Source of the DNA: Coriobacteriia bacterium
GTDB taxonomy: Bacteria; Actinomycetota; Coriobacteriia; Anaerosomatales; PALSA-660
DNA length: 63,610 nucleotides
Assembly: GCA_030652345.1 (NCBI GenBank)
Contig: JAUSAU010000064.1
Coordinates: 1-63,610, forward strand
Direction of reading: 5' to 3'
Positions 1-63,610 of the stretch are shown piece by piece. Under the pieces are notes generated by a model. It saw nothing but the letters and a program-made list of their open reading frames with translations, did no database searches and was not told the DNA's origin. Numbering within the stretch: the first letter of the stretch is position 1; every line of letters begins with the position of its first letter. The position numbers were made by a program, and so were the translations under genes.

Positions 1-663
1 ACGCCGGTCCCGGAGAAGGATGGGCCGCAGGACTACTTCTCCGCGAGCGACCTCGCCGGCCTTATCTCGCTCGTCCAGCTCGGCACCCTCGAGATCCACC
101 CGTGGAACTCCCTCGCGTCCGACCCCGAACGCCCCGACCGCTTCGTGCTCGATCTCGACCCCGGACCCGGCGTGGAGTTCGCCGCGGTCACGGCCGCAGC
201 GGTGACCGTACGCGACGCGCTCGCAGCCCTCGGCCTCGGCGCGTTCGTGAAGACGACCGGAGGCCACGGCCTGCACGTCGTCACGCCCATCGTGCCCGAG
301 CACGATCACGACCGCGTGCGCGCCCTGACCCGTGCGCTCGTCGACCACCTCGCCGCCGCCGACCCGACGACCTTCACGGCGAAGATGGCGAAGTCCGCAC
401 GCGCCGGCCGCGTCTTCATCGATTACCTGCGCAACGCGCACGGTGCCACAGCCGTCTGCGCATACTCGACCCGCGCGCGGCCGGGTGCTCCGGTGAGCGT
501 GCCCGTGACGTGGGCGGAGCTGGAGGCCGGCCTCGAGCCCGCGTCCCTGGATATCCGAACGGTCCCCGGCCGCCTCGCGGCGATGCGCGATGACCCGTGG
601 GAGGGCTACGAGGAGTCGCGCCGGCCGCTCGATGCGGCGCTGTTCGCCGCGCTGGGACTCTAG
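1..663 (+). CDS. ligD: LigD-type DNA repair polymerase domain, 3' end (5' end outside window)
   Basis: Reading frame 1 is open from the first base to TAG at 661-663. The product resembles the polymerase (primase-like) domain of LigD, which fills ends during Ku-dependent non-homologous end joining in the cytoplasm. Visible family motifs in order are LGTLEIHPWNS, the metal-binding DLDPGPG, KTTGGHGLHVVTP and the later metal-ligand motif IDYLRN. The stop follows soon after the polymerase domain, so this is either a stand-alone LigD-like polymerase or a LigD with its polymerase domain last; the ligase part, if any, lies upstream of the window. It converges on the minus-strand gene ending at 670 with only six bases between them. 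Confidence 0.87.
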   Translation, partial: TPVPEKDGPQDYFSASDLAGLISLVQLGTLEIHPWNSLASDPERPDRFVLDLDPGPGVEFAAVTAAAVTVRDALAALGLGAFVKTTGGHGLHVVTPIVPEHDHDRVRALTRALVDHLAAADPTTFTAKMAKSARAGRVFIDYLRNAHGATAVCAYSTRARPGAPVSVPVTWAELEAGLEPASLDIRTVPGRLAAMRDDPWEGYEESRRPLDAALFAALGL

Positions 664-669
664 GCGCCG

Positions 670-1074
670 CTACGTCGCCGTCGCCCCGGGCATCGCCGAC
701 TCGAGCGTCCTGACCACCGCCGTCACGAGGGCGAGGAACTCCCCGGAGTCGGGCGACGGGACGGTGCCGGCGACGGCACTCATGCCCGAGGAGCGTACTT
801 CGATGGAGGTGCGGCCGTCGTGCACGGCGACGATCGCACTGGCGCCAAGGCCGGCGCCCTCGATACGCAGGCGGACGAGGGCGGCGTCACGTTCCACCGG
901 GACGAGCGTGCTGCACCCTTCGCAGACCAGCGGTCCCGCATCGGCTGCATCGCTGACCGCGTCGAAGACATCCCGTCCCTCGAACTCCCACGCCGCGACG
1001 AGGTGGAAGATGCTCGCCTCGAGCGTGCCGCACGTGAACAGGCGCGGCTTGGCTCCCGCGATCAGCAACGGCAT
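670..1074 (-). CDS. Hypothetical protein, 134 residues, two CxxC-like cysteine pairs absent
   Basis: I do not recognise this family. The ATG start at 1074 is supported by GGGGAG about eight bases upstream. The product is soluble, with no signal peptide or membrane segment. The N-terminal half carries LFTCGTLEASIFHLVAAWEF and a second cysteine segment, PLVCEGCSTLVPV, that could bind a metal or form a disulfide. The C-terminal half looks like a beta-rich domain (RLRIEGAG, SAIVAVHDGRTSIEVRSSG). It is followed on the same strand side by another small hypothetical gene at 1115-1405, with which it may be co-transcribed. Confidence 0.6.
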   Translation of the reverse strand: MPLLIAGAKPRLFTCGTLEASIFHLVAAWEFEGRDVFDAVSDAADAGPLVCEGCSTLVPVERDAALVRLRIEGAGLGASAIVAVHDGRTSIEVRSSGMSAVAGTVPSPDSGEFLALVTAVVRTLESAMPGATAT

Positions 1075-1114
1075 CGTGCACTCCCCTATGTCGCGTGTCC
1101 TGCCGTCGAACGTC

Positions 1115-1405
1115 TCAGATGCCCGACCGGTACTGCCTCAGCGTCGCCCTCAGTTCGCCGGCGACGCGATCGCGATCGCCGGGCGGCAGACCGCTGATCT
1201 CCGCCAGATACGACATCACCGTCTCGTACTCGCGCTGGAGATCACGAAGGTTCGCGGCGTTGGGACGGGGCGGCACCAGGTCGACCAGTGACGCGTGCAC
1301 TCCCCACTGCACCGCTTCAAGGTCGTCGTTCGAACCCTTCGCGGAGCGGGTGAGCATCCACACCAGCGCGAAGGAGCCGAGGCCATCAAGGTCGAAGCGA
1401 CTCAC
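1115..1405 (-). CDS. Hypothetical protein, 96 residues
   Basis: The reading frame extends further upstream, but a perfect AAGGAGG sits seven bases before the GTG at 1403-1405, so I place the start there. The product (MSRFDLDGLGSFALVWMLT...) is a short soluble, mostly helical protein with a proline break (LVDLVPPRPNAANL) followed by a helix LRDLQREYETVMSYLAEI. It has no recognisable catalytic motif and no signal peptide. It lies 40 bases upstream of the 134-residue hypothetical gene on the same strand, suggesting a two-gene unit. Function unknown. Confidence 0.6.
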   Translation of the reverse strand: MSRFDLDGLGSFALVWMLTRSAKGSNDDLEAVQWGVHASLVDLVPPRPNAANLRDLQREYETVMSYLAEISGLPPGDRDRVAGELRATLRQYRSGI

Positions 1406-1532
1406 GCGACGCCTCCTTCGAGCCACGCCGCGAGCGACCCGTACAGTGCGGCGATGCGCACGCGACCTCCCTGGTGTAGCGTTCCCTGATGAACACATAC
1501 CCGCCCGGGGCGACCGAGAACACGGAGGGACC

Positions 1533-1922
1533 ATGGACATCCGAAAGCGCTACATCATTCCCGGAGGTGCCGAAGAGGTCTGGCAGGCGCTCACGGACGT
1601 CCGTGCGATCGAGGCCTGGGGCGCCGGGCCGGCCGAGATGGAGCCGGTCGCGGGCGGTCGATTCTCACTGTGGGGCGGCGACATCCACGGCACGAACACC
1701 GAGCTGGTCCCGGGCCGTATGCTGGCGCAGGACTGGTACGGCGGAGACTGGGACGAGCCCTCCAAGGTCACGTTCACCATCGAGGAGTTCCCGGGCGGAA
1801 CGGCGCTCGACCTCGTCCAGTCCGGGGTGCCGGAGCCTCTGCTGACCGACTTTGACCGCGGCTGGGACGACTACTATCTGGGCCCGCTGCGCGAACACGT
1901 CGCCATCGACGAGGAGGAGTAG
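1533..1922 (+). CDS. SRPBCC/AHSA1-type ligand-binding domain protein
   Basis: A 129-residue soluble protein starting MDIRKRYIIPGGAEEVWQAL, the usual opening of START/Bet v 1-like (SRPBCC) proteins, where a first strand leads into the helix that lines a hydrophobic cavity. Later elements fit the fold: a central GGRFSLWGGDIHGTN hairpin, strands KVTFTIEEF and TALDLVQSGVPE, and a long C-terminal helix from FDRGWDDYYLGPLREHV. Members bind small hydrophobic ligands or act as Hsp90 co-chaperone domains; the ligand here is not predictable. ATG at 1533 follows GGAGGGACC. The next gene starts only three bases after the stop, so the two are probably one operon. Confidence 0.75.
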   Translation: MDIRKRYIIPGGAEEVWQALTDVRAIEAWGAGPAEMEPVAGGRFSLWGGDIHGTNTELVPGRMLAQDWYGGDWDEPSKVTFTIEEFPGGTALDLVQSGVPEPLLTDFDRGWDDYYLGPLREHVAIDEEE

Positions 1923-1924
1923 CG

Positions 1925-2281
1925 ATGCCGATCGTCCGTATCGACGTGACCGGGCCCAAGACGCCGGCGTACAAGCGAGCGGTCATGGCCGGCGTCCGCG
2001 CCGCGGTGACCTCGGAGCTCGGGGCCGACGACGGCCGGGTGACGCTGCGCATCTTCGAATCCGCGGGCGAGGACCTCGACATGCCATCGTGCCGCACGGA
2101 CCGCTTCACCGTCATCGACGTCCTCATGTATGAGGGCCGCACCGCCGAGATGAAGGCGGCCGCCGCGGCCGCGATGCGCGCCTCGCTCCTGGCGGACCCC
2201 GGCATCGAGGCCTGTGAGGTCTCGGTGGCCTTCCACAGCATGTCGAAGGTGGACCTCGACGTCATGCCCGGAGAGGCCTAG
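1925..2281 (+). CDS. Tautomerase-family protein (4-oxalocrotonate tautomerase/MIF fold)
   Basis: A 118-residue protein beginning MPIVRIDVTG. After removal of Met, Pro-1 would be the catalytic base, the hallmark of the tautomerase superfamily. The pattern PIVRIDV, then a helix (TPAYKRAVMAGVRAAVTSEL), a strand RVTLRIFE and a repeat of helix plus strand (KAAAAAAMRASL, EVSVAFHS) matches the duplicated beta-alpha-beta fold of about 115-residue members. Substrate unknown. ATG at 1925 sits three bases downstream of the SRPBCC gene stop with GAGGAGTAGCG as ribosome site, so translation is likely coupled. Confidence 0.8.
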   Translation: MPIVRIDVTGPKTPAYKRAVMAGVRAAVTSELGADDGRVTLRIFESAGEDLDMPSCRTDRFTVIDVLMYEGRTAEMKAAAAAAMRASLLADPGIEACEVSVAFHSMSKVDLDVMPGEA

Positions 2282-2302
2282 CCGGACTCGCGACCGCGGG
2301 AG

Positions 2303-3307
2303 CTACCGGCCCCCGGAACGCGTGAGCAGAGCGTACACGCGCGTGCGGTCGTCCGTGTTGCGCTCCATCCAGTCGGCCAGACGAGTGGTCTGGGCGTGGC
2401 GGTCCGCGAGCCCCGCGTAGATCCGCCGCCAGGTGCCCGCCCCCCGCGAGCGCAGAGCGGGGTACGGCGCCAGAGCGAGTTCGGTCATCCGCGTCCGGGC
2501 CAGCGCGCCGACGGTGAACGCGGCCTCGATATCGGACGCATAGGTGCGGTCACCTCCGAGCCGCACGAGCTGCAGCGCGCGCGTGGTGCCGCCGCTCACC
2601 AGGAACCGCCCGTCCGCCTCTCCGACGTACGACGGGCGTGTGGTCTCGATGAACGCGTACCCGCTCCCCCGCAGGCCGGGCCCCGCCCCGCGGACGCCGA
2701 CGGCCACGTGCGCCTGGGTGTCGAAGACGAACAGGGCCGTGTCGTACCCCTCGTGCAGGAGGATCGCCGCGAGCAGGATGCTCTTCTCCGTGCACACGCC
2801 GGCGGAGTCGGCGAGGACACCCGCCGGTGCCGATACGTGCTCGCGTGGTGTCCCGTACGGGATCTCCTGCACCGCATCGGCGATGAGCTCGACATAGCGG
2901 TCGTCGTCGAGGCGAAGACTGTCGCGCAGTCGGCGGAACTGGAGCGCGATCCCGCCGACCAGCGCGCTCGTGCTCTGTGTCCGCACGAGCGTGGTCATGT
3001 ACGCCTCGCGCAGCGCTCCTCCGCTCAGGAAGACCCGCTCGCTCGGCAGCGCCCGCGCAGCGTCGATCTGCCCTCGCGGTACGCGCACCCGAAGGTTCAG
3101 GGCGCTGCCCCGATAGCGGAACGACCAGTCGACGGTCCGGACCGGCCCCGCGTCGGTGAGCGCGAGCGCCTGGGCGCGCGCTGCGAAGACGGCGTACTCC
3201 GCCCAGTCGCGTGCGGCGCCGCCGGCACACAGCAGTGTGCCGACAAGTACCGTCGCGAGGAACGCGAGTACCGGACGACGGACGACGGCTCGAAGGAATC
3301 GCTGCAC
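2303..3307 (-). CDS. Exported transglutaminase-like protein
   Basis: The product (about 334 residues from the GTG at 3305-3307) has one N-terminal hydrophobic segment, PVLAFLATVLVGTLLC, preceded by arginines, so it is exported or membrane anchored. The middle holds a transglutaminase-like core: PAGVLADSAGVCTEKSILLA supplies the nucleophilic Cys and FDTQAHVAVGV the His; the position usually occupied by Asp is in YAFIETT, where Glu is found. The family includes peptidases and cross-linking enzymes acting on cell-surface proteins. The start is uncertain because the frame stays open to 3415; the chosen GTG places the hydrophobic segment close to the N terminus. It diverges from the aldehyde oxidoreductase gene across about 190 bases. 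Confidence 0.72.
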   Translation of the reverse strand: MQRFLRAVVRRPVLAFLATVLVGTLLCAGGAARDWAEYAVFAARAQALALTDAGPVRTVDWSFRYRGSALNLRVRVPRGQIDAARALPSERVFLSGGALREAYMTTLVRTQSTSALVGGIALQFRRLRDSLRLDDDRYVELIADAVQEIPYGTPREHVSAPAGVLADSAGVCTEKSILLAAILLHEGYDTALFVFDTQAHVAVGVRGAGPGLRGSGYAFIETTRPSYVGEADGRFLVSGGTTRALQLVRLGGDRTYASDIEAAFTVGALARTRMTELALAPYPALRSRGAGTWRRIYAGLADRHAQTTRLADWMERNTDDRTRVYALLTRSGGR

Positions 3308-3501
3308 CTGACACCACGCCTCTTCGGGGCGGAGCGCCCCGCGTCGCTGACAGCTTCGGTATACGCGCGTGCACGGAGCAGCGCAAGTCGGTGGACGGCG
3401 GTGTGCCCGTCGCACGGTACGGGGATATATGTCACTTGCACGACCTGCAGAGACCGCGCCAATACCGTTCCGCGGCGCCGGTCCGTCGAATGGAGGGTTC
3501 T

Positions 3502-5277
3502 ATGAGGGAGATCCTGCGTGTCGACATGTCATCGCTCTCGGTCACCCGCGAGCCTCTTCCCGAGAAGTGGGCGAAGTACGGCGGCCGCGCGCTGACCAGC
3601 GCACTCGTGTACACGATGGTCCCGCCGACTGCCGATCCGCTGAGCGCCGAGAACGCTCTCGTCATCGCCCCGGGCCTGCTCGGCGGAACGACCGCACCCA
3701 ACGGCGGCCGTCTCTCGATCGGCGCCAAGAGTCCGCTCACGGGCGGCATCAAGGAGTCGAACTCCGGCGGCCAGGCCGCGCACGGCCTCGGCAAGCTGGG
3801 CATCGCCGCCATCGTCGTGACCGGCAAGCCGGCCGACGCCTCCGCACTCTACATGCTCACCATCGAGGCGGACGGCGCAGCCAAGCTCGACCGCGTGGAT
3901 GCCTGGAAGGGCGCCACCAACTACGCGCTCGCCGACGCGATCAAGGAGATGCGTCCCGCCGACGACCGCTACTCGACGATCACCAACGGCCCCGCCGGCG
4001 AGATGGGCTCGAAGTCGGCCGGTATCGCGATCTCGGACATGAAGGGCTACCCGAACCGGTTCGCCGGTCGCGGCGGCATGGGTGCCGTCATGGGCAGCAA
4101 GGGACTCAAGGCCATCGTCGTCTCCGACAAGGGGCTGTCCTACCTCGACCACGGCGACAAGGACGCGTTCAACGCCGCCATGAAGACCTTCGCCTCCGGC
4201 CTCAAGGAGCACCCGGTCTCGGGCCAGGGCCTTCCCACCTACGGCACGAACGTGCTCACGAACATCCTGAACGAGGCCGGCGGCTTCCCGACGCGCAACT
4301 TCACCTCGGGCTACTTCGAGGGCGCCGAGGGCATCTCCGGCGAGAAGCAGCGCGAAGTGACGCTCGAGCGCGGCGGCAACGTGCAGCACGGCTGCCACAC
4401 CGGCTGCGTCATCCAGTGCTCGCGGTACTGGTTCGACAAGGACGGCCACTACAAGACCAAGGGCCCTGAGTACGAGACCGCGTGGGCGATGGGCGCTGAT
4501 TGCGGCATCTCCGACATGGACGTCGTCGCCGAGCTCGACCGCATGTGCGGCGAGTACGGCCTCGACACCATCGAGACGGGTGCGGCGCTCGGCGTGTACA
4601 TGGCATCCGGAAAGATCGCGTTCGGCGACGGTGATGGCGCGATCGCTGCGCTCAAGAGCGTCATCGAAGGCGGAGAGCCCGGGAAGGTCCTCGGCGACGG
4701 CGCCGAGGCGGTCGGGAAGGCGTTCGGCGTGGCCAACGTGCCCGTCGTCAAGCATCAGGCCATGCCGGCCTACGAGCCGCGTGCCGTCCAGGGTATCGGC
4801 GTCACCTACGCCACCTCGACCATGGGTGCCGACCACACGGCCGGCTACACGATCACCGCGAACATACTCGGCGTCGGTGGAAGCGTCGATCCGCTCAAGA
4901 CGGTCGGCCAGGCGGAGCTGTCGATGAACCTTCAGATCGCCACGGCGATGCTCGACTCGCTGGGCTTCTGCATCTTCGTCGCGTTCCCGATCCTCGACCA
5001 GCCCGAGACGTTCGCGCAGATCCCCGCCATGGTCTCGGCCCACACCGGTGTCGAGTGGAGCGTCGACGATCTCATGGCGCTCGGCAAGGAAGCGCTGACC
5101 TACGAGCGTCTGTTCAATACAAAGGCGGGCTTCACCGCCGCCGACGACCGGCTCCCGGCGTACATGTACAAGGAGCCGCTGCCGCCGCACAACACGGTCT
5201 TCGAGGTCAGCGACGCGGATCTCGACTCCGTGTTCGCATTCGTGCCCGAGACGGCCGCCAAGCTCGGCATCTCGTAG
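3502..5277 (+). CDS. Aldehyde:ferredoxin oxidoreductase family protein (tungsten/molybdopterin enzyme)
   Basis: A 591-residue cytoplasmic enzyme of the AOR family, which oxidises aldehydes to acids with ferredoxin as acceptor using a bis-pterin tungsten (or molybdenum) cofactor and one 4Fe-4S cluster. Landmarks: the start MREILRVDMSSLSV, GGRALTSALVY and LTGGIKESNSGG near residue 90, TNGPAGE, RFAGRGGMGAVMGSKGLKAI, and KGPEYETAWAMGADCGI. Cluster cysteines appear at residues 298, 302, 306 and 490 (the last in DSLGFCIF); the first two are three residues apart instead of the usual two. ATG at 3502 follows GGAGGG. It is followed by a hairpin and by MoaD- and ThiF-type genes that would build its pterin cofactor. 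Substrate cannot be read from sequence. Confidence 0.93.
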   Translation: MREILRVDMSSLSVTREPLPEKWAKYGGRALTSALVYTMVPPTADPLSAENALVIAPGLLGGTTAPNGGRLSIGAKSPLTGGIKESNSGGQAAHGLGKLGIAAIVVTGKPADASALYMLTIEADGAAKLDRVDAWKGATNYALADAIKEMRPADDRYSTITNGPAGEMGSKSAGIAISDMKGYPNRFAGRGGMGAVMGSKGLKAIVVSDKGLSYLDHGDKDAFNAAMKTFASGLKEHPVSGQGLPTYGTNVLTNILNEAGGFPTRNFTSGYFEGAEGISGEKQREVTLERGGNVQHGCHTGCVIQCSRYWFDKDGHYKTKGPEYETAWAMGADCGISDMDVVAELDRMCGEYGLDTIETGAALGVYMASGKIAFGDGDGAIAALKSVIEGGEPGKVLGDGAEAVGKAFGVANVPVVKHQAMPAYEPRAVQGIGVTYATSTMGADHTAGYTITANILGVGGSVDPLKTVGQAELSMNLQIATAMLDSLGFCIFVAFPILDQPETFAQIPAMVSAHTGVEWSVDDLMALGKEALTYERLFNTKAGFTAADDRLPAYMYKEPLPPHNTVFEVSDADLDSVFAFVPETAAKLGIS

Positions 5278-5295
5278 GCGACCGACGCGTTCATC

Positions 5296-5329
5296 GGGGG
5301 GCGTCGTCGCGCGAGCGACGACGCCCCCC
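5296..5329 (+). terminator. Hairpin between AOR gene and MoaD gene
   Basis: GGGGGGCGTCGTCGC at 5296-5310 pairs perfectly with 5315-5329 around a four-base GCGA loop. There is no T tract, as often in GC-rich genomes. It probably terminates or attenuates transcription after the oxidoreductase gene, lowering expression of the sulfur-carrier genes that follow; an RNA-stabilising role is equally possible. Confidence 0.6.
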
Positions 5330-5373
5330 GCGCGCAGTACCATGGTCCCGGCGGGCGTCGCAAGGGAGTCATC

Positions 5374-5613
5374 GTGAACGTCGATATCGCTCTGTTCGCC
5401 TCGCTCTCGGAGTTCCAGCCCGACGGCGAGGCCGGCCGCCACGCGCGGACCTTCGACCTGCCCGAGGGGACGACGATCGCGGACATGATCGCGGAGTTCG
5501 GTCTTCCCGATCAGCCGCGCATCATCTTCGTCAACGGGCGCCACGCGCCTGAGCCGGCGCTGCTGCACGATGGCGACCGCCTCGCGATCTTCCCGCCTGT
5601 GGCGGGGGGCTAG
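5374..5613 (+). CDS. MoaD/ThiS-type sulfur carrier protein
   Basis: A 79-residue beta-grasp protein ending in FPPVAGG; the terminal Gly-Gly is adenylated and thiocarboxylated so that it can donate sulfur, in this setting most plausibly to molybdopterin/tungstopterin synthesis. Strand and turn pattern (DIALFASLSEF, FDLPEGTTIADMI, RIIFVNGRHA, GDRLAIFPPV) fits MoaD. GTG start at 5374 follows AAGGGAG. It lies between the aldehyde oxidoreductase and the ThiF-type activating enzyme, whose start is two bases after its stop, so carrier and activator are translationally coupled. A tungsten-specific MoaD is my inference from context. Confidence 0.87.
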   Translation: MNVDIALFASLSEFQPDGEAGRHARTFDLPEGTTIADMIAEFGLPDQPRIIFVNGRHAPEPALLHDGDRLAIFPPVAGG

Positions 5614-5615
5614 CG

Positions 5616-6233
5616 GTGGACGCCACCGGAGCGTTCCCGGGCACCGAGGCGCAGCTCCGGGCGCGCCTGGATGCCGCCACCGTCGCGATCATCGGCTGCG
5701 GCGGTCTGGGCAGCAACGCCGCGGCGATGCTGCTGCGCAGCGGGGTCAGGTCGCTCGTGCTCATCGACTTCGACCGCGTCGAGGAGTCGAACCTCAACCG
5801 CCAGCTCTTCTTCCGCGACCAGCTCGGGCGGCCGAAGACCGAGGCGCTCGCCGAGACGCTGCTGCGCATCGACCCCGAGGCGCGCCTCACGCTCGTGACG
5901 CAGAAGATGGACGCCCTGTGCCTCGCCGACGTGGTCCGGGGCGCCGACGTGATCATCGAGGCGGTCGACACCGCCGAGGGCAAGGCGATGATCGCCGGCA
6001 GTTGCTCCGACGCGTTCCCCGACGTCCCGCTCATCTCGGCCTCGGGGCTGGCCGGCGACGGCCCGGCGAACGAGATCGTCACCCAGCGCATCGGCGAGGA
6101 CTTCTACCTGGTCGGCGATCTGACGAGCGACGTGCGCGACGGGTTGCCCCTGCTCGCGAGCCGCGTGATGGTCGCGGCCGCCCACGAGGCACACGCGGCC
6201 ATCCGCTGCATCCTCGGACTCCCCGGCGCCTAG
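5616..6233 (+). CDS. thiF: ThiF/MoeB-type sulfur carrier adenylyltransferase (short form)
   Basis: A 205-residue E1-like enzyme that adenylates the C terminus of the sulfur carrier encoded immediately upstream. The Rossmann-type ATP site is VAIIGCGGLGSNAAAMLL near residue 25, followed by VLIDFDRVEESNLNRQLFF, a signature of the family, and by the GADVIIEAVDTAEGK loop. It is shorter than MoeB and lacks the C-terminal zinc-binding CxxC pairs, resembling the short family-2 ThiF proteins. GTG at 5616 follows GGCGGGGGG. Together with the MoaD-type carrier and the AOR gene it forms a cofactor-plus-enzyme unit. Confidence 0.87.
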   Translation: MDATGAFPGTEAQLRARLDAATVAIIGCGGLGSNAAAMLLRSGVRSLVLIDFDRVEESNLNRQLFFRDQLGRPKTEALAETLLRIDPEARLTLVTQKMDALCLADVVRGADVIIEAVDTAEGKAMIAGSCSDAFPDVPLISASGLAGDGPANEIVTQRIGEDFYLVGDLTSDVRDGLPLLASRVMVAAAHEAHAAIRCILGLPGA

Positions 6234-6271
6234 CCCGCAACGCTCCCGGACGCGCGATTTTCGATCGCCTC

Positions 6272-6302
6272 TTGACCCTGACGTAACGTGAGGGTCTAGT
6301 CT
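6272..6302 (+). promoter_or_regulatory. MerR-type promoter with operator in a 19-bp spacer
   Basis: TTGACC (6272-6277) and TAGTCT (6297-6302) are separated by 19 bp, the elongated spacing that MerR-family activators correct by distorting DNA. The spacer and -35 region contain a dyad, GACCCTGACGT / ACGTGAGGGTC (6274-6284 and 6286-6296), with a single mismatch in each arm around a central A. The start codon of the TipA-like gene follows at 6323, so autoregulation is very likely. Confidence 0.82.
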
Positions 6303-6322
6303 TGCGTCCGGAGGTGAGATGG

Positions 6323-7081
6323 ATGGGACACACAGTCGGAGAGATCGCCGCACTCGCAGGGATCAGCGTCCGGACGCTGCATCACTACGACGAGATCGGC
6401 CTGCTCACGGCGTCCGAGCGCTCGGACGCGGGCTACCGGCTCTACGGCGAGGCGGACGTCGATCGGCTCCAGCAGATCCTGTTCTTCAGGGAGCTGGGGT
6501 TCGCGCTCGAGGACATCCGCCGGATCATGACCGACCCCACCTTCGACCGCCTCGAGGCGCTGCTGCTGCAGCGGCGCATGCTGACCGACAAGGCCCAGCA
6601 GCTGCGCGCGATGATCGACGCCGTCGACACGACGATCGACGGCATGGAGAAAGGCATACGCATGAGTGACGAAGAGATGCTCGAGGTCTTCGACGGCTTC
6701 GACCCCAAGGAGTACGAGGACGAGGTACGCGAGCGGTGGGGATCCACCGACGCGTACAAGGAGTCCGCACGGCGCACGGCACGCTACACGAAGGACGACT
6801 GGGCGCGCTTCAAGGCCGAGTCCGAGGAGATCAACCTCGCGATCGTCGCGCTGATGGACGCGGGTGTCGCGGCGGACGACCCGCGGGCGATGGACGCCGT
6901 GGACCGCCACCGCCTGCAGATCGACCACTGGTTCTACCCGTGCTCGCACGAGATGCACGTCGGACTGGCCGAGATGTACATCGCCGACCCGCGCTTCACG
7001 GCGACCTACGAGAAGATCCACGAGGGCATGGCGCGCTACGTCCATGACGCGATCCTGGCGAACGCCGCGCGCTCGAAGTAG
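6323..7081 (+). CDS. MerR-family transcriptional activator, TipA type
   Basis: A 252-residue regulator. The first 110 residues are a MerR winged helix (HTVGEIAALAGISVRTLHHY, GLLTASERSDAGYRLY) followed by the dimerisation coiled coil (LLLQRRMLTDKAQQLRAMID). The C-terminal part is a TipAS-like ligand domain: EVFDGFDPKEYEDEVRERWG, ...DHWFYPCSHEMHVGLAEMYI..., PRFTATYEKIHEGMARYVHDAI, with the conserved Cys-Ser-His that in TipA binds thiopeptide antibiotics. ATG at 6323 has GGAGG eight bases upstream; an out-of-frame ATG at 6319 is ignored. The gene is preceded by its own MerR-type operator. Related proteins respond to peptide antibiotics; the ligand here is unknown. Confidence 0.92.
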   Translation: MGHTVGEIAALAGISVRTLHHYDEIGLLTASERSDAGYRLYGEADVDRLQQILFFRELGFALEDIRRIMTDPTFDRLEALLLQRRMLTDKAQQLRAMIDAVDTTIDGMEKGIRMSDEEMLEVFDGFDPKEYEDEVRERWGSTDAYKESARRTARYTKDDWARFKAESEEINLAIVALMDAGVAADDPRAMDAVDRHRLQIDHWFYPCSHEMHVGLAEMYIADPRFTATYEKIHEGMARYVHDAILANAARSK

Positions 7082-7111
7082 GCGCCCGACCTCCGAAGAG
7101 CGCCCCGTCAC

Positions 7112-7145
7112 GGAAGCCCCGCCGCGAGTCGCGTGCGGGGCTTCC
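7112..7145 (+). terminator. Terminator hairpin after the TipA-type regulator
   Basis: GGAAGCCCCGC at 7112-7122 is the exact reverse complement of 7135-7145, with a 12-base loop, 30 bases after the stop at 7081. No T run follows. It separates the regulator from the diguanylate cyclase gene. Confidence 0.65.
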
Positions 7146-7265
7146 GACGCTCGGAGGAGGGCCGCCCGTTCACTGAACGACTCCTGAATGCCGATAAAGG
7201 AAGTGACCATGATGCGCCCGCACCGCCACCCGGCGACAGCGGACGTGACACCAAGGAGGCGCGTC

Positions 7266-8246
7266 ATGGAGCGCAACGGATCCGACAGCCGCGCACGTAC
7301 CCCCAACCCCGAACTCGAGGCCGAGGTCGATGGCGCGCTGGACACCACCCGCCTCTTCGTCGAATACGCCGACGAACTCGACCTCAAATCGCTCCTGCTG
7401 GACAACACGTTCGACGGGATCATCGCCCACACCGACGACGGGCGCGTGGTCTACTCGAACGAGGCGGCCCACCGGCAGCTCGGGTACACGCGCGCGCAGT
7501 TCGCGGCGCTCGGTCCGTGGGGCTGGATCGCCCCGGACATGCGCGGCTCAGTGCCTGAGCGGTTGCGCCTGGTCCGCGAGCGCGGGGCCCTCCTGTTCAC
7601 ATCCCGCGGGGCAGCTCGCGACGGGCGAGTGATCGAGACCGAGATCCATGCGCGGACAATCCCGACGCCCTACGGCGAGTTGATCGTCTCGGTCGTGCGC
7701 GATGTGACCGAGCGCTGCGAGTCGGAGCGCGAGGTCCGCCACCTCGCCTACCATGACCGCCTCACCGATCTCGCGAACCGTGCGAGGCTGGAGGACGACC
7801 TCTCTGCCGCGTTGGCGCGCGCCGACCGGCACCACGACTGCATCGGCATCATCTTCCTGGACCTGGACGACTTCAAACCGGTCAACGATGAACTCGGGCA
7901 CGCGACAGGCGACAAGGTCCTGCAGATCGTGGCGAGCCGGCTCCTCGGCGTGGTGCGCGAGTGCGACACGGTCGCCCGTCTCGGCGGCGACGAGTTCGTG
8001 ATCCTGGTGCAACGCATCGCGGGCCCGGGCGACCTGTCTCTCGTGGCACACAAGCTGGTGGCCGCTGTGGAGCAGCCGATACGGGTCGACGGCGAGGCGA
8101 TCGGTATCACGGCGAGCGCCGGTCTGGCTCTCTACGAAGCAGGCGAATCGCCGGAGGACCTCATCGCGCGCGCGGACCGCTCGATGTACCGCGCGAAGCA
8201 GCGGGGCGTACCCGGCTGGGAGGCGTTTCTCAGGGACCAGCCGTAG
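7266..8246 (+). CDS. PAS-GGDEF diguanylate cyclase
   Basis: A 326-residue cytoplasmic protein that should make cyclic di-GMP from GTP. Residues roughly 40-160 form a PAS domain (LLLDNTFDGIIAHTDDGRVV, then ending VRDVTERCE). The GGDEF domain follows with HDRLTDLANRARLEDDL, IFLDLDDFKPVND and RLGGDEFVILV; the catalytic GGDEF is at residues 240-244. An RxxD inhibitory site (RECD) stands five residues before it, so product inhibition is expected. ATG at 7266 is fixed by AAGGAGG six bases upstream although the frame opens earlier. No membrane segment, so the PAS domain probably senses a cytoplasmic signal. Confidence 0.93.
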   Translation: MERNGSDSRARTPNPELEAEVDGALDTTRLFVEYADELDLKSLLLDNTFDGIIAHTDDGRVVYSNEAAHRQLGYTRAQFAALGPWGWIAPDMRGSVPERLRLVRERGALLFTSRGAARDGRVIETEIHARTIPTPYGELIVSVVRDVTERCESEREVRHLAYHDRLTDLANRARLEDDLSAALARADRHHDCIGIIFLDLDDFKPVNDELGHATGDKVLQIVASRLLGVVRECDTVARLGGDEFVILVQRIAGPGDLSLVAHKLVAAVEQPIRVDGEAIGITASAGLALYEAGESPEDLIARADRSMYRAKQRGVPGWEAFLRDQP

Positions 8247-8251
8247 CGCCT

Positions 8252-9091
8252 CTAGCGCAGGGCGGTCAGCACCACGGCGACGAGTGCGAGCAGGACGCCA
8301 GCGCGTTGCAGTCCCCGCAGCCGCTCGTGCAGGACGAAGCGCGCGAGCAGGATCGTCACCACCGGGTAGAGCGACCCGATCGCCGACGCCATCCACAGCG
8401 GGCCGATCCGGATCGCCGCAATCATCGTGACGTTAGCGGCCGCATCGAGCAGGCCGGCCGCAGCGGCACTGCGCCGTACCCCCTTCTCGACGAAGACGCG
8501 ACGCAGCGTCGCAAAGGTGACCAGCGCCAGCAGTGCGGACGAGGTGACGCGCGCGGCGAGCAGCGGGGCGAACCCGCTGTGCGCTCCCGAGAACGACAGC
8601 GAGATGAACGACCCTGCGAATCCGGCGCCTGCGGCCACCGAGAGCGCGATCGCGGAGGCCGGCATCGCGAGACGCTCGTCCTCGTCGCCCGACATGCTCA
8701 CGATGACGACCGCGGTCAGTGCCAGCCCGAGCCCGAGGAGGCCCAGGGGCCCCGGGACGGTTCCGCTGGCGAAGTCGTACAGGGCAGGGAGCGCTCCGGA
8801 CAGCGCCGCGGTGATGGGAGCGACGACGCTCATGCGCCCCCGCGCGAGCGCCGCATACAGCGCCACGACCCCGGCACCGCCCGCCACACCGGCAGCCACA
8901 CCGGCGTAGACGTCCACCGTCGACCACGCCGCCGGCCAGAGCAGGACGGCCGCGCCGAAGACGATGACCCCCACCGTGTGCGCCGTCGCGGTGACGGCGA
9001 ACGCGGATTCGCGACGGCTGGCGACGCCGCCGAGGAAGTCGGCGACGCCGAAGAGAGTCGATGTGGCGATCGAGAGCAGGACGGTGAGCAT
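8252..9091 (-). CDS. EamA/DMT-superfamily transporter
   Basis: A 279-residue, almost entirely hydrophobic inner-membrane protein with about ten transmembrane helices arranged as two EamA repeats of five. The first begins MLTVLLSIATSTLFGVADFL with a typical YAALARGRMSVVAPI stretch at the end of the repeat core, and the second carries AAIRIGPLWMASAIGSLYPVVT. Family members export or import metabolites such as amino acids or nucleotide precursors; the substrate cannot be inferred. It converges with the diguanylate cyclase gene, with five bases between the stops. Confidence 0.87.
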   Translation of the reverse strand: MLTVLLSIATSTLFGVADFLGGVASRRESAFAVTATAHTVGVIVFGAAVLLWPAAWSTVDVYAGVAAGVAGGAGVVALYAALARGRMSVVAPITAALSGALPALYDFASGTVPGPLGLLGLGLALTAVVIVSMSGDEDERLAMPASAIALSVAAGAGFAGSFISLSFSGAHSGFAPLLAARVTSSALLALVTFATLRRVFVEKGVRRSAAAAGLLDAAANVTMIAAIRIGPLWMASAIGSLYPVVTILLARFVLHERLRGLQRAGVLLALVAVVLTALR

Positions 9092-9129
9092 GGCGTCGAT
9101 ACTACACGCAGCCGGGAGCGGCGGCGTAC

Positions 9130-10938
9130 CTAGTGCCGGCGCGTCTTCTTGCGCTCGTTCTCAGTCAGAAGGCGCTTGCGCAGCCGGATGCTCTTCGGCG
9201 TGATCTCGACGAGCTCGTCGTCCTCGATGTACTCGAGCGCCTCTTCGAGCGTGAAGCGGACCGGCGGCGCCAGGATGATGCCCTTGTCGGCCGACGCGGC
9301 ACGCATGTTCGTGAGCTGCTTCGCCTTTGACACGTTGACGACCAGATCGGTGTCCTTCGCGTGCTCGCCGACGATCATGCCCTCGTAGCACATGACGCCG
9401 GGACCGACGAAGAGCTTGCCGCGCGTCTGCAGAGCGTCGAGGCCGTAGGCGACCGACTTGTCGGTGCTCATGGCGATCATCGACCCGGCGATCCGGCCGC
9501 CCATCTCACCGCGGTACGGACCGTACGCGCTGAAGTGGTGGAAGAGCGTCGCCTCGCCGCGGGTGGCATTGAGGATGCGCGTGCGCAGACCCATGACGCC
9601 GCGGGACGCGATCTTGAACTCGAGATGCACGCGGTCGTCGCGCTGGACCATGTCGAGCATCTCGCCGCCGCGGGAGCCGAAGATCTCGATGACCTTGCCC
9701 GCGTACTCGCTCGGCACGTCGATCACGGCGAGCTCGACCGGCTCGGTCGTCTTGCCGTTCTCCTTCTTGAGGATCACGCGCGGGCGGCCGACCTGGAACT
9801 CGTAGCCCTCGCGACGCATCGTCTCCATCAGAACGGAGAGGTGGAGGACGCCACGGCCGGCGACCTCCATGCCGGACTTGTCCTCGGTCTCGGTGATGCG
9901 CATCGAGATGTTGGACTCGGCCTCGCGAAGCAGGCGCTCCTTGATCTGGCGTCCGCCGACGATGTCGCCCTCCTGGCCCACGAGCGGGCTGGTGGACGGC
10001 TCGAAGACGACCGACATGGTCGGCTCCTCGACATGGATCGGGTCGAGGCGGATCGGGTCGATGCGGCAGGTGAACATGTCGCCGATGTCGGCGTCGTCCA
10101 CACCCACGACGGCGCAGATGTCACCGGCGTGCGCGGACTCGGCCTCGATGCGGCCCATGCCCTCGAAGGTGAAGAGCTGCTTGACCTGCGCCAGGTACTT
10201 GGAGCCGTCGTTCTTCACGACGAGGATCTTCTCGCCGGAGTGGATCGTGCCGGAGAAGACGCGGCCGATACCGATGCGGCCGACGAAGCTCGAGTAGTCG
10301 ATGGTGCAGACCTGCATCGCGACGGGGCCGTCGACGTCGACGTCGGGCGCCGGCACCGAGTCGATGATCACGTCGAGGAGCGGCAGCATGTCCATGTTGC
10401 CGTCGTCGAACTCCGTGCGTGCGTAGCCGTTGACCGCGCTCGTGTAGACGATCGGGAAGTCGAGCTGGTCGTCGTCGGCGCCGAGTTCGACCATGAGGTC
10501 GAAGACCTGGTCGATGACCTCGTGCGGACGGGAGCCGTCGCGGTCGATCTTGTTGACGACGACGACCGGCTTGAGACCGTGCTCGAGCGCCTTCTTGAGC
10601 ACGAATCGCGTCTGCGGCATCGGGCCCTCGAACGCATCGACGATCAGCAGTGCACCGTCGGCCATCTTGAGCACGCGTTCGACCTCGCCGCCGAAGTCCG
10701 CGTGGCCGGGTGTGTCGATGACGTTGATCTTGGTGTCGCGATGGCGGATCGAGATGTTCTTCGCGAGGATCGTGATGCCGCGCTCGCGCTCCTGGTCGTT
10801 GCTGTCCAGCACGCGCTCCGCGACCTGCTGGTTCTCGCGGAAGACGTGCGTGGTCTGCAGGAGCCGGTCGACCAGCGTCGTCTTGCCGTGGTCGACATGG
10901 GCGATGATCGCGATGTTGCGTACGTCTGTCTGGCGCAT
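9130..10938 (-). CDS. typA: Ribosome-associated GTPase TypA/BipA
   Basis: A 602-residue translational GTPase of normal family length. The G1 motif HVDHGKTTL lies near residue 15, the switch I region contains [13 protein letters not shown]3 is [14 protein letters not shown] and G4 is NKIDRDGSR. The later sequence has domain II ([16 protein letters not shown]), the EF-G-like domains III and V ([30 protein letters not shown]) and the BipA-specific C-terminal domain ([24 protein letters not shown]). BipA helps ribosome assembly and stress adaptation. ATG at 10938 is preceded by GTGAGGC. The frame runs upstream but no SD supports a longer protein. Confidence 0.96.
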
Positions 10939-11122
10939 GGGTGCCTCACGTGTTCGGTTTGAAGTGGAGTCGCGCGGGCGCGGGGGTACACGGGCGGGCG
11001 CGGCGCGGGGGCTGGTCACTTTACCACGAATCGCACGCGGGCGTTGACCCCGGCGCCACCTGATGTGTTTGCCCGATTCGGGAAGGAACCCATCGCACAG
11101 CAACGAGCGAAGGGCGGCGGAC

Positions 11123-11653
11123 ATGGACACGACGGACAAGCGCAGGTACGAATTCGACTGGGCGCTGCTGGGCGACCTCGATCTCGGACGACCCACGATG
11201 GGCAGCATGATGCGCGTCGAGGCGTACCGCCTGATGCAGTCCTCATTCCGCGACGTCCTCGAGCAGAAGCTCGGCACGGAGGGCACCGATGCGTTCTTCT
11301 ACGAGGCGGGAGAACTCGCGGGTCGCGCTCTGTACAAGAACATGTTCACCGAGGTGACGACGCTGGCTCAGTTCGTGGAGCGGCTCACCGACGTCCTCCA
11401 GAACCTGCGCATCGGGATCCTGATGATCGAGAAGGCCGACCCGGACGCCGGCGTGTTCGTCATGACCGTCTCGGAGGACCTCGACTGCTCGGGACTGCCG
11501 GTACTCGATTTCCCCATCTGCTCCTACGACGAGGGCCTCATCGCCGCCCTGATGGAGAGCTTCACGGGAGACAAGTTCGTCGTGCGCGAGGTCGACTGCT
11601 GGTGCACCGGGGCGCGTACGTGCCGCTTCAGTGCCGAACGCGTGGTGGCCTAG
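11123..11653 (+). CDS. V4R-domain (4-vinyl reductase-like) small-molecule-binding protein
   Basis: A 176-residue soluble protein. The opening FDWALLGDLDLGRPTMGSMM is followed by a helix-rich middle (SSFRDVLEQKLGTEGTDAFF) and the characteristic V4R end, with EDLDCSGLPV, LIAALMESFTGDKFVVREVDC and CTGARTCRFSAE. In V4R proteins clustered Cys residues near the C terminus may bind zinc, and the domain senses small ligands, often hydrocarbons. No effector domain is fused here, so it may act through a partner. ATG at 11123 was chosen over upstream possibilities because GGGCGGCGG precedes it. Convergent with the polysaccharide deacetylase gene. Confidence 0.82.
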   Translation: MDTTDKRRYEFDWALLGDLDLGRPTMGSMMRVEAYRLMQSSFRDVLEQKLGTEGTDAFFYEAGELAGRALYKNMFTEVTTLAQFVERLTDVLQNLRIGILMIEKADPDAGVFVMTVSEDLDCSGLPVLDFPICSYDEGLIAALMESFTGDKFVVREVDCWCTGARTCRFSAERVVA

Positions 11654-11655
11654 CG

Positions 11656-12465
11656 CTACTCCCGGGCGCTCGCCTGCAGTTCGTCCAGCGTGACGAACCG
11701 GTACCCGCGGGCGATCAGCGCGTCGATGACCAGCGGAAGCGCTTCGCGTGACGGTGCCCGCGAGTCGTACATCACGTGCATGAGCACGATCGAGCCCGGC
11801 CGGACATCCGAGAGCACGATCCGGCGGATGCCGGCGGCGTCCACGCCCGGGTCGGAATCGGGTTCGGAGTCCCAGAAGACGTTGGTGCGGCCGCTAGCCG
11901 CCAGGTACAGCGGGGTGGTGAGGAGCCGCTTCCCGTTCGGTGTGCGGACGAGGATCGGCCCGCGGTACCCCGCCGCCCGGATGAGGGCGTCAGTTCGATC
12001 GAACTCCTCGGCGACGGTGTCGGCGGGCAGGAAGACGAGCCGCCGGTGCGACCAGGAGTGGTTGCCGACCTGATGCCCGGCCTCGACGATCGCCGTGAGG
12101 TCCGCGGGCGCCTCGCTCGCCTCGCGTCCCGTGACGAAGAACGTCGCCCGGATCCCGCGACTGCGCAGGATCTCGAGGACCTCGCGTGCGTAAGCCGGGG
12201 TCGGCCCGTCGTCGAAGGTGAGGGCGACGACCTTCTCGGGCGTCTCGACCCGTCGAAGGAACCCGCCCGCGAGCTGTACGGTGCGCGAGTTCATCAGGGT
12301 GTAGAGACCCGTTGCGGTCAGCGCGACGGCGACGGCGACGCTTACGGCGAGGCGCAGAGCACGCCACCCGCGGGTCGGCGCGGGGCCGCGCACTGCGCGC
12401 CACGCGCCGAACAGCAGCGCGGCGATCGCGACCACGAGTCCGAACGCGAGTACGTAGTCAGCCAC
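11656..12465 (-). CDS. Membrane-anchored polysaccharide deacetylase (NodB family)
   Basis: A 269-residue protein with two N-terminal hydrophobic stretches (YVLAFGLVVAIAALLFGAW and LAVSVAVAVALTATGLYTLM), so the catalytic domain lies outside the cytoplasmic membrane. NodB motifs are clear: VALTFDDGPTPAY supplies metal Asp and base, NHSWSHRRL the metal His pair, RTPNGK replaces the usual RPPxG, and the last motif is SIVLMHVM. Likely removes N-acetyl groups from peptidoglycan or another surface glycan. GTG at 12465 follows AAGGGCGG and lies 15 bases after the arginine deiminase stop, so they may be co-transcribed. Confidence 0.88.
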   Translation of the reverse strand: MADYVLAFGLVVAIAALLFGAWRAVRGPAPTRGWRALRLAVSVAVAVALTATGLYTLMNSRTVQLAGGFLRRVETPEKVVALTFDDGPTPAYAREVLEILRSRGIRATFFVTGREASEAPADLTAIVEAGHQVGNHSWSHRRLVFLPADTVAEEFDRTDALIRAAGYRGPILVRTPNGKRLLTTPLYLAASGRTNVFWDSEPDSDPGVDAAGIRRIVLSDVRPGSIVLMHVMYDSRAPSREALPLVIDALIARGYRFVTLDELQASARE

Positions 12466-12480
12466 GGTGCCGGTCCGCCC

Positions 12481-13743
12481 TTACGCGTCGCGGGCGATCG
12501 GGCACGTCATGCAGTGGCAGCCGCCGCGGCCCTTGCCGAGCTCCGAGCCCTCGATCTCGAGGACCTCGATACCGGCTGCGCGAAGAGCGGCGTTGGTGGC
12601 GGTGTTGCGCGCGTAGCCCACGACGACGCCGGGCTCGATGGCCACGACGTTGTTCGCGTCGTCCCACTGCTCGCGCGCGGCCCGGAAGGAGTCCCCGCCC
12701 GTGGGCACGACGCGCAGTCTCGGGACGCCGAGCGCATCGGCGACCGCCGCAAGCAGACCCGTCTCCTCGGTGATGTCGAACGCTTCGTCCCCGCGTCCCG
12801 GCCGGATGCTGTAGACGCTCATGGCTTCCACGACGGCGGGATAGAGGGTGACCGCGTCGCGGTCGACGAGGTTGAACACCGTGTCGAGGTGCATGTAGGA
12901 GCGCGCCTGCTCCATGCGGCACGCGATGATGCGGTGCGCCGACCCGGACGCGAACAACGAGCGAGCGAGGTGCTCGACCATGCGCCCCGTGGAACGCTCG
13001 CCCATCCCGACCAGCACGGTGCCGTTGCCGATCGGCATCACGTCCCCGCCCTCGAGAGAGGCGCTCTGGCCGAAGTCCTCCACGGCGAAGCGCTCCGAGT
13101 CACCGGCCGGTGGATACCAGAACTCGAAACCGGCGTCGACGAAGCGCGGGTGGTGCCGGTAGATCTCGGAGACGTTCGAGACCTCGAGGCGGCGTGCGTG
13201 CCAGAACAGCGGCGGCAGGATGACCCCGCCGTAGAGCCACGCGCTCGCGTCGCGCGTGAAAAGGGTGTTGGGCAGCGGCGGCAGGACGAACGTGTCGGGA
13301 CCGGCCAGCGCGGCACCGAGGGAGTGGCGGTTGAGCGTGTCGAGGTCCATGCCGTCGAGTTCGGAGATCGTCACGCCTCCGACGAGGATCTCGGCCAGAC
13401 GGACCGGGTCGAGCGCGAACAGATACGTGCGCAGGTCGTCGACGAGCGACAGGCCGACGGTGTAGGAGGACACCGCTCGCTCCACGATGTGACGGCGCGA
13501 GTCGGCCGAGAAGGCGAGCGTCTCGGCCAGCAGCTCCTGGACGTAGAGCACCTCCACGCCGCGCCCGCGCAGCAGGTCGGTGAAGGCGTCATGCTCCTGC
13601 TGGGCGCGCTCGACCCAGACGACGTCGTCGTAGAGGAACTCCGCGCGGTTCGCCGGAGTCAGCCGCTCGAGGCAGCGCCCGGGACGGTGCATGAGCACGG
13701 TCCGCAGCCGGCCGATCTCGGAGTGTACGCCGAACTGGCCCAT
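12481..13743 (-). CDS. arcA: Arginine deiminase
   Basis: A 420-residue cytoplasmic enzyme, usual family length, that hydrolyses arginine to citrulline and ammonia, the first step of the energy-yielding arginine deiminase pathway. Characteristic segments: GQFGVHSEIGRLRTVLMHRPG, LPPLPNTLFTRDASAWLYGGV, ASLEGGDVMPIGNGTVLVGMGERST, the His motif SYMHLDTVFNLVD, and the C-terminal GRGGCHCMTCPI, in which the nucleophile is Cys 411. ATG at 13743 follows AAGGGACTCAC. No carbamate kinase, ornithine transcarbamylase or antiporter gene is next to it, so the rest of the pathway is elsewhere. Confidence 0.95.
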   Translation of the reverse strand: MGQFGVHSEIGRLRTVLMHRPGRCLERLTPANRAEFLYDDVVWVERAQQEHDAFTDLLRGRGVEVLYVQELLAETLAFSADSRRHIVERAVSSYTVGLSLVDDLRTYLFALDPVRLAEILVGGVTISELDGMDLDTLNRHSLGAALAGPDTFVLPPLPNTLFTRDASAWLYGGVILPPLFWHARRLEVSNVSEIYRHHPRFVDAGFEFWYPPAGDSERFAVEDFGQSASLEGGDVMPIGNGTVLVGMGERSTGRMVEHLARSLFASGSAHRIIACRMEQARSYMHLDTVFNLVDRDAVTLYPAVVEAMSVYSIRPGRGDEAFDITEETGLLAAVADALGVPRLRVVPTGGDSFRAAREQWDDANNVVAIEPGVVVGYARNTATNAALRAAGIEVLEIEGSELGKGRGGCHCMTCPIARDA

Positions 13744-13821
13744 GTGAGTCCCTTGTGTCGTGGTCGGGCGATCCCGGGGCGGCGTCTGTCCTGCTCGCGC
13801 GGACCCCGCTACGCGAACCGC

Positions 13822-14577
13822 CTACTTCGGACCGCGCTGAGCCGTCGCCGGGATCGTGCCGACGAGGTGCAGGCCGCCGTCGACGACCTCCGCCTTCGTG
13901 ATGTCGAGATTCGTCACGCGGGCCAGACGATCGTTGATGACGCCGAGGACGTACTCCTCACCCGCGGGGTAGTACTCCGCCGGCACCGACCATCCCATGA
14001 CCTCGGCCTTCTTGAGCGATCCGCTGACGGAATTGCCGGAGAGCGCGGCGTCGGCCGCCCCGTAGACCGGATAGTCGCGCCCGTCGTAGGAGATGGCGCC
14101 GGACAGTTCGACTCCGCTGCCACCGGTGAAGCGCACCTGCATGTTCCTCAGCGGCCAACCCGGCGCGTGGCTGTAGTTGAACAGCGCGGAGACCTCGGAT
14201 GCCGAGAACGTCGCGTCGATCTTCTTCTTGCCTGAGTACGTCATTCCGGTCACGGCCCAGCTCTCGGCGTCCGGCGGGTCGGCGACGGCGACGCCGGACT
14301 TCTGCACGGCGCTCCAGTAGTCGGCCTCCGTGTAGGTCACGCCGAGGTCACGCGGACGCCCGGCGCTGTTCATCGCGAAGACAGCGGCCGCCGCGCAAGC
14401 AAGGAGCAGGACCACCAGGATCCCGAACGCGATCAGGCAGCCGCGGCCCTTCTTCTTGACCGGGACGGGAGGAGCGCCCGCCGCGGGCGGGGCGCCGGGC
14501 GCCGGATACGCCGGGCCCGGAGACGAGCCTTGCGGGGCGATCGGCGGAACCTGCGGATACTGCGTCTGATCGCTCAT
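13822..14577 (-). CDS. Proline-rich single-pass membrane protein, unknown function
   Basis: A 251-residue protein of unrecognised family. Residues 1-40 are rich in Pro, Ala and Gly (QYPQVPPIAPQGSSP), then a basic KKKGRG precedes one transmembrane helix, CLIAFGILVVLLLACAAAAV, leaving most of the protein (residues about 70-251) outside the membrane. The outer part is beta-rich and soluble, e.g. YSGKKKIDATFSASEVSALF and EVVDGGLHLVGTIPATA. This layout (Pro-rich tail in, long outer domain) is common among actinobacterial surface proteins. ATG at 14577 has GGAGG nine bases upstream. Confidence 0.7.
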   Translation of the reverse strand: MSDQTQYPQVPPIAPQGSSPGPAYPAPGAPPAAGAPPVPVKKKGRGCLIAFGILVVLLLACAAAAVFAMNSAGRPRDLGVTYTEADYWSAVQKSGVAVADPPDAESWAVTGMTYSGKKKIDATFSASEVSALFNYSHAPGWPLRNMQVRFTGGSGVELSGAISYDGRDYPVYGAADAALSGNSVSGSLKKAEVMGWSVPAEYYPAGEEYVLGVINDRLARVTNLDITKAEVVDGGLHLVGTIPATAQRGPK

Positions 14578-14676
14578 CTTCGGCGCCTCCCCTGATCGCA
14601 GCGCGTCGCGCCGCTCACCGTGCGGCGAGTATAGCGAACGGCACCCGCGCGTGCGCGCACGCAGGCGGTGTGCCTG

Positions 14677-15249
14677 CTACCAGCGGATGTCGTAGACGAG
14701 CTCGTCGGCCGCAGGTCGGCCCGCGAGCCACGAGCGCTCCGTCACCGAGCATCCGGAGGCGCCGAACCGCTGGATCGCGCGCTCCATCCAACCGCACTGC
14801 CATGGCGCGACATAGAGGCTCTCGCCGAGACCGCGGAGTCGCAGCACGCCGGTCTTGGCGCCGTTGAGCGGCTCCGTCTCGGAGGTGACCCCCGTGTACA
14901 CGGACGTGATGATGCTGCCCGCGCGGGCGTAGGCCTGTTCCGGCGAGATGAATCGCGCGAAGACACTGAACACGCCGTCGAGCATCGCGTCCGCCTGCGT
15001 CGCCCCGCCGCGCCGCAACTCGCCCTCCGCGAGGGCGCTGTTGCCACCGAAGCGCACGTCGACGAGCGCCGCGAACACCTTGCCGTCGACGGCGACCGGG
15101 ACTTGGGTCGCGAGACCGATGCTCTGGACCTGACGGAACTCGTCGTCACTGAGCCGCTCGAGCATCTCACGCCACGTGGCCTCACCGTACGTGGACCGCA
15201 TGTAGTCGTGCCCGGCCTTCACGACCGAAGCCTTGACCATCGCCCCCAT
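14677..15249 (-). CDS. Hypothetical soluble protein, 190 residues, possible sensor fold
   Basis: Family not firmly recognised. The start MVKASVVKAGHDYMRSTYGE and the following WREMLERLSDDEFRQVQ recall myxobacterial-type DUF2378 and heme-NO-binding-like helical N termini; the second half is beta-rich and ends with TERSWLAGRPAADELVYDIRW. Such proteins are often ligand-binding modules, but no ligand residue can be assigned. ATG 15249 has AAGGGG six bases upstream; ATG 15240 is an alternative. There is no signal peptide. It is followed by the Pro-rich membrane-protein gene and preceded by a beta-grasp gene on the same strand. Confidence 0.62.
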   Translation of the reverse strand: MGAMVKASVVKAGHDYMRSTYGEATWREMLERLSDDEFRQVQSIGLATQVPVAVDGKVFAALVDVRFGGNSALAEGELRRGGATQADAMLDGVFSVFARFISPEQAYARAGSIITSVYTGVTSETEPLNGAKTGVLRLRGLGESLYVAPWQCGWMERAIQRFGASGCSVTERSWLAGRPAADELVYDIRW

Positions 15250-15311
15250 CAGCCGCCCCTTCTCAACCGTCCCCCGAGTCCGGCTCTCCCGCTGCCGATT
15301 GTAGCCGAGGC

Positions 15312-15632
15312 TCAGCCCTGAACAGGTGCGGATCCGCTCGCCTTGCCCGCGTCGTAGATACCGAGGTAGAAGCGATGCGGGCCGGGGGTGCCATACGGAA
15401 CGAAGGCGACGCGGTCGCCGGGCATGATCACGTGGTCGAGCGGGTAGACCTTGCGGTTGCAGAAGACGGCCTCGATGAGCTCGAGCGGCAGACCAAGGTC
15501 CACGGCCAGCCCCTCAGCCGGGATGCCGTCGGCCGGGACTGTGCGGAACGCCTCGATCGGGAGTCCCCGCTCCTGACGGTAGGCGCGCAGAAGGCCGAAC
15601 ATGCGGACCGTCACGCCACGCTCGTCTGACAT
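15312..15632 (-). CDS. MoaD/ThiS-like beta-grasp protein without terminal Gly-Gly
   Basis: A 106-residue protein with a ubiquitin-like outline: VTVRMFGLLRAYRQERGLP, a short helix, EAVFCNRKVYPLDHVIMPGDRVAFVPYGTPG. The stretch up to PGDRVAFVPYGTPG is what MoaD/ThiS and Mut7-C ubiquitin-like domains look like, but the chain continues for about 20 residues (HRFYLGIYDAGKASG) and does not end in Gly-Gly, so it is unlikely to be a conventional sulfur donor unless trimmed. ATG at 15632 chosen because the longer frame has no supported start. Confidence 0.65.
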   Translation of the reverse strand: MSDERGVTVRMFGLLRAYRQERGLPIEAFRTVPADGIPAEGLAVDLGLPLELIEAVFCNRKVYPLDHVIMPGDRVAFVPYGTPGPHRFYLGIYDAGKASGSAPVQG

Positions 15633-15700
15633 CTGTGCGTCACATCCCTCATCGGCTGCCACACGCTCTTGTACCCGCCCGGAGCGCGCGGGGACCATCG

Positions 15701-16177
15701 CTAGGGTAGCTGGGGCACGCAGAACACGATCGCCATCACGGCCATGCCGACCGAGACGAGCAGACTGGCGCCGCCGCCCATGTCCTTGATGTGGCCGTAG
15801 CGCTCGTCGAACCCCGTGCCGTGCAGCTCGTCGAGCAGGTACTCGAAGACGGTGTTGATGACCTCGACCGCATACCAGGTGAGACTGGCGAACAGGAGGA
15901 TGCCCAGCTCGGTCCATGAGAACGAGCGCAGCAGCCAACCGCCTACGCCGAGGTAACCGGCGAAGAGCGCGAGGTGATACGGGACGGTCCGACCGACCTT
16001 GTTGCGCTCGAGGATGTTCCAGAAGACAAGACCCTGGAGCGCCGCCGGGACGGAGCGGAAGGCACCCATGTTCTTGGTCCAGGACGGGTCCATCTCGCCG
16101 CGGACGAAGCGGGCGTCGGCGACGACCTCCCGCGTGGCTTCGACGATGCGCGACGGGCGGCGCTTCTTTCGGCTCAC
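15701..16177 (-). CDS. Diacylglycerol kinase-like membrane protein (DgkA family)
   Basis: A 158-residue integral membrane protein. The second half carries the DgkA signature: SLTWYAVEVINTVFEYLLDE followed by YGHIKDMGGGASLLVSVGMAVMA, where the Glu/Asn pair and the lysine-aspartate segment bind ATP and lipid in family members. It recycles diacylglycerol or undecaprenol to the phosphate form in the cytoplasmic membrane. It is some 30 residues longer than the standard 120-residue enzyme because of a charged N-terminal extension. GTG at 16177 follows AGGGGC. The lipoprotein gene immediately upstream ends nine bases away on the same strand. Confidence 0.82.
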   Translation of the reverse strand: MSRKKRRPSRIVEATREVVADARFVRGEMDPSWTKNMGAFRSVPAALQGLVFWNILERNKVGRTVPYHLALFAGYLGVGGWLLRSFSWTELGILLFASLTWYAVEVINTVFEYLLDELHGTGFDERYGHIKDMGGGASLLVSVGMAVMAIVFCVPQLP

Positions 16178-16186
16178 GGTCGGCCC

Positions 16187-16531
16187 CTAGTTCCCGGCCG
16201 AGTGGACGGAGCACGATGTGGTCTTGGCGGCCTCATCGTACGTGTAGACGCCCTTAGATGGGCACGGCTTCCCGACCTTCTGCAGGACCGAACCGAACGT
16301 GACGCTGACCTCGCTGTTGAGCGTCTCGCTGCGCGCGAGGATGTACTGCCGGTCGAGCTGCGCGCGGATCGCCGAGCAGGCCGCGGCGGCAGCCTCCTTC
16401 TTGGCGGCGTCGATAGCAGCGGCCGGACTCGACGTGTCGATGGCGGCGCCGTTGACGTTGACGTCGACGATGCCGCATCCGGCCAGAGCCAGGCAGGCGG
16501 CGATGAGGATCGATATGAGCGCGATACGCAT
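16187..16531 (-). CDS. Small secreted lipoprotein, unknown function
   Basis: A 114-residue protein with a clear lipoprotein signal: MRIALISILIAACLALAGC, the cleavage site being just before Cys 19. After lipidation the mature part is short, Ala-rich and helical in the middle (AAAIDAAKKEAAAAACSAIR), and contains three further cysteines that may form a disulfide (PCPSKG and TTSCSVHS). Function unknown. ATG at 16531 has GGGAG nine bases upstream; longer in-frame versions would destroy the signal peptide. Confidence 0.75.
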   Translation of the reverse strand: MRIALISILIAACLALAGCGIVDVNVNGAAIDTSSPAAAIDAAKKEAAAAACSAIRAQLDRQYILARSETLNSEVSVTFGSVLQKVGKPCPSKGVYTYDEAAKTTSCSVHSAGN

Positions 16532-16814
16532 GTGGCGGATCTCCCGGTGTCGGTGATGCCCTGTTGGGCGCAGTCGCGATTCTAGGGCACGCTCCCGACA
16601 TCCTGGCTCCGGTCCGCACGTCACCCCCCGCCGGTCACGCGAAGACCGCGTCCGGTCACGATGGCGGCTTCCGGGCCATCGAGCGGAGGGCCGTCCGTCC
16701 GTCGGAGTGGCCCGACTGCGGGGAGCCGGGGCCGCGGAAGGGAATCTGACAATCATGAACGCGATGCGCGCGGCACGTCCCGCGGGTCTGTCCCATAGAG
16801 CAAGGAGCACCGTG

Positions 16815-17234
16815 ATGACCACACCCGAGAAGCACGAGACCTACAGCGACGGCGACGTCATCATCCGCCAGGGCGAGGGCGGCGACCGGATGTTCGTCGT
16901 CGAGTCCGGCACGGTCCGCATCTACCGGACGATCCGCGAAGTCGAGACGGTCCTCGACGACCTGCGTGCCGGCGAGATGTTCGGGGAGATGGCGCTGCTC
17001 GACAATCGTGCTCGGTCGGCCTCGGCCCGTGCAGTCGGGCCCGTCGCCGTCCGCGTGATCACCCGCGACGAGTTCGCCGACATGAAGTGCGATCCCGTCC
17101 TGCGCGAGCTGCTCACGATGTTCGGCCGCCGGCTGCGCTCCATCAACGACGCGTTCGAACGGCTCAACGTCAACGAGGTGCCGCAGCGCGAGGAGCTCGC
17201 ACAACTCTGGGAGTCGCGGGACTGGTCGGTCTAG
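16815..17234 (+). CDS. Cyclic nucleotide-binding domain protein
   Basis: A 139-residue protein that is almost only a cNMP-binding (CAP_ED) beta barrel: YSDGDVIIRQGEGGDRMFVV, SGTVRIYRTIREVETVL, then the phosphate-binding cassette GEMFGEMALLDNRARSASARA, where the Glu and Arg normally hold the cyclic phosphate. There is no DNA-binding helix-turn-helix, so it is not a CRP-type regulator; the last 40 residues form a helix (LLTMFGRRLRSINDAFERL) that could dimerise. ATG 16815 is seven bases after AAGGAG; GTG 16812 is an alternative. Partner unknown. Confidence 0.85.
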   Translation: MTTPEKHETYSDGDVIIRQGEGGDRMFVVESGTVRIYRTIREVETVLDDLRAGEMFGEMALLDNRARSASARAVGPVAVRVITRDEFADMKCDPVLRELLTMFGRRLRSINDAFERLNVNEVPQREELAQLWESRDWSV

Positions 17235-17244
17235 GCGCGGGGCA

Positions 17245-18081
17245 TCAGATCGGACGGAAGCTGCGGACACTCACGGACGCGGTCACCGCGACGGGTTCAG
17301 CCATGCCGTCCAGGTCGGCGGCGAGCTCGGCGGCATCCAGGTGGCGCGCGCTCGGCCCCATGGCGACCGCGGCCGCCACCTCGGCCCTCGCGAGCGACAG
17401 AGGCCACTCGACCTCGAACTCGTCGAACGCGCTGAACAGCCCGTCGAGCTTCTCGTCGAGGCGCTCCCGCTTGTCACCGTCGACGCTCAGGAGGCCGAGG
17501 GCGACGACGAGCTCGCGCAGATGCCGCTCGGTCGGCGTGACGACGACGAGGACGCCGTCCGGCGCCAGCACGCGGTGGAACTCGGTGGCGTTGCGCGGGG
17601 CGAAGACATCGAGGATCACCGCCACCGAAGCTGTACGGATCGGCAGCGGCGCCCATACGTCGCACACGATCGCGGCCGCACGCGGGTGCGCGCGCGCCGC
17701 GCGCTTGAGCGCGTGCTTCGAGATGTCGAGCGCGATGCCGGTGCCGTCGGGAAACGCATCGAGGACGCGGGCGAGGTGCTGGCCGGTCCCGGCACCGATG
17801 TCGATGACGCAGCCGCGCGCGGGATCGGCGCCGTTGATCGCGCGGATCACCGCACTCGCGATCGGGTCGTAGTGTCCGGCTGCGAGGAACGCCTCACGCG
17901 CTGAGACCATCGCCGGCGTGTCGGCCGTTCCGGGGCGTGCGCCGCCCGGCAGCAGGTTGACGTATCCCTGCCGCGCGACGTCGAACGAGTGACCTTCTGA
18001 GCAGGACAGGGTACCCGGCGCCTCGACCAGCGGCGCGCCGCACCGGGGGCATACCAGACAGGCCACCGCATCCGCGAGCAC
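17245..18081 (-). CDS. RlmA-type rRNA (guanine-N1) methyltransferase
   Basis: A 278-residue protein with the RlmA/TlrB layout. The N terminus is a zinc finger (CLVCPRCGAPL...LSCSEGHSFDVARQGYVNLL), the substrate-recognition part of enzymes that methylate G745/G748 in 23S rRNA; the SAM-binding Rossmann fold follows with VIDIGAGTGQHLARVL and IALDISKHALKRAAR. A conserved loop PIRTASVAVILDVFAPRNATEFHRVL precedes the C-terminal domain. In actinobacteria the TlrB branch gives macrolide resistance; which base is modified here is not decidable. GTG at 18081 follows AGAGGTGGGGGC. Confidence 0.87.
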   Translation of the reverse strand: MLADAVACLVCPRCGAPLVEAPGTLSCSEGHSFDVARQGYVNLLPGGARPGTADTPAMVSAREAFLAAGHYDPIASAVIRAINGADPARGCVIDIGAGTGQHLARVLDAFPDGTGIALDISKHALKRAARAHPRAAAIVCDVWAPLPIRTASVAVILDVFAPRNATEFHRVLAPDGVLVVVTPTERHLRELVVALGLLSVDGDKRERLDEKLDGLFSAFDEFEVEWPLSLARAEVAAAVAMGPSARHLDAAELAADLDGMAEPVAVTASVSVRSFRPI

Positions 18082-18201
18082 GCCCCCACCTCTCCGTCAT
18101 CGACCACCCACCGTCGTCCCACCGGCTCATGCCCCATTCAACCACGGGCACGCCACGCCGGGCGTATGATGTGCGGCGGACATCGAGCGGGAGGGCGGGA
18201 C

Positions 18202-18699
18202 ATGGACCGGACGGTACTCGCAGCGCAGAACGTGAGCCGCATGTGCATGGTGTGCGGCACCGAGAACCCCGCGGGACTGGGAGCGCGCTTCTACAACCTG
18301 GAGGACGGCGAGCTCGTCGCGGTGTTCACGCCCCGTCCGGAACACCAGGGCTATCCCGGGCGACTGCACGGCGGTATCGCCTCGACGCTGCTCGACGAGG
18401 CGATGGGCCGCGCCCTCAATATCGCCGACCCCGAAGCGTTCGGCGTCACCGTCGAACTCAACGTCCGTTTCCGCAAGCCCGTCCCGATCGCCGACGAGGT
18501 CCGCGCCGTCTGCCGCATGACGAAGCACTCGAGCCGCCTGTTCGAGGCCAGCGGGGAGATCATCCTGCACGACGGGACCGTCGCGGTCGAAGCGTCCGGA
18601 CGCTACCTGCGCATGCCGATCGAGCGCATCGCCGAGGGCGACTTCGACGAGCAGTGGTTCGCCGACCCGCGCGACACCCCGGCCTCGATCGACGTCTGA
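18202..18699 (+). CDS. PaaI-type hotdog thioesterase
   Basis: A 165-residue cytoplasmic hotdog-fold protein. The catalytic-region motif YPGRLHGGIASTLLDEAMGRAL is typical of 4HBT/PaaI enzymes (His-Gly-Gly, then the acidic residue), and the strands VTVELNVRFRKPVPIADEV and GEIILHDGTVAVEASGRYL complete the sheet. An N-terminal MCMVCGTENPAGLG, seen in many family members, precedes it. It should hydrolyse acyl-CoA thioesters; the acyl group is unknown. ATG 18202 follows GAGGGCGGGAC. It diverges from the methyltransferase gene. Confidence 0.85.
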   Translation: MDRTVLAAQNVSRMCMVCGTENPAGLGARFYNLEDGELVAVFTPRPEHQGYPGRLHGGIASTLLDEAMGRALNIADPEAFGVTVELNVRFRKPVPIADEVRAVCRMTKHSSRLFEASGEIILHDGTVAVEASGRYLRMPIERIAEGDFDEQWFADPRDTPASIDV

Positions 18700-18873
18700 C
18701 CGCGCCGACCGCGCCGAGACAGCTGACAGGCGGCGGGTTTCCCTGTCTGACTGGAACCGTCATCCAGCGGTTGCCGAGAAGCATCGCTCTCGGATGCTAC
18801 GCTCGTGACCGGACGCACATACGGGGCGCGATCCTGCCGACGCGGACGGCCCCGTAGGACAGAAGGGGGAACC

Positions 18874-21279
18874 ATGGCTCGTCGAGGCACGCCCGTACGG
18901 CTCTGGATCGTCGCGGCGCTCTCGCTTGCGATCCTGTTCGCGATGGGGGGCATCGCGAACGCGGCGGAATCGGACAAGACGCTCGGCCTGGACGCACTCC
19001 GGGCCAAGCTCGGCACCGGCCCGCTGCAGGGCTACTTCAAGACCGTGACGCGCGGACACACGATCGAGGAGATACCGGTCGAGGTCCTCTCGGTCACGGG
19101 AGACGACCCCGCCGATGCCCTCATCATGTTCGAAGCGACCGGGACCCAGATCGCCCGTTTCGGCGGCATCGTCTCGGGCATGAGCGGTAGCCCGATCTAC
19201 GTGAAGGACGACGACGGGTTCGACAAGGTGATCGGCGCCGTCGCCTACGGCGACATGTTCACCATCGGCGGCATGGGACTCGCGACGCCGATCGAGTCCA
19301 TGGTCAAGCTCGACGTCGACTACTCACCCCGCATGCAGCCGCTCGACCGCCCGCAGCTCACCAAGAGCGGCCTCGTGGATCGCATCATCGTGGCCCCGAA
19401 CCCCTCGGCGTTCAAGGGTGCCGCCCGCAGCGGCGCGTTCGTGGCCAAACCGCTGAGCTCGGTCTTCATCGGAGGGCTCCGTCCCTCGAGCCGCACCTAT
19501 GCCCAGCTCAAGAAGGCGCTCGAGGCGCGCGGGCTCTCCGTCGTCTCGCTGGGCGCCGCGCTCTCCGCTGGGCACGACACGACCTCGACCGCCCTCGTCC
19601 CGGGCGCGTCAGTCGGCGCGCTCCTATCGCGCGGCGACCTGTGGATCGGCGGGCTCGGTACGGTCGCCTACACGGCCACCGACACCGTGGTCGCCTTCGG
19701 ACATCCCGCCTACTACCTGGGCGAGACGAGCATGTACATGACCAACGTCTGGATCAACGGCGTGTGGCCGAGCCAGTTGACGCCCTACAAGATCGGCCAC
19801 CCGACGGCACTGCGCGGAACGTTCACCCAGGACCGCTCGGCCGGCATCTACGGCACGACCGGCGCGCTCCCCGATGAGGTCGCGTTCACCTCGCGCGCCG
19901 TACTCAAGGACAGCGGCCGTGAGGCGACCTCGAACGTGTATCTGGCGAGTAAGCTCCTGAACTCGGGCATGACCAGCCTCTTCAGCGGAAGCGCCTCGTC
20001 GATCGCCGCGTCACGGCTCTTCGACGCTGCCACCACGCCCGGGAGCGCTCTCACCACGGCGACCGTCCGCGTGAGCGACGGGACGACCGAGTACGACGTT
20101 GTCATGACCAACGTCGTGGACAGCCCCTACGACATCCCGTCGTCGGTCGGCGCGGACGTCAACTACATCGTCAGCGAGCTCCTGAGCGTGCTGGCCGACG
20201 GTGTCGAGGAGCCCAGGATCCTCTCGGTCGACACCGAGTCCGAGATCAGCACCGCGCGCAACTTCGGCCGCGTCGTAGCCGTCGCCCCGGAGGCTGGCCT
20301 CAAGATCGGCGCGAACCGCATCAAGGTCTCGGTCCTGGCCTACGGCGTGCGGGCCACGCAGACGGTCGACGCCACGATCAACCTGCCCGCCGGCACGCCG
20401 CTGACCGGTACGTTGATCGCTGCCGGCCCCGGGGGCGACACCTCCGGGATGGAGATGACGAGCGGCGATCCCGGCTCGGCGCCGCAGGCGCCGGCAGCCC
20501 GCAGATCGATCGCGCAGATCGTCGATGAGCTCAACGCCGTCCTGCCGAACAACACCCTGACCGTCAGCTTCCGAGCGGAGCCCGTCGGCGACCCGTTCTC
20601 GGACGCGCCTCCCAGCTCGGACGCGACGATCTCGATCGATGCGACGACCGCCACGCCATGGGTCATAGCCGGACAGGCGACCCTCATGGCGCCCGGCATC
20701 ACAGCGCAGGCGTTCCCGAACCCGATCCCGTACGGTGACGTCGCGATCATCGCCGGCGAGATCAGCGGCATCGACAATCCCTGCACCGTCTCGATCTACG
20801 GGACGCCGGTGGGATCGGACGTCGAGACGCTGCTCGCGACGGAGACCGCCACAGTCGCCGAGGGCACGATCGGTTTCGGAGCGGAACTCTGGGACCTTGA
20901 GACGAACACGAGGATCCGCGTCCACATCGACGGCACGTCGACCTACGCTCCCGCCGACACCACGTTCGACCTCGGTGTCCGTGCCCGCGTCCTCGTCGGC
21001 ACCTCCGCACGCACAGTGCGCCGCGGGCGCAGCGTCACACTGACCGCGCTCGTCGCCAACGGCGCGAACACCGGCCCCGTGACGTTCCAGTACTACAACG
21101 CCGCGCGCCGCCGCTGGACGCCGATCGGTGTCCGGTCGCTGGTCGCGGGTGACCCGTACGCACGCGCCACGATCGGGTGGCGCCCGCCCCGCGGCACCAC
21201 GCGCGTCCGCGTCGTCTACGGCGGGGGCATCTTCAACGCGGGGGCCGTATCCTCGTACACGAACGTGACCGCCCGCTAG
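18874..21279 (+). CDS. Secreted SpoIVB-like S55-family peptidase with C-terminal Ig-like domain
   Basis: An 801-residue exported protein. Signal peptide: LWIVAALSLAILFAMGGIANA, cleaved after residue 28 or so. Residues about 45-290 resemble the S55 (SpoIVB) peptidase domain, with GGIVSGMSGSPIYV (Ser in MSGSP at 103-107), IGAVAYGD and TVVAFGHPAYYLGETSMYM; S55 enzymes are serine peptidases acting outside the membrane. The long middle is beta-rich and contains VDSPYDIPSSVGADVNYIV. The last 90 residues (TVRRGRSVTLTALVANG...GTTRVRVVYGG) match an Ig-like module that recurs in other secreted proteins here. ATG 18874 follows AAGGGGGA. Followed by a terminator. No sporulation genes were seen nearby. 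Confidence 0.82.
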   Translation: MARRGTPVRLWIVAALSLAILFAMGGIANAAESDKTLGLDALRAKLGTGPLQGYFKTVTRGHTIEEIPVEVLSVTGDDPADALIMFEATGTQIARFGGIVSGMSGSPIYVKDDDGFDKVIGAVAYGDMFTIGGMGLATPIESMVKLDVDYSPRMQPLDRPQLTKSGLVDRIIVAPNPSAFKGAARSGAFVAKPLSSVFIGGLRPSSRTYAQLKKALEARGLSVVSLGAALSAGHDTTSTALVPGASVGALLSRGDLWIGGLGTVAYTATDTVVAFGHPAYYLGETSMYMTNVWINGVWPSQLTPYKIGHPTALRGTFTQDRSAGIYGTTGALPDEVAFTSRAVLKDSGREATSNVYLASKLLNSGMTSLFSGSASSIAASRLFDAATTPGSALTTATVRVSDGTTEYDVVMTNVVDSPYDIPSSVGADVNYIVSELLSVLADGVEEPRILSVDTESEISTARNFGRVVAVAPEAGLKIGANRIKVSVLAYGVRATQTVDATINLPAGTPLTGTLIAAGPGGDTSGMEMTSGDPGSAPQAPAARRSIAQIVDELNAVLPNNTLTVSFRAEPVGDPFSDAPPSSDATISIDATTATPWVIAGQATLMAPGITAQAFPNPIPYGDVAIIAGEISGIDNPCTVSIYGTPVGSDVETLLATETATVAEGTIGFGAELWDLETNTRIRVHIDGTSTYAPADTTFDLGVRARVLVGTSARTVRRGRSVTLTALVANGANTGPVTFQYYNAARRRWTPIGVRSLVAGDPYARATIGWRPPRGTTRVRVVYGGGIFNAGAVSSYTNVTAR

Positions 21280-21300
21280 GAGTTCCGAGCGGATGTGATG

Positions 21301-21333
21301 AAGCCCCCGGCGGAGAACGAGCGCCGGGGGCTT
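21301..21333 (+). terminator. Terminator hairpin after the S55 peptidase gene
   Basis: AAGCCCCCGGCG (21301-21312) pairs exactly with 21322-21333 around a nine-base loop, 22 bases after the stop, followed by CTCCGTAT. Confidence 0.75.
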
Positions 21334-21403
21334 CTCCGTATCGCGTGCCCACCACAGCTGCACCCATCTATACTTGTGACATCGACACCGAGGCGGAGGT
21401 GGC

Positions 21404-22369
21404 ATGCAGGCCCTGTGGCTCGAGGATGGGAAGCTCTCCGTCGCCGACGTACCCGTCCCCCGGGTGCCCGATGAGGCACTCATCCGTATCCGCCTCTCGG
21501 GCATCTGCGGTACCGACCTCGAACTCGTCCGCGGCTACTACCCGTACACCGGCGTCCTCGGCCACGAGTTCGTCGGCGAGGTGGTCGAGTCGCCCGATCC
21601 CGCATGGGTCGGCGCCCGCGTGGTGGGCGAGATCAACGCAGCGTGCGGCGGTTGCGAGGCTTGCCGGCACGGTCGCCCCACGCACTGCGAGACGCGCACC
21701 GTGCTCGGGATCGTCGAACGCGACGGCGTCCACGCGGAGTTCGCCTCCCTGCCCCTGTCCAACCTGCACCGCGTCCCGGGCTCCGTCAGCGACGAGGCGG
21801 CCGTCTTCACCGAACCGCTCGCTGCGGCGGTCGAGATCACCGAGCAGGTGACGATCTGCCCGGGTGACCGCGTCCTGCTCGTCGGCGCCGGCCGGCTCGG
21901 CCAGCTGATCGCCCGCGTGCTCACGCGCACGGGGGCGCACGTGCGCGTGGTCGCACGACACGAGCACCAGCGCGCGCTTCTCGCTCTGTGCGGCATCGAG
22001 ACGCTCGACGCGGGCGACGTGGAACCCCGGCGCTGGGACGTCGTCGTCGAGGCGACGGGCTCACCGTCGGGGCTTGAGATCGCCCGCGCCGCGCTGAGGC
22101 CCCGCGGGACGCTCGTGCTCAAGTCGACGTATCACGGCGAGGTCACCCTCGACCTGTCTCCGTTCGTGGTCGACGAGATCACGATCATCGGCTCGCGGTG
22201 CGGGCCATTCGGTCCGGCGCTCGCGCTTCTCGAGAGCGGGGCGATCGATCCCACGCCGCTGATCGCAGGCCGCTTCGCACTCGACGACGCCATCGATGCG
22301 ATGGATGTCGCCGCGCGCCCCGGCACGATGAAGATCCTGCTCGTTCCGGGAGAGAGCCCCCGCGGATGA
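21404..22369 (+). CDS. Zinc-dependent medium-chain alcohol dehydrogenase
   Basis: A 321-residue NAD(P)-linked dehydrogenase of the MDR family. Catalytic zinc residues are in GICGTDLELV (Cys) and LGHEFVGEVVES (His-Glu); the structural zinc site is CGGCEACRHGRPTHC; the cofactor fold has VLLVGAGRLGQLIARVL. It is slightly shorter than classical 340-residue members. Alcohol or sugar-alcohol substrate unknown. The stop TGA overlaps the ATG of the next gene (ATGA at 22366-22369), so the enzyme is translationally coupled to the zinc-ribbon/Gly-Cys-tail protein and the radical SAM gene, an unusual neighbourhood. Confidence 0.92.
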   Translation: MQALWLEDGKLSVADVPVPRVPDEALIRIRLSGICGTDLELVRGYYPYTGVLGHEFVGEVVESPDPAWVGARVVGEINAACGGCEACRHGRPTHCETRTVLGIVERDGVHAEFASLPLSNLHRVPGSVSDEAAVFTEPLAAAVEITEQVTICPGDRVLLVGAGRLGQLIARVLTRTGAHVRVVARHEHQRALLALCGIETLDAGDVEPRRWDVVVEATGSPSGLEIARAALRPRGTLVLKSTYHGEVTLDLSPFVVDEITIIGSRCGPFGPALALLESGAIDPTPLIAGRFALDDAIDAMDVAARPGTMKILLVPGESPRG

Positions 22370-23442
22370 GTACGGAGACCGTGATCTGCCCGAAGTGCGG
22401 TGCGGAGAACACCGCGCGCGCCACGTACTGCTGGGTCTGCCTGGAGCGGTTCGGGCCGGCGGCCGCACCGATCGACTGGGACCGCGCGGCCGCACCGGGC
22501 GCCGGGGGGCCGATCCCGGGCAGCGGAGTCCCACGCGCATGGCCCGCCTGGATCGGCGCCACGATCGCCATCGTCACCGTCGTGGCAGTGCTGGCGGCCG
22601 CAGTCGTCGCGATCCGCTGGTTCGACGTCCCGGTCCCCCTCGTCGGTCATCCGTACGCGATCTCCCACTACACCGCGACCTTCTCGCCCCAGCGGGCATA
22701 CGGGTTCCTGAGCGGCGACGCGGCGGTCGAGCTGCGCATCACCTACGACGTCCGCAGCGGCTCGCGAGACGCGGGTTTCAAGTTCGTCGGCACGAGCGGC
22801 GTCTCCGACGTGTCGGTCACCGACGGCGCCGGCGCCCCCCTGCCGTTCAGGGTCGACACGACCACGTACGACGAGGACCGCATCGATTGGTCGTTCCCGC
22901 CCCTGTCCCGCGGCGAGACGACGGTGGTCGTCCGGTTCGTGAGCAACCAAGCGCTGCGTCCGAATGGCAACGGCATCGAGCTCGCCGCCGCGTGGCCGCG
23001 CGCCTTCAGCGTTCCCGTGCACGACGCGACGTTCATGCTCGAGGTCCCGCCCGGGACACCCGTCGAGCCGTACCGGACGAAGCCGCAGGGTGGCTCCCTT
23101 CAGTACCTGGGCGGCAGGCAGGTACTCCTCGCCCATCAGTCGCGCCTCTCCGTCGACGAGGTCCTCCTGGCGGTGGGCACCGCGGAACCGCCCTCGACCG
23201 TGGCGCTCGCCACGCGTGCGTTCGGCGGGACGCCGGATCCGTTCCTCTGTATGTGGTGGAGCCTGCTTGGCATCCTGTTCATCACCACCGTCGGGGTGCT
23301 GGCCCGCAACGGTGGGCGTGCCGGAGGCCGCTGGAGCGGGTCGGGCGGCGACGGTGGCGGGTGGTTCAGCGGCGGCGGCGACAGCGGAGGCGGTTGCGGG
23401 GGTTGCGGGGGTTGCGGCGGGTGCGGAGGATGCGGTGGGTGA
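22366..23442 (+). CDS. Membrane protein with N-terminal zinc ribbon and C-terminal (Cys-Gly-Gly)5 tail
   Basis: A 358-residue protein of unrecognised family. Cys 8, 11, 22 and 25 (VICPKCGAENTARATYCWVC) form a zinc ribbon on the cytoplasmic side; a transmembrane helix, WIGATIAIVTVVAVLAAAVV, follows near residue 65. Residues about 90-290 form a beta-rich outer domain (HYTATFSPQRAYGFLSG, TTVVVRFVSNQALRPNG), and a second transmembrane helix (WWSLLGILFITTVGVLA) precedes a Gly-rich tail. The tail ends in five exact Cys-Gly-Gly units, cysteines at 344, 347, 350, 353 and 356. The next gene, a radical SAM/SPASM enzyme, starts inside its last codons. The tail is a plausible substrate for that enzyme. 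Confidence 0.8.
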   Translation: MSTETVICPKCGAENTARATYCWVCLERFGPAAAPIDWDRAAAPGAGGPIPGSGVPRAWPAWIGATIAIVTVVAVLAAAVVAIRWFDVPVPLVGHPYAISHYTATFSPQRAYGFLSGDAAVELRITYDVRSGSRDAGFKFVGTSGVSDVSVTDGAGAPLPFRVDTTTYDEDRIDWSFPPLSRGETTVVVRFVSNQALRPNGNGIELAAAWPRAFSVPVHDATFMLEVPPGTPVEPYRTKPQGGSLQYLGGRQVLLAHQSRLSVDEVLLAVGTAEPPSTVALATRAFGGTPDPFLCMWWSLLGILFITTVGVLARNGGRAGGRWSGSGGDGGGWFSGGGDSGGGCGGCGGCGGCGGCGG

Positions 23443-24466
23443 CGTGACGCGCGTCGAACGCTTCGGAGAGCCGTTCTTCCTTCAGTGGAACCTCACGGAC
23501 CGCTGCAACCTCGACTGCGCTCACTGCTATCGGGAGTCGCCGGTCGAGGACCTGGACGAGGCGGGGCTCACATCGGTGGTGGACGCGTTCGCCGCCTTCA
23601 TCACGGAGAGTGGCCGCGACGGGCGCGTGATGCTGTCCGGGGGCGAGCCGCTGCTCAGCCCGCATCTCTTCCCACTGATCGAACGCAGCAGGGCGCACGG
23701 CCTGCCCGTCCGCGTGCTCAGCAACGGCACGCTGATCGACGAGGTGATGGCTCGCCGACTCGCGGCCGCGGGAGTGCAGGCGGTACAGGTGAGCGTCGAC
23801 GGCGGTCGGCGGACACACGACGCGGTCCGTGGAGCCGGCACGTTCGATCGCGCTCTGGCGGGCATGGCGGCGCTGAGAGCGGTAGGCGTCGACGTCACTC
23901 TGGCGATGACGCTCTCGTCGGCGAACGTCCGGGACCTGCCGGCCGTGCTCAGGATCGCGGAGAACGCGGCCTCACGCTTCCACATCGCGCGCCACGTCCC
24001 GATCGGACGCGGCGCGGCGCTCGATGCCCGCCCGCTCTCGCCCACCGAGCTGCGGCGGGCGCTGGTCTACCTGAAACGTCGGCGCAGGCGGCTCGCCCGA
24101 AGCGGCACCGATCTGACCTTGCGCGACCCCCTCTGGAAGGCGCTGTTGCTCCGCGGGCCCGGATGCGAGGACTGCGTCAGCGGCTGCTCGGTCGGCTACA
24201 ACGGCCTCTGCATCGACGCCGACGGGACCGCCTTCCCGTGCAGACGACTCCCCGTGAGACTCGGGAACGCCCTGACGACCCCGTTCCCGGAGCTGTGGGC
24301 ACACCCGGCGCTTGCCCGGATGCGTGACCGCGACACGCTCGAGGGTCGATGCGGCCGATGCGAGATCAGGTGGTCATGCGGCGGCTGTCGAGCGGTCGCC
24401 GAGGCACTCCTCGGCCACCCGATGGCGGAGGACCCGCAGTGCTTCCGCCGGGTGCCGCAGCCCTGA
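23435..24466 (+). CDS. Radical SAM/SPASM-domain protein, putative peptide maturase
   Basis: A 343-residue enzyme. The radical SAM cluster motif is RCNLDCAHC (Cys 24, 28, 31) inside FLQWNLTDRCNLDC. The SAM-binding GGEP motif is LSGGEPLLSPHLFPLI. The C-terminal SPASM region has many cysteines for additional 4Fe-4S clusters: GCEDCVSGCSVGYNGLC, FPCRRLPVRLGN, RCGRCEIRWSCGGCRA and DPQCFR. SPASM proteins modify ribosomal peptides or process heme and cofactors. GTG 23435 has GGAGG five bases upstream, within the Gly-Cys codons of the preceding gene, and overlaps that gene by eight bases; GTG 23444 is the alternative. Tight coupling to the Cys-Gly-Gly tail protein suggests that tail as substrate. Confidence 0.9.
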   Translation: MGDVTRVERFGEPFFLQWNLTDRCNLDCAHCYRESPVEDLDEAGLTSVVDAFAAFITESGRDGRVMLSGGEPLLSPHLFPLIERSRAHGLPVRVLSNGTLIDEVMARRLAAAGVQAVQVSVDGGRRTHDAVRGAGTFDRALAGMAALRAVGVDVTLAMTLSSANVRDLPAVLRIAENAASRFHIARHVPIGRGAALDARPLSPTELRRALVYLKRRRRRLARSGTDLTLRDPLWKALLLRGPGCEDCVSGCSVGYNGLCIDADGTAFPCRRLPVRLGNALTTPFPELWAHPALARMRDRDTLEGRCGRCEIRWSCGGCRAVAEALLGHPMAEDPQCFRRVPQP

Positions 24467-24595
24467 TATCCGCCGTCCACCGCGAAAGCCACGCCGTCGG
24501 GCACTAGGGGGCCGCTCGTCTGTTCACACGCCGGAGTACCGACGCTACTCTGAGTGGCGCGGAGCACACTCCGTAGCGCGATCCGGGGGGCCGGC

Positions 24596-25522
24596 ATGCA
24601 GCACGTCAAGGCGTTCGTCCTGCGTCACTTCGAAGTCTCGGTCGTGGTCGTGCTCGTTCTCGCGACCGCGTTCGCGGTCCTGTTCGCGGACAACCGACTC
24701 GCGTTCCTGAACTTCTTCTACATCCCGACACTCGTCGCCGCCTACTTCCTCGGAAGGAAGCAGGGTGTGCTCGTCGCGGTCGTAGGCGTGCTCATGGTGT
24801 GGGTCTACGCGATCCCCGACCCGACCCGTTTCGGCGAATCCGCCGAGCAGGCTCTCGTCAGCCTCTTCCTGTGGGGCGCGTTCGTCATCGTGACCGCGTT
24901 CGTCGTCGGAACGCTTTACGAGTTCAAGAAGAGCGCCGTGGACGACCTGCGCCAGGCGTACCAGGGCATCCTTGCCATCCTCGCGAAGTTCATCGACGCC
25001 GTGGACAGCTACACGCAGGAGCACTCCATGCGCGTCTCCGGCCTCGCGGCCAAGATCGCCGAGCGCATGGGACTGCCTGAGAGCGACATCGAGAGCGTGC
25101 GCGTCGCCGGGCTGCTGCACGACATCGGCAAGATCGACGTCAGCCTCGACGTCCTGCGCAAGGCCTCGGTACTCGATGACTCCGAGTGGGCGCAGGTCCG
25201 TACCCACCCGACGAAGGGCACGGCGCTGCTCCAGCCGGTCGGCGGACTCCTGAGCGACGTCGTCCCGCTCGTCGAGTGCCACCACGAGTGCTTCGACGGC
25301 TCTGGCTACCTGGGCAAGAAGGGAGCCGAGATCCCTCTTGGCGCGCGGATCCTCGCGGTCGCCGACTCCTATGACGCCATGGTGTGCGACCGGCCGTACC
25401 GTACGGGCAGGACGCCGGCGGAGGCGCTCAAGGAGGTCGAGCGCTGCAGCGGCACGCAGTTCGATCCCACGGTCGTGGACGCGTTCAAATCGGTCATGCA
25501 CCTCGAGCTCGAGTACGCCTGA
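24596..25522 (+). CDS. Membrane HD-GYP-type phosphodiesterase
   Basis: A 308-residue protein. Residues about 1-120 contain four hydrophobic helices (LRHFEVSVVVVLVLATAFAV; FLNFFYIPTLVAAYFLG; VLVAVVGVLMVWVYAI; LFLWGAFVIVTAFVVGTLYE), an integral membrane sensor. The cytoplasmic HD-GYP-like domain has SYTQEHSMRVSGLAAKIAE, LLHDIGKID (HD at 175-176), VECHHECFDGSGYLG and ARILAVADSYDAMVCDRPYR. The defining GYP is GYL (237-239), a mild departure. Such domains hydrolyse cyclic di-GMP, and the metal-binding His/Asp residues look intact. ATG 24596 was chosen by GGGGGG five bases upstream. Convergent with the next gene across a hairpin. Confidence 0.88.
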   Translation: MQHVKAFVLRHFEVSVVVVLVLATAFAVLFADNRLAFLNFFYIPTLVAAYFLGRKQGVLVAVVGVLMVWVYAIPDPTRFGESAEQALVSLFLWGAFVIVTAFVVGTLYEFKKSAVDDLRQAYQGILAILAKFIDAVDSYTQEHSMRVSGLAAKIAERMGLPESDIESVRVAGLLHDIGKIDVSLDVLRKASVLDDSEWAQVRTHPTKGTALLQPVGGLLSDVVPLVECHHECFDGSGYLGKKGAEIPLGARILAVADSYDAMVCDRPYRTGRTPAEALKEVERCSGTQFDPTVVDAFKSVMHLELEYA

Positions 25523-25553
25523 GCCGGGCACGCTGCGCAGCGTCAGCACACGA

Positions 25554-25581
25554 AGAGGGTCCCCCTTTCGGAGGACCCTCT
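25554..25581 (+). terminator. Bidirectional terminator hairpin
   Basis: AGAGGGTCC (25554-25562) pairs exactly with 25573-25581 around a ten-base loop, followed by CTTGTCGTTCT. It lies in the 81-base gap between the convergent HD-GYP gene and a secreted-protein gene and could serve both. Confidence 0.7.
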
Positions 25582-25603
25582 CTTGTCGTTCTGTCGGCTG
25601 TGA

Positions 25604-27073
25604 CTAGCGGATCCAGAACCAGTTGTACCCGGTCCATGTCGCCGGCCCGTCAGCATCGGCGGGATGGTACGCCTTGACGCGGTACTTGCCGCGCGTCCAC
25701 AGTCGCGTCCAGATGCCGTAGTGGTTCGACGGGTTGCCGTTCGCGAGCGAGTAGCTGTACGTGCCCACGCTCTTGGCGAAGACCCAGCGCTTGCCGGTCC
25801 AGCGCTCGAAGCGCAGGACGACCCACTTCGTGTGCGCCTTGTGCGCCGGAGACAGCGCGCCGTAGACCTCGAATGCGCGCCCGCGGCGGATGATCCACTT
25901 GAGGTGCGGAGTCCCGACAAGGAAGCGCGCGACCGACGTGGGCGCGGTAAGGCGGGTGGATGCACTCGCGCTGATCGCGTCGCCGTCGGTTCCCGAGAGT
26001 GTCACCGTCTTCACACCCATGGCGTTGCCGGGAACTGAGACGTTCACGGTGCGCACCACACTGCTGTTCGGCGAGATCACCTGTGCGGTATCGCCGACGA
26101 GCGACGTGCCCCAGCCGCCTGCGCTCGCGCTCAGCGTGAGGGTCATCGTGTTCTCGGTGAGGTTCTGCAGCGTGAACTGCAGCGGCACCGTCGAGCCACG
26201 GGTCACGGTCTTGGGGGCCGGCGCGAGGATCTGAAGAGCACCCGCCGGCGTCCAGATCTCGTTGGCCTTGATCGTCCAGGACTGCCCGGGGGCGAGGCCG
26301 GTGCGATCCCACTGCAGGTAGTAGCCGGCGTCCTCGAACGACGACTCCACGGAATCCGTCAGGTTGTCGCCGGCGAGTGCCAGATTGTTGCCGTCGCTAT
26401 AGACGCCCTCGAAGTAGCGGCTGGACGGCGTGGTGGGATCGGCATAGAACCCCATCAGACCCCAGTTCGTGTAATCGTTGTTGCGGAGGTAGACCATTCC
26501 CTTCGACGGATCATAGAAGCCGTAGGCGTCATCCTCGCCGCCGAAGTAGGCGTCACCGCCATGATAGAAGCGCGCGCCGGTGAAGGTCGTCGCTCCGCTG
26601 TTGGTCAAGGTCCACTGCTTTGTGACGAACCGATCGCCCGTCATGTGCGTGAACACCTGGGTCATGCGGACGCCGGTCGTGCCGAGGTCGACCACGGTGG
26701 TGATCTTCGTGCCGCCGGCGATCGCCGTCTTCGTGTTGCTGACCGGGATGAACGTGGTGAGGGCGGCGGGACCCACTGCGGAGTTCTCTTCGGTCAGATA
26801 GCCCGAATCGAAGGACTCGGACGTGTCTGCGCTGGCGAGCCAGACCATGCTGCCCCAGTCGTCATCGCTGTAGTACTGACGTACGTAGGGCGCTCCTGAC
26901 GTCGCAGCCTCCGACGACTTGACCAGGATCGCGGGTCGGGCGGTGTCACTCATGATGATCTTGACCAGATCACCCTCATACGTCTGCTCCACCGCGTAGG
27001 CAGTGGATGCGGACCCGATCAGGAACGCCGTGACCAGGGCGACCGCCCAGGCCGCATATCTGCGTCGTGCCAT
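25604..27073 (-). CDS. Secreted protein with C-terminal Ig-like module
   Basis: A 489-residue exported protein; signal peptide AAWAVALVTAFLIGSASTAYA precedes VEQTYEGDL. The first 300 residues form a beta-rich domain of unknown family (IPVSNTKTAIAGGTKITTVV, FYHGGDAYFGGEDDAYGFYD, VYSDGNNLALAGDNLT) reminiscent of carbohydrate-associated surface proteins. The next 90 residues are a conventional NEW1-like domain (GSTVPLQFTLQNLTENTMTL). The last 95 residues (IIRRGRAFEVYGALSPAHK...RVKAYHPADADGPATWTGYN) match the terminal module found at 18874, 27234, 35190 and 60264. ATG 27073 has AGGGGAGGAG five bases upstream. No catalytic motif seen. Confidence 0.7.
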   Translation of the reverse strand: MARRRYAAWAVALVTAFLIGSASTAYAVEQTYEGDLVKIIMSDTARPAILVKSSEAATSGAPYVRQYYSDDDWGSMVWLASADTSESFDSGYLTEENSAVGPAALTTFIPVSNTKTAIAGGTKITTVVDLGTTGVRMTQVFTHMTGDRFVTKQWTLTNSGATTFTGARFYHGGDAYFGGEDDAYGFYDPSKGMVYLRNNDYTNWGLMGFYADPTTPSSRYFEGVYSDGNNLALAGDNLTDSVESSFEDAGYYLQWDRTGLAPGQSWTIKANEIWTPAGALQILAPAPKTVTRGSTVPLQFTLQNLTENTMTLTLSASAGGWGTSLVGDTAQVISPNSSVVRTVNVSVPGNAMGVKTVTLSGTDGDAISASASTRLTAPTSVARFLVGTPHLKWIIRRGRAFEVYGALSPAHKAHTKWVVLRFERWTGKRWVFAKSVGTYSYSLANGNPSNHYGIWTRLWTRGKYRVKAYHPADADGPATWTGYNWFWIR

Positions 27074-27174
27074 TGAGACTCCTCCCCTTGGATGGAACCG
27101 ATGGGGATTGATACCCAAGACCGTGACGTGCCCCAGCCGTGACACGCGACCATGTCGACGAACGGCTGTCGAGC

Positions 27175-27215
27175 GAACCGGAGGCCCTTCCCGACGCGGG
27201 AAGGGCCTCCGGTTC
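27175..27215 (-). terminator. 19-bp perfect stem terminator
   Basis: 27175-27193 pairs without a mismatch with 27197-27215 around the loop ACG; the stem includes GGAGGCCCTTCCCG. It lies 18 bases beyond the stop of the minus-strand propeller gene and upstream of the gene starting at 27073, so it most likely terminates transcription of the former. Confidence 0.75.
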
Positions 27216-27233
27216 AGCTCAGTCGTCTGTCGG

Positions 27234-28838
27234 TCACTTCACCTTGACCGTGCGCCATGCCGAGTACGTCGGGGCGTGTGAGTAGTCCGAGTGATAGGCA
27301 CGCATCCGCCACGTGCCGGTGTAGGGCAGCTTCACCGTCGCGTTGTAGCGTGAGTTTGCGCCGCTGTCAGTGGCAGTCAACGGGAACGACTTGCGCAGGC
27401 GCCAGTGCCCGCTCTCGAGCCGGTAGCAGTAGAGTCTGCCGACGGCGGAGGTCGCCGGGTGTTTCGCCGCGAGAGAGCCGTAGACCGCGTACGACTTGGA
27501 GTGGTACATGGTCGACGGCGCGACCGGGGTACCAAGCGACGCCCGCGGCTTCACTCTCGTCGATGCGCTCTGGGCCGAGAGGTGCTCCGCATCGCCTGGA
27601 TAGGTGGCGCGCACGTAGACCCCGAAGGTCATGGGCGGAGAAGCGACACTGAAGCGCCCGGCGGCGTCCGTCTTGCCCGACGGCGCACCGGCGGCGAACC
27701 ACAGGGAACCGTCATACGACCACTCGACGAACACGTCGCGCCCCGCCAGCGGCGTTCCGCCGGCGGTCACGAGCGACCCGACCGCTCTCGCGACCCCGTT
27801 GTACGCGATGACGGGAACGATTGATGCCGTGATCCGAGGGGTGTTGAGCTCACACGCGTAGATCTCGAACGCGCCCGACCTAGTGTCCTGCCACACGACG
27901 GCGCTGCCCGAGATCCAAGGGAAGCCCTGTGACGATGCGTTCAGCGACAGCGGCTTCGTGCTCCCGGAGTAGATATCGTGGACGAACACGTCGCTGTTGC
28001 CGTTCGACGTGTCGCTCCACACGACCTTGCCGCCCGAGATCGCCGGGCGGTCGTGGGCCACCGCGTCGTTCGTGACCCGCTTGGATACGCCCGTGTCGGC
28101 ATCGTATGCGTAGATCTCCGGCGACCCGTTGCGGTAGTCGATCCACGCGACGCGTCCGCCGGAGACCGCAGGGTAGATCGCGGCCGATGCCCCAGTGGTC
28201 AGATTCACCGGAATCGCGTCCAGCCGGCACAGCCAGACGTCTGAGTGCGCAGTGCTGGCATCCTGCCACACCACCCACTGGCCGTCGATCGAGGGCGATG
28301 TCTGCCTGTTGGTCGACGCGAGCAGCCGGCGTTGGGTCCCGGTGTCGAGGTTGTAGACGTAGATGAACGTGTCGCCGTCCCCGCCGTGCTCGTGATCCGC
28401 CTGCCACACGACATTCCGGCCGGAGATCGCCGGGTTGGTCGCCGCCGAGGGAGACTTGGAGATGAGCTTCTCGGTCTTGGTGACGAGATCGTAGGCGTAG
28501 ATCCGCGAGTCGGTGCCCCAGTCGCGGCGGTCCTCCCAGACGATGGTCGTGCCCGATATCGCCGGACTGTACTGCGCGGCGGACTCGTCCGTGATCCGGG
28601 TCTCGACGCCCGTGGAGAGGTCGTAGCAGTAGATATCCGTGTTGCCGAGGCGCGTGTCGGAGTAGACGACGCGGCTACCTGATACGCCGCCCCCGATCGG
28701 TCCCATCGATGAGAAGTAGCCCGTCGCGAGGCGTTGCTCGAACGGGGTCGTGGTGCCGGCGAACGCCGCGGCCGGCCACAGGAACAGGATCGCGATGAGC
28801 GTGCTCGCGCACAGGACGGATCGGGATCGGCGTGTCAT
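27234..28838 (-). CDS. Secreted beta-propeller-like protein with carboxypeptidase-regulatory-like and Ig-like C terminus
   Basis: A 534-residue exported protein; signal peptide SVLCASTLIAILFLWPAAAFA. Residues about 40-310 contain at least six TolB/DPP4-like propeller blades with the repeating pattern P.ISG..VVW.D...G...IY.YDL..G (for example YSPAISGTTIVWEDRRDW, SPSIDGQWVVWQD, YPAVSGGRVAWID, RPAISGGKVVWSD). A beta-sandwich follows (AGRDVFVEWSYDGSLWFA...DAAGRFSVAS), then the terminal module of about 90 residues (MYHSKSYAVYGSLAAKH...RMRAYHSDYSHAPTYS). Propellers of this type bind other macromolecules at the surface. ATG 28838 follows GGTGGCGAC. The neighbour at 25604 shares the last domain and is probably related functionally. 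Confidence 0.8.
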   Translation of the reverse strand: MTRRSRSVLCASTLIAILFLWPAAAFAGTTTPFEQRLATGYFSSMGPIGGGVSGSRVVYSDTRLGNTDIYCYDLSTGVETRITDESAAQYSPAISGTTIVWEDRRDWGTDSRIYAYDLVTKTEKLISKSPSAATNPAISGRNVVWQADHEHGGDGDTFIYVYNLDTGTQRRLLASTNRQTSPSIDGQWVVWQDASTAHSDVWLCRLDAIPVNLTTGASAAIYPAVSGGRVAWIDYRNGSPEIYAYDADTGVSKRVTNDAVAHDRPAISGGKVVWSDTSNGNSDVFVHDIYSGSTKPLSLNASSQGFPWISGSAVVWQDTRSGAFEIYACELNTPRITASIVPVIAYNGVARAVGSLVTAGGTPLAGRDVFVEWSYDGSLWFAAGAPSGKTDAAGRFSVASPPMTFGVYVRATYPGDAEHLSAQSASTRVKPRASLGTPVAPSTMYHSKSYAVYGSLAAKHPATSAVGRLYCYRLESGHWRLRKSFPLTATDSGANSRYNATVKLPYTGTWRMRAYHSDYSHAPTYSAWRTVKVK

Positions 28839-28995
28839 GTCGCCACCCACTTTCCACTGGGCGCTCCCCGCGCCCGTCCGCGCCCGCTGCGAGGGGCGCA
28901 CGCGCGTCGGATAGCCGAACCTCGCGCATCGCACAGCGTACTCCCGCCGGCACGAGGGCGCGAGTGGGAGCGCGTCCGAGCACTCGCGTGCATCG

Positions 28996-29226
28996 TCAGT
29001 CGCGGGTCCAGAAGCGCGAGTTCTTGTAGAGGTCCTCGACACGGGCGCGCGCCCATGGCGTGCGCCGCAGGAACTTGAGTGAGGACTCGACGCTGGGGTC
29101 CTCCTTGAAGCAGTTGAGCCTGATGCGCTTCGCAAGGCCGGGCCAGCCGTACTTGTTCACAAGACGACGGAGCATCATCTCGAGCGTCACGCCGTGAAGC
29201 GGGTCTTTGGAGGGTGAATCGGTCAC
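28996..29226 (-). CDS. VF530-family DNA-binding-like protein
   Basis: A 76-residue protein of the VF530 (DUF2132) family, recognisable from [40 protein letters not shown] and [17 protein letters not shown], close to the family consensus over its whole length. VF530 proteins are small helical, putatively DNA-binding; function is not established. GTG at 29226 with AGGGATCCCC upstream. It starts a run of four small minus-strand genes (to 30409) typical of general stress clusters, although each has its own spacing. Confidence 0.85.
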
Positions 29227-29358
29227 GGGGATCCCTGCTTCGGTGCGGGGCGATCGGCGATCGCGTGCCGCCGATGATACCGCGTGTGTGTCCGACAGCC
29301 CGGGCCACCCTCTCGGGCGACCCGGGCCACTTCCCGGGGGGAGGGACGTCTGGATCGG

Positions 29359-29655
29359 CTATTTGGTGAGGTCGCTCCAGGCCCGCTTGGCGCGGACCTC
29401 CCACTCCTGCCACTGGAGCTCGTACTCCCTGGTGGTCGATTCCCAGGTATCGTCGGCGGCGTCCCAGGTCTTCGCGGCCTGGATCTTGAGGCCGTCGAGC
29501 TGCGACTGAAGCTCGTTCACCTTCTCGCGATACGTGAGCTTCGCGTCACCGGTCGACGCCTCGGCCTTGACCTTCATCGTCTCGATGTTGCGCTTCCACT
29601 CATCGATCTGCGCTTCGAAGCGCGCCTTCGTCTCGTGCCTGTCCATGGTCTTCAT
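29359..29655 (-). CDS. sll1863-like coiled-coil stress protein
   Basis: A 98-residue, highly charged protein predicted to be all helix: KARFEAQIDEWKRNIETMKV, EKVNELQSQLDGLKIQAAKT, EYELQWQEWEVRAKRAWSDL, with heptad-like spacing throughout. It resembles the sll1863 family of stress-response proteins, which have no known enzyme activity. No signal peptide. ATG 29655 has AGGAG five bases upstream. The neighbours (YggT and GlsB-type membrane proteins upstream, VF530 downstream) support a general-stress setting. Confidence 0.7.
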   Translation of the reverse strand: MKTMDRHETKARFEAQIDEWKRNIETMKVKAEASTGDAKLTYREKVNELQSQLDGLKIQAAKTWDAADDTWESTTREYELQWQEWEVRAKRAWSDLTK

Positions 29656-29694
29656 GATGTCTCCTGACGATCGTGCAAGGCGGGTGCGCCGGGC

Positions 29695-30099
29695 CTATGA
29701 GACGCGGACGTCGGCGTCCTTCTCGACGGTCTCGACTGTCTCGGAACGGTCGCGGGGATTGACCGCGCCGATCAGGGCGACGATGCCCCACGCGATCAAC
29801 GCGTAGATGGCGATCGCCACGAGCGCGCTCCACTCGAACACCGAACCGGCGATCTTATCGGTGCCGAAGATCGTCGCGAACGGCGCCATGAAGAAGGAGG
29901 AGATCCCGTAGATGAACGTCACGAACCCTGCTGCGGCGTTCGCGCCGAGCAGTCTGAGCACGAAGCGCATGGCGATGAGCACTTCGATGACGCCGAACAC
30001 GAACCACACGACGCGGATCACGACGGTCTCGATCGGCGCGCGTACTTCCGTATGTACCTGGCTTCGACGGTCCGACGAAGCGGTTTCTGCGTTCTGCAT
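29695..30099 (-). CDS. YggT-family membrane protein
   Basis: A 134-residue protein with three hydrophobic segments: VVIRVVWFVFGVIEVLIAMR, AAGFVTFIYGISSFFMAPFA and ALVAIAIYALIAWGIVALIG. The motif RFVLRLLGANAAAGFV...PFATIFG is characteristic of YggT-like proteins. These are poorly understood membrane proteins linked to osmotic or general stress. N and C termini are hydrophilic (SDRRSQVHTEVRAP; RDRSETVETVEKDADV). ATG 30099 follows GGGAGTTACC; an upstream in-frame ATG at 30120 lacks a ribosome site. Confidence 0.82.
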   Translation of the reverse strand: MQNAETASSDRRSQVHTEVRAPIETVVIRVVWFVFGVIEVLIAMRFVLRLLGANAAAGFVTFIYGISSFFMAPFATIFGTDKIAGSVFEWSALVAIAIYALIAWGIVALIGAVNPRDRSETVETVEKDADVRVS

Positions 30100-30163
30100 G
30101 GTAACTCCCAATGTCATCACTGCGAGGATTCACAGCGTGAGTACCGTTCAGGCGTCGTGGGCT

Positions 30164-30409
30164 CTAGCGCCGAAGCGCCCGTGCGATCGCAAGGAGTGCG
30201 AGCGCACCGATGGTGGCGACGAGGATCGACCACACGTTGAACCCGCTCACGCCACCGAAGCCGAAGAGGCTCATGACGAAGCCGCCTATGAAGGCGCCGA
30301 CGACACCGAGCAGCACGGTCATGAAACACCCTGACCGACCATCACCCATGAGCGCCTGCGCGAGCAGGCCGGCGAGGCCGCCGACGACGATCCAACTGAG
30401 GAGACCCAT
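30164..30409 (-). CDS. GlsB/YeaQ/YmgE-family membrane protein
   Basis: An 81-residue small membrane protein, typical of the transglycosylase-associated family: MGLLSWIVVGGLAGLLAQAL, then GCFMTVLLGVVGAFIGGFV and a last helix WSILVATIGALALLAIARAL. The spaced Gly residues are conserved in the family, which is induced by stationary-phase and stress sigma factors in several bacteria, without a known biochemical role. ATG at 30409. It heads the minus-strand stress cluster; upstream lie a 10-bp inverted repeat (30459-30487) and a TATATAC box. Confidence 0.87.
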   Translation of the reverse strand: MGLLSWIVVGGLAGLLAQALMGDGRSGCFMTVLLGVVGAFIGGFVMSLFGFGGVSGFNVWSILVATIGALALLAIARALRR

Positions 30410-30458
30410 CTATTCACCCACTTCCACGCGATCGGTTCCGACCGGCCCGGAAAACGCC

Positions 30459-30487
30459 GATGACCGGGCCACTGAGTCCCGGTCATC
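30459..30487. promoter_or_regulatory. 10-bp inverted repeat in the divergent promoter region
   Basis: GATGACCGGG (30459-30468) is the reverse complement of 30478-30487, with nine bases between, in the 256-base gap between the GlsB-type gene (minus) and the lipoprotein gene (plus). On the minus strand GGGTATATAC lies just upstream of it, a possible -10 region. It may be an operator or leader hairpin; nothing else was recognised in the gap. Confidence 0.4.
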
Positions 30488-30665
30488 ACTGCTGTATATA
30501 CCCACCCTCGCCGTAGCCTGACCGGCCACGGCCCTGCGCGCGGGCCGGAGCGCTCACGCGCCCCGAGCCCCATCCCGTCCCCGGGCGTCCGTATCGGGCC
30601 GCGAACCCGGGTGGCTCCCCATTCGTCGAAGGGAACGTACGAACAGTCGACGAGGGAGGTACCCC

Positions 30666-31124
30666 ATGAACCACCGCACCGCCATCCCGCTCGTAGCGCT
30701 GACGCTCGCCGCCGCGATCGCGCTGACGGGTTGTGCGTCCCCGGCCACCCCCACGCCCGAGAAGCCCGCCGCCCGCGAGGAGACCGCCGCCCCCGCAGGC
30801 GACGCGGCCGGGATGCGCCTCGCTGCCGGACTCTACGACCAGACCGACGGCACGGTGCTCGCGATCGGCACGCTCGAGTGGCGGGACATCGAAGGCGGGT
30901 TCTGGGCCGTCATCGGCGGCAGCCAGGCCGGCGGCGACGCAGGCACGGTGGCCGCCGTCATCGCCAACGCGAAGAAGGATGATGGCGCATACACGGCGCT
31001 CGCCGGGAAGACGGTCGAGGTGCGCGGGACCCGGATCGAAGGGGCCTCCGTGCGCATGGCAGGCCCTGAAGTGAACGCCACGTCGATCACCGGTATCTCG
31101 GACACCGGCGGCCCCGCCGACTGA
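30666..31124 (+). CDS. Secreted lipoprotein, unknown function
   Basis: A 152-residue protein with a lipobox: VALTLAAAIALTGCASPATP, lipidated Cys at residue 23. A Pro/Glu-rich linker (TPTPEKPAAREETAAPAG) is followed by a compact beta-rich domain (AAGLYDQTDGTVLAIGTLEW, ALAGKTVEVRGTRIEGASVR) that looks like an OB-like fold. No recognised family. ATG 30666 follows GGGAGGTACCCC. It diverges from the stress cluster and is closed by the terminator at 31149-31180. Confidence 0.75.
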   Translation: MNHRTAIPLVALTLAAAIALTGCASPATPTPEKPAAREETAAPAGDAAGMRLAAGLYDQTDGTVLAIGTLEWRDIEGGFWAVIGGSQAGGDAGTVAAVIANAKKDDGAYTALAGKTVEVRGTRIEGASVRMAGPEVNATSITGISDTGGPAD

Positions 31125-31148
31125 CCCCCGTCGCGTGTCGCCCCGGAA

Positions 31149-31180
31149 GAAGGCCCGCCCGCACTCGTGGGCGGGCCTTC
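31149..31180 (+). terminator. Terminator hairpin after the lipoprotein gene
   Basis: GAAGGCCCGCCC (31149-31160) pairs exactly with 31169-31180 around an eight-base loop, 25 bases past the stop. Confidence 0.75.
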
Positions 31181-31216
31181 CGGGTGATGCCGGACCGTAT
31201 GGATTCTCCATGGAGG

Positions 31217-31236
31217 TCGCGCTCGTCCGAGCGCGA
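31217..31236. promoter_or_regulatory. Near-perfect palindrome upstream of the hydrogenase operon
   Basis: TCGCGCTCG (31217-31225) is the reverse complement of 31228-31236, with only TC between the arms. A two-base gap cannot form a stable hairpin loop and favours a dyad-binding protein site. It is about 130 bases upstream of the hydrogenase small-subunit gene; a second short palindrome, CTCCATGGAG, precedes it. Confidence 0.45.
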
Positions 31237-31366
31237 GCCGTCGGCCGATGAGGACTGTCTCACCGCCGATTCATCGAACTCTCATCTTCAGTCCCGATGC
31301 TTCGCTCAAGCCGCGCACCCCGGTGCCCGGCTCTCCGAAGACAGGCGACACGAATGAGAGGACACC

Positions 31367-32287
31367 ATGGAGATCACCCGGCGAGAACTCCTGAGTTGGG
31401 CGGCCGTCAGCGCCGTCGGGCTCGGACTCGGCCTGGACAACCTGTCCCGGCTCGAGCAGGCGTTGGCCGCGCCCGGCGCCCCCACGGTCATCTGGCTCCA
31501 AGGATCGTCATGCAGCGGTTGCTCGATATCGCTGCTGAACGCGGCGTCCACACCGATCGAGGACGTGCTCACCAAGAAGGTCGACCTCGCCTACCATCCG
31601 GACCTGACGGCGGCGTACGGCGAGGCGGCGATCACCTCGATGTTCGACGCGGCCGCAGCCGCGCCGGGCGGCTTCATCCTCTGCATCGAGGGCGCTGTCC
31701 CGGTCGCGGCGAGCGGCAACTACTGCATCATCGGCGAGCGCAACGGCGTGCCGCTGACGCTGCTGACGGCACTCCAGGAACTCGGACCCAAGGCGAAGGC
31801 CGTCGTCGCCGTCGGCACCTGCGCCGCGTTCGGCGGTGTCGTGAAGCCGTCGAAGGTGACGCAGGTCCGCACCGTCGCCGACGCACTTGTCGGGCGCACG
31901 ACCGCGCCGATCGTCAATCTGCCCGGGTGCCCCGCGCACCCCGACACCGTTCTCGGAACGCTGATCACGGTCATCACCGGCGGCAGGTTGCCGCTGGACT
32001 CGTTGCGCCGGCCCACGGCGTTCTACAACACGAGCATCCACAGCCGGTGCCCGCGGCGCGAGTCCGACGAGGTCGGCAGCATCGGTCGCTACGGCTGCTA
32101 TGAGGAGATCGGCTGCCGCGGCCCCTCGACGGTCATGGCATGCCCCTCGGTCAAGTGGAACAACGGCCGCAACTGGTGCGTTGCCGCGAACCAGGCGTGC
32201 ATCGGCTGCGCCGCTCCCGACTTCCCGACCAACCCGCTGCTCTCCGGCGGTGAAGGCGGCGACGGTGGTGACGAGGGCGACGACTAG
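31367..32287 (+). CDS. [NiFe]-hydrogenase small subunit
   Basis: A 306-residue protein carrying the electron-transfer clusters of a periplasmic-facing uptake hydrogenase. The N terminus is a twin-arginine signal (TRRELLSWAAVSAVGLGLGL). Cluster ligands: WLQGSSCSGC (Cys 49, 52) with GTCAAFGG and NLPGCPAHP for the proximal cluster, HSRCPRR and YGCYEEIGCRGP for the distal cluster, and NGRNWCVAANQACIGCAAPDFP for the medial cluster. The acidic C terminus (GGEGGDGGDEGDD) has no membrane anchor helix. ATG at 31367; GAGAGGACACC precedes it. The large-subunit gene follows after 53 bases. Confidence 0.94.
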   Translation: MEITRRELLSWAAVSAVGLGLGLDNLSRLEQALAAPGAPTVIWLQGSSCSGCSISLLNAASTPIEDVLTKKVDLAYHPDLTAAYGEAAITSMFDAAAAAPGGFILCIEGAVPVAASGNYCIIGERNGVPLTLLTALQELGPKAKAVVAVGTCAAFGGVVKPSKVTQVRTVADALVGRTTAPIVNLPGCPAHPDTVLGTLITVITGGRLPLDSLRRPTAFYNTSIHSRCPRRESDEVGSIGRYGCYEEIGCRGPSTVMACPSVKWNNGRNWCVAANQACIGCAAPDFPTNPLLSGGEGGDGGDEGDD

Positions 32288-32340
32288 GACCTGATCGCCC
32301 TTCCGCACCTCCCCGACTCCCCTGACGAAAGGAACCCAGC

Positions 32341-33765
32341 ATGGCGACCATCACCGTCGACCCCGTGACCCGCATCGAGGGCCACCTGCGCGTCCAGGTC
32401 GAGACCGCCGCCGAAGGCACCGTCACGTCCGCCAAGGTGGCCGGCCAGCTCTACCGTGACTTCGAGAACATCCTGGTCGGCCGCGCCGCGACCGATCCGG
32501 TCCACCTGACGCAGCGCGTATGCGGCGTCTGTCCCGTCAGCCACGCGATCGTCGCGTCCAAGACGGTCGAGGCCGCGCTCCGCTTCACCCCCAACGCCCA
32601 GGCCCAGCTCCTCCGCGCGCTGATCCAGGGCGGCAACTTCGTGCAGGACCACATCCTGCACTTCTATCACCTGAACCTCATGGACTACATCGAAGGCCCC
32701 GCCATGGCCCCGTGGAGCGGCGCGAACACGTCGGACCTGCGCATCACCGGCTCGGACCGCGAGCGTCTCATCGCGAACTACCTGAAGGCGCTCGACATCC
32801 GGCGCAAGGCACAGGAGATGGTCGCCATCCTCGCGGGCAAGGTGCCGCACGTGGCCACGGTCATGCCGGGCGGCGTCACCCAGAGCCCCTCAGTAGCGCA
32901 GATGACCGCCGTCAAGGGCTTGCTCGCCGAGGTCACCACATTCGTTCGCGACACCTACGTTCCGGACGCCGAGTTCCTGGCGTCGAAGTACGACGACTAC
33001 TTCCACATCGGCCGTGGGGCAGGCGCCCTGCTCTCCTTCGGCGTCTTCGACCAGCCCGGATCCACCCCGCTGCTCAAGCGGGGACTGATCACGGCAGCGG
33101 GACGTCGGGGCATCGTCGACGTCAAGCGCATCGCCGAGGAGGTCGCGCGTTCGTACTACACTGCGCGGCCCGCCACCGCCCCCGCAGCAGGTGTGACCGC
33201 GCCGGCCTTCGGGAAGAGCGGTGCGTACTCCTGGCTCAAGGCGCCCCGCTACGCCGGAGGCGTCTACGAGGTCGGCCCGCTCGCGCGCATGACGGTCAAT
33301 GGCGACTACAAGGGCGGCATCTCGGTCATGGACCGGACGCTCGCTCGCGCATACGAGGCGCGCAAGATCGTCGCCGCAATGGGCGGATGGGCCGCCCGCG
33401 TGCAGCCCGGCGCCAAGACCTTCACGCCCCTGGGAGCCGTACGCGGCACCGCGTTCGGACTCACCGAGGCACCGCGCGGTGCCCTGGGGCACTGGGCGAC
33501 GTTCAGCGCGAACAAGGTCTCCCGCTACCAGATGATCACACCCACGTGCTGGAACGCCTCCCCGCGCGACGGCCGCGGTGTTCCGGGCACGATGGAGCAG
33601 GCACTCACCGGACTGCGGGTCGCCGACCCGGCGAAGCCGATCGAACTCATGCGCGTCGTGCATTCGTACGATCCGTGCACGGGATGCTCGGTCCACGTGA
33701 CCGACGTCGACGGCCTCTCGGAGCACGTCACGATGCTGACGCCGCCCTCAGCCGCAGGCAGGTGA
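32341..33765 (+). CDS. [NiFe]-hydrogenase large subunit
   Basis: A 474-residue catalytic subunit that oxidises or forms H2 at a Ni-Fe centre. Nickel ligands: QRVCGVCPVSHA (Cys 61, 64) and DPCTGCSVH (Cys 446, 449). The 22 residues after His 452 would be removed by the maturation protease encoded next. Other family marks are VDPVTRIEGHLRVQV and AMAPWSGANTSDLR. No cytochrome b or ferredoxin subunit follows. The sequence resembles group 1 uptake enzymes, possibly the coriobacterial 1i type, by family feel only. ATG 32341 follows GAAAGGAACCCAGC. Confidence 0.95.
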   Translation: MATITVDPVTRIEGHLRVQVETAAEGTVTSAKVAGQLYRDFENILVGRAATDPVHLTQRVCGVCPVSHAIVASKTVEAALRFTPNAQAQLLRALIQGGNFVQDHILHFYHLNLMDYIEGPAMAPWSGANTSDLRITGSDRERLIANYLKALDIRRKAQEMVAILAGKVPHVATVMPGGVTQSPSVAQMTAVKGLLAEVTTFVRDTYVPDAEFLASKYDDYFHIGRGAGALLSFGVFDQPGSTPLLKRGLITAAGRRGIVDVKRIAEEVARSYYTARPATAPAAGVTAPAFGKSGAYSWLKAPRYAGGVYEVGPLARMTVNGDYKGGISVMDRTLARAYEARKIVAAMGGWAARVQPGAKTFTPLGAVRGTAFGLTEAPRGALGHWATFSANKVSRYQMITPTCWNASPRDGRGVPGTMEQALTGLRVADPAKPIELMRVVHSYDPCTGCSVHVTDVDGLSEHVTMLTPPSAAGR

Positions 33766-33772
33766 CCGACCG

Positions 33773-34246
33773 ATGAGCGAGCGAGCATCCACGGCCGCGG
33801 TCCTCGGAATCGGGAACCTCCTACAGGGAGACGACGGTGTGGGCATCTTCGCGGTGCATGAACTGGAGCGCGACGCGTCTATGCGCGACGTTGACCTGTT
33901 CGACGGCGGAACGTCGCCGTTCGACATGATGCCCGTGTTCCTCGAACACGATCTGGTGGTGATCGTCGACGCCGTCCGCGCCGGCGGCGTCCCGGGCTCG
34001 CTCTACCGCGTCCTGCCGGAAGCGATCGACCGCGTCTCCGACGGCGCCCGCTTCGCGCACGGGCTCGGGGTCCCGGACACCATCCGGCTCGCCCGCGAAC
34101 TCGGATCCACAGCCCGGGTGATCGTGCTCGGAATCGAGCCGAAGGCGCTGGGCTGGTCGCTCGAACTGTCACCGGAGGTGGCGCGCTCCGTACCCGCTCT
34201 CATGGATGCGGTCCGTGACGAGTTGGGACTCGCCCGCGTGGCGTGA
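33773..34246 (+). CDS. Hydrogenase maturation protease (HyaD/HybD family)
   Basis: A 157-residue M52-type endopeptidase that trims the C terminus of the hydrogenase large subunit after nickel insertion. Motifs: VLGIGNLLQGDDGVGIFAVHEL with the nickel-sensing Glu/Asp positions, FDGGTSPFDMMPVF, VVIVDAVRAGGVPGSLYRV and the His region FAHGLGVPDTIRLAREL. ATG at 33773 is seven bases after the large-subunit stop, so it is surely co-transcribed. No HypA-F genes are in this window. A terminator follows. Confidence 0.93.
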   Translation: MSERASTAAVLGIGNLLQGDDGVGIFAVHELERDASMRDVDLFDGGTSPFDMMPVFLEHDLVVIVDAVRAGGVPGSLYRVLPEAIDRVSDGARFAHGLGVPDTIRLARELGSTARVIVLGIEPKALGWSLELSPEVARSVPALMDAVRDELGLARVA

Positions 34247-34250
34247 GACC

Positions 34251-34281
34251 GGGCGCCCGCCCCGCAACGGGGCGGGCGCCC
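34251..34281. terminator. Bidirectional terminator after the hydrogenase operon
   Basis: GGGCGCCCGCCCC (34251-34263) pairs exactly with 34269-34281 around GCAAC, between the stops of the protease gene (plus) and the NlpC/P60 gene (minus). Confidence 0.78.
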
Positions 34282-34284
34282 GCA

Positions 34285-35022
34285 CTACCTGACCGCCCCG
34301 TCGCCATCGGGGACGAGGGCCCCACCGAGGCCGACCCTCCGGGAGACGATCGAGTGCGCCGCGGGTGTCCACTCCGCAAGATCCCACGACAGCACGTCCT
34401 CCGCGGACGCGACACCCGCCCCCGCCGTCGGTTCGGCGGAACGGGGCGCGGGAAGCGCCAGCCGGCGCAGCATCCTCCGCCCGCTCGGAAGCTTCTTGGG
34501 ACGGATGACGATCTCCGGCCCCGTCGGCCCTCCGACGCACTGGCTGTCCACATGCCGCAGGCCGACATCGTCACCGGACAGACGCCGGACGCGGCTCAGC
34601 GCCGGCTTGCCCGTCCCCGCCTCCTCCATGGTGCGGTACGTGCCACGCGACTTGCTCACCCAACCGGTGAAGATGACGACGTGGCCCGGCATCAGGACCG
34701 CATCGCCGGGAAGGAGCCCCGAGACGGGGATCCTCTTCGACACCGACGGCAGCGTGGCGGTGGTGTACGAGCCCCGAAGCCGCCATGCCATCGACACGAA
34801 CCCCGAACAGTCGGTCCGGTATCCGCCGAAGTACTCGCACTGGCTGTACGGGACCCTTCGTGCGACCCAGCGCTTCGCCCGCGAGACGACGCGCTTCCCG
34901 GTCAGCGCGTGCGCGGTCGTGGGGCTCATCGTCAGGATGCAGCACGCGATGAGGAGGCACGCCGCAACCGTGCGCCGACATGGGCGCGCGACGATACTGC
35001 TCGAACCGGCTCGAGGATCCAT
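34285..35022 (-). CDS. Secreted NlpC/P60-family hydrolase
   Basis: A 245-residue exported protein; signal peptide TVAACLLIACCILTMSPTTAHA. The catalytic NlpC/P60 domain follows at once: GYRTDCSGFVSMAWRL supplies the Cys nucleophile and MPGHVVIFTGWV the His; the third polar residue is not certain. These enzymes are usually cell-wall endopeptidases or amidases. The C terminus (about residues 180-245) is low-complexity, Pro/Arg rich and has no known domain. ATG 35022 has GGGAG seven bases upstream. It lies next to the giant secreted protein at 35190, whose own NlpC-like domain has lost this Cys. Confidence 0.85.
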   Translation of the reverse strand: MDPRAGSSSIVARPCRRTVAACLLIACCILTMSPTTAHALTGKRVVSRAKRWVARRVPYSQCEYFGGYRTDCSGFVSMAWRLRGSYTTATLPSVSKRIPVSGLLPGDAVLMPGHVVIFTGWVSKSRGTYRTMEEAGTGKPALSRVRRLSGDDVGLRHVDSQCVGGPTGPEIVIRPKKLPSGRRMLRRLALPAPRSAEPTAGAGVASAEDVLSWDLAEWTPAAHSIVSRRVGLGGALVPDGDGAVR

Positions 35023-35189
35023 GTGATCTCCCTGATGTGGTCGCGGCACAGTAGGTGCCGATCGGCCTCTGCTCCGACGTCGGTCGGCGCATGCCCCTCA
35101 GGGAGTCTGAATGAACCGCGATCTGTTGTGACCCGAAGTCACATGAAGGCAACGAAGGTCTTACGTACGCCTTGCATCCTGTCTCAGCG

Positions 35190-38100
35190 CTACCTCCACA
35201 CCCTCCGTGCGCCTGCGAAGCGGGGATACAGGCGCCTGACGCCGACACCGCCCCGGGCGTTGTTGCAGTCGATCATCATGCCGTTGCCGACGTAGATGCC
35301 GACGTGACTGACCGGCGAGTAGAAGAAGACGAGGTCACCCGGCTTCAGGTTGCGGCGGCTGACCGCGATCCCGCGACGCGCCTGCAGTCGTGCGGTACGC
35401 GGCAGCGACACACCCGCTCGACCGTAGACGTACCGGGTGAATCCTGAGGCATCGAACCTCGCGGGGCCGATCGCACCCCACTGGAAGCCGTTGTTGATAT
35501 AGCGCCTGGCGGTGTCTGCGGCAAGCTGGCCTTGGGTGCGGACGTTGAGTGCGGTGACGCCGGACCACGCATCGGCATGCTGACCGTCAGCGAAGCTGTA
35601 GGCGCGCAGGCGCCACGCACCGGCGTATGGCAGGGCGATCGACGCCGCGTAGCGCGAACCCCATGGACCGTCCGAGACCGGGGCTGCGAAGGACCCGTAC
35701 AGCCTCCACTTCCGGGCGACATAGCGGTAGGCGTAGATGCGCACGCGCCCGGTACCCGCGGCGTGGGAGGGCAGGAGCGTACCCGCGACGATCACACGCC
35801 TCCCGCGATACGCCACAGGTGCGACCGGGGCGGTCAATCCAGCCCGCGGCATCACGCGCACGGCGTCGGTGAACGACTCGGTCAGGACGTTCGTCTGGCC
35901 GGCGAAGCGGGCGCGGTAGAACGTCAGATCATGCGGCGCGACCACGAAGGCGAACGTACCGTCAGCTGCGGTGGTCGCCACCGCAGCCGTGTCCGCGAAT
36001 CCGGTCGCCTCACCGGAGGACTGCAGGACGATCCTCTGCCCCGCGAGGGCGGCACCGTTGCCGTCGAGCCGCCCCCGGAAGGTGTATGCGTCGCCGTAGG
36101 CGGCCATCGTCGTCGATACCGAAGTAGCGGTGAGTACCGTCAGGTCGTCCACGGGGGTCACAACGAGCGTGAAGGTCGTCGTCGCGCTCAGCGGAGCGCC
36201 GCCGGCCGTCCCGTCATCGGTCAGCGTCACCTCGACTGTCGCCGTCCCGTTGGCATTCGGCGCGGGCGTGAAAGTCAGCGTACCGTCGGAGCCGATGGCC
36301 GGCTGTGTTGAGAACATCGTCGTGTTGTCGTTGCTCAGAGAGAATGTGAGCACCTGGCCGCTCTCGTTCGCGGCGCCTGCACTGATCGCAGTCGCCCACG
36401 ACGCGGAGTAGGAACCGCAGTCCTCAAGGACGGTGACGTCCCCGCCCGACGTGAAGCTCGGCGCGTCGTTGACCGGCGCGACGTCGATGGTGACCGTCAT
36501 GGGCTCCGAGTAGGCCGCTCCGTCAAAGGCGCGGTACGCGAACTCATCGACCCCGTTGAAGTCAGCGGCCGGCGTGTACGTGAACGCTCCGTCCGTCCCG
36601 AGCGACAGCGAACCGTGCGTCGGGTCCGTCGACACGATCGACGACAGTGTCGGACTGTCTACATCGACGTCATTCGCGAGCACCCCGGGCGCGTCGATCA
36701 CGAGCGCCACGTCCTCGGTGGTCTCATAGGAGTCCGCCGCGGCGACGGGTACGTCGTTGACCGGGTTCACGGTGATGGTGAAGGCCCTGGTCACGCTGAG
36801 GGCCGCACCGCCGGCCGTACCGTCGTCGGTGAGCGTCACGGTCACATCGGCCGACCCGTTCGCGTTCGCGGCGGGCGTGAAGCTCAGGCCGCCGGCGACG
36901 GACACGGCCGGCTGCGCGGAGAATAGCGAGGCGTTGTCGCTCGTGATCGAGAACGACAATCCCTGGCCGCTCTCGTTGGCGGGACCTGCGGCGATACCGG
37001 TAGCCCAGGCGGCCGAGTACGCACCCGAGTCCTCATCGACGGCCACGTCTCCACCCGAGGTGAACAGCGGGGAGTCGTTGACGGGAGACACGGTGATCGT
37101 GACCGTCGTCGGCGAGGAGAAGAGCCCCCCGTCGCCGGCCCGGTAGACGAACGTGTCGGTCCCGTTGAAGTCGCCGACAGGCGTGTAGGTGTACGTGCCG
37201 TCGGAATCGAACACCAGCGCGCCGTGCGCCGGGCCCGCCGACAGGGTCGCGGTCAGCGGGTCGTTGTCGATGTCCGAGTCGTTGTTCAGCACACTGCCGG
37301 CGGCGGTCACGATGAGCGGGGTGTCCTCGAGGGTGGTCGTCGCGTCGGCGCTGGCCAGCGGCGCGTCGTTGACCGAGCTCACCGCGATGACGAACGCTGC
37401 CGCGTATGTGCGCGCGGGACCACCCGCGTTCGCGTCGTCCGTGAGTGTGACCGTGACCTCGGCCGATCCGCTCGCGTTGGGAGCCGGCGTGAAGGAGAGC
37501 GTGCCGTCCTGCGCGATCGCGGGCTGTGCGTCGAAGAGGGCGGCGTTGTCGCTCTCGATCGAATAGGTGAGCGACTGCGCGCCCTCGTTGGCCGGACCGG
37601 CCGACGCGCCGCTTGCCCAGGCCGCTGAGTACGCGCCGGAGTCCTCCGCGACGGTCACGTCGGGGCCCGGTGTGAACACCGGCGCGTCGTTGACGGCATC
37701 GACGGTGATGCGGAATGCCTTCGATACCGACAGCGCCGGTCCGCCGGCCGTGCCGTCGTCGGTCAGGGTGACGGTGACATCGGCGGAACCGTTGGCATCG
37801 ACGGCCGGGGTGAACGACAGTCTGCCGTCGGCAGCGATGACGGGCTGGCTGCTGAAGAGCGCCGCGTTGTCGTTGTCCGTCGAGAAGGAGAGGACCTGCG
37901 CGCCCTCACCCGCCCCACCGGCGCCGATGGACGTGGCCCACGCCGCGGAGTACGCACCGGAGTCCTCGTCGACCGTGATGTCGGCGCCCTTGGTGAAGAC
38001 CGGAGCGTCGTTGACCGGGTCCACCGTGATGGTGACGGTCGCCGGTGCGGAGTAGAGCGTCGAGAAGAGTCCGGTCCCGATCGCCCGGTATGTGAAGGTA

Positions 38101-40502
38101 TCGGTGCCGTTGAAGTCAGCAGCGGGTGTGTAGGTGGCGTCCCCCGTTACCGAGAGCACCACGACACCGTGCGCGGGTCCGTCGAGCAGCTCTGCGGTGA
38201 GCGGGTCGCCGTTGGGGTCGGAGTCGTTGGCGAGCACCGTGATGGTCGCCACGGCGTCCTCGGCGCACGTCGCCGCGTCATCCGATGCGACCGGGCGACC
38301 GTCGACGACGATCGTGAGCGTCTGGTCGGTGGTGCCGACCGTGTTGGTCGCGCGGAGTATCGGCGAATACGTGCCCCCCGAGCCGATGACCGGCGTGCCG
38401 GTCACCTGGGCGGATCCGTCGCCCCGATCGATCAGTGCGACACCGGTCGGCAGGGTGCCTTCCCTGCTCACCGACGGCACAGGGAAGCCGAGCATCGTCA
38501 CGTTCAGACCGTTGCGCTCGCCTTCCACGAACTGCGCCGACGCGCCCGACGTGAAGGAAGGTGCCTCGAGCACGGCCACCCTCAGGAGCTGGACGGCCGA
38601 GCTGGACAGACCGTTGGCCGCCACGATGCGAACCGTCCGCACTCCCCCTGAGCCCGCGGCGGGCGTGCCGCTGATCGAGCCGGTGCCGTCACCGTCGTCG
38701 ATGAAGGTCATCCCGGCCGGGAGCGCATCGGAGGACTCCAGGGCCGCGACCGGGAATCCCGATGCGGAGACCTCGAACGAGTCCGACGTGCCGACGGTGA
38801 AGGTGACCGCTGCGGAGTTCTTGAACGCGGGCGCCTCCACGACGGTGATCGTGGTCGGCGTCGCCGCATCCGGGACGATGCCGTTGGTGGCCACGACGCT
38901 GACGGCGTACCTGCCACCGGAGCCCGCAGCGGGCGTGCCGAAGATCGTGCCGGCACTGCTCGTGACGCCCGTGGAACCCCGATATGTGTACGAGAGGCCG
39001 ACGGGCAGCGCACCTGAGAGCGATATGCGGGGAACGGGATAGCCCTTGGCCGAGACGCCGACACTGCTCGTCGCGCCGACGGTGAACGTGGACGAGGCGG
39101 CCGCCGTGATGACAGGCTCGCCCGCCACGCCGACAGCGCACGTCGCGAGAACACCGTCGAAGGTCACACTCACGATCTCCGGGCCCGCGATCTGCCCGGC
39201 CGTGAAGGTGCCGGCGGCCTGCCCGGACGTCAGGACGCGGCTCGCAGGCGAGACGGACCCCAGAGCTCCCGAGGCGAACGAAACGGCCGTGCCGCTGTCC
39301 GGAGGCACGAGGCCACCGCTGCCCACACCCGCTGTCAGGTTCGTGGTCTGACCACGGAGGAGCATCGTCTGAGACGCGACCACCGACAGCCGCATCCACG
39401 GATCGGCGACGATGCCGCCGATCACGCGCGCGGGCGCCGCCGTCGTCGGGCTGCTGTTCGTCGCCCACCAGTTGTGGGCCGCATCGGGCGCGTAGAGCAT
39501 CCCGTACGCTTCGGGGGCTTCGTCCGCGGTGTTGCCCACGATCCGGTTACCGCGCAGCGTGACGGTGCCGCCGATGAAGAGCGCGCCGCCACGGTCGGCG
39601 CCCAACGCTCCTCCGCTCGTCACGACGTTACCGGTGAAGGTCGAGCCGGAGATCGAGCTGACGCCGCTGCCGACGCGCGCGTAGACGGCGCCGCCTTGCC
39701 CGGCGGTCACACTACCGCCATCGGCCGTGTTCGTGGTGAAGACGCTCCCGGTCACCGTGAGGCTGCCGGAGCCGGAGTCGGCCATGAACACCGCGCCGCC
39801 GACGCCGCTGGCGTTGTTGCGCGACAGCACGCACGAGTCGAGGACGAGATCCACGTTGCGTCCCATGCTCAGCGCGCCACCGGAGGAAGCGCTGGTCTCG
39901 TCGGCGCGGTTATCCGTCATCGTGCACCGCAGCAAGGACACCGTGTCACGCGCAAGCGTGTTCGTCATGACCGCGGCCCGGATCGCACCGCCGCCGACCG
40001 TGCCCTCGGCCCAGCCCTGCGTGAGCGTGACGTCGAGCAGCTCGAAGACCACACCACCGGTGAGCCCGGGGTCGATGTCGAAGATGCGGTCACGGTCCGC
40101 GAGCGGGATACGCGGCGTGATGGTCGAGCCCGCACCCACGATCCGGACCGAACACGTCACGTCCAGCGATCCCCCCCGGGAGACGCCCCCGGGCAGCGTG
40201 GTCGTGCGGCTCTCGAGCACGTACGTGGAGTCTGCGGCCAGCACGATGGTGCGCGGTGCGGGCTCGCCCGCGAGCGCCAGGATCGCCTCACGCAGGGTCA
40301 CGCCGTCGCCACCCGGTGAGACGAAGAGGGCGCTGAAGTCACGCGTATCGCCGTCGACCTTGTCGCTGATCGACGTGACGGTGATGGTCCCCGCTGATGC
40401 CGTCGCCGGCACCGCGAGCACGAACGAGAGCGCGAGGACACAGACGGCGACCACGCCGATCCGGCCCCTCGTCACCTTGCGGATGATGTCGCTGACTCGC
40501 AC
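35190..40502 (-). CDS. Giant secreted adhesin-like repeat protein with inactive NlpC/P60 domain
   Basis: A 1,770-residue exported protein. Signal peptide: IGVVAVCVLALSFVLAVPATASA. In order: a CSLREA-like start (GVTLREAILALAGEP), a right-handed beta-helix region (to about residue 370), Ig-like putative domains (residues about 460-730, with GTPAAGSGG repeats), seven cadherin/VCBS-like repeats in the order B-A-A-B-A-B-A (730-1450), an Ig-like module shared with other secreted proteins (about 1560-1650), and a C-terminal NlpC/P60 fold. In the last, the catalytic Cys is Ala 1685 (RFDASGFTRYVYG) while His 1733 (VSHVGIYVG) remains. GTG 40502 has GAAGGACGAG upstream. Likely a surface-attached binding protein. 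Confidence 0.87.
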   Translation of the reverse strand: MRVSDIIRKVTRGRIGVVAVCVLALSFVLAVPATASAGTITVTSISDKVDGDTRDFSALFVSPGGDGVTLREAILALAGEPAPRTIVLAADSTYVLESRTTTLPGGVSRGGSLDVTCSVRIVGAGSTITPRIPLADRDRIFDIDPGLTGGVVFELLDVTLTQGWAEGTVGGGAIRAAVMTNTLARDTVSLLRCTMTDNRADETSASSGGALSMGRNVDLVLDSCVLSRNNASGVGGAVFMADSGSGSLTVTGSVFTTNTADGGSVTAGQGGAVYARVGSGVSSISGSTFTGNVVTSGGALGADRGGALFIGGTVTLRGNRIVGNTADEAPEAYGMLYAPDAAHNWWATNSSPTTAAPARVIGGIVADPWMRLSVVASQTMLLRGQTTNLTAGVGSGGLVPPDSGTAVSFASGALGSVSPASRVLTSGQAAGTFTAGQIAGPEIVSVTFDGVLATCAVGVAGEPVITAAASSTFTVGATSSVGVSAKGYPVPRISLSGALPVGLSYTYRGSTGVTSSAGTIFGTPAAGSGGRYAVSVVATNGIVPDAATPTTITVVEAPAFKNSAAVTFTVGTSDSFEVSASGFPVAALESSDALPAGMTFIDDGDGTGSISGTPAAGSGGVRTVRIVAANGLSSSAVQLLRVAVLEAPSFTSGASAQFVEGERNGLNVTMLGFPVPSVSREGTLPTGVALIDRGDGSAQVTGTPVIGSGGTYSPILRATNTVGTTDQTLTIVVDGRPVASDDAATCAEDAVATITVLANDSDPNGDPLTAELLDGPAHGVVVLSVTGDATYTPAADFNGTDTFTYRAIGTGLFSTLYSAPATVTITVDPVNDAPVFTKGADITVDEDSGAYSAAWATSIGAGGAGEGAQVLSFSTDNDNAALFSSQPVIAADGRLSFTPAVDANGSADVTVTLTDDGTAGGPALSVSKAFRITVDAVNDAPVFTPGPDVTVAEDSGAYSAAWASGASAGPANEGAQSLTYSIESDNAALFDAQPAIAQDGTLSFTPAPNASGSAEVTVTLTDDANAGGPARTYAAAFVIAVSSVNDAPLASADATTTLEDTPLIVTAAGSVLNNDSDIDNDPLTATLSAGPAHGALVFDSDGTYTYTPVGDFNGTDTFVYRAGDGGLFSSPTTVTITVSPVNDSPLFTSGGDVAVDEDSGAYSAAWATGIAAGPANESGQGLSFSITSDNASLFSAQPAVSVAGGLSFTPAANANGSADVTVTLTDDGTAGGAALSVTRAFTITVNPVNDVPVAAADSYETTEDVALVIDAPGVLANDVDVDSPTLSSIVSTDPTHGSLSLGTDGAFTYTPAADFNGVDEFAYRAFDGAAYSEPMTVTIDVAPVNDAPSFTSGGDVTVLEDCGSYSASWATAISAGAANESGQVLTFSLSNDNTTMFSTQPAIGSDGTLTFTPAPNANGTATVEVTLTDDGTAGGAPLSATTTFTLVVTPVDDLTVLTATSVSTTMAAYGDAYTFRGRLDGNGAALAGQRIVLQSSGEATGFADTAAVATTAADGTFAFVVAPHDLTFYRARFAGQTNVLTESFTDAVRVMPRAGLTAPVAPVAYRGRRVIVAGTLLPSHAAGTGRVRIYAYRYVARKWRLYGSFAAPVSDGPWGSRYAASIALPYAGAWRLRAYSFADGQHADAWSGVTALNVRTQGQLAADTARRYINNGFQWGAIGPARFDASGFTRYVYGRAGVSLPRTARLQARRGIAVSRRNLKPGDLVFFYSPVSHVGIYVGNGMMIDCNNARGGVGVRRLYPRFAGARRVWR
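36144..38310 (-). repeat. Tandem coding repeats (cadherin/VCBS-like units)
   Basis: The motif GTCGTTGAC (plus strand; encodes VND on the minus strand) recurs at 36465, 36753, 37074, 37365, 37686 and 38007, i.e. spacings of 288, 321, 291, 321 and 321 bases, two alternating unit lengths of about 96-97 and 107 codons. Units begin VNDAPxFTxGxDVTVxEDSG (A) or VNDxPxA-type with ANDxD (B). Sequence identity between A units is high. Confidence 0.88.
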
Positions 40503-40548
40503 GTCTCGTCCTTCCGTCTGAAGACCCCTCGAATCCCCGGCGATGCGC

Positions 40549-41070
40549 CTAACCTCGCGGCGGGAAGACGCCCGCAAGTGCGATGCAGAAGTTCAGCGTC
40601 AGGTACGGCTGCATGTTGTTGTGCGGCTGTTCGCCGCCCGCGGGCGAGATCGCATCCCCCATGGCCGTGTCTCCCGGCCCTGCTGCGTACAGCGGCTGGT
40701 TCGGCACTGCCGTGGCAGCGCCCCAGGCGGCTCGCTCCGGCGACGGGGTGCTGGCCACGCCCCCCGTGCCGAGCGTGTGACCGTGGCTCGGGATCTCGCT
40801 CGCGAGCAGCGACACGGTGTCGGAGCCGCCTGTCTCCCCGAGGTCGTGGGGCGATAGTCCCGGCCCCTGACCGGGGTGCATCGGCACGTTGCCCTGCATG
40901 TCCGGCAACTGGAAGGTGCTCCTGCCGTCGCCGCCGTAGTTGGTCCCGAGCAGCGAGAACAGAGCGGTGTTCTGCGAGATCGGCAGGATCTGTCCGTCAC
41001 AGAACGCCCACCACTTGGGGGCGAAGCTGAACGGGAAGATGCGTATCTCAGCGACGAACCAATCGGACAT
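40549..41070 (-). CDS. Phage tail-collar/microcystin-dependent-protein-like protein 1
   Basis: A 173-residue protein of the tail-collar (MdpB) fold: VAEIRIFPFSFAPKWWAFCD, GQILPISQNTALFSLLGTNY, GGDGRSTFQLPDMQGNVPMH. The C terminus GGEQPHNNMQPYLTLNFCIA is the family signature. No signal peptide. In phages the fold is found in fibre-collar proteins; bacterial homologues occur in clusters of unknown function with the same neighbours as here. First of three consecutive copies; ATG 41070 has GAGGGGG upstream. Followed by the giant repeat-protein gene. Confidence 0.9.
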   Translation of the reverse strand: MSDWFVAEIRIFPFSFAPKWWAFCDGQILPISQNTALFSLLGTNYGGDGRSTFQLPDMQGNVPMHPGQGPGLSPHDLGETGGSDTVSLLASEIPSHGHTLGTGGVASTPSPERAAWGAATAVPNQPLYAAGPGDTAMGDAISPAGGEQPHNNMQPYLTLNFCIALAGVFPPRG

Positions 41071-41084
41071 TGCGCGCGCCCCCT

Positions 41085-41585
41085 CTAGATCGAACTCGGG
41101 AAGATGCCCTGCAGTGCGATGCAGAAGCTCAGCACGAGATACGGCTGCATGTTGATGTGCGGCTGTTCGCCACCCGTGTTCGAGATCAGCGCCGGGTTCA
41201 TGGCGACCCTATCCTCGCCGTCCCCGTAGACCGCCGCACTCGCCGTGGCGAACACATTGCCGCCGGGAGTGGTCCGGTCGGCGCCGGTCGTACTCGCCGA
41301 CACCGCGTGGACATGCGCCGGGACCTCGGAGATCGAGAGCGTGTGTGCCTGCTCCCCGCCGCGCTCGCCGAGCGTAGAGCGACTTCCCATATGTATCGGC
41401 GCTCTGCTCTGCAGGTCGGGCAGGCCGAAGGTGACTCGCCCGTCCCCGCCATACGTGGTCCCCATCAGTGAGAAGAGCGCCTGGTTCTGGTTGATCGGCA
41501 TCAACTGCCCGTTGCAGGTCGCCCAGCCCCTCGGGGCGAAGCTGAAGGACATGATGCGGATCTCACTCAGATACGGCTCGGCCAT
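41085..41585 (-). CDS. Tail-collar/microcystin-dependent-protein-like protein 2
   Basis: A 166-residue paralogue of its neighbours: YLSEIRIMSFSFAPRGWATC, GQLMPINQNQALFSLMGTTY, GGDGRVTFGLPDLQSRAPIH and GGEQPHINMQPYLVLSFCIA. The central region is variable and Thr/Ser/Gly rich, as in collar proteins, where it is surface exposed. The start at ATG 41585 follows AGGAGG; longer versions are unlikely. The gap to copy 1 is 14 bases, so both are one operon. Confidence 0.9.
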   Translation of the reverse strand: MAEPYLSEIRIMSFSFAPRGWATCNGQLMPINQNQALFSLMGTTYGGDGRVTFGLPDLQSRAPIHMGSRSTLGERGGEQAHTLSISEVPAHVHAVSASTTGADRTTPGGNVFATASAAVYGDGEDRVAMNPALISNTGGEQPHINMQPYLVLSFCIALQGIFPSSI

Positions 41586-41599
41586 CGTGCGCTCGCCTC

Positions 41600-42109
41600 C
41601 TAGCTCGGGCTCGGGTAGATGCCGTACAGGGAGATGATGAAGTCCACGCACAGGTAGGGCTGGAAGTTCGTGTGCGGCTGGTTGCCTCCGGTGTTCTGCA
41701 CGGCACCCGCGGCCATCGGAGCGGACGGCACTGCGAGGTCCGTCGAGTACTGGACCGCGCCAGCCGAGTTCGCCCAGATGTGGTTGCGCGGATCGGCACT
41801 CGTGCCGGCGTGAGCGTCCGCGACTGCACCGTGCGCGTGGGAGGGGATCTGGTTGACCGTCAGAGTGACCGTTTCGACCCCGCTGGTCTGGGCCAGAGCG
41901 AAGCCGTTCCCCTGATGGAGCGGGATGCGCCCGCGCATGTCCGGCAGCGCGAACGTGTTCTGCCCATCACCGCCGTACGTGGTCCCGATCAGGTTGAACA
42001 GCGCCTCGTACTCGCTGATCGGCAGCAGCTGGCCTTCGCACAACTGCCAGCCGGCCGGTGCGAAGTTGCCCGCGAACATCCGGATCTCTCCGATGTAGGG
42101 CGTCGGCAT
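41600..42109 (-). CDS. Tail-collar/microcystin-dependent-protein-like protein 3
   Basis: A 169-residue paralogue: YIGEIRMFAGNFAPAGWQLC, EGQLLPISEYEALFNLIGTT, GGDGQNTFALPDMRGRIPLH and GGNQPHTNFQPYLCVDFIIS. It is slightly more divergent from copies 1 and 2 than they are from each other, by eye. The ATG at 42109 directly abuts the TAG of the upstream gene (42110-42112), so it is translationally coupled to the DUF6916-like gene. Fourteen bases separate it from copy 2. Confidence 0.9.
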   Translation of the reverse strand: MPTPYIGEIRMFAGNFAPAGWQLCEGQLLPISEYEALFNLIGTTYGGDGQNTFALPDMRGRIPLHQGNGFALAQTSGVETVTLTVNQIPSHAHGAVADAHAGTSADPRNHIWANSAGAVQYSTDLAVPSAPMAAGAVQNTGGNQPHTNFQPYLCVDFIISLYGIYPSPS

Positions 42110-42412
42110 CTAGCCCTCACTCCCCTTCGCCACGTTGAAGACGGCCTCGTAGATCGTCCGGGTGCCCTCACGAGCGACCGGGACGATGAAGATCGCGTGC
42201 GTGCCGAGCGCGTCGTGCGCGATGGAGTAGGTGGCCTGCGACAGCGGCTCACCCTCCCCCGAGAACTCCACGGAGAACGGCGCGTAACCCTCGGACTCGT
42301 AGCCTGCCCGGACCGCGTCGAGCACGAGCGGATATGGCCCGCCGGCCGTGTCGGCGGTGAACGTGGTCCCCATGTTCTCTGTGAACTGCGCGCGGGTCGG
42401 ATAGGCGCTCAT
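42110..42412 (-). CDS. DUF6916-like small protein
   Basis: A 100-residue protein matching the outline of DUF6916: RAQFTENMGTTFTADT, PFSVEFSGEGEPLSQATYSI, HDALGTHAIFIVPVAREGT and YEAVFNVAK. Members accompany tail-collar/microcystin-dependent genes, without known activity. The start ATG at 42412 overlaps the TGA of the upstream acetyltransferase gene, the usual sign of coupled translation. No signal peptide. Confidence 0.75.
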   Translation of the reverse strand: MSAYPTRAQFTENMGTTFTADTAGGPYPLVLDAVRAGYESEGYAPFSVEFSGEGEPLSQATYSIAHDALGTHAIFIVPVAREGTRTIYEAVFNVAKGSEG

Positions 42413-42888
42413 GCCCTCACCCCGCACCGCAGGACCATGCGCCGGTACGCCCCGACCTCACCGTCGTCGACGAAGCCGAACCGCTCGTAGAGGCGCTTCG
42501 CCGGATTGAACGACTCGACGTGCAGCACGACCGGCAGTCCGATCCGACCCGAACGCTCGATCACGCCCTCGATGAGAGCGCTTCCGATACCGCGGCCGCG
42601 ATACTCGGGCAGCAGCCCCATATCCATCAGCCGCAGGTCCTCACCGCGATGCTCGACGAAGATCCGCCCCACATCGACGCCATCGACAACGACGACCGAG
42701 TACTCGGCGCGCTGGTAGTGATCGCGGTAGTAGGCGAGCTGGGCCTCGGACTGGAATCGCAGGAACGCCGCCTTCTGCTCATCCGTCCACGGCACGGCGG
42801 CGAGCTCATCCGTGCGCCCGCACGCGTACACGGCGTGCAGGAACTCGACGTCGGACTCGCCCGCCGGCCTGAGGGACGGGACGCTCAC
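42409..42888 (-). CDS. GNAT-family N-acetyltransferase
   Basis: A 159-residue GNAT protein. The acetyl-CoA pyrophosphate loop is LPEYRGRGIGSALIEGVIE; conserved strands are YSVVVVDGVDVGRIFV and LPVVLHVESFNPAKRLYERF, then GFVDDGEVGAYRRMV. Substrate unknown; in this operon it could modify a surface or peptide component. GTG at 42888 overlaps the upstream TGA (42885-42887), and its own stop overlaps the next start. A tight operon with the collar proteins is certain from spacing. Confidence 0.9.
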   Translation of the reverse strand: MSVPSLRPAGESDVEFLHAVYACGRTDELAAVPWTDEQKAAFLRFQSEAQLAYYRDHYQRAEYSVVVVDGVDVGRIFVEHRGEDLRLMDMGLLPEYRGRGIGSALIEGVIERSGRIGLPVVLHVESFNPAKRLYERFGFVDDGEVGAYRRMVLRCGVRA

Positions 42889-44114
42889 ATCGCGCTCCCG
42901 TAGACATCGATCCAGCCGGTACGGGGACTGGCGACGATCGTGTCGGCGAAGGCGGAGGCCTGCGCGGTGGTGTTCTCATCCGCCACCGGCTTCATGGTGA
43001 CGCGCCCCCCGCTCGACGATGCACGGTGGATGCGCACGGATACGTCGGTGCGACCCGTCGCGAGGTCGAACTCGACCCGGCCGCGGGCGCCGGCGAGGCT
43101 GGTCGAACCAGCGGGAAGCGCCTCCCGCCCGCCCTCGACAGCGACGGCGATGAGTGCCCCGACGTCCTCGCCGAGCATCTCGAACGCGCCGCGCGAGGCG
43201 ACCGGCCAGGTGAGAGCGGTATGTGCGGTCGATCCGGGCGCTGCGACGAGCCGGTCGACGGAGAGGCCGGGCAGCAGGAGCGGCATCTTCGACGCCCGCT
43301 CGTCCGCGGCGAGCGCGCTAAGGATCTCGTCGGCCTCGTGACCGCTGGCCGCGACGAAGATCGCGTCGGCGCCGGAGGCGGCAGCGGCGCCCGCCGCGAC
43401 GGAGGCATCGCCGGCCTTCACGTGCGTCACCGATGTGCCGACCACGGTCCCGCCCGAACGCTGCAGGCCGTGCTCGAACGCACTCAGGGTGTCGAAGCCG
43501 CTCTCGTAGAGCGATGAGATGACATAGGCGCGCTTGCCGAGACCACCCGCGGCCCACGAGCCGAGCGCCCATGCGCTCTGCCAGTGGCCGAGCGAATGCG
43601 AAAGCACGCGAGGATCGGCGTCCGCTGTCGTGACGATATGCGCCCCGGGGTCGATCACGATCACGGGCACGCCGGTCTCCTCCGCGAGATCACCCAGGAG
43701 TCCTGTGCGCGTGGGATTCGCATAGACGAGCACGACATCGACCTTCTCGCGCTCGATGAGCGAGCGCGCCGCGGCGGCGGCGCTGCTCGGCGCGGAATTC
43801 GGTGCGGTACGCGCGAACACGGGGGCGTCAGCCTGCCCGCTTGCGGCGAGTCCTTTTCGCACGCCCGCGGTGATCTGGACGAGCAGGTCCGGATAGCGTG
43901 CGGACGAGGGTGCGACCACGCCCACTGCGGGCCGGAGCATGCGCGAGAAGGAGGCGAAGAGGTCACCCAGGAAGGGGGTCGAGGCAAGCGCCGCCGCACC
44001 GAGCACGATGCCCGTTCCGGCTATCGCCTGACGCCGCGTGGGGGCTCGGAAGGCCCCCGCCGGATCGGTCTGTCCACTCGAACGTGCCCCGTTGCTCGTC
44101 GGCGTGTCGGCCAC
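42885..44114 (-). CDS. Tat-exported periplasmic-binding-fold protein
   Basis: A 409-residue protein. The N-terminal RRQAIAGTGIVLGAAALAST is a Tat-type signal, preceded by a hydrophilic stretch of 25 residues. The rest has two Rossmann-like lobes of a type-1 (LivJ-like) binding protein: VGVVAPSSARYPDLLVQITAG, KVDVVLVYANPTRTGLLGDL, GLGKRAYVISSLYESGFD, GADAIFVAASGHEADEI. No permease is nearby, so it may be a receptor or scaffold rather than a transporter component. GTG at 44114 follows GAGGGGGAACG. First gene of the collar operon. Confidence 0.8.
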   Translation of the reverse strand: MADTPTSNGARSSGQTDPAGAFRAPTRRQAIAGTGIVLGAAALASTPFLGDLFASFSRMLRPAVGVVAPSSARYPDLLVQITAGVRKGLAASGQADAPVFARTAPNSAPSSAAAAARSLIEREKVDVVLVYANPTRTGLLGDLAEETGVPVIVIDPGAHIVTTADADPRVLSHSLGHWQSAWALGSWAAGGLGKRAYVISSLYESGFDTLSAFEHGLQRSGGTVVGTSVTHVKAGDASVAAGAAAASGADAIFVAASGHEADEILSALAADERASKMPLLLPGLSVDRLVAAPGSTAHTALTWPVASRGAFEMLGEDVGALIAVAVEGGREALPAGSTSLAGARGRVEFDLATGRTDVSVRIHRASSSGGRVTMKPVADENTTAQASAFADTIVASPRTGWIDVYGSAM

Positions 44115-44199
44115 CGTTCCCCCTCATCAAGAGAAGCGAGGGAGCGGCCCGCTGTCGGCGCCGCCCCGCCATCCCCATTCTGAGGGCGACACTAGCACA

Positions 44200-44874
44200 T
44201 CAGCGCGTCGCTGTGAGCGCGCCCTCCCGTGACTGGAGGAAGCGCTCGGTGAGCACGAGCGCGAGCGAGAGCGCGACCTCGCCGGCGTTGCTCGGGAAGA
44301 AGCCGACGACGCTCGTCGGGATGGCCGCCGCGACGAACATGACGACGCCCCCGGCGAGCATCCAGGCCCAGCCGGTCCGCCGCAACACGCTGACTCCGGC
44401 TACGATCAGCACGACCACCATCACCAACGCCGGGATCGGCGGGCCGGGAAATCCGCCGCCGTTCGTGTAGTAGAAGAGGTCGCCCTGTATGACGGGCTTG
44501 AACTCGAGCAGCACCACCGAGCGCACGAAGCCGAGCACGGCCATGGCGATGTAGAGCGCCCACTCGGCGATCCTCGTCCAACGGGCTCCGAGCCGGACCG
44601 CGCCCGCCCGGCGGGCGTACTCGAACGCCGTCAGGATCCAGATGGGTGTGAGCAGCGCGTGCCCGACGAACCGCGGCCACGAGAGCGCGACCAACAGGGG
44701 CCCGTCCCCGATCGTCGCGCCGAGCGCGACGATCGCGTTGTCCCAGACGAGCAGTGCGATGGGAAGCGCTACGGTGAACGCGCCGAGGGAGCGCCTGCGC
44801 GCGAACAGCACGAACGCCCACACGGCGAGTGCGGATTGGGCGAGGGCGAACCCTATGTAGGCGGCGGTCAGCAT
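44200..44874 (-). CDS. Integral membrane protein, about seven helices, unknown function
   Basis: A 224-residue protein with about seven transmembrane segments, e.g. YIGFALAQSALAVWAFVLFA, FTVALPIALLVWDNAIVALG, LLTPIWILTAFEYARRAG, ALVMVVVLIVAGVSVLRRTG. The spacing and acidic/basic loops have no recognisable transporter signature. ATG at 44874 lacks an obvious ribosome site, and GTG alternatives were not convincing. It is separated from the collar operon by 85 bases without a clear terminator. Confidence 0.68.
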   Translation of the reverse strand: MLTAAYIGFALAQSALAVWAFVLFARRRSLGAFTVALPIALLVWDNAIVALGATIGDGPLLVALSWPRFVGHALLTPIWILTAFEYARRAGAVRLGARWTRIAEWALYIAMAVLGFVRSVVLLEFKPVIQGDLFYYTNGGGFPGPPIPALVMVVVLIVAGVSVLRRTGWAWMLAGGVVMFVAAAIPTSVVGFFPSNAGEVALSLALVLTERFLQSREGALTATR

Positions 44875-44920
44875 CGTGTGTGCGTTTGTATCACAAATGC
44901 AGCGCCGATTAGTCGGCCGC

Positions 44921-46468
44921 CTATCTGACCCAGACCGTCACCAGCGGGTCCTTCAAATCGACGGTCTTGTCGAGGCGCCAGTCGATCTGCGTGCTCATGT
45001 ACTCGTAGACCGGGCCCTTCTCCCATTTCGGTGAGACGACCACGATCCTGTCCCGTCCACGGAGCTGGTCGGCGAGTTCGATCTCGTCGGTCGAGCCCCA
45101 CTTCGACAGGCGCGCGCGGCCGTCCGCGGAGTCGACCCGTCGGACCCATGTCATGTCCAGCGCATCGCTTCTGCCGAGGATGTCGGCATAGGTGACGAGC
45201 TGCAGTCCGCCCTCGTACGTCTCCGCGATGACGGCCGTCCCGCGCTGATCGAGGACGTAGGTCGTCGCGTCCCGCCAGTACCCCTTCGACTCGCTCGCGA
45301 AGGATGCCGGCAGGGCCAGGATGCTGAACGCGACCACGGCGCCCAGGAGCGCGACGGTGACGCGACGCGGGAAGCGCACGCCTCCCCTCGCGACGAGCAG
45401 GCATGCCGCGGGTAGCGCGACGAGCGTGTTGCGGTAGGTGGCGACCATCGTGATGTGCTTGGAGATCACCACGCCGATGATCACCGGGATGATACTCACG
45501 GCGAAGAGCGTCCACGTGCCGTCGCCCTCCTCGACCCCGTCGACGCAGCCGAGGCCGCAGTCATCCCGGGTCCGCTTCAGATGGAAGGGCATCCCGAGCA
45601 GGAGCAGCGAGGCGAACAGGATGCTGGGCACTGTCTCGCTGGTCGGCGCGAGCCGCATCAGTCGTTCGACCGAGTCGGTGACGATCTCATCGACGGGCTG
45701 CCCCCACCAGGTGCCCGCGGACGATGCCGCGAGGACCTTGCCCACCTGCGTGGGCAGGGCGAGCACCCACGGCAGGAAGAGCAGCCCCGCGACTCCGTAC
45801 GAGAGGATGGTGAGGCGACCGACCCGCCTCCGGACCCGTGGGATGGCGATGATCGGCACGAGGAAGAGCGCTGCGACCATGTAGCCGTAGACATGCGTGT
45901 ACGCGACCGCCGCGAGCGCGACGCCGAACAGCGCCGCCCGGCCCCGTCCCGGCTTCTCGAGCAGAGCGACGAACGCGAGGACCGAGACCGCCGAGAGCAG
46001 CATGAGCAGCGAGTACATACGCGCTTCCCGCGCGTACTCGATAGACAGCGGAGAGACCGCGAACAGAGCCGCCGCCCACAGGCCGACCTCGCGGCTGAAC
46101 ATCCGCTTCCCGAGCAGATAGACGACGCCGACTGTCAGCACCGACGCGATGACGGGCAGCACGCGCATGGCCGCCTCGGACCGCCCGAGGAGCGGCGTCA
46201 CGAGCGCCTGCAGGACGAAGTAGAGGGGCGGGTTCGTGTCCGCCGCCGTCCCGGCGATGGCCTGCCAGACGCCGTTCGACGTCACCGAGACCGTGAAGAG
46301 TTCATCCAACCACAGGTTCTGATGCCCGAGCTGCCAGACACGCAGCACCGCGGCGATGACCATGAGCCCGATCGGAGCAAGGACACCCAGGGCCAGCGGA
46401 AACGAGCGCTCGCTCCCGCGGCCGGTCGGACCAAGCGGGCGATTGCCCGCGTCAGTCGTGACCATCAT
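44921..46468 (-). CDS. Family-39-type membrane glycosyltransferase
   Basis: A 515-residue protein with about 11 transmembrane helices. The N-terminal loop after helix 1 holds the acidic motif LGHQNLWLDELFTVSV that in ArnT/PMT enzymes binds the polyprenyl-phosphate sugar donor, followed by DTNPPLYFVLQAL, typical of the family. The C-terminal soluble region (YEGGLQLVTYADILGRSDAL) would lie outside the cytoplasm. It should transfer a sugar to a lipid or protein acceptor. ATG 46468 or 46465; I use 46468 with GGGGGTG upstream. It diverges from the response-regulator gene across 244 bases. Confidence 0.87.
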   Translation of the reverse strand: MMVTTDAGNRPLGPTGRGSERSFPLALGVLAPIGLMVIAAVLRVWQLGHQNLWLDELFTVSVTSNGVWQAIAGTAADTNPPLYFVLQALVTPLLGRSEAAMRVLPVIASVLTVGVVYLLGKRMFSREVGLWAAALFAVSPLSIEYAREARMYSLLMLLSAVSVLAFVALLEKPGRGRAALFGVALAAVAYTHVYGYMVAALFLVPIIAIPRVRRRVGRLTILSYGVAGLLFLPWVLALPTQVGKVLAASSAGTWWGQPVDEIVTDSVERLMRLAPTSETVPSILFASLLLLGMPFHLKRTRDDCGLGCVDGVEEGDGTWTLFAVSIIPVIIGVVISKHITMVATYRNTLVALPAACLLVARGGVRFPRRVTVALLGAVVAFSILALPASFASESKGYWRDATTYVLDQRGTAVIAETYEGGLQLVTYADILGRSDALDMTWVRRVDSADGRARLSKWGSTDEIELADQLRGRDRIVVVSPKWEKGPVYEYMSTQIDWRLDKTVDLKDPLVTVWVR

Positions 46469-46712
46469 GACACCCCCATACACGACGCTCCCGTGCTCCG
46501 GCGCACCATCGATACAGGCGCTTGGCACGCTCCCGTCGCCTACTATGCCCCTACCGGGCGTCGGGCGACAGGGCATTCCGCGACACCGAACTACCGCACG
46601 ACACCCCGTCGCTCCATAATCGGTACCGGACGACGGCTGAGGACAGGCACGCGGTTCGCTCGCTCATCGCGGGTAGAACCTTGAGCAGGCGGAAGCGGAA
46701 CCGGGAGTCCAC

Positions 46713-47399
46713 ATGGCGGTACAGCGCATCGTCGCGGTCGACGACGAGGAGTCGATCCTCAAGGTCGTGCGCTACGCGCTCGAACAGGAGGGCTACGAGG
46801 TCCACACCGCCGGCGACGCGGCCGGCGGGGCCTTTCTGGTCGGCGAAGTCCACCCCGACCTGCTCATCCTCGACGTCATGCTCCCGGGCAAGAGCGGCCT
46901 CGACCTAGCCCGCGAGATCCGGCTGACTTCGAACGTGCCGATCATCATCCTGTCGGCGCGCGGTGACGAGGTCGACCGGATACTGGGCCTCGAGTTCGGC
47001 GCCGACGACTATGTGACGAAGCCGTTCTCCCCCCGCGAGCTGGTGAGCCGCGTCAAGGCGATCCTGCGCCGGGCGGGGCAGGGCGCCAACGACCGCTCGC
47101 GCATCGTCCTGGGCGACCTGGTCGTGGACCTCGAGTCGCATCAAGTGTCGATGCGCGGCGAACCGGTGCACGTCACGACGTCGGAGTTCGGGATCCTGCA
47201 GCTGCTCGCGCCGCACCCGGGGCGCGCCTATTCGCGCGTGGAGATACTGCGCGCGCTGTGGGACGAGTCGCCTGTCGGCGACGAACGCGCCATCGACGTC
47301 CACATCCACAACATGCGGGAGAAGCTCGAGACGGATCCCAAGAACCCCGAGTATCTTCTGACGGTGCGCGGCTGCGGCTACCGGCTGAGAGAAGCGTAG
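46713..47399 (+). CDS. OmpR/PhoB-family response regulator
   Basis: A 228-residue regulator. The receiver has the acidic pair in VAVDDEESILKVVRYALEQE, phospho-acceptor Asp 54 (LLILDVMLPGKSGLD) and the Lys in DDYVTKPFSPREL. The C-terminal winged helix ends RAIDVHIHNMREKLETDPKNPEYLLTVRGCGYRL. Followed three bases later by its sensor kinase. It is a close paralogue of the regulator at 52571-53257, identical over long stretches of the receiver. Probable target: the 21-bp elements at 49185, 51598 and 59065. ATG 46713 follows GGGAG. Confidence 0.95.
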   Translation: MAVQRIVAVDDEESILKVVRYALEQEGYEVHTAGDAAGGAFLVGEVHPDLLILDVMLPGKSGLDLAREIRLTSNVPIIILSARGDEVDRILGLEFGADDYVTKPFSPRELVSRVKAILRRAGQGANDRSRIVLGDLVVDLESHQVSMRGEPVHVTTSEFGILQLLAPHPGRAYSRVEILRALWDESPVGDERAIDVHIHNMREKLETDPKNPEYLLTVRGCGYRLREA

Positions 47400-47402
47400 C
47401 CG

Positions 47403-49181
47403 GTGGCCGGGCTCAGGAGGCCCTCCGTCCGCCTGTGGCAGACAGAGCTCTTCGTCATCGTGATCGTGGTGGCCATCCTCATCCTGTCGGTGTCACTCTC
47501 ACAGGGGCTTCAGCAGACCCTCAAGCGGCTCGGCGAATCGGACCGTCTCAGTGACGCCTCCGCGCTGGCATCGCAGCTCAGTGCCGAGTTCCCGCTCACG
47601 GTCGAGAGCCGCGCCCGCATCCGGACGCAGATCCGTCACCACCGCGAGATCTATGGCGACGAAGTCTGGGTCTTCGGCGTGGACGGCTCGGTCATCGACT
47701 CGGCGCACACGGGAGGGCCCCCGGCGAACGTGCTCGAAGAGGCGCGCATCCAGGGACTCGCCGATTCGCCGCCGTACTCACAGATGACGCTCAAGCCCGG
47801 CGGCTATGTCGTCGCGGGGAAGGCGATCTACGAGCGCAACGGCCGCAGGGCCGCCAGTGTCGTCATCGCCGGACCCGTCACCCAGTCGCTCGCGGTGCTC
47901 GACTCGGTGCGCGATCAGCTGTGGAACACCTTCTGGATCGCGCTGATCGTCTCGGGCCTCCTGGGACTCGGCTTCGCGGAGTTCATCGGCCGGCGCGTGC
48001 GGCAGATGTCGAAGGCCGCAGCGGCCATCGCGGGCGGCGACTTCGACCAGCAGCTGCCCACCGGCCTCATTCCCGACGAGATCTACGAGCTCGCCGAGTC
48101 GTACAACCGCATGGCCATCACGCTGGGCGAGGCGTTCTCGACGCTCCACGAACGCGAACAGGAGATCGCCGCGGTCGTCGAGTCCATGGGCGAGGGGGTG
48201 GTCGCCTTCGATTCCGCGGGCATGATCCGCGTCATCAACCCGGAGGCGATCCTTCTGCTGGGGCTGGAAGGCGAGCCGATGGACATGGCGTCGCGCCATC
48301 TGACCGACCTCACGGCGGATCCGGCGATCCTCGACCTCGTGGACCGGGGGCTCGCCGGCCCGGTCGTCTCCGACATCGTCACGCTCGAGGACCGGACCGT
48401 GCTCCTGCACAGCACGCCGATCGTCTCGACCGAAGGTACCGTCGAGGGCGCCGTCCTGCTCATGAGCGACATCACGGAGCAGAAGCGCCTCGAGGAGGCC
48501 CAGCGGCGCTTCGTCGCCAACGCCAGCCACGAGATGCGCACGCCGATCTCGGCGCTCAAAGGGCTGCTCGAGCTGCTCACCGGGGGCGCGAAGGACGATC
48601 CGGACGTCCGCGACGACTTCCTGCGCACCATGACGCTCGAGGTCGACCGCCTCGGTCGTCTCGTCGCCGACCTCCTCACGCTCGCGCAACTCGAGGCCGG
48701 CAACCTGATCCTGCATCGCGAGCCGGTCCCGGTCGCCGGCCTTCTCGACGAAGTGGCGACGGTGATGCGGCCGCTCGCCGACCGGTCGAGCGTGGCGCTC
48801 GTCGTCGAAGCGCCCGACGACGGCATCGAGGCGCTGTGCGACCGCGACCGCGTCATGCAGGTGCTGCTCGGCTTCGTCGACAACGCGCTCAAACACTCGT
48901 CGAGCGGCACCGTGGTGACGCTTCGGGGAGCCGTCGACGGCTCGGTCGTCTCGCTCGAGGTGCAGGACCAGGGCATCGGGATCGACCCGGAGTCGGTCCC
49001 CCGCCTCTTCGACCGCTTCTTCCGCGTCGACGAATCGCGCGCGACCCCGCGTGGCACGGGCCTGGGCCTCTCGATCGCGAAGGAGATCGTCGAGGCGCAC
49101 GACAGCACGATCGCTGTCCGATCGCGCCTCGGTGCGGGCGCCACGTTCTCGTTCGACCTGCCCCTGGCGAAGCGTAGCTAG
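47403..49181 (+). CDS. PhoR-type sensor histidine kinase
   Basis: A 592-residue membrane kinase. One transmembrane helix (LFVIVIVVAILILSVSLSQG) and an extracytoplasmic sensor of about 140 residues are followed by a second helix (FWIALIVSGLLGLGFAEFIG), HAMP (RRVRQMSKAAAAIAGGDFDQ), a PAS domain (VVESMGEGVVAFDSAGMIRVINPEAI), HisKA with His 376 (VANASHEMRTPISAL), and HATPase_c with N box DNALKH and G boxes DQGIGID and GTGLGLSIAKE. GTG at 47403 is three bases after the regulator stop. It may serve both paralogous regulators, since none lies beside the second. Confidence 0.95.
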   Translation: MAGLRRPSVRLWQTELFVIVIVVAILILSVSLSQGLQQTLKRLGESDRLSDASALASQLSAEFPLTVESRARIRTQIRHHREIYGDEVWVFGVDGSVIDSAHTGGPPANVLEEARIQGLADSPPYSQMTLKPGGYVVAGKAIYERNGRRAASVVIAGPVTQSLAVLDSVRDQLWNTFWIALIVSGLLGLGFAEFIGRRVRQMSKAAAAIAGGDFDQQLPTGLIPDEIYELAESYNRMAITLGEAFSTLHEREQEIAAVVESMGEGVVAFDSAGMIRVINPEAILLLGLEGEPMDMASRHLTDLTADPAILDLVDRGLAGPVVSDIVTLEDRTVLLHSTPIVSTEGTVEGAVLLMSDITEQKRLEEAQRRFVANASHEMRTPISALKGLLELLTGGAKDDPDVRDDFLRTMTLEVDRLGRLVADLLTLAQLEAGNLILHREPVPVAGLLDEVATVMRPLADRSSVALVVEAPDDGIEALCDRDRVMQVLLGFVDNALKHSSSGTVVTLRGAVDGSVVSLEVQDQGIGIDPESVPRLFDRFFRVDESRATPRGTGLGLSIAKEIVEAHDSTIAVRSRLGAGATFSFDLPLAKRS

Positions 49182-49184
49182 CAC

Positions 49185-49207
49185 AACCCTAACGTGACGC
49201 GAACCTG
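49185..49207 (+). promoter_or_regulatory. Tandem 11-bp operator and promoter (copy 1)
   Basis: ACCCTAACGTG (49186-49196) and ACGCGAACCTG (49197-49207) are adjacent direct repeats with 8 of 11 positions equal, the form of an OmpR/PhoB-family binding site. A -10-like TAGACT (49226-49231) is 18 bases further on, so an activator here would overlap the -35 region. The ATG of the next gene is at 49296. The core recurs at 51598 and 59065 (minus strand). Confidence 0.62.
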
Positions 49208-49295
49208 CGCTTCATCATCCGTGCGTAGACTCATCGGTATGGACACCGAGCCGAGGGCCGCCTCCCGGGGCCGCCTCGAGCAAGGGGGGACGACG

Positions 49296-49775
49296 ATGAG
49301 TGACGACAGGCCCGATCCCGGGGCTGAGACGGAGACCGAACAGCTCGAGCGCCTGGTCGCCAGAGCGCTCGTCGCGTCCGGCGGCGCGTTCTGGATGATC
49401 GCGGCGTTCGCCGGTCCGTACGTCTACCGCAACATGAGCCTGACCGACTCGATCCGGACGGCGACCTGGCCGTTCCTGACGGCGGCCGTGATCCTCGCGA
49501 TCGGATGGCGCTATCAGCGCCTGGCGGCCGTCCTTCTCTTCGGCGCGTCCGCCGCGGTGCTCGTTCGCGGGACGCTCTACGGCTGGGAACCCGGCGTCTG
49601 GATGATCATGACCTGCGTCCTCATCGCTCCCATGGTGATCGCCGGGATCCTGTTCCTGCTCGCCGCGCGCGCCGAGGACCGCCGATCGACCGCCGCCGAG
49701 CAGGAGCATGCCATCGACGCGCGCTCGTTCCGCGGGCACGCGGTCCCGGGCGCGCACGCGAGCTCGCGCGGCTGA
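49296..49775 (+). CDS. Four-helix membrane protein, paralogue of 50937-51506
   Basis: A 159-residue membrane protein. Helices: LVARALVASGGAFWMIAAFA, ATWPFLTAAVILAIGWRY, LAAVLLFGASAAVLVRGTL and WMIMTCVLIAPMVIAGILFL. The motif VARA-V--GGAFW--AAFAG and GW-Y-R-A-V-L are shared with the protein at 50937-51506, so both belong to one unrecognised family. A hydrophilic C terminus follows (RSTAAEQEHAIDARSFRG). ATG 49296 has GGGGGG upstream. The direct-repeat operator lies 90 bases before the start. Position between a two-component system and a cytochrome b gene suggests a respiratory role. Confidence 0.7.
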   Translation: MSDDRPDPGAETETEQLERLVARALVASGGAFWMIAAFAGPYVYRNMSLTDSIRTATWPFLTAAVILAIGWRYQRLAAVLLFGASAAVLVRGTLYGWEPGVWMIMTCVLIAPMVIAGILFLLAARAEDRRSTAAEQEHAIDARSFRGHAVPGAHASSRG

Positions 49776-49878
49776 CACGCGTGCGCCCGCGCGCACGGTC
49801 CGGCCCCTGTGCATCACGCCGTCCCGACGGTATCCTCGGCCGTGAGGATCACCGGGAGCGACGAAGGCGGGTGCGCCG

Positions 49879-50841
49879 ATGAGCGACGAGGCCGAGGGGA
49901 CCGACACGCCGCGTTCGCCGTGGCCGAGTCTCGGTGAGCTCGCGATCGCCGCGCTCGCGCTCCAGGCAGTCACCGGCGCCGTGATGGCCTTCGCCTACCA
50001 GCCGACGCCGGACCACGCGTATGCGAGCACGTACGCCATCGTCCACCTGATGAACTACGGCTGGCTGGTGCGCACCATCCACTCCTGGGGGGCGTTCGTG
50101 CTCACGGCGATCGTCGCCGCGCACGCTTTTCGCGCCTTTCTCGCCGCCGCGCACAAGCACCCGGGAGAGCGCACCTGGGTCCTGGGAGCGCTCTCCGGGC
50201 TGACCGCGGTCGCGCTCGGGTTCGCCGGGCGCCTGCTGCCCTGGGACCAGACCGCCTACTGGAGCACCGAGGAGGCCCTCTCCCTGCTCAGGCAGCTTCC
50301 CTACGCCGGAGGGACGATCGCCCGCGCGCTGATCGGGGGCGATGCGCTCGGGGCGACGACGCTGACGCGCTTCCATGCGGCCCACGTCACGCTGCTGCCG
50401 GCCGCACTCGCAGGGCTGCTCGTCGCGCACGTATGGTCCGCGCGCTCGACGCGTCGATCTGCGGACGCGATTCCGACTGCCACCGTCGCCCGCCGTGCGG
50501 CGATGCTGCGGGCGGCGACCGCGACGGCCTCGCTGCTGTGCCTCTACGCCGTCCTGGCGATCGTGCGGCCGGTGCCGCTCGAGCTCGTCGCCGACCCGGC
50601 TGTGGCTCCAGCGCAGACCGGTCCGGCCCTGCCGTTCCTCCTGCAGTACGGCCTGGGCCGCTACCTGCCGGATGCCGTCGCCGCCACCGTGCCCGTGGCG
50701 CTTGTCGCGCTGTTCATCGCGGTACCGTTCATCGACCGCGGCCCGTCGCGCGCTCCGCGGGACCGCATCGCCGCGATCGCCATCGGGTCGGTCGGGGCTG
50801 CGGCCGTCATCGCGTTCGTCGTGCTCGGAGCGCTTCGCTGA
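49879..50841 (+). CDS. Cytochrome b6-type membrane protein
   Basis: A 320-residue protein resembling the N-terminal half of cytochrome b/b6. Helix pairs carry histidines for two hemes: VRTIHSWGAF and AIVAAHAFRAF, then RFHAAHVTLLPAALAGLLVAHVW; GRLLPWDQTAYW is a strong family motif between helices. The C-terminal 110 residues add three more helices, including LLCLYAVLAIVRPVPLELVA, which resembles the start of a fused subunit-IV-like part. No Rieske protein or cytochrome c1 gene accompanies it. ATG 49879 follows AAGGCGGG. It converges with the multiheme operon, separated by a terminator. Confidence 0.85.
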   Translation: MSDEAEGTDTPRSPWPSLGELAIAALALQAVTGAVMAFAYQPTPDHAYASTYAIVHLMNYGWLVRTIHSWGAFVLTAIVAAHAFRAFLAAAHKHPGERTWVLGALSGLTAVALGFAGRLLPWDQTAYWSTEEALSLLRQLPYAGGTIARALIGGDALGATTLTRFHAAHVTLLPAALAGLLVAHVWSARSTRRSADAIPTATVARRAAMLRAATATASLLCLYAVLAIVRPVPLELVADPAVAPAQTGPALPFLLQYGLGRYLPDAVAATVPVALVALFIAVPFIDRGPSRAPRDRIAAIAIGSVGAAAVIAFVVLGALR

Positions 50842-50885
50842 TCTTCGCGCTGCACGCTCGTCCGGCTGACCCGCCATGGCACGCA

Positions 50886-50913
50886 GCGAGGGCCGGCGTC
50901 TGCCGGCCCTCGC
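50886..50913. terminator. Bidirectional terminator hairpin
   Basis: GCGAGGGCCGGC (50886-50897) pairs exactly with 50902-50913 around GTCT, between the convergent cytochrome b and 50937 genes. Confidence 0.8.
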
Positions 50914-50936
50914 GGGAGATCGTATGTCGGTGACGC

Positions 50937-51506
50937 CTACCGGTTGGTCGCCGCCAGGGCCGGCTCCGGCTGCAGCGCCATGCTGAGCTCGTACGCCTCC
51001 TGCTCGCGGCGGGCCATCCAGAACAGCGCGGATGCGGTCAGCATCGGACCGATGAGCGCGATGGTCACGAGTGCCCAGACGCCGGCCTCGAACCCGGCCG
51101 CCACGCCCCAGTAGATCGCAGCGCCCGAAGCGACTGCCAGCATGACGGACGCCACGCGCTCCCAGTACCAGCCCACGGCGAGCGTGGCTGCGGCACCGAG
51201 CAACGGGATGGCGGCCGCGACGAACGCGGCGCGCATGCCGGTCTGCTGGAACCAGTAGAGTCCTGCGAATGCCGTCGCGCCCCAGAAGGCACCGCCAGCG
51301 ATGACGAACGCCCGGGCGACGCCGCGCTCGAGGACGATGCGGGCCTCGGCGGCCTCAGGCGAGAACTCCTTGGCCGGCTTGACGCGCTGACGCGTCGAGA
51401 CCACGTCGTAGACCATGTAGCTGATGAGTGCCGCTGCGCCGACCACGAAGATGATCGCTCCGACGGGTCCGCCGATCATGAGAATGGCTGCGAGTATCGT
51501 TGACAT
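50937..51506 (-). CDS. Membrane protein, paralogue of 49296-49775
   Basis: A 189-residue membrane protein with an N-terminal helix absent from its paralogue (IGGPVGAIIFVVGAAALIS), followed by the shared part: RGVARAFVIAGGAFWGATAF, LLGAAATLAVGWYWERVASV, WALVTIALIGPMLTASALFW. No heme- or metal-binding motif was seen. Last gene of the minus-strand respiratory region; its ATG at 51506 follows AGGTGAGAGAC. The weaker operator copy at 51598-51618 lies 91 bases upstream, the same distance as at the paralogue. Confidence 0.72.
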   Translation of the reverse strand: MSTILAAILMIGGPVGAIIFVVGAAALISYMVYDVVSTRQRVKPAKEFSPEAAEARIVLERGVARAFVIAGGAFWGATAFAGLYWFQQTGMRAAFVAAAIPLLGAAATLAVGWYWERVASVMLAVASGAAIYWGVAAGFEAGVWALVTIALIGPMLTASALFWMARREQEAYELSMALQPEPALAATNR

Positions 51507-51597
51507 GTCTCTCACCTTTTCCACGTGTTCGTCGCCCTCAGGCGTCGAGTCCTTGGGGTGAGTATCACCGCTACGGGGGGCCGGTAGGTTCGCAGGC

Positions 51598-51618
51598 CGT
51601 TTTCCTCTTGTTAGGGTT
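51598..51618 (-). promoter_or_regulatory. Operator-like element (copy 2)
   Basis: Reading the minus strand from 51618, the first nine bases AACCCTAAC equal copy 1, and 15 of 21 positions agree. It overlaps the last codons and TAA of the cytochrome gene ending at 51611, so part of it is constrained by coding. It sits 91 bases before the start of the 51506 gene. Confidence 0.4.
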
Positions 51619-52414
51619 CTGTGAAAGCCGGCGCGGCATGGCAGAACGTGCACGACGAGAGACTGTGGCATTCGGTGCAGCTGTCCTGGCCGTGCTGCAG
51701 GACGAACGCGCGATGGCTCGTGAGCCATCCCTTCTCGTGGTTGACGTGGCATGTCTTGCACCAGCTGGTGCGGTGGCACGTGTAGCACACGCGTGTGTCC
51801 GTGCGTGCGGCGTCCGAATGGATGGTGCGCCAGTGCTCCGCGGGAAGGTGAGAGGGCGGCTTCTTCGCGTGGCACTCGTCGCAGAAGGTCAGCCCGAAGT
51901 CATGGCAGGCGAAGCATGCCTCCGTGCCCGTCCGGAGCGCCTCGGCGCCGTGGGTCTGCGGCCAGTCGGCGTGCTCGTGACGGGGTGTCCACGGCAGGAC
52001 ACGCCCGCCGTGGCACCCCCGGCAGTCGCGCGACGGGATGACCTGCGAAAGATACGGCTGGGCGTGCCTGATGGCGCGCTCACCCGTGTGGCACATCGTG
52101 CAGTCGGCGTCGAAGTCCTCGGCACGCATCCGCGATCCCGCGACAAGGCCCGGGAACGGCGAGTGACAGCGCTTGCAGAACGCCACGTCGACCCACTCGA
52201 CGGCCACGGTGGCGCTCCGCGAACCAAGGTCGACGCGCTGATGGCACTCGTGGCATGCGAGGTCGGGGAAGAGCGGGCTGCCGAGATGGATCCGGTGGAC
52301 AAGCAACTTCGAGCCCGTCTTGTCGCCGTGACAGGCGACGCACTGCTCGCGGCTGCTCGCCTGCGCGTCCCGGTGCAGGCGCTTGAGTTCGGCCTTGTCG
52401 GGCGCCGCCAGCAC
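51611..52414 (-). CDS. 11-heme cytochrome c, body (export leader lost by in-frame TAG)
   Basis: From the GTG at 52414 the product has 267 residues and eleven CXXCH sites: CVACH, CHECH, CKRCH, CTMCH, CRGCH, CFACH, CDECH, CYTCH, CKTCH, CTECH, CTFCH. It resembles the C-terminal parts of the paralogous cytochromes upstream. Cytochrome c maturation requires export, yet this frame has no signal peptide. The same frame, read upstream, continues through a single TAG (52436-52438) into a 42-residue leader. A CAG-to-TAG change would restore one protein of about 317 residues. Whether the TAG is real is a key question. Confidence 0.85.
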   Translation of the reverse strand: MLAAPDKAELKRLHRDAQASSREQCVACHGDKTGSKLLVHRIHLGSPLFPDLACHECHQRVDLGSRSATVAVEWVDVAFCKRCHSPFPGLVAGSRMRAEDFDADCTMCHTGERAIRHAQPYLSQVIPSRDCRGCHGGRVLPWTPRHEHADWPQTHGAEALRTGTEACFACHDFGLTFCDECHAKKPPSHLPAEHWRTIHSDAARTDTRVCYTCHRTSWCKTCHVNHEKGWLTSHRAFVLQHGQDSCTECHSLSSCTFCHAAPAFTEP

Positions 52415-52435
52415 GCGATAGCGCAGCTCCCACGC

Positions 52436-52564
52436 CTAGGTCGTCCAGGTGCGGGCCGGTCCGCGCGTCGGCGTGCTCGTCAGGTAGACCGCCGATGCCA
52501 AGACGGCGAGCAGGAGCGACAGCACGACGAGCCCGGTCCTCGGATCCCCGGCCGCGCGACGCAT
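52436..52564 (-). CDS. Signal-anchor leader ORF in frame with the 11-heme cytochrome
   Basis: ATG at 52564, stop TAG at 52436-52438; 42 residues, MRRAAGDPRTGLVVLSLLLA followed by VLASAVYLTSTPT, i.e. basic start, hydrophobic helix and a linker ending ARTWTT. It is exactly in frame with the cytochrome body, which continues AWELRYRVLAAPDK after the stop. The ATG is six bases downstream of the response-regulator stop, with GGGGAGGCC as ribosome site. Reading it as a lost signal anchor is my inference; alone it would be a 42-residue membrane microprotein. Confidence 0.65.
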   Translation of the reverse strand: MRRAAGDPRTGLVVLSLLLAVLASAVYLTSTPTRGPARTWTT

Positions 52565-52570
52565 GGGGCG

Positions 52571-53257
52571 TCAGGCCTCCCCGAGACGGTAGCCGTAACC
52601 GCGCACCGTCAGGAGATGCGTGGGGTTCTTCGGGTCGGGCTCGAGCTTCTCGCGGATGTTGTGGATGTGGACGTCGACGACGCGCTCGTCGCCGAACGCG
52701 GACGCCTCCCCGAGCGCGGCAAGGATCGCCTCGCGGGAGAACGCCGTGCCGGGATGCCTCGCGAGGTGCAGCATGATCTCGTACTCGGTCCGGGTCATCG
52801 GCACGACGGCATCGGCGACCCGCACCTGCCGTGAGAGCGTGTCGATCTGCAGATCGCCGACGACGATCACGGCGAGCCCTTCCGGCGCGGCGCCCGCCCG
52901 TCGCAGGACCGTCTTGACGCGACTGACCAGCTCGCGCGGCGAGAACGGCTTCGTGACGTAGTCGTCGGCGCCGAACTCGAGCCCGAGGATGCGGTCGACC
53001 TCGTCCGCCCGGGCCGAGAGCATGATGATCGGGACGTTCGACAGCGCACGCAGATCCCGCGCGATCTCGAGCCCGGACTTGCCGGGGAGCATCACGTCGA
53101 GGATCACCAGGTGCGGCGAGATCTTGAAGAACAAGGCCTCCGCGGCCGTGTGGTCACCCGCGGTGTGGACCTCGTAGCCCTCCTGCGTGAGTGCGTAGTC
53201 GACGACTTTGAGGATCGACTCCTCATCGTCGACGACCAGGATGCGTTGAACCGTCAT
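52571..53257 (-). CDS. OmpR/PhoB-family response regulator, orphan in cytochrome operon
   Basis: A 228-residue regulator, same length as the one at 46713. The receiver starts MTVQRILVVDDEESILKVVD; phospho-acceptor Asp 54 (VILDVMLPGKSGLE); DDYVTKPFSPREL. The DNA-binding domain ends VVDVHIHNIREKLEPDPKNPTHLL, nearly the same as its paralogue, so they may bind similar sites. No kinase gene is adjacent. It lies inside the multiheme operon, 26 bases after the upstream cytochrome stop and six bases before the leader ORF. ATG 53257 follows GGAGGG. Confidence 0.94.
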   Translation of the reverse strand: MTVQRILVVDDEESILKVVDYALTQEGYEVHTAGDHTAAEALFFKISPHLVILDVMLPGKSGLEIARDLRALSNVPIIMLSARADEVDRILGLEFGADDYVTKPFSPRELVSRVKTVLRRAGAAPEGLAVIVVGDLQIDTLSRQVRVADAVVPMTRTEYEIMLHLARHPGTAFSREAILAALGEASAFGDERVVDVHIHNIREKLEPDPKNPTHLLTVRGYGYRLGEA

Positions 53258-53283
53258 CGACGCCCTCCGGCCGCGGGACCCGC

Positions 53284-54177
53284 CTATTTCACGACCCTGA
53301 GGGCCGGGTTGAAGTTCTGCTTGGGAAGCTCACCGTGGCACCGCACGCAGAACGCCGCGTCGTGGCACGCCTCGCAGTTGCGGTGCGTCTTGACCTTCTC
53401 GCCGTGCGTGCTGCGCCACTTCGCCACGTGCGACCTCGGCCGCTTCGAGTGGCACTCCGCGCACCAGTCCGCCCGCCACTTGTGGCACTTCGCGCACTCG
53501 CCGCCCTGCTGCTTGTCGGGGTGGACGACCACCCAGTCAGCCGCGCGGTGGCTCGCGGGCGCGGCCTTCGCGGTGTGGCACGTCGCGCAGGCGTTCTTCG
53601 CCTGCTTGCCGTCATGGCAGGTGAGGCAGGCGGCCATCGGCGGCACGTGCTTCCCGTCCGAGCTCTTGGTGTGGACGAGGTAGGTGTGGCAACGCACACA
53701 GTCGAGCTTGAGCACCGAGACGTGTGCGCGGTGCGGGATGTTGAGGTCTCCGGACGGCGAGACGGTGCGCAGATCGATGTGGCAGCTCGAACATGAGGCG
53801 TTCGTCGGCTTCGCGAAGACGTCCAGCTTGCGGTTCGGCATGACCACGGAGAGGTACGCCTCTCCGAGCATGCGCGCGCTGTACGCCGCCTGAGCGGGCA
53901 GGTCGGGAGCCGCGTGGCACTGCTGGCACGCCACCTTCGCGTGTACCGAGGTGGACCAAGACGCGTATTCGCCGTCGAGATACGAGTAGCGCTGGAGGAA
54001 GCCGGGCTGCGAACCGATGTAGCCGGGGACTCCGACGAGGGCGACGAGGACGAGCGCCACGATCCCGACGCGGATCAGCAACCGGCGCCTGCCGGGTGTG
54101 AGGCGCATCGCATCCCGCGCGCGGATGAGCCCGTCACGCCAGGATCGCTTCTGCGAGTTCCCGTGTTCGTCCGACAC
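53284..54177 (-). CDS. Nine-heme NapC-like membrane-anchored cytochrome c
   Basis: A 297-residue cytochrome. N-terminal basic segment, then anchor helix LLIRVGIVALVLVALVGVPG; the rest is outside the membrane. Nine CXXCH sites: CQQCH, CSSCH, CVRCH, CLTCH, CATCH, CAKCH, CAECH, CEACH, CVRCH. The segment after the helix, QPGFLQRYSYLDGEYASWST, and the late unit CAECHSKRPRSHVAKWRSTHG are shared with its two upstream paralogues. NapC/NirT-like proteins take electrons from quinol and pass them to soluble or further cytochromes. GTG 54177 has AAGGAGG six bases upstream. Ends with RVVK, no second anchor. Confidence 0.92.
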   Translation of the reverse strand: MSDEHGNSQKRSWRDGLIRARDAMRLTPGRRRLLIRVGIVALVLVALVGVPGYIGSQPGFLQRYSYLDGEYASWSTSVHAKVACQQCHAAPDLPAQAAYSARMLGEAYLSVVMPNRKLDVFAKPTNASCSSCHIDLRTVSPSGDLNIPHRAHVSVLKLDCVRCHTYLVHTKSSDGKHVPPMAACLTCHDGKQAKNACATCHTAKAAPASHRAADWVVVHPDKQQGGECAKCHKWRADWCAECHSKRPRSHVAKWRSTHGEKVKTHRNCEACHDAAFCVRCHGELPKQNFNPALRVVK

Positions 54178-54211
54178 CGTTCCTCCTTCGACGCATCAGG
54201 GGCGGACCCCG

Positions 54212-55045
54212 TCAGTCGTGGCACTTCCTGCAGGACTTCCCGCCCTCGTGACACACGAGGCACCCCTTGTCGCCACCGGCCTTCGCGACGGCGCCATGGA
54301 GCTTCTTCCAGTTGCCGGCGTGCGACGCCGGCCGCTTGAGATGGCACTCGCGACAGAAGTCCGGCGACCACGCGTGGCACGATCCGCAATCGATCGTCCG
54401 CGCGAGCGTGCTGTGCACCTCGAGCCAGTCCTTGCGGCGATGGTTGTCGGGCACCTGCTTGCGCGTGTGGCACTTCACGCACTTGTCCGTCGCGCTCTTG
54501 CCGTTGTGGCATGCGCTCAGGCACGCCGACATCGACGGCTTGTTGTAGCCCAGCGTGTTGCGGACGTGGACGAGGTCCTTGTGGCATACCGCGCAGTCGA
54601 GTTTGAGCACCTCGACGTGTGCGCGATGCGGGATGAGCAGATCGCCGTTGGGCGAGACCTGCCGGTAGCCGGTGTGGCACTCCTGGCAAGCGGCCCTGCC
54701 CGGGACGCCGAAGAGGTTGGCCGGCCGCGGTCCGTGGAGGAGCTGCGAGTAGAACGCCGGGATCGACTTCGCCGCGAACGTCAGGAACCCGCTGACGCCC
54801 GGTTCGACATGGCAACCGGAGCACGGCACCTTCGCGTGTGTCGACTGGGACCAGTTGTCCATGCGCGGTCCGAGGTCGGCATAACGCCGGTAGTAGCCCG
54901 GCTGCAGGAGCGAGAAGACCGGCAGCCCGACGATGACGATGATCGCGAGCGCGATGACGCTCTTGATCGGGAAGTGCAGCCGGCGCGCGGGAGCAGGTGC
55001 GCTCCCGTCATCCGCCACGCGTGTGTCGTCATCTCGACCGCTCAC
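54212..55045 (-). CDS. Nine-heme NapC-like cytochrome c with one CX3CH site
   Basis: A 277-residue cytochrome. Anchor helix SVIALAIIVIVGLPVFSLLQ, then PGYYRRYADLGPRMDNWSQS. Eight CXXCH sites (CSGCH, CQECH, CAVCH, CVKCH, CGSCH, CRECH, CLVCH, CRKCH) and one CX3CH (CLSACH, in the place of CLTCH of the paralogue at 53284). The unit CRECHLKRPASHAGNWKKLHG is shared among the family. GTG 55045 abuts the TAA of the upstream gene, with AAGGAG inside the end of that gene. Function as a link in the multiheme chain is inferred from context. Confidence 0.92.
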   Translation of the reverse strand: MSGRDDDTRVADDGSAPAPARRLHFPIKSVIALAIIVIVGLPVFSLLQPGYYRRYADLGPRMDNWSQSTHAKVPCSGCHVEPGVSGFLTFAAKSIPAFYSQLLHGPRPANLFGVPGRAACQECHTGYRQVSPNGDLLIPHRAHVEVLKLDCAVCHKDLVHVRNTLGYNKPSMSACLSACHNGKSATDKCVKCHTRKQVPDNHRRKDWLEVHSTLARTIDCGSCHAWSPDFCRECHLKRPASHAGNWKKLHGAVAKAGGDKGCLVCHEGGKSCRKCHD

Positions 55046-56053
55046 TTAGCGCATCTCCTTGAACTGCTTGTGGCACTCGTCGCACCACGGCTTCTTGTGG
55101 CAGGTCAGGCACCGGCGCTCGTCCTTCGACACGGCCTTGTGCCGCGCGAGCCACGTCGACTTCGGCCCGTGGAACGCCGGGCGCTGAGCGTGGCAGTCGT
55201 TGCACTCACCCTCGGAGACGTGACAGACGAGGCACTTCGCCGGATCCTGCAGCGCGATCGTGCCGTGCTGCGCGATCCAGTCCTTCTTCACGTGCAGCCG
55301 CTCGATGGCCGACACGCCGGCGGTGGCGACGTTGGACGAGAAGACCGGGGTCTTGCCGGTCGTATGGCACAGGCGGCACTGATCGGCGGCGTGGCACTTC
55401 TCCAGGCAGGCGTTCGGCCCGTAGGAGCGCACCGTCGTGCGATGACTCGCCTTCCAGGGGGTGCGACCCTCCTGCAGCACGTGGTGGCAGTTGGCGCAGT
55501 CCTTCAGGGGCTTGGTGCCGACGTGACAGGCGAACGAGGCGCACACGCCGCTGAACGGCATCGACTTGTGGCGCTCCTGGTACGTCTCCTCGTGCGCGGT
55601 CCACTTGTGGCACTTCACGCACTCGCGCGTCTCGCTCACCACGCGCAGATGGGCGGGATGCGGGACCTTCATCGTGCGCGAGGAGTCCTCGCTCCAGTCG
55701 TACCGGTGGCACGCGAGGCAGGCGCCGTTGCTCGGCGCGGGAAGCGCGACGAAGAGCGGCTCACCCGGCGTCGCGACCAGCCCGCGGTAGAAGTCGCCCA
55801 CCTTGGCGGCGGCCGACACGAGCGTCCCGCGGCTGTCGACGTGGCACGCGTCGCACGGCAGATTCTTGTGCGCCGAGGTCTGGAGGGTCGTGTGGCGCCG
55901 CGTCAGGCTCGAGTACTTCGCGAAGTACCCCGGCCCGGCGGTCAGTACGAGTGCTGCCACCACGGCGACCGCGATCGCCGCGACGATACCGGCGCCCGCC
56001 CACAGCGCGATGCGACCGGAGCCGCCTCGTGTCTCCTTGGCTTCGGGGCTCAC
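55046..56053 (-). CDS. 11-heme NapC-like cytochrome c with CX3CH and CX4CH sites
   Basis: A 335-residue cytochrome. Anchor: IALWAGAGIVAAIAVAVVAA followed by GPGYFAKYSSLTRRHTTLQT. Nine CXXCH sites (CDACH, CLACH, CVKCH, CANCH, CRLCH, CLVCH, CNDCH, CLTCH, CDECH), one CX4CH (CASFACH) and one CX3CH (CLEKCH), a total of 11 possible hemes. CNDCHAQRPAFHGPKSTWLA is the family unit. GTG 56053 overlaps the stop of the NrfD gene (GTGA), so it is coupled to it, suggesting direct electron exchange with NrfD. Confidence 0.92.
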   Translation of the reverse strand: MSPEAKETRGGSGRIALWAGAGIVAAIAVAVVAALVLTAGPGYFAKYSSLTRRHTTLQTSAHKNLPCDACHVDSRGTLVSAAAKVGDFYRGLVATPGEPLFVALPAPSNGACLACHRYDWSEDSSRTMKVPHPAHLRVVSETRECVKCHKWTAHEETYQERHKSMPFSGVCASFACHVGTKPLKDCANCHHVLQEGRTPWKASHRTTVRSYGPNACLEKCHAADQCRLCHTTGKTPVFSSNVATAGVSAIERLHVKKDWIAQHGTIALQDPAKCLVCHVSEGECNDCHAQRPAFHGPKSTWLARHKAVSKDERRCLTCHKKPWCDECHKQFKEMR

Positions 56054-57306
56054 AGCGTCACCTCCGCTTCAAGCACCGGCTCGGGTGCGGGATCGCCGTG
56101 TGCCGCGCGCTCGTCATCCCCGTGCTCGGGCACCTCGAGCGGCAGGACCTTCGCCGCCGCGGTCACCGTGAGGAGTCCGAGCGACAGGATGAACAGGGCG
56201 ATACCGACCTCGGTCAGGCTCGGGACGAAGACCGCCGCGTGCTGGCCGAGCGGGTCGATCGCGAAGCCCATCGCCATGAGCGAGTAGCGCTTGAAGTAGA
56301 CGGCGACGACGTAGAGCCCGGAAGCGGTGAGCTGCACGATCGGCAGGTGCCGTGTCTTGCGTCGCTGCAGGATGAAGAACGCGGTGAACCCGAGTACGAA
56401 GACGGGCAGGACCGCCCACGCATAGCCGCCGGTGAAGAACACGGCCATCCGCATCGCGTGTCCCGGCTGGGCCGAGGTCGGCCAGAAGATCGCGATGACC
56501 TCGACCACCAGCAGGAACAGGTCGATGATCATGACCGTCGCGAGCAGGGTCGACAGGCTGCGGAACATGCTCGATTTGAACTTGAGCACGCCGAAGTGTT
56601 GCAGGGTGTACGCGAAGATCATCAGCAGCGCCACGCCGGATGCGGTCGCCGAGGTCAGGAAGATCGGCACCATGACCGCCGAGTTCCACAGCTCGCGCGA
56701 CTTGTTCATCGAGAGCACGAACGCGGTGGTCGTGTGCATATAGATCGCCAACGGCAGGGCGACGAGCGTGAGGCGGAACGCGAGCTTCTCCCCGCCCCAA
56801 CCGGTGAGCAGGACCCACAGGTCGAAGAAGGCGATGAGCATGTAGATCGTCGCGGCGCTGCCGGTGTAGACGAACGGCGACGTCGGGTTCGGCGTCACGA
56901 GCATCCACACCGCACGCCACGGGCGCTCCATGTCGGTGATGATGCCGAGCAACGCCATCATGACGAGCACGCCGGCCTGGAGCACCGCGATGCGCGAGAG
57001 CGGATGGAACTGGTGTGCGCCGAAGAGGTGGACAGCGGCGTAGACGATGAGGCCACCGGCCGCGAGCCCGACGTAGTACATGTAGTTCACGAACCACAGG
57101 CCCCACGGGTAGCTGTCGCGCATGCCCATGACACCGCCGCCGCCGCCGAGAGCGCTGCCCCAGGCGGTCAGGCCGAAGGTGGCCACGACCAGAAGCAGCG
57201 ACACGAACGCCCAGTAGCGCGGGCTTGCGGTCTTGAGGGCTCCGAGGTCGAGGTCGACGCCGATGATGCGCTTGACCCCGGGACGCGTGATCTTCGAGTC
57301 AGTCAT
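56050..57306 (-). CDS. nrfD: NrfD/PsrC-family quinone-interacting membrane protein
   Basis: A 418-residue integral membrane protein with nine or ten helices, e.g. RYWAFVSLLLVVATFGLTAW, MMALLGIITDMERPWRAVWM, SATASGVALLMIFAYTLQHF. The motif SYPWGLWFVNYMYYVGLAAGG near residue 70 is the family's quinone-site and helix-start signature. NrfD proteins carry no cofactor but exchange electrons with menaquinone and hand them to a ferredoxin-type partner, here the gene upstream. The acidic C terminus (PEHGDDERAAHGDPAPEP) is cytoplasmic or outside, unassigned. ATG 57306 is six bases after the upstream stop. Confidence 0.93.
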   Translation of the reverse strand: MTDSKITRPGVKRIIGVDLDLGALKTASPRYWAFVSLLLVVATFGLTAWGSALGGGGGVMGMRDSYPWGLWFVNYMYYVGLAAGGLIVYAAVHLFGAHQFHPLSRIAVLQAGVLVMMALLGIITDMERPWRAVWMLVTPNPTSPFVYTGSAATIYMLIAFFDLWVLLTGWGGEKLAFRLTLVALPLAIYMHTTTAFVLSMNKSRELWNSAVMVPIFLTSATASGVALLMIFAYTLQHFGVLKFKSSMFRSLSTLLATVMIIDLFLLVVEVIAIFWPTSAQPGHAMRMAVFFTGGYAWAVLPVFVLGFTAFFILQRRKTRHLPIVQLTASGLYVVAVYFKRYSLMAMGFAIDPLGQHAAVFVPSLTEVGIALFILSLGLLTVTAAAKVLPLEVPEHGDDERAAHGDPAPEPVLEAEVTL

Positions 57307-57312
57307 GTCCCG

Positions 57313-58233
57313 TCACCCCACATACCAGATCATGGGTTCGGAACCCATCGACTCTTTGAGTCTGAACACGCGCCGTGTCTTCAGGAGCACCGAGACCTCG
57401 CTCTCCGGGTCGTTCAGGTCACCGAACTTGCGTGCTCCCACAGGACAGGCCTCGGTGCACTTGGTGGTCATCCCGTTGCGGGTGCGCTGGATGCAGAACG
57501 TGCACTTCTCCACGACGCCCGCCTTGTCCTCGAGCGGAACCTTCGGGTTGATCTCGTTCTCGGGGACCTCGGGCTCGACCCAGTTGAAGTGCCGGGCGCC
57601 GTACGGGCACGTGACCATACAGTTCCTGCACGCGATGCACTTGTTGTAGTCGATGACGACGGTGCCGTCAGGCTCCCGCCACGTGGCCTTCACGGGACAG
57701 CCGTAGACGCAGGTCGGCTTCGCGCAGTGCATGCACTGGACCGGCATGTACCACTTGTCCGGCCGGCCGGCCTCTGTGTAGTTGAGGTCCGCGGTCTCCA
57801 GGTCGATCGCGCCCTGCTCCATCTCGAGCACCTGGATGTAGGTGAAGCCGGAGTTGCGGCCGATGTTGTTCTCCTTGACGCAGGCGTAGACGCACTTGCG
57901 GCACCCGACGCACGCCTTGACGTCGATGACCATCGCCCACTTCTGCTTGCCGGGAGGGTCGGCGTAGTAGACCGGCTTTCCGGGGTAGTTGACCGGGCCG
58001 TCCTCCTCGATGATCCGGGCCAGCGGGTTCTCGCCGCCCGGCGCTTCGGACGAACCTTCCGCACCCTCGGCACCCGACGCGGATGCCGGAAGCGCGCTGA
58101 TCACTGCGGGCACCGTGCCCGCGGCGATGACGCCGGCCGAGATGCCGAGACTGCGCAGGAAGTTGCGCCGCGAGAACGTCGTCTGAACGGGAGCGTCGTC
58201 CCGGGTCTCGTCGTGCTCGATGTCGTGGCTCAT
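57313..58233 (-). CDS. Tat-exported four-cluster ferredoxin subunit (NrfC/PsrB-like)
   Basis: A 306-residue iron-sulfur protein. Twin-arginine signal: SRRNFLRSLGISAGVIAAGT. Four 4Fe-4S clusters are indicated by CVGCRKCVYAC, CMHCAKPTCVYGCP, CIACRNCMVTCP and CTFCIQRTRNG...CTEACP. The order is that of electron-transfer subunits of complex iron-sulfur molybdoenzymes and NrfC. It would sit on the outer face of the membrane and exchange electrons with NrfD. No molybdopterin catalytic gene follows. ATG 58233 overlaps the stop of the upstream cytochrome gene (ATGA); its own stop precedes nrfD by six bases. Confidence 0.94.
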   Translation of the reverse strand: MSHDIEHDETRDDAPVQTTFSRRNFLRSLGISAGVIAAGTVPAVISALPASASGAEGAEGSSEAPGGENPLARIIEEDGPVNYPGKPVYYADPPGKQKWAMVIDVKACVGCRKCVYACVKENNIGRNSGFTYIQVLEMEQGAIDLETADLNYTEAGRPDKWYMPVQCMHCAKPTCVYGCPVKATWREPDGTVVIDYNKCIACRNCMVTCPYGARHFNWVEPEVPENEINPKVPLEDKAGVVEKCTFCIQRTRNGMTTKCTEACPVGARKFGDLNDPESEVSVLLKTRRVFRLKESMGSEPMIWYVG

Positions 58234-58877
58234 CGCTTCTGCCTTTCGAGGACGATCCTGCCGGCCAGGCCGACCACGAGCACTGCGGCGACCGCGGCGA
58301 CCGCGGAGAACCAGAGGGGCGTGGAGACCGGGGGGGCCGGCGGGGGCGAGGCGAGGGGCGAGAAGACGGCCCGCTCGGAGAGGACCTTGAACTGGAACCC
58401 GCTGCCCGTGAACGGAAGGAGCGGGCCCGCATAGATGTAGCCGGGAGTGTGGGGGTCGTGGCATCCGGCGGCGGTGCACTTGGGCTGGCCGCGGCCGTGC
58501 GTCCCGGCCTTGAACTCCTTGTACTTCGCAGAGTGGCAGCGGTAGCAGACCTGCGAGACGTCGCCCTTGATGTCGACGACCCCGCCGCCGGCGATCTTGA
58601 GCTTGCCGGGATCCTTCGCGGGATCGTCGTGACACGTCAGACACGCCACGTCGTCGCGGCCGAGCTTGTCGTGGCCCTCGAGCGTCACGTCGTGGCCCTT
58701 GAAACCATTGGGGAGGGGCCGCGACGGATCCTCGGTGCCCGGGATCATCGTCACCGGGTGGCAGCTCGTGCACGGGTAGAAGAACAGTTCGCCGGAGCCG
58801 GCCTGCCCGGCGAACGCCGGCGTCACCGACGCCCACAGCGCCGTGGCGAGGACAAGCAGTGCGACGGAGCGGCGCAT
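58230..58877 (-). CDS. Tetraheme cytochrome c with C-terminal membrane anchor
   Basis: A 215-residue cytochrome. Signal peptide SVALLVLATALWASVTPAFA, then three CXXCH sites (CTSCH, CLTCH, CYRCH) and one CX4CH (CTAAGCH), as in cytochrome c3/c7-type proteins. A Pro-rich linker (ASPPPAPPVSTP) leads to the C-terminal helix WFSAVAAVAAVLVVGLAGRI with a basic end, so the heme domain is held at the outer face of the membrane. First gene of the multiheme operon. ATG 58877 was chosen because it opens the signal peptide; longer forms are possible. Confidence 0.9.
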   Translation of the reverse strand: MRRSVALLVLATALWASVTPAFAGQAGSGELFFYPCTSCHPVTMIPGTEDPSRPLPNGFKGHDVTLEGHDKLGRDDVACLTCHDDPAKDPGKLKIAGGGVVDIKGDVSQVCYRCHSAKYKEFKAGTHGRGQPKCTAAGCHDPHTPGYIYAGPLLPFTGSGFQFKVLSERAVFSPLASPPPAPPVSTPLWFSAVAAVAAVLVVGLAGRIVLERQKR

Positions 58878-59224
58878 CAGAACCGGCCCGCCCCTGCCGG
58901 GACTCGCCGCCGAACATGACAGTGATCCAGCCATGTGCACTCCTGCCCGTCTCGTGGAGCCCATCGCGTCCCTGCGGGCTCCGGCCGGGTCGAGCCCGGT
59001 CGAAGGGTATGCAAGAACCTAGGCAGGAGTATGTTCCCGGGCGCGCCTGCCATTATTGGCTGTCGGTTGGCGTCATATTAGGGTTATGTGAGCACCGTGC
59101 ACGACGGCCGTCAGGCGGCACGAGCGCTGCTTGACGCGATGCCAACACCGTACGTACCGTCGGGTGTGGCGAAGGGTCCGATCGGGGCACGCCGGGACCG
59201 GATCACGGCACCGGATTGGATGTC
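58878..59224. promoter_or_regulatory. Divergent promoter region between cytochrome operons
   Basis: This 347-base gap separates the minus-strand multiheme operon from the plus-strand 12-heme gene and carries no convincing gene. It contains the 21-bp operator-like element at 59065-59085, a short AT-rich stretch around it (CATATTAGGG), and a candidate -10 TAGGGT (59079-59084) with TTGGCT 17 bases upstream for the plus strand. A shared regulator acting on both directions is plausible. Confidence 0.5.
59065..59085 (-). promoter_or_regulatory. Operator-like element (copy 3)
   Basis: Read on the minus strand from 59085, it agrees with copy 1 (49185-49205) at 18 of 21 positions; both start AACCCTAA, share TGACGC and end AACC. 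It is 187 bases upstream of the tetraheme gene start and 139 bases from the 12-heme gene start. Confidence 0.6.
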
Positions 59225-60244
59225 ATGGGCACTCCAGAAGATGGCGCATCGAGATCACACGCGGTCGTACGCGCCGCGTGGATCACCGTCGCTGTGATCG
59301 TGGGCGTCCTCGCCCTCGGCGCCGTCGCGACCTACGTGACGGCCTCCCCCACCCTGTGCGGTGCGTGTCACGAGATGAAGTCCGCCGTGGTGACCTGGGA
59401 GCAGTCTCCCCACAACCGCGTCGGGTGCCCCTCGTGCCACGAGACGCCGCGCCCCTGGTACCAGTTCCCGCAGACACTGCTGGCTCGGGGTGCGATGCTC
59501 GGTCGCGACCTCGACGCGCACTTCTCAGCCGGCTACGCGGCGACGCCGGGCACCTCGATCATGAGCACCGTGACCGTGCCCGACTCGACCTGCGAGCAGT
59601 GCCACGACCCCTCCCGCAAGGTGACCATGCGCTACGGCACCCTGATCGACCACAAGGAGCACGCCAAGCGGAACAAGTCGTGCATGTCGTGCCACGTGTG
59701 GACGGCGCACCCCACCCCGGGCTACGAGAAGCCGCTCCTCCTGATGGAGCAGTGCTTCAACTGTCATGGCAAGCCGAGCAACCCGAAGGCCTCCGGCGCC
59801 TGCACCGCATGCCACCCGGCGTCGTTCAACAAGCGTCCCGCCTCACACGGCCCCACGAAGTGGACCTCGCTTCACGGCAAAGCGGCGCTCAAGGGCATCC
59901 AGCAGTGCTCGATGTGTCATGCTGCCACGTTCTGCGGCGACTGCCATGGCGTGCCGATGCCGCACCCGGTCGGCTGGGAGGCGGGCAAGACGGGGCACGG
60001 CGTCACCGCTACGCGGGACCGCTCCATCTGTGCGAAGTGCCACACCGGCAAGGCCGACATGTGCGGGATGTGCCACCACAAGGGGTTCGAGCCGACCAAG
60101 GGGCCGTGGCTCGCCCAGCATCCCGCCATGGTCGAGAAGCGCGGCGTCGCCTTCTGCCTCGGGTGCCACGCCCCCACCTACTGCGTCTTCTGCCACGCCC
60201 GGGAAGAGCAAGAGGAGACCGAGCCGGACGCCGATAACGAGTAG
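59225..60244 (+). CDS. 12-heme NapC/NirT-like membrane-anchored cytochrome c
   Basis: A 339-residue cytochrome. Anchor helix AAWITVAVIVGVLALGAVAT, then TLCGACHEMKSAVVTWEQSP and HNRVGCPSCHETPRPWYQFP, the NapC/NirT start. Twelve CXXCH sites: CGACH, CPSCH, CEQCH, CMSCH, CFNCH, CTACH, CSMCH, CGDCH, CAKCH, CGMCH, CLGCH, CVFCH. It carries the family unit KRPASHGPTKWTSLHG. Compared with the minus-strand paralogues it has an extra heme right after the helix, as in canonical NapC. ATG 59225 was chosen; TTG 59216 is the alternative. Divergent from the multiheme operon; likely quinol-linked. Confidence 0.92.
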   Translation: MGTPEDGASRSHAVVRAAWITVAVIVGVLALGAVATYVTASPTLCGACHEMKSAVVTWEQSPHNRVGCPSCHETPRPWYQFPQTLLARGAMLGRDLDAHFSAGYAATPGTSIMSTVTVPDSTCEQCHDPSRKVTMRYGTLIDHKEHAKRNKSCMSCHVWTAHPTPGYEKPLLLMEQCFNCHGKPSNPKASGACTACHPASFNKRPASHGPTKWTSLHGKAALKGIQQCSMCHAATFCGDCHGVPMPHPVGWEAGKTGHGVTATRDRSICAKCHTGKADMCGMCHHKGFEPTKGPWLAQHPAMVEKRGVAFCLGCHAPTYCVFCHAREEQEETEPDADNE

Positions 60245-60263
60245 GCGACCGATCCGATCCTCG

Positions 60264-62192
60264 CTATCTGACTCGCATGGAACGCGCGGGCGACACATCG
60301 GGCCTCTTCCCGACATCCGCGTGCTGCGCGATGAGGCGCCAGCGGCCCGCTGCCGGCAGCCGCACGTAGCCCGCATAGCGGGTCATGCGGCCGGAACGGA
60401 CGATACGCATCGGGACCCGGCGAACCAGTGTCCAGACCCCCTCGATGGAGCGATAGCACAGCAGTGTGACCGGCCTCGTGCCGATCCGGTGCCGGGCGCT
60501 GAGCGTACCGAACACGAGGAACGGTCGCCCGTGGCGGACCGAATGCGGAGACAGAGGACGTCCGACGGACACGCCGCTGTTCGGCAACTCGCTCGGGGGC
60601 TCGGTCGGGGGCTCGCTCGGAGACGCAGTGCCCAGCGTGATCACCGCGATCTGTGAGAGCGAGCCGGCGTCGCCGCCCGTGTCGCAGTTGCTCGAGGTCG
60701 CGCCGGCGGCGTCGATGGCGGAGACCTCGATGGTGGTGGTGCCCGGTGCCGCCGGGGTGTATACGATGCGCCAGGAGGCCGTGATGGTTCCCAACCCGGA
60801 CAGGATCTCGACGTCGCGCCAAGCCGTCTCTCCGGGCAGGCGCCAGTAGACGCGTTGGATCGGCAGAGCGACCGGCGTGCGGACATCGATCGCCCGTCCG
60901 GTCACCGTGAGCGACCCGTCCGGACCGGGCGTCGAAGAGTCGACCACGAGTTCGACAGGCGGCGCGTACGAGGGACTCGACACGCCCGGCAACGGGGCAG
61001 TGAGCGGGAGCGCGAGCGGGCCCAGCGGAGCCGGGGCCGGAGTGGGGGCCGGGGCCGGCTCATCGATCACGCTCACTGAGTCGCCGAGGGTGTTCGTGAC
61101 GTAGGCCTTGTGCGGCGTGTTCGCGGCGTCGACGGCGATCCGGGACGGGTCGAGGCCGACGGGCACCGTGCTCACCGTCAGCGACGCGTCGATGATCGAG
61201 ACCGTGTCGCTCTGGTAGTTGGCGACGTAGAGCTTGCCCACCACCTCGTCCAGCGCCGGCGACTGGGGCTGCGTGCCCACGGTCAGCGTCGCGATATGCG
61301 AGAAGTCGGTGGTGCTGATCACGCTCACGGTGCCGCCACCGGCGTTGCAGACGAAGAGGCGGTCGCGCGAGGCGTCCACGATGAGCCCGCGTGGCGTGGC
61401 GCCGACATCGACGGTGGCCAGCACTGTCGCGGCGGGTCCGATGACCGTCACGTTGGAGGACGTCTCGGCCGTGGCGTACGCGTTGCCGGAATCCTGGTCG
61501 ACGGCGACGGCCTTGGCGCCCGCCCCCACCGGCACCGTTCCGATCACCGCGTAGGTCGAGGCGTTCACGACCGTCACGGTGTTGTCCGCGCGATTGAGGA
61601 TGTAGAGCCGCTGTGTATCGCCCGCGCCCATGTACAAGGCCATCGAGCGCGGCAGGTTCCCGACGGGGACCGTGGCGATCTGCGACATGGTGCCGGCATC
61701 GTAGACGCGCACCTCCCGGCGGCCGTAGATCGCGGCGAAGAGACGGTGCGGGGTACTGGCCATGTCGACGGCGAACGAGAGCGGGCCGCCGCCGTGGCTC
61801 GCTCCGACGGGCACGGTCTGCGTGATCGTCCGGCTGCCTTCGTCCAGGACATCGATCGTGCCGGTCCAGAAGTTACCTACGAAGGCGACGGGCGCCGGCG
61901 CGAGATGATCGACGACGACCGCGATGGGAAACTTCGACGCCGACGCACCGATCGTCGCCTCATACGTGTCGGTCACACCGTCGATCAGCGACACGTCTCC
62001 CGCGTTGTAGTTCGCGACGAAGACGTGGTGCGACAGCGGGTTGAGCGCGATCGCGATGGGACCGTCCCCGACCGGGACCGTCGCGATGACGGAGTCCCCG
62101 GCGCTGGCCGCCGGCACGACGCAGGTGAGCGCGAGCAGCAGGGTGAGGGATGCGAACCCGAGTCCCCGGGATCGCGAGAGGGAGATGCGCAT
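60264..62192 (-). CDS. Secreted YVTN-type beta-propeller protein with Ig-like C-terminal module
   Basis: A 642-residue exported protein; signal peptide LGFASLTLLLALTCVVPAAS, cut near ASAGDS. Residues about 33-390 contain eight or so YVTN/YncE-like blades, repeated as VATVPVGxGPxAIALxP...VFVANYNxGxVSLID (examples: VFVANYNAGDVSLIDG, LYVANYQSDTVSIIDAS, AYVTNTLGDSVSVIDE). A Pro-rich linker, then a beta-sandwich (VYWRLPGETAWRDVEIL), a Pro/Ser/Glu linker, and the terminal module shared with other secreted proteins (HSVRHGRPFLVFGTLSARHR...). ATG 62192 has GGAGG seven bases upstream. No heme or enzyme motif. Confidence 0.85.
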   Translation of the reverse strand: MRISLSRSRGLGFASLTLLLALTCVVPAASAGDSVIATVPVGDGPIAIALNPLSHHVFVANYNAGDVSLIDGVTDTYEATIGASASKFPIAVVVDHLAPAPVAFVGNFWTGTIDVLDEGSRTITQTVPVGASHGGGPLSFAVDMASTPHRLFAAIYGRREVRVYDAGTMSQIATVPVGNLPRSMALYMGAGDTQRLYILNRADNTVTVVNASTYAVIGTVPVGAGAKAVAVDQDSGNAYATAETSSNVTVIGPAATVLATVDVGATPRGLIVDASRDRLFVCNAGGGTVSVISTTDFSHIATLTVGTQPQSPALDEVVGKLYVANYQSDTVSIIDASLTVSTVPVGLDPSRIAVDAANTPHKAYVTNTLGDSVSVIDEPAPAPTPAPAPLGPLALPLTAPLPGVSSPSYAPPVELVVDSSTPGPDGSLTVTGRAIDVRTPVALPIQRVYWRLPGETAWRDVEILSGLGTITASWRIVYTPAAPGTTTIEVSAIDAAGATSSNCDTGGDAGSLSQIAVITLGTASPSEPPTEPPSELPNSGVSVGRPLSPHSVRHGRPFLVFGTLSARHRIGTRPVTLLCYRSIEGVWTLVRRVPMRIVRSGRMTRYAGYVRLPAAGRWRLIAQHADVGKRPDVSPARSMRVR

Positions 62193-62435
62193 GGAGCGCC
62201 TCCAAGGTCTGCGGGAGGGCCCCCGGCGGAGGCCGCACGTTGCCCTCCCATTGTACGCCCGGCCGTCCAGTCCCCGGTCTCGCGAGCGCACACGCGCACC
62301 TCGCGCTCGTCGGATTCAGCGTCTCACAGCAGCACGCATGCGGGTGCTTACGGGAATAGCGATGTTCAGGGGGGCTGGAGCACCCAGGATGAAGCGACGC
62401 CGCGGTGCCGTTTCAGCAAGGGCAAGGGGGCGATC

Positions 62436-63610
62436 GTGGACAGCGGCCGCACCGGCACACTCATACGCACCGTCGTCGAATCCATCCCGGAGCCGTCGTG
62501 GCTCAAGGATCGCGACGGTGTATACGTCGCGTGCAACGAGGCTGTCGCGCGTGCGTTCGGCCTCACCCCCGATGAGATCCTCGGCAGGACGGACGATGAC
62601 TTCGTCGACGCGGAGTCCGCACGGGCCTTCCGACGTCACGACCGTCGGGCCATCAAGTCCGGACACGCCGTCACCTTCGAGGAGTGGTTCACGTTCGCCG
62701 ACGACGGCCGCCGCGCTCTCGTGGAGTCGGTGAAGACCCCCGTCTATGACGAGGCCGGTGAGTTGATCGGCGTACTGGGCGTCGCGCACGAAGTGACGGA
62801 CACCCGAAGGATCGAGGCCGCCGAGACCGCCTTGCGCGAGAGCGACGAGAACTTCCGCGCCTTCTTCGAGACGATCGGCGACATGATCGTGGTGGGGCGG
62901 CCCGACGGGACGATCCTGTATGCGAACCGGGCCATGTGCGACAGCCTTGGTTACAGTTGCGACGAACTCAGCACGATGCACGTGCTCGATCTCCATCCTG
63001 CCGACAAGCGCAGCGAGGCGGAGGAGATCTTCGCTCAGATGTTCCGGCGCGAACGTGAGACCTGCCCGTTGCCGCTGCAGGCGGCGAGCGGCGCGCTCGT
63101 CCCGGTCGAGACGCGTGTGTGGCTCGGGAAGTGGAACGGCTCGGACTGCATATTCGGTATCTGCAAGGACCTCACCGCGGAGCAGGAGGCGCTGCAGCGC
63201 TTCGACCGGCTGTTCCGCCGCAACCCCGCGCCCATGGCCGTCAACGACCTGCCCGACCGTCGCTTCACCGACGTGAACGACGCCTTTCTGCGAACACTGG
63301 GCTACGAACGCGATGAGATCATCGGAAAGACCAGCGCAGGCCTCGGGCTGTTCGCCAGTGAGGCGGCGCAATCGGACGTCGCCGAACAACTGAAGAAGAA
63401 CGGGCGGATCGTCGACTGCGAGCTCCAGGCGCGATGCAAGGACGGCTCGATCATCGATGGCCTGTTCTCCGGCGAGATCATCCGCAGCCAGGGCCGCGAC
63501 TGCCTCCTCACCGTCATGGTCGATATCACGCAGCGCAAGCGCGTCGAGGAAGCGCTGACCTACGCCGCCGAGGCCGCCAATGAGGCCAATCGCGCCAAGA
63601 GCGAGTTCCT
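62436..63610 (+). CDS. Multi-PAS sensor histidine kinase, 5' part (runs off the window)
   Basis: GTG at 62436 has AAGGGGG five bases upstream, and the frame stays open to the last base (391 codons seen). At least three PAS/PAC units are present: ESIPEPSWLKDRDGVYVACN; FFETIGDMIVVGRPDGTILY; LFRRNPAPMAVNDLPDRRFT, each closing with ...DITQRK-type ends (HEVTDTRRIEAAE, CKDLTAEQEA, MVDITQRKRVEEAL). The visible end, YAAEAANEANRAKSEFL, is the usual lead into a HisKA box, so the kinase core lies outside the window. No membrane helix, so signals are cytoplasmic. Partner regulator unknown. Confidence 0.88.
   Translation, partial: MDSGRTGTLIRTVVESIPEPSWLKDRDGVYVACNEAVARAFGLTPDEILGRTDDDFVDAESARAFRRHDRRAIKSGHAVTFEEWFTFADDGRRALVESVKTPVYDEAGELIGVLGVAHEVTDTRRIEAAETALRESDENFRAFFETIGDMIVVGRPDGTILYANRAMCDSLGYSCDELSTMHVLDLHPADKRSEAEEIFAQMFRRERETCPLPLQAASGALVPVETRVWLGKWNGSDCIFGICKDLTAEQEALQRFDRLFRRNPAPMAVNDLPDRRFTDVNDAFLRTLGYERDEIIGKTSAGLGLFASEAAQSDVAEQLKKNGRIVDCELQARCKDGSIIDGLFSGEIIRSQGRDCLLTVMVDITQRKRVEEALTYAAEAANEANRAKSEF

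What the first reader, a model, noticed from the sequence alone, without database searches (positions are those of the whole stretch)
50937..60244. A quinone-linked multiheme cytochrome conduit with no catalytic molybdoenzyme
Seen: on the minus strand a tightly packed operon encodes a tetraheme anchored cytochrome, a Tat-exported four-cluster ferredoxin, NrfD, three NapC-like cytochromes (11, 9, 9 heme sites), a response regulator and an 11-heme cytochrome; a divergent 12-heme NapC-like gene brings the total to 56 heme sites. Starts and stops overlap or abut for the first five genes. Known: ferredoxin-plus-NrfD pairs occur in Nrf, Psr, Qrc and alternative complex III, each with a further partner. 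Here no molybdopterin or Rieske partner exists and several cytochromes take its place. Inference: the module moves electrons between menaquinone and extracytoplasmic acceptors or donors, perhaps for extracellular electron transfer, and may be a new complex type.
Basis: partly seen in the sequence, partly recalled or inferred. Interest (0 to 1): 0.88.

Follow-up and report, generated by a model that had tools for sequence, protein, structure and literature searches.

The report
Quinone-linked multiheme cytochrome wire operon
An uncultured environmental actinobacterium carries an operon, repeated gene for gene in its relatives, that appears to connect the membrane quinone pool to a bundle of heme-packed proteins without a recognisable enzyme active site, most likely to move electrons to or from the outside of the cell.

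Summary
The operon is real and correctly read: 56 heme sites (52 CXXCH, 4 variants), first five genes overlapping or abutting. One correction: the last 11-heme gene (C11) has an in-frame stop between its membrane anchor and its heme domain. The core A4h-FeS-NrfD-C335-C277-C297 is conserved in Coriobacteriia: wherever the contig leaves room, A4h is present in 28/28 loci, FeS 30/30, C335 29/29, C277 29/29, C297 28/28. Of 396 genomes of the class, 31 have NrfD or C335 and 29 have both; the two single finds are at contig ends. No molybdoenzyme (PF00384) lies within about 65 kb on the operon contig in 34 genomes, though many contigs are short. The big cytochromes are paralogs of the NrfH family. 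Only the divergent 12-heme C12 keeps the quinol heme (CxxCHxM); C335, C277 and C297 lack it. Conserved axial ligands can account for every core heme. The first three genes form a DsrJOP/Cbc4-like quinone module, so a Mo-free FeS-NrfD-cytochrome system is not new; the attached set of NrfH-derived wires is. New variant of a known kind. Direction of flow is not shown.

The parts
58230..58877 (-). A4h: tetraheme c-type cytochrome (3 CXXCH + 1 CX4CH) with a C-terminal membrane span
   Evidence: 4 hemes and 4 conserved extra His in 29 sequences
57313..58233 (-). FeS: Tat-exported ferredoxin with four 4Cys motifs; best named relative DsrO (178.9 bits, cut-off 200)
56050..57306 (-). NrfD: 10-span membrane subunit; best named relative DsrP (126.8 bits, cut-off 350); invariant D125 and S143 have the 18-residue spacing of published quinone-site residues
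55046..56053 (-). C335: 11-heme, one-span NrfH-family cytochrome lacking heme 1; 11 hemes and 11 conserved extra His
54212..55045 (-). C277: 9-heme, one-span paralog lacking heme 1
53284..54177 (-). C297: 9-heme, one-span paralog lacking heme 1
52571..53257 (-). RR2: OmpR/PhoB-type response regulator in the operon
52436..52564 (-). C11 anchor: 42 codons with one membrane span, ending in an in-frame stop
51611..52414 (-). C11 heme domain: 11 CXXCH, paralog of the others; uninterrupted gene in L017, L021, L026, L072
50937..51506 (-). memA: small multi-span membrane protein, recurrent neighbour of the operon or its kinase
59225..60244 (+). C12: divergent 12-heme NapC/NrfH-family cytochrome that keeps the quinol heme (CGACHEM); likely second quinol entry point
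46713..49181 (+). RR1 and HK1: two-component pair; homologs lie beside the operon in many relatives
49879..50841 (+). cytochrome b (b6/ExtP-like), possible extra quinol module; among the fetched loci seen only in L026 and L072

Best explanation
The operon encodes a menaquinone-linked electron conduit with no recognisable substrate-converting site of its own. Shown by sequence: a DsrJOP/Cbc4-like core (tetraheme cytochrome A4h, Tat-exported four-cluster ferredoxin, 10-span NrfD) is encoded, in every locus with room, with three one-span multiheme cytochromes (11, 9, 9 hemes) and usually with a 12-heme one; all four are NrfH-family paralogs, and only the 12-heme one keeps the quinol heme. Inferred: menaquinol is oxidised at NrfD, with electrons passing through the ferredoxin to A4h, and, where C12 is present, also at C12. 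The three heme-1-less proteins have given up quinol chemistry and act as fixed wires that collect these electrons on the outer face of the membrane and pass them to wall or surface cytochromes (such as the 782- and 773-residue multiheme proteins near the operon in L004 and L006), and so to Fe(III), humics, a partner cell or another external acceptor. A two-component system probably switches it on. Direction and final acceptor are not shown.
For: Synteny without exception where contigs allow (28/28, 30/30, 29/29, 29/29, 28/28 of 35 loci, from 32 genomes by contig matching); both genes in 29 of the 31 genomes with either among 396, the two exceptions at contig ends. Conserved (90% or more) extra ligands: A4h 4 His for 4 hemes, C335 11 His for 11, C277 and C297 8 His plus one Met for 9, C12 11 His plus the CHxM Met (21 of 22 sequences) for 12. 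No CXXCK in the window's cytochromes. C335 aligns with NrfH (2j7a_C, E 1.7e-6) with NrfH heme 1 falling on non-heme residues, while C12 aligns with it motif on motif; NrfH M49 and D89 align with C12 M51 and D95. NrfD D125/S143 match the spacing of DsrP1 D106/S124 and QrcD D120/S138. Futalosine-pathway gene family PF02621 in 24 of 34 genomes; MqnC is the gene next to C297 in L079, on the opposite strand. Cbc4 and SirCD precedents. Fe(III)-reducing cultured member of the same class (PMC9686372); one operon locus, L022, is titled Anaerosomatales.
Confidence: 0.52

Rival explanations
1. Same conduit, opposite direction: electrons from H2 or an external donor enter through the multiheme proteins and reduce menaquinone through A4h, FeS and NrfD, as proposed for Nhc and Qrc.
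For: Nhc and Qrc are listed as cytochrome c3:quinone oxidoreductases (PMC8076601). The window carries a [NiFe(Se)]-type hydrogenase at 31367-34246 whose small subunit begins with a Tat-like motif, with no cytochrome b gene beside it, a kind that elsewhere gives electrons to cytochrome c (recalled). Cultured relatives oxidise H2 (PMC9686372).
Against: The hydrogenase is about 17 kb from the operon and its linkage in relatives was not tested. C12 has features of a quinol oxidase. The paper reports a cytochrome b subunit with the isolates' hydrogenase, which would bypass this route.
Confidence: 0.25
2. Two independent systems share one regulon: an A4h-FeS-NrfD complex and a separate C12-to-wire chain of the ImdcA/CymA kind that never exchange electrons.
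For: C12 and its paralogs form a family apart from A4h. Clusters of C277/C297/C12-like cytochromes occur without FeS-NrfD in the stretches of up to 20 kb fetched from other genomes (L072-L078, L087). C12 changes place, divergent or downstream.
Against: C335, C277 and C297 are with FeS-NrfD in each of the 28-29 loci where they could be seen, and C335 overlaps nrfD in the window. L020 has the core and wires without a C12 in the locus. Pairwise distances of A4h correlate with those of the three wires at r 0.82-0.84; those of NrfD less (0.56-0.64; 24 sequences), which leaves room for this rival.
Confidence: 0.15
3. A hidden reductase: one of the cytochromes is catalytic (nitrite, sulfite or another oxyanion).
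For: A more distant module (L027/G012 and L086/G080) ends in a protein with a Cytochrom_C552 domain and, in L027, a CXXCK motif. One of the 11 hemes of C11 has no conserved extra ligand.
Against: No CXXCK in the window; conserved ligands can account for every heme of the core; NrfA (PF02335) in 7 of the 32 genomes with the wire operon and not on its contigs.
Confidence: 0.07
4. A DsrJOP half-complex that works with DsrMK encoded elsewhere, linking the chain to cytoplasmic thiol chemistry.
For: FeS and NrfD score best against DsrO and DsrP. CCG-domain proteins (PF02754) occur in 33 of 34 genomes.
Against: Both scores are below cut-off; A4h has 4 hemes, not 3. By the coordinates the nearest CCG protein on an operon contig is about 12.7 kb from A4h (G129). 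CCG proteins are common (10 of 14 control genomes).
Confidence: 0.05

Closest known systems
DsrJOP half of DsrMKJOP
   Same: c-type cytochrome + Tat FeS (DsrO) + 10-span NrfD (DsrP); best NCBIfam scores
   Different: tetraheme with a C-terminal span instead of triheme DsrJ; no DsrK-like CCG protein beside it; scores below the curated cut-offs; extra multiheme cytochromes
Geobacter Cbc4 (CbcSTU)
   Same: c-type cytochrome, FeS protein and integral membrane subunit without a molybdoenzyme, described as menaquinol:ferricytochrome c oxidoreductase; CbcT is called homologous to DsrO (passages of PMC11434368)
   Different: three genes only; the passages call CbcU a b-type cytochrome while implying an NrfD annotation (NrfD kinship recalled); no linked NrfH-derived wires reported there; sequences not compared here
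NhcABCD and Hmc of sulfate reducers
   Same: multiheme cytochrome with FeS and NrfD-like subunits (Nhc: PMC8076601; Hmc: PMC4215793, FeS subunit from the NCBIfam name)
   Different: one 9- or 16-heme cytochrome; HmcB 97.6 of 420 and HmcC 61.9 of 550 bits
NrfH / NapC / CymA quinol dehydrogenases; ImdcA of Thermincola
   Same: C12: one N-terminal span, CxxCHxM heme 1, Pfam NapC/NirT 43 bits, NrfH alignment; ImdcA is a membrane-anchored decaheme proposed to oxidise quinol in a Gram-positive (passages of PMC7911101)
   Different: 12 hemes; NCBIfam NrfH score 50.0 of 134.2; three paralogs beside it have lost heme 1; ImdcA sequence not compared
NrfBCD + NrfA
   Same: cytochrome, FeS and NrfD feeding a periplasmic multiheme protein; the L027 module ends in an NrfA-like protein
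   Different: window NrfD has 10 spans and scores 19.5 of 347.6 against NrfD; no CXXCK in the window's cytochromes
Alternative complex III
   Same: best-scoring PDB chains for FeS and NrfD are ActB and ActC of 6f0k
   Different: no ActB molybdopterin-like domain in the FeS protein; one NrfD in the operon; tetraheme A4h instead of pentaheme ActA (ActA heme number recalled)

Membership tests
DsrMKJOP | DsrO and DsrP above curated cut-offs | tested here: not met
   178.9 of 200 and 126.8 of 350 bits; of the proteins only the distant L027 FeS passes DsrO (206.2)
DsrMKJOP | DsrK/DsrM encoded beside JOP | tested here: not met
   PF02754 proteins in 33 of 34 genomes but none in the operon; nearest on an operon contig about 12.7 kb from A4h; DsrM itself not searched; many contigs short
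DsrMKJOP | triheme DsrJ | tested here: not met
   A4h has 4 heme motifs, conserved in 90% or more of 29 sequences
Cbc4-like menaquinol:cytochrome c oxidoreductase | contiguous c-type cytochrome, FeS and NrfD-like genes without a molybdoenzyme | tested here: met
   PF00384 not on the operon contig except three genomes at about 70-245 kb
Cbc4-like menaquinol:cytochrome c oxidoreductase | sequence orthology to CbcS/CbcT/CbcU | not tested
   no Geobacter sequences fetched
Qrc | QrcB molybdopterin-like subunit; QrcC and QrcD above cut-off | tested here: not met
   150.1 of 400 and 38.4 of 570 bits; no molybdopterin domain among the ten proteins
Hmc | HmcB and HmcC above cut-off | tested here: not met
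   97.6 of 420 and 61.9 of 550
NrfABCD | NrfA with CXXCK; NrfC and NrfD above cut-off | tested here: not met
   101.2 of 377.6 and 19.5 of 347.6; no CXXCK
NapC/NrfH family (C12) | Pfam NapC/NirT domain | tested here: met
   PF03264 43 bits, cut-off 24.1; the narrower NrfH equivalog is not met, 50.0 of 134.2
NapC/NrfH family (C12) | CxxCHxM heme 1 with the Asp of NrfH position 89 | tested here: met
   M51 and D95 align with NrfH M49 and D89, invariant in 12 sequences; M51 21 of 22. Residue roles recalled
NapC/NrfH family (C12) | basic residue of NrfH position 82 | tested here: inconclusive
   invariant R88 is seven residues before D95, as K82 before D89, but the alignment has a gap there and puts K82 on T84
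NapC/NrfH family (C335, C277, C297) | heme 1 present | tested here: not met
NapC/NrfH family (C335) | Pfam NapC/NirT domain | tested here: inconclusive
   no match in the window's C335 at E 0.01, but precomputed for many of its close homologs
NrfH fold (C335) | structural match | tested here: inconclusive
Quinone-binding NrfD | quinone-site Asp and Ser 18 apart; 10 spans as in DsrP/QrcD/ActC | tested here: met
   D125 and S143 invariant in 16 sequences; spacing from Table 2 of PMC8076601 for DsrP1, DsrP2, QrcD, NhcC, MccD (FqoC 16 and ArrC 19 differ); 10 hydropathy peaks

The most novel reading that the evidence does not exclude
One supercomplex with two different quinol sites, an NrfD-type site and an NrfH-type site (C12), feeds a shared set of 41 hemes in four NrfH paralogs, three of which gave up their own quinol heme. 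It would serve these anaerobes as a stand-in for complex III: an energy-conserving menaquinol:extracellular-acceptor oxidoreductase in bacteria that, if they resemble the two isolates described in print, lack bc1 and alternative complex III.
Probability: 0.16. Interest if true: 0.8.

Novelty: new variant of a known kind. Interest (0 to 1): 0.56.

Why it matters
The two cultured Anaerosomatales described in print use Fe(III) or sulfur compounds and have 17-18 multiheme cytochromes but, by the published text, no canonical or alternative complex III (PMC9686372, passages). This operon is a concrete, conserved candidate for how related Actinomycetota take electrons from menaquinone to a wall-side heme network. 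It gives a sharp test of how a quinol dehydrogenase family turned into pure wiring: the same scaffold with heme 1 (C12) and without it (C335, C277, C297), side by side, the latter three found together in each locus where they could be seen.

Tried and rejected
Molybdoenzyme nearby: PF00384 in 34 genomes; 30 have a match at E <= 1e-10, on the operon contig only in G011 (about 70 kb), G001 (about 209 kb) and G003 (about 243 kb). Many operon contigs are short, so distance beyond a contig end is unknown. G007, G101, G123 and G148 have none, but genomes may be incomplete. NrfA nearby: PF02335 in 9 of 34 genomes, two of them the L027 type (G012, G080), the other 7 on other contigs. The 34 genomes are the 31 with either gene, G676, G012 and G080.

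Recoding of TAG to explain C11: rejected, since C297, memA and C12 end in TAG.

Structure: C335 model moderate, best PDB matches NrfH but weak; A4h model too poor to search.

The RR or HK is not an invariable part: HK in 20 and RR in 24 of 35 loci by the thresholds. The C12 strand labels printed (26 same strand, 6 divergent, 3 none) are partly wrong where a truncated locus holds only a paralog; for C12 I rely on (23 of 35 loci with 11-12 hemes; 22 sequences). Rows left out of the count: L027, L086 (NrfA-type module, NrfD 36%), L028 (ACIII-like), L072-L078 and L087 (no FeS-NrfD in the stretch); L029-L070 are short loci, L029-L058 re-fetched pieces of operon genomes.

The E <= 1e-80 limit for NrfD orthologs was chosen; at the preset 1e-40 there are 38 genomes, the other 8 being the two NrfA-type genomes and six at 1e-41 to 1e-42. 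Rieske proteins were not searched in the other genomes; none appeared among the window proteins scanned.

Literature: searches gave no paper; some searches gave listings, and six papers were opened for passages (one also for its outline). No description of this operon was found, in a library limited to open-licence PMC papers. The three-gene multiheme cluster shared by the two isolates in PMC9686372 may or may not be C335-C277-C297; it could not be compared.

On re-checking I lowered two odds: the main explanation from 0.55 to 0.52 and the novel case from 0.20 to 0.16, because C12 is missing or a fragment in two well-covered loci and its K82 equivalent is not aligned.
Full report
What is there. 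On the minus strand from 58877 to 53284 six genes follow each other with gaps of -4, +6, -4, 0 and 34 bp: A4h (tetraheme), FeS (Tat signal, four 4Cys motifs), NrfD, C335 (11 hemes), C277 (9), C297 (9). A response regulator, an 11-heme gene (C11) and a small membrane protein (memA) follow. C12 (12 hemes) is divergent at 59225-60244. No other frame of the window has two or more CXXCH. The total is 56 sites: 52 CXXCH plus CX4CH in A4h, CX4CH and CX3CH in C335, CX3CH in C277. Shuffling each protein gives 0.01-0.16 CXXCH on average.

A correction. C11 begins with a 42-codon membrane anchor that runs into an in-frame stop at 52438-52436; the heme domain lies behind it. L017, L021, L026 and L072 carry an uninterrupted C11. 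Either the gene is broken in this organism or the contig has an error there. The conserved core does not depend on it: C11 is in 3 of 35 operon loci.

Conservation. A scan of one genome per species with an NrfD alignment gave 28 loci, 26 of them close orthologs (two short peptide patterns, so not exhaustive). With nine further loci I counted synteny in 35 loci from 32 genomes: wherever the contig had room, A4h was present in 28 of 28, FeS 30 of 30, C335 29 of 29, C277 29 of 29, C297 28 of 28, on the strand of NrfD (three loci cut before NrfD were anchored on C335). C12 with 11-12 hemes is in 23 of 35, downstream or divergent; it is absent in L020 within 10 kb on either side and a fragment in L017, the other gaps being mostly contig ends. 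In 396 genomes of the class of G009 (its locus L020 is titled Coriobacteriia), C335 is in 30 and NrfD at E <= 1e-80 in 30; 29 have both. G137 (NrfD at contig base 2) and G078 (C335 up to base 14692 of 14693) are cut by contig ends. The limit 1e-80 was set after seeing the list; at 1e-40 there are 38. In a 396-genome sample of the phylum, two genomes had a full-strength C335 match (G009 and G676) and seven only weaker, paralog-level matches. G676, whose class the tool does not tell, keeps the core order at 41-58% identity.

No catalytic partner found. Molybdopterin oxidoreductases (PF00384) were sought in 34 genomes: 11 of 12 and 19 of 22 have one or more, on the operon contig only in three and about 70-245 kb away; many operon contigs are short. 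NrfA (PF02335) is in 9 of 34: two are G012 and G080, where a related A4h-FeS-NrfD (FeS 57% and 48%, NrfD 36%) is followed by a protein with a Cytochrom_C552 domain (690 residues and a CXXCK motif in L027). A module of this kind can therefore be paired with a reductase; in the wire operon multiheme wires take that place.

The quinone module. FeS and NrfD score best against DsrO and DsrP, below the cut-offs (the same for four proteins from L009, L020 and L022 and for the G676 FeS). NrfD has ten predicted spans, as listed for DsrP, QrcD and ActC, and invariant Asp125 and Ser143 at the 18-residue spacing that Table 2 of PMC8076601 gives for quinone-site residues of DsrP1, DsrP2, QrcD, NhcC and MccD. 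The futalosine-pathway family PF02621 is in 24 of 34 genomes, and in L079 MqnC is the gene next to C297, on the opposite strand.

Mechanism. Most likely menaquinol is oxidised at NrfD (through FeS to A4h) and, where present, at C12, and the three heme-1-less paralogs carry electrons along and away from the membrane. Outward flow is favoured because C12 looks like a quinol oxidase, Cbc4 and SirCD are described that way (PMC11434368) and a cultured member of the class reduces Fe(III) (PMC9686372). The opposite flow, from H2 or an external donor to menaquinone, is a serious rival: the window has a hydrogenase without a cytochrome b gene beside it, and Nhc and Qrc are assigned that direction. That the cytochromes and FeS-NrfD form one complex is supported by synteny and gene overlap, not shown; NrfD distances correlate less well with the wires (r 0.56-0.64) than A4h distances do (0.82-0.84).

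Novelty. PMC9686372 mentions a three-gene multiheme cluster shared by two isolates that might be part of it; I could not compare them.

Noticed in passing
window 52436-52564 and 51611-52435: In-frame stop between the membrane anchor and the 11-heme domain of C11; four relatives are uninterrupted. Broken gene or contig error.
   Followed up: partly
L027:8346-13011 (G012) and L086 (G080): Related cytochrome/FeS/NrfD module (cytochrome here with 3 hemes) followed by a protein with a Cytochrom_C552 domain (CXXCK in L027): an Nrf-like version with a catalytic end.
   Followed up: partly
window 31367-34246: [NiFe(Se)]-type hydrogenase small and large subunits plus protease, small subunit starting with a Tat-like motif, with no cytochrome b gene beside them.
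   Followed up: partly
window 49879-50841; L026:6758-7318; L072: Cytochrome b of b6/ExtP type near C11 in the window and in G398, and near memA in L026; possibly a separate cytochrome b plus multiheme quinol module.
   Followed up: no
window 46713-47399 and 52571-53257: Two similar response regulators, one inside the operon and one with a kinase next door, suggesting duplication of the regulator.
   Followed up: no
window 60264-62291: Beta-propeller protein (Lactonase/YNCE-like) downstream of C12; an NHL-propeller gene also sits near a 12-heme gene in L077.
   Followed up: no
L073, L074, L075 (G398, G427, G413): Clusters of two 10-heme C297-like genes and a 12-heme gene next to what look, by eye, like heme-biosynthesis genes and a Rex-type repressor; no FeS-NrfD in the stretch.
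   Followed up: no
L004:9099-11447 and L006:892-3213: Related 782- and 773-residue multiheme proteins beside (L004) or about 5 kb from (L006) the operon, with MtrC/MtrF-like domain scores above cut-off; candidate surface reductase.
   Followed up: partly
L079:12528-13628 and L016:9508-10635: MqnC, and a geranylgeranyl-reductase-family gene just under its cut-off, each next to C297 on the opposite strand: menaquinone-related neighbours.
   Followed up: partly
L017:7623-7823 and L020: C12 is reduced to a 4-heme fragment in L017 and missing within 10 kb in L020, while the rest of the operon is intact.
   Followed up: no
window 56050-57306: The window's NrfD is closest to L004, L002, L005 and L023 (71-73%), which have C12 downstream, while its cytochromes are closest to L026, L017, L079 or L021: possible recombination within the operon.
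   Followed up: no
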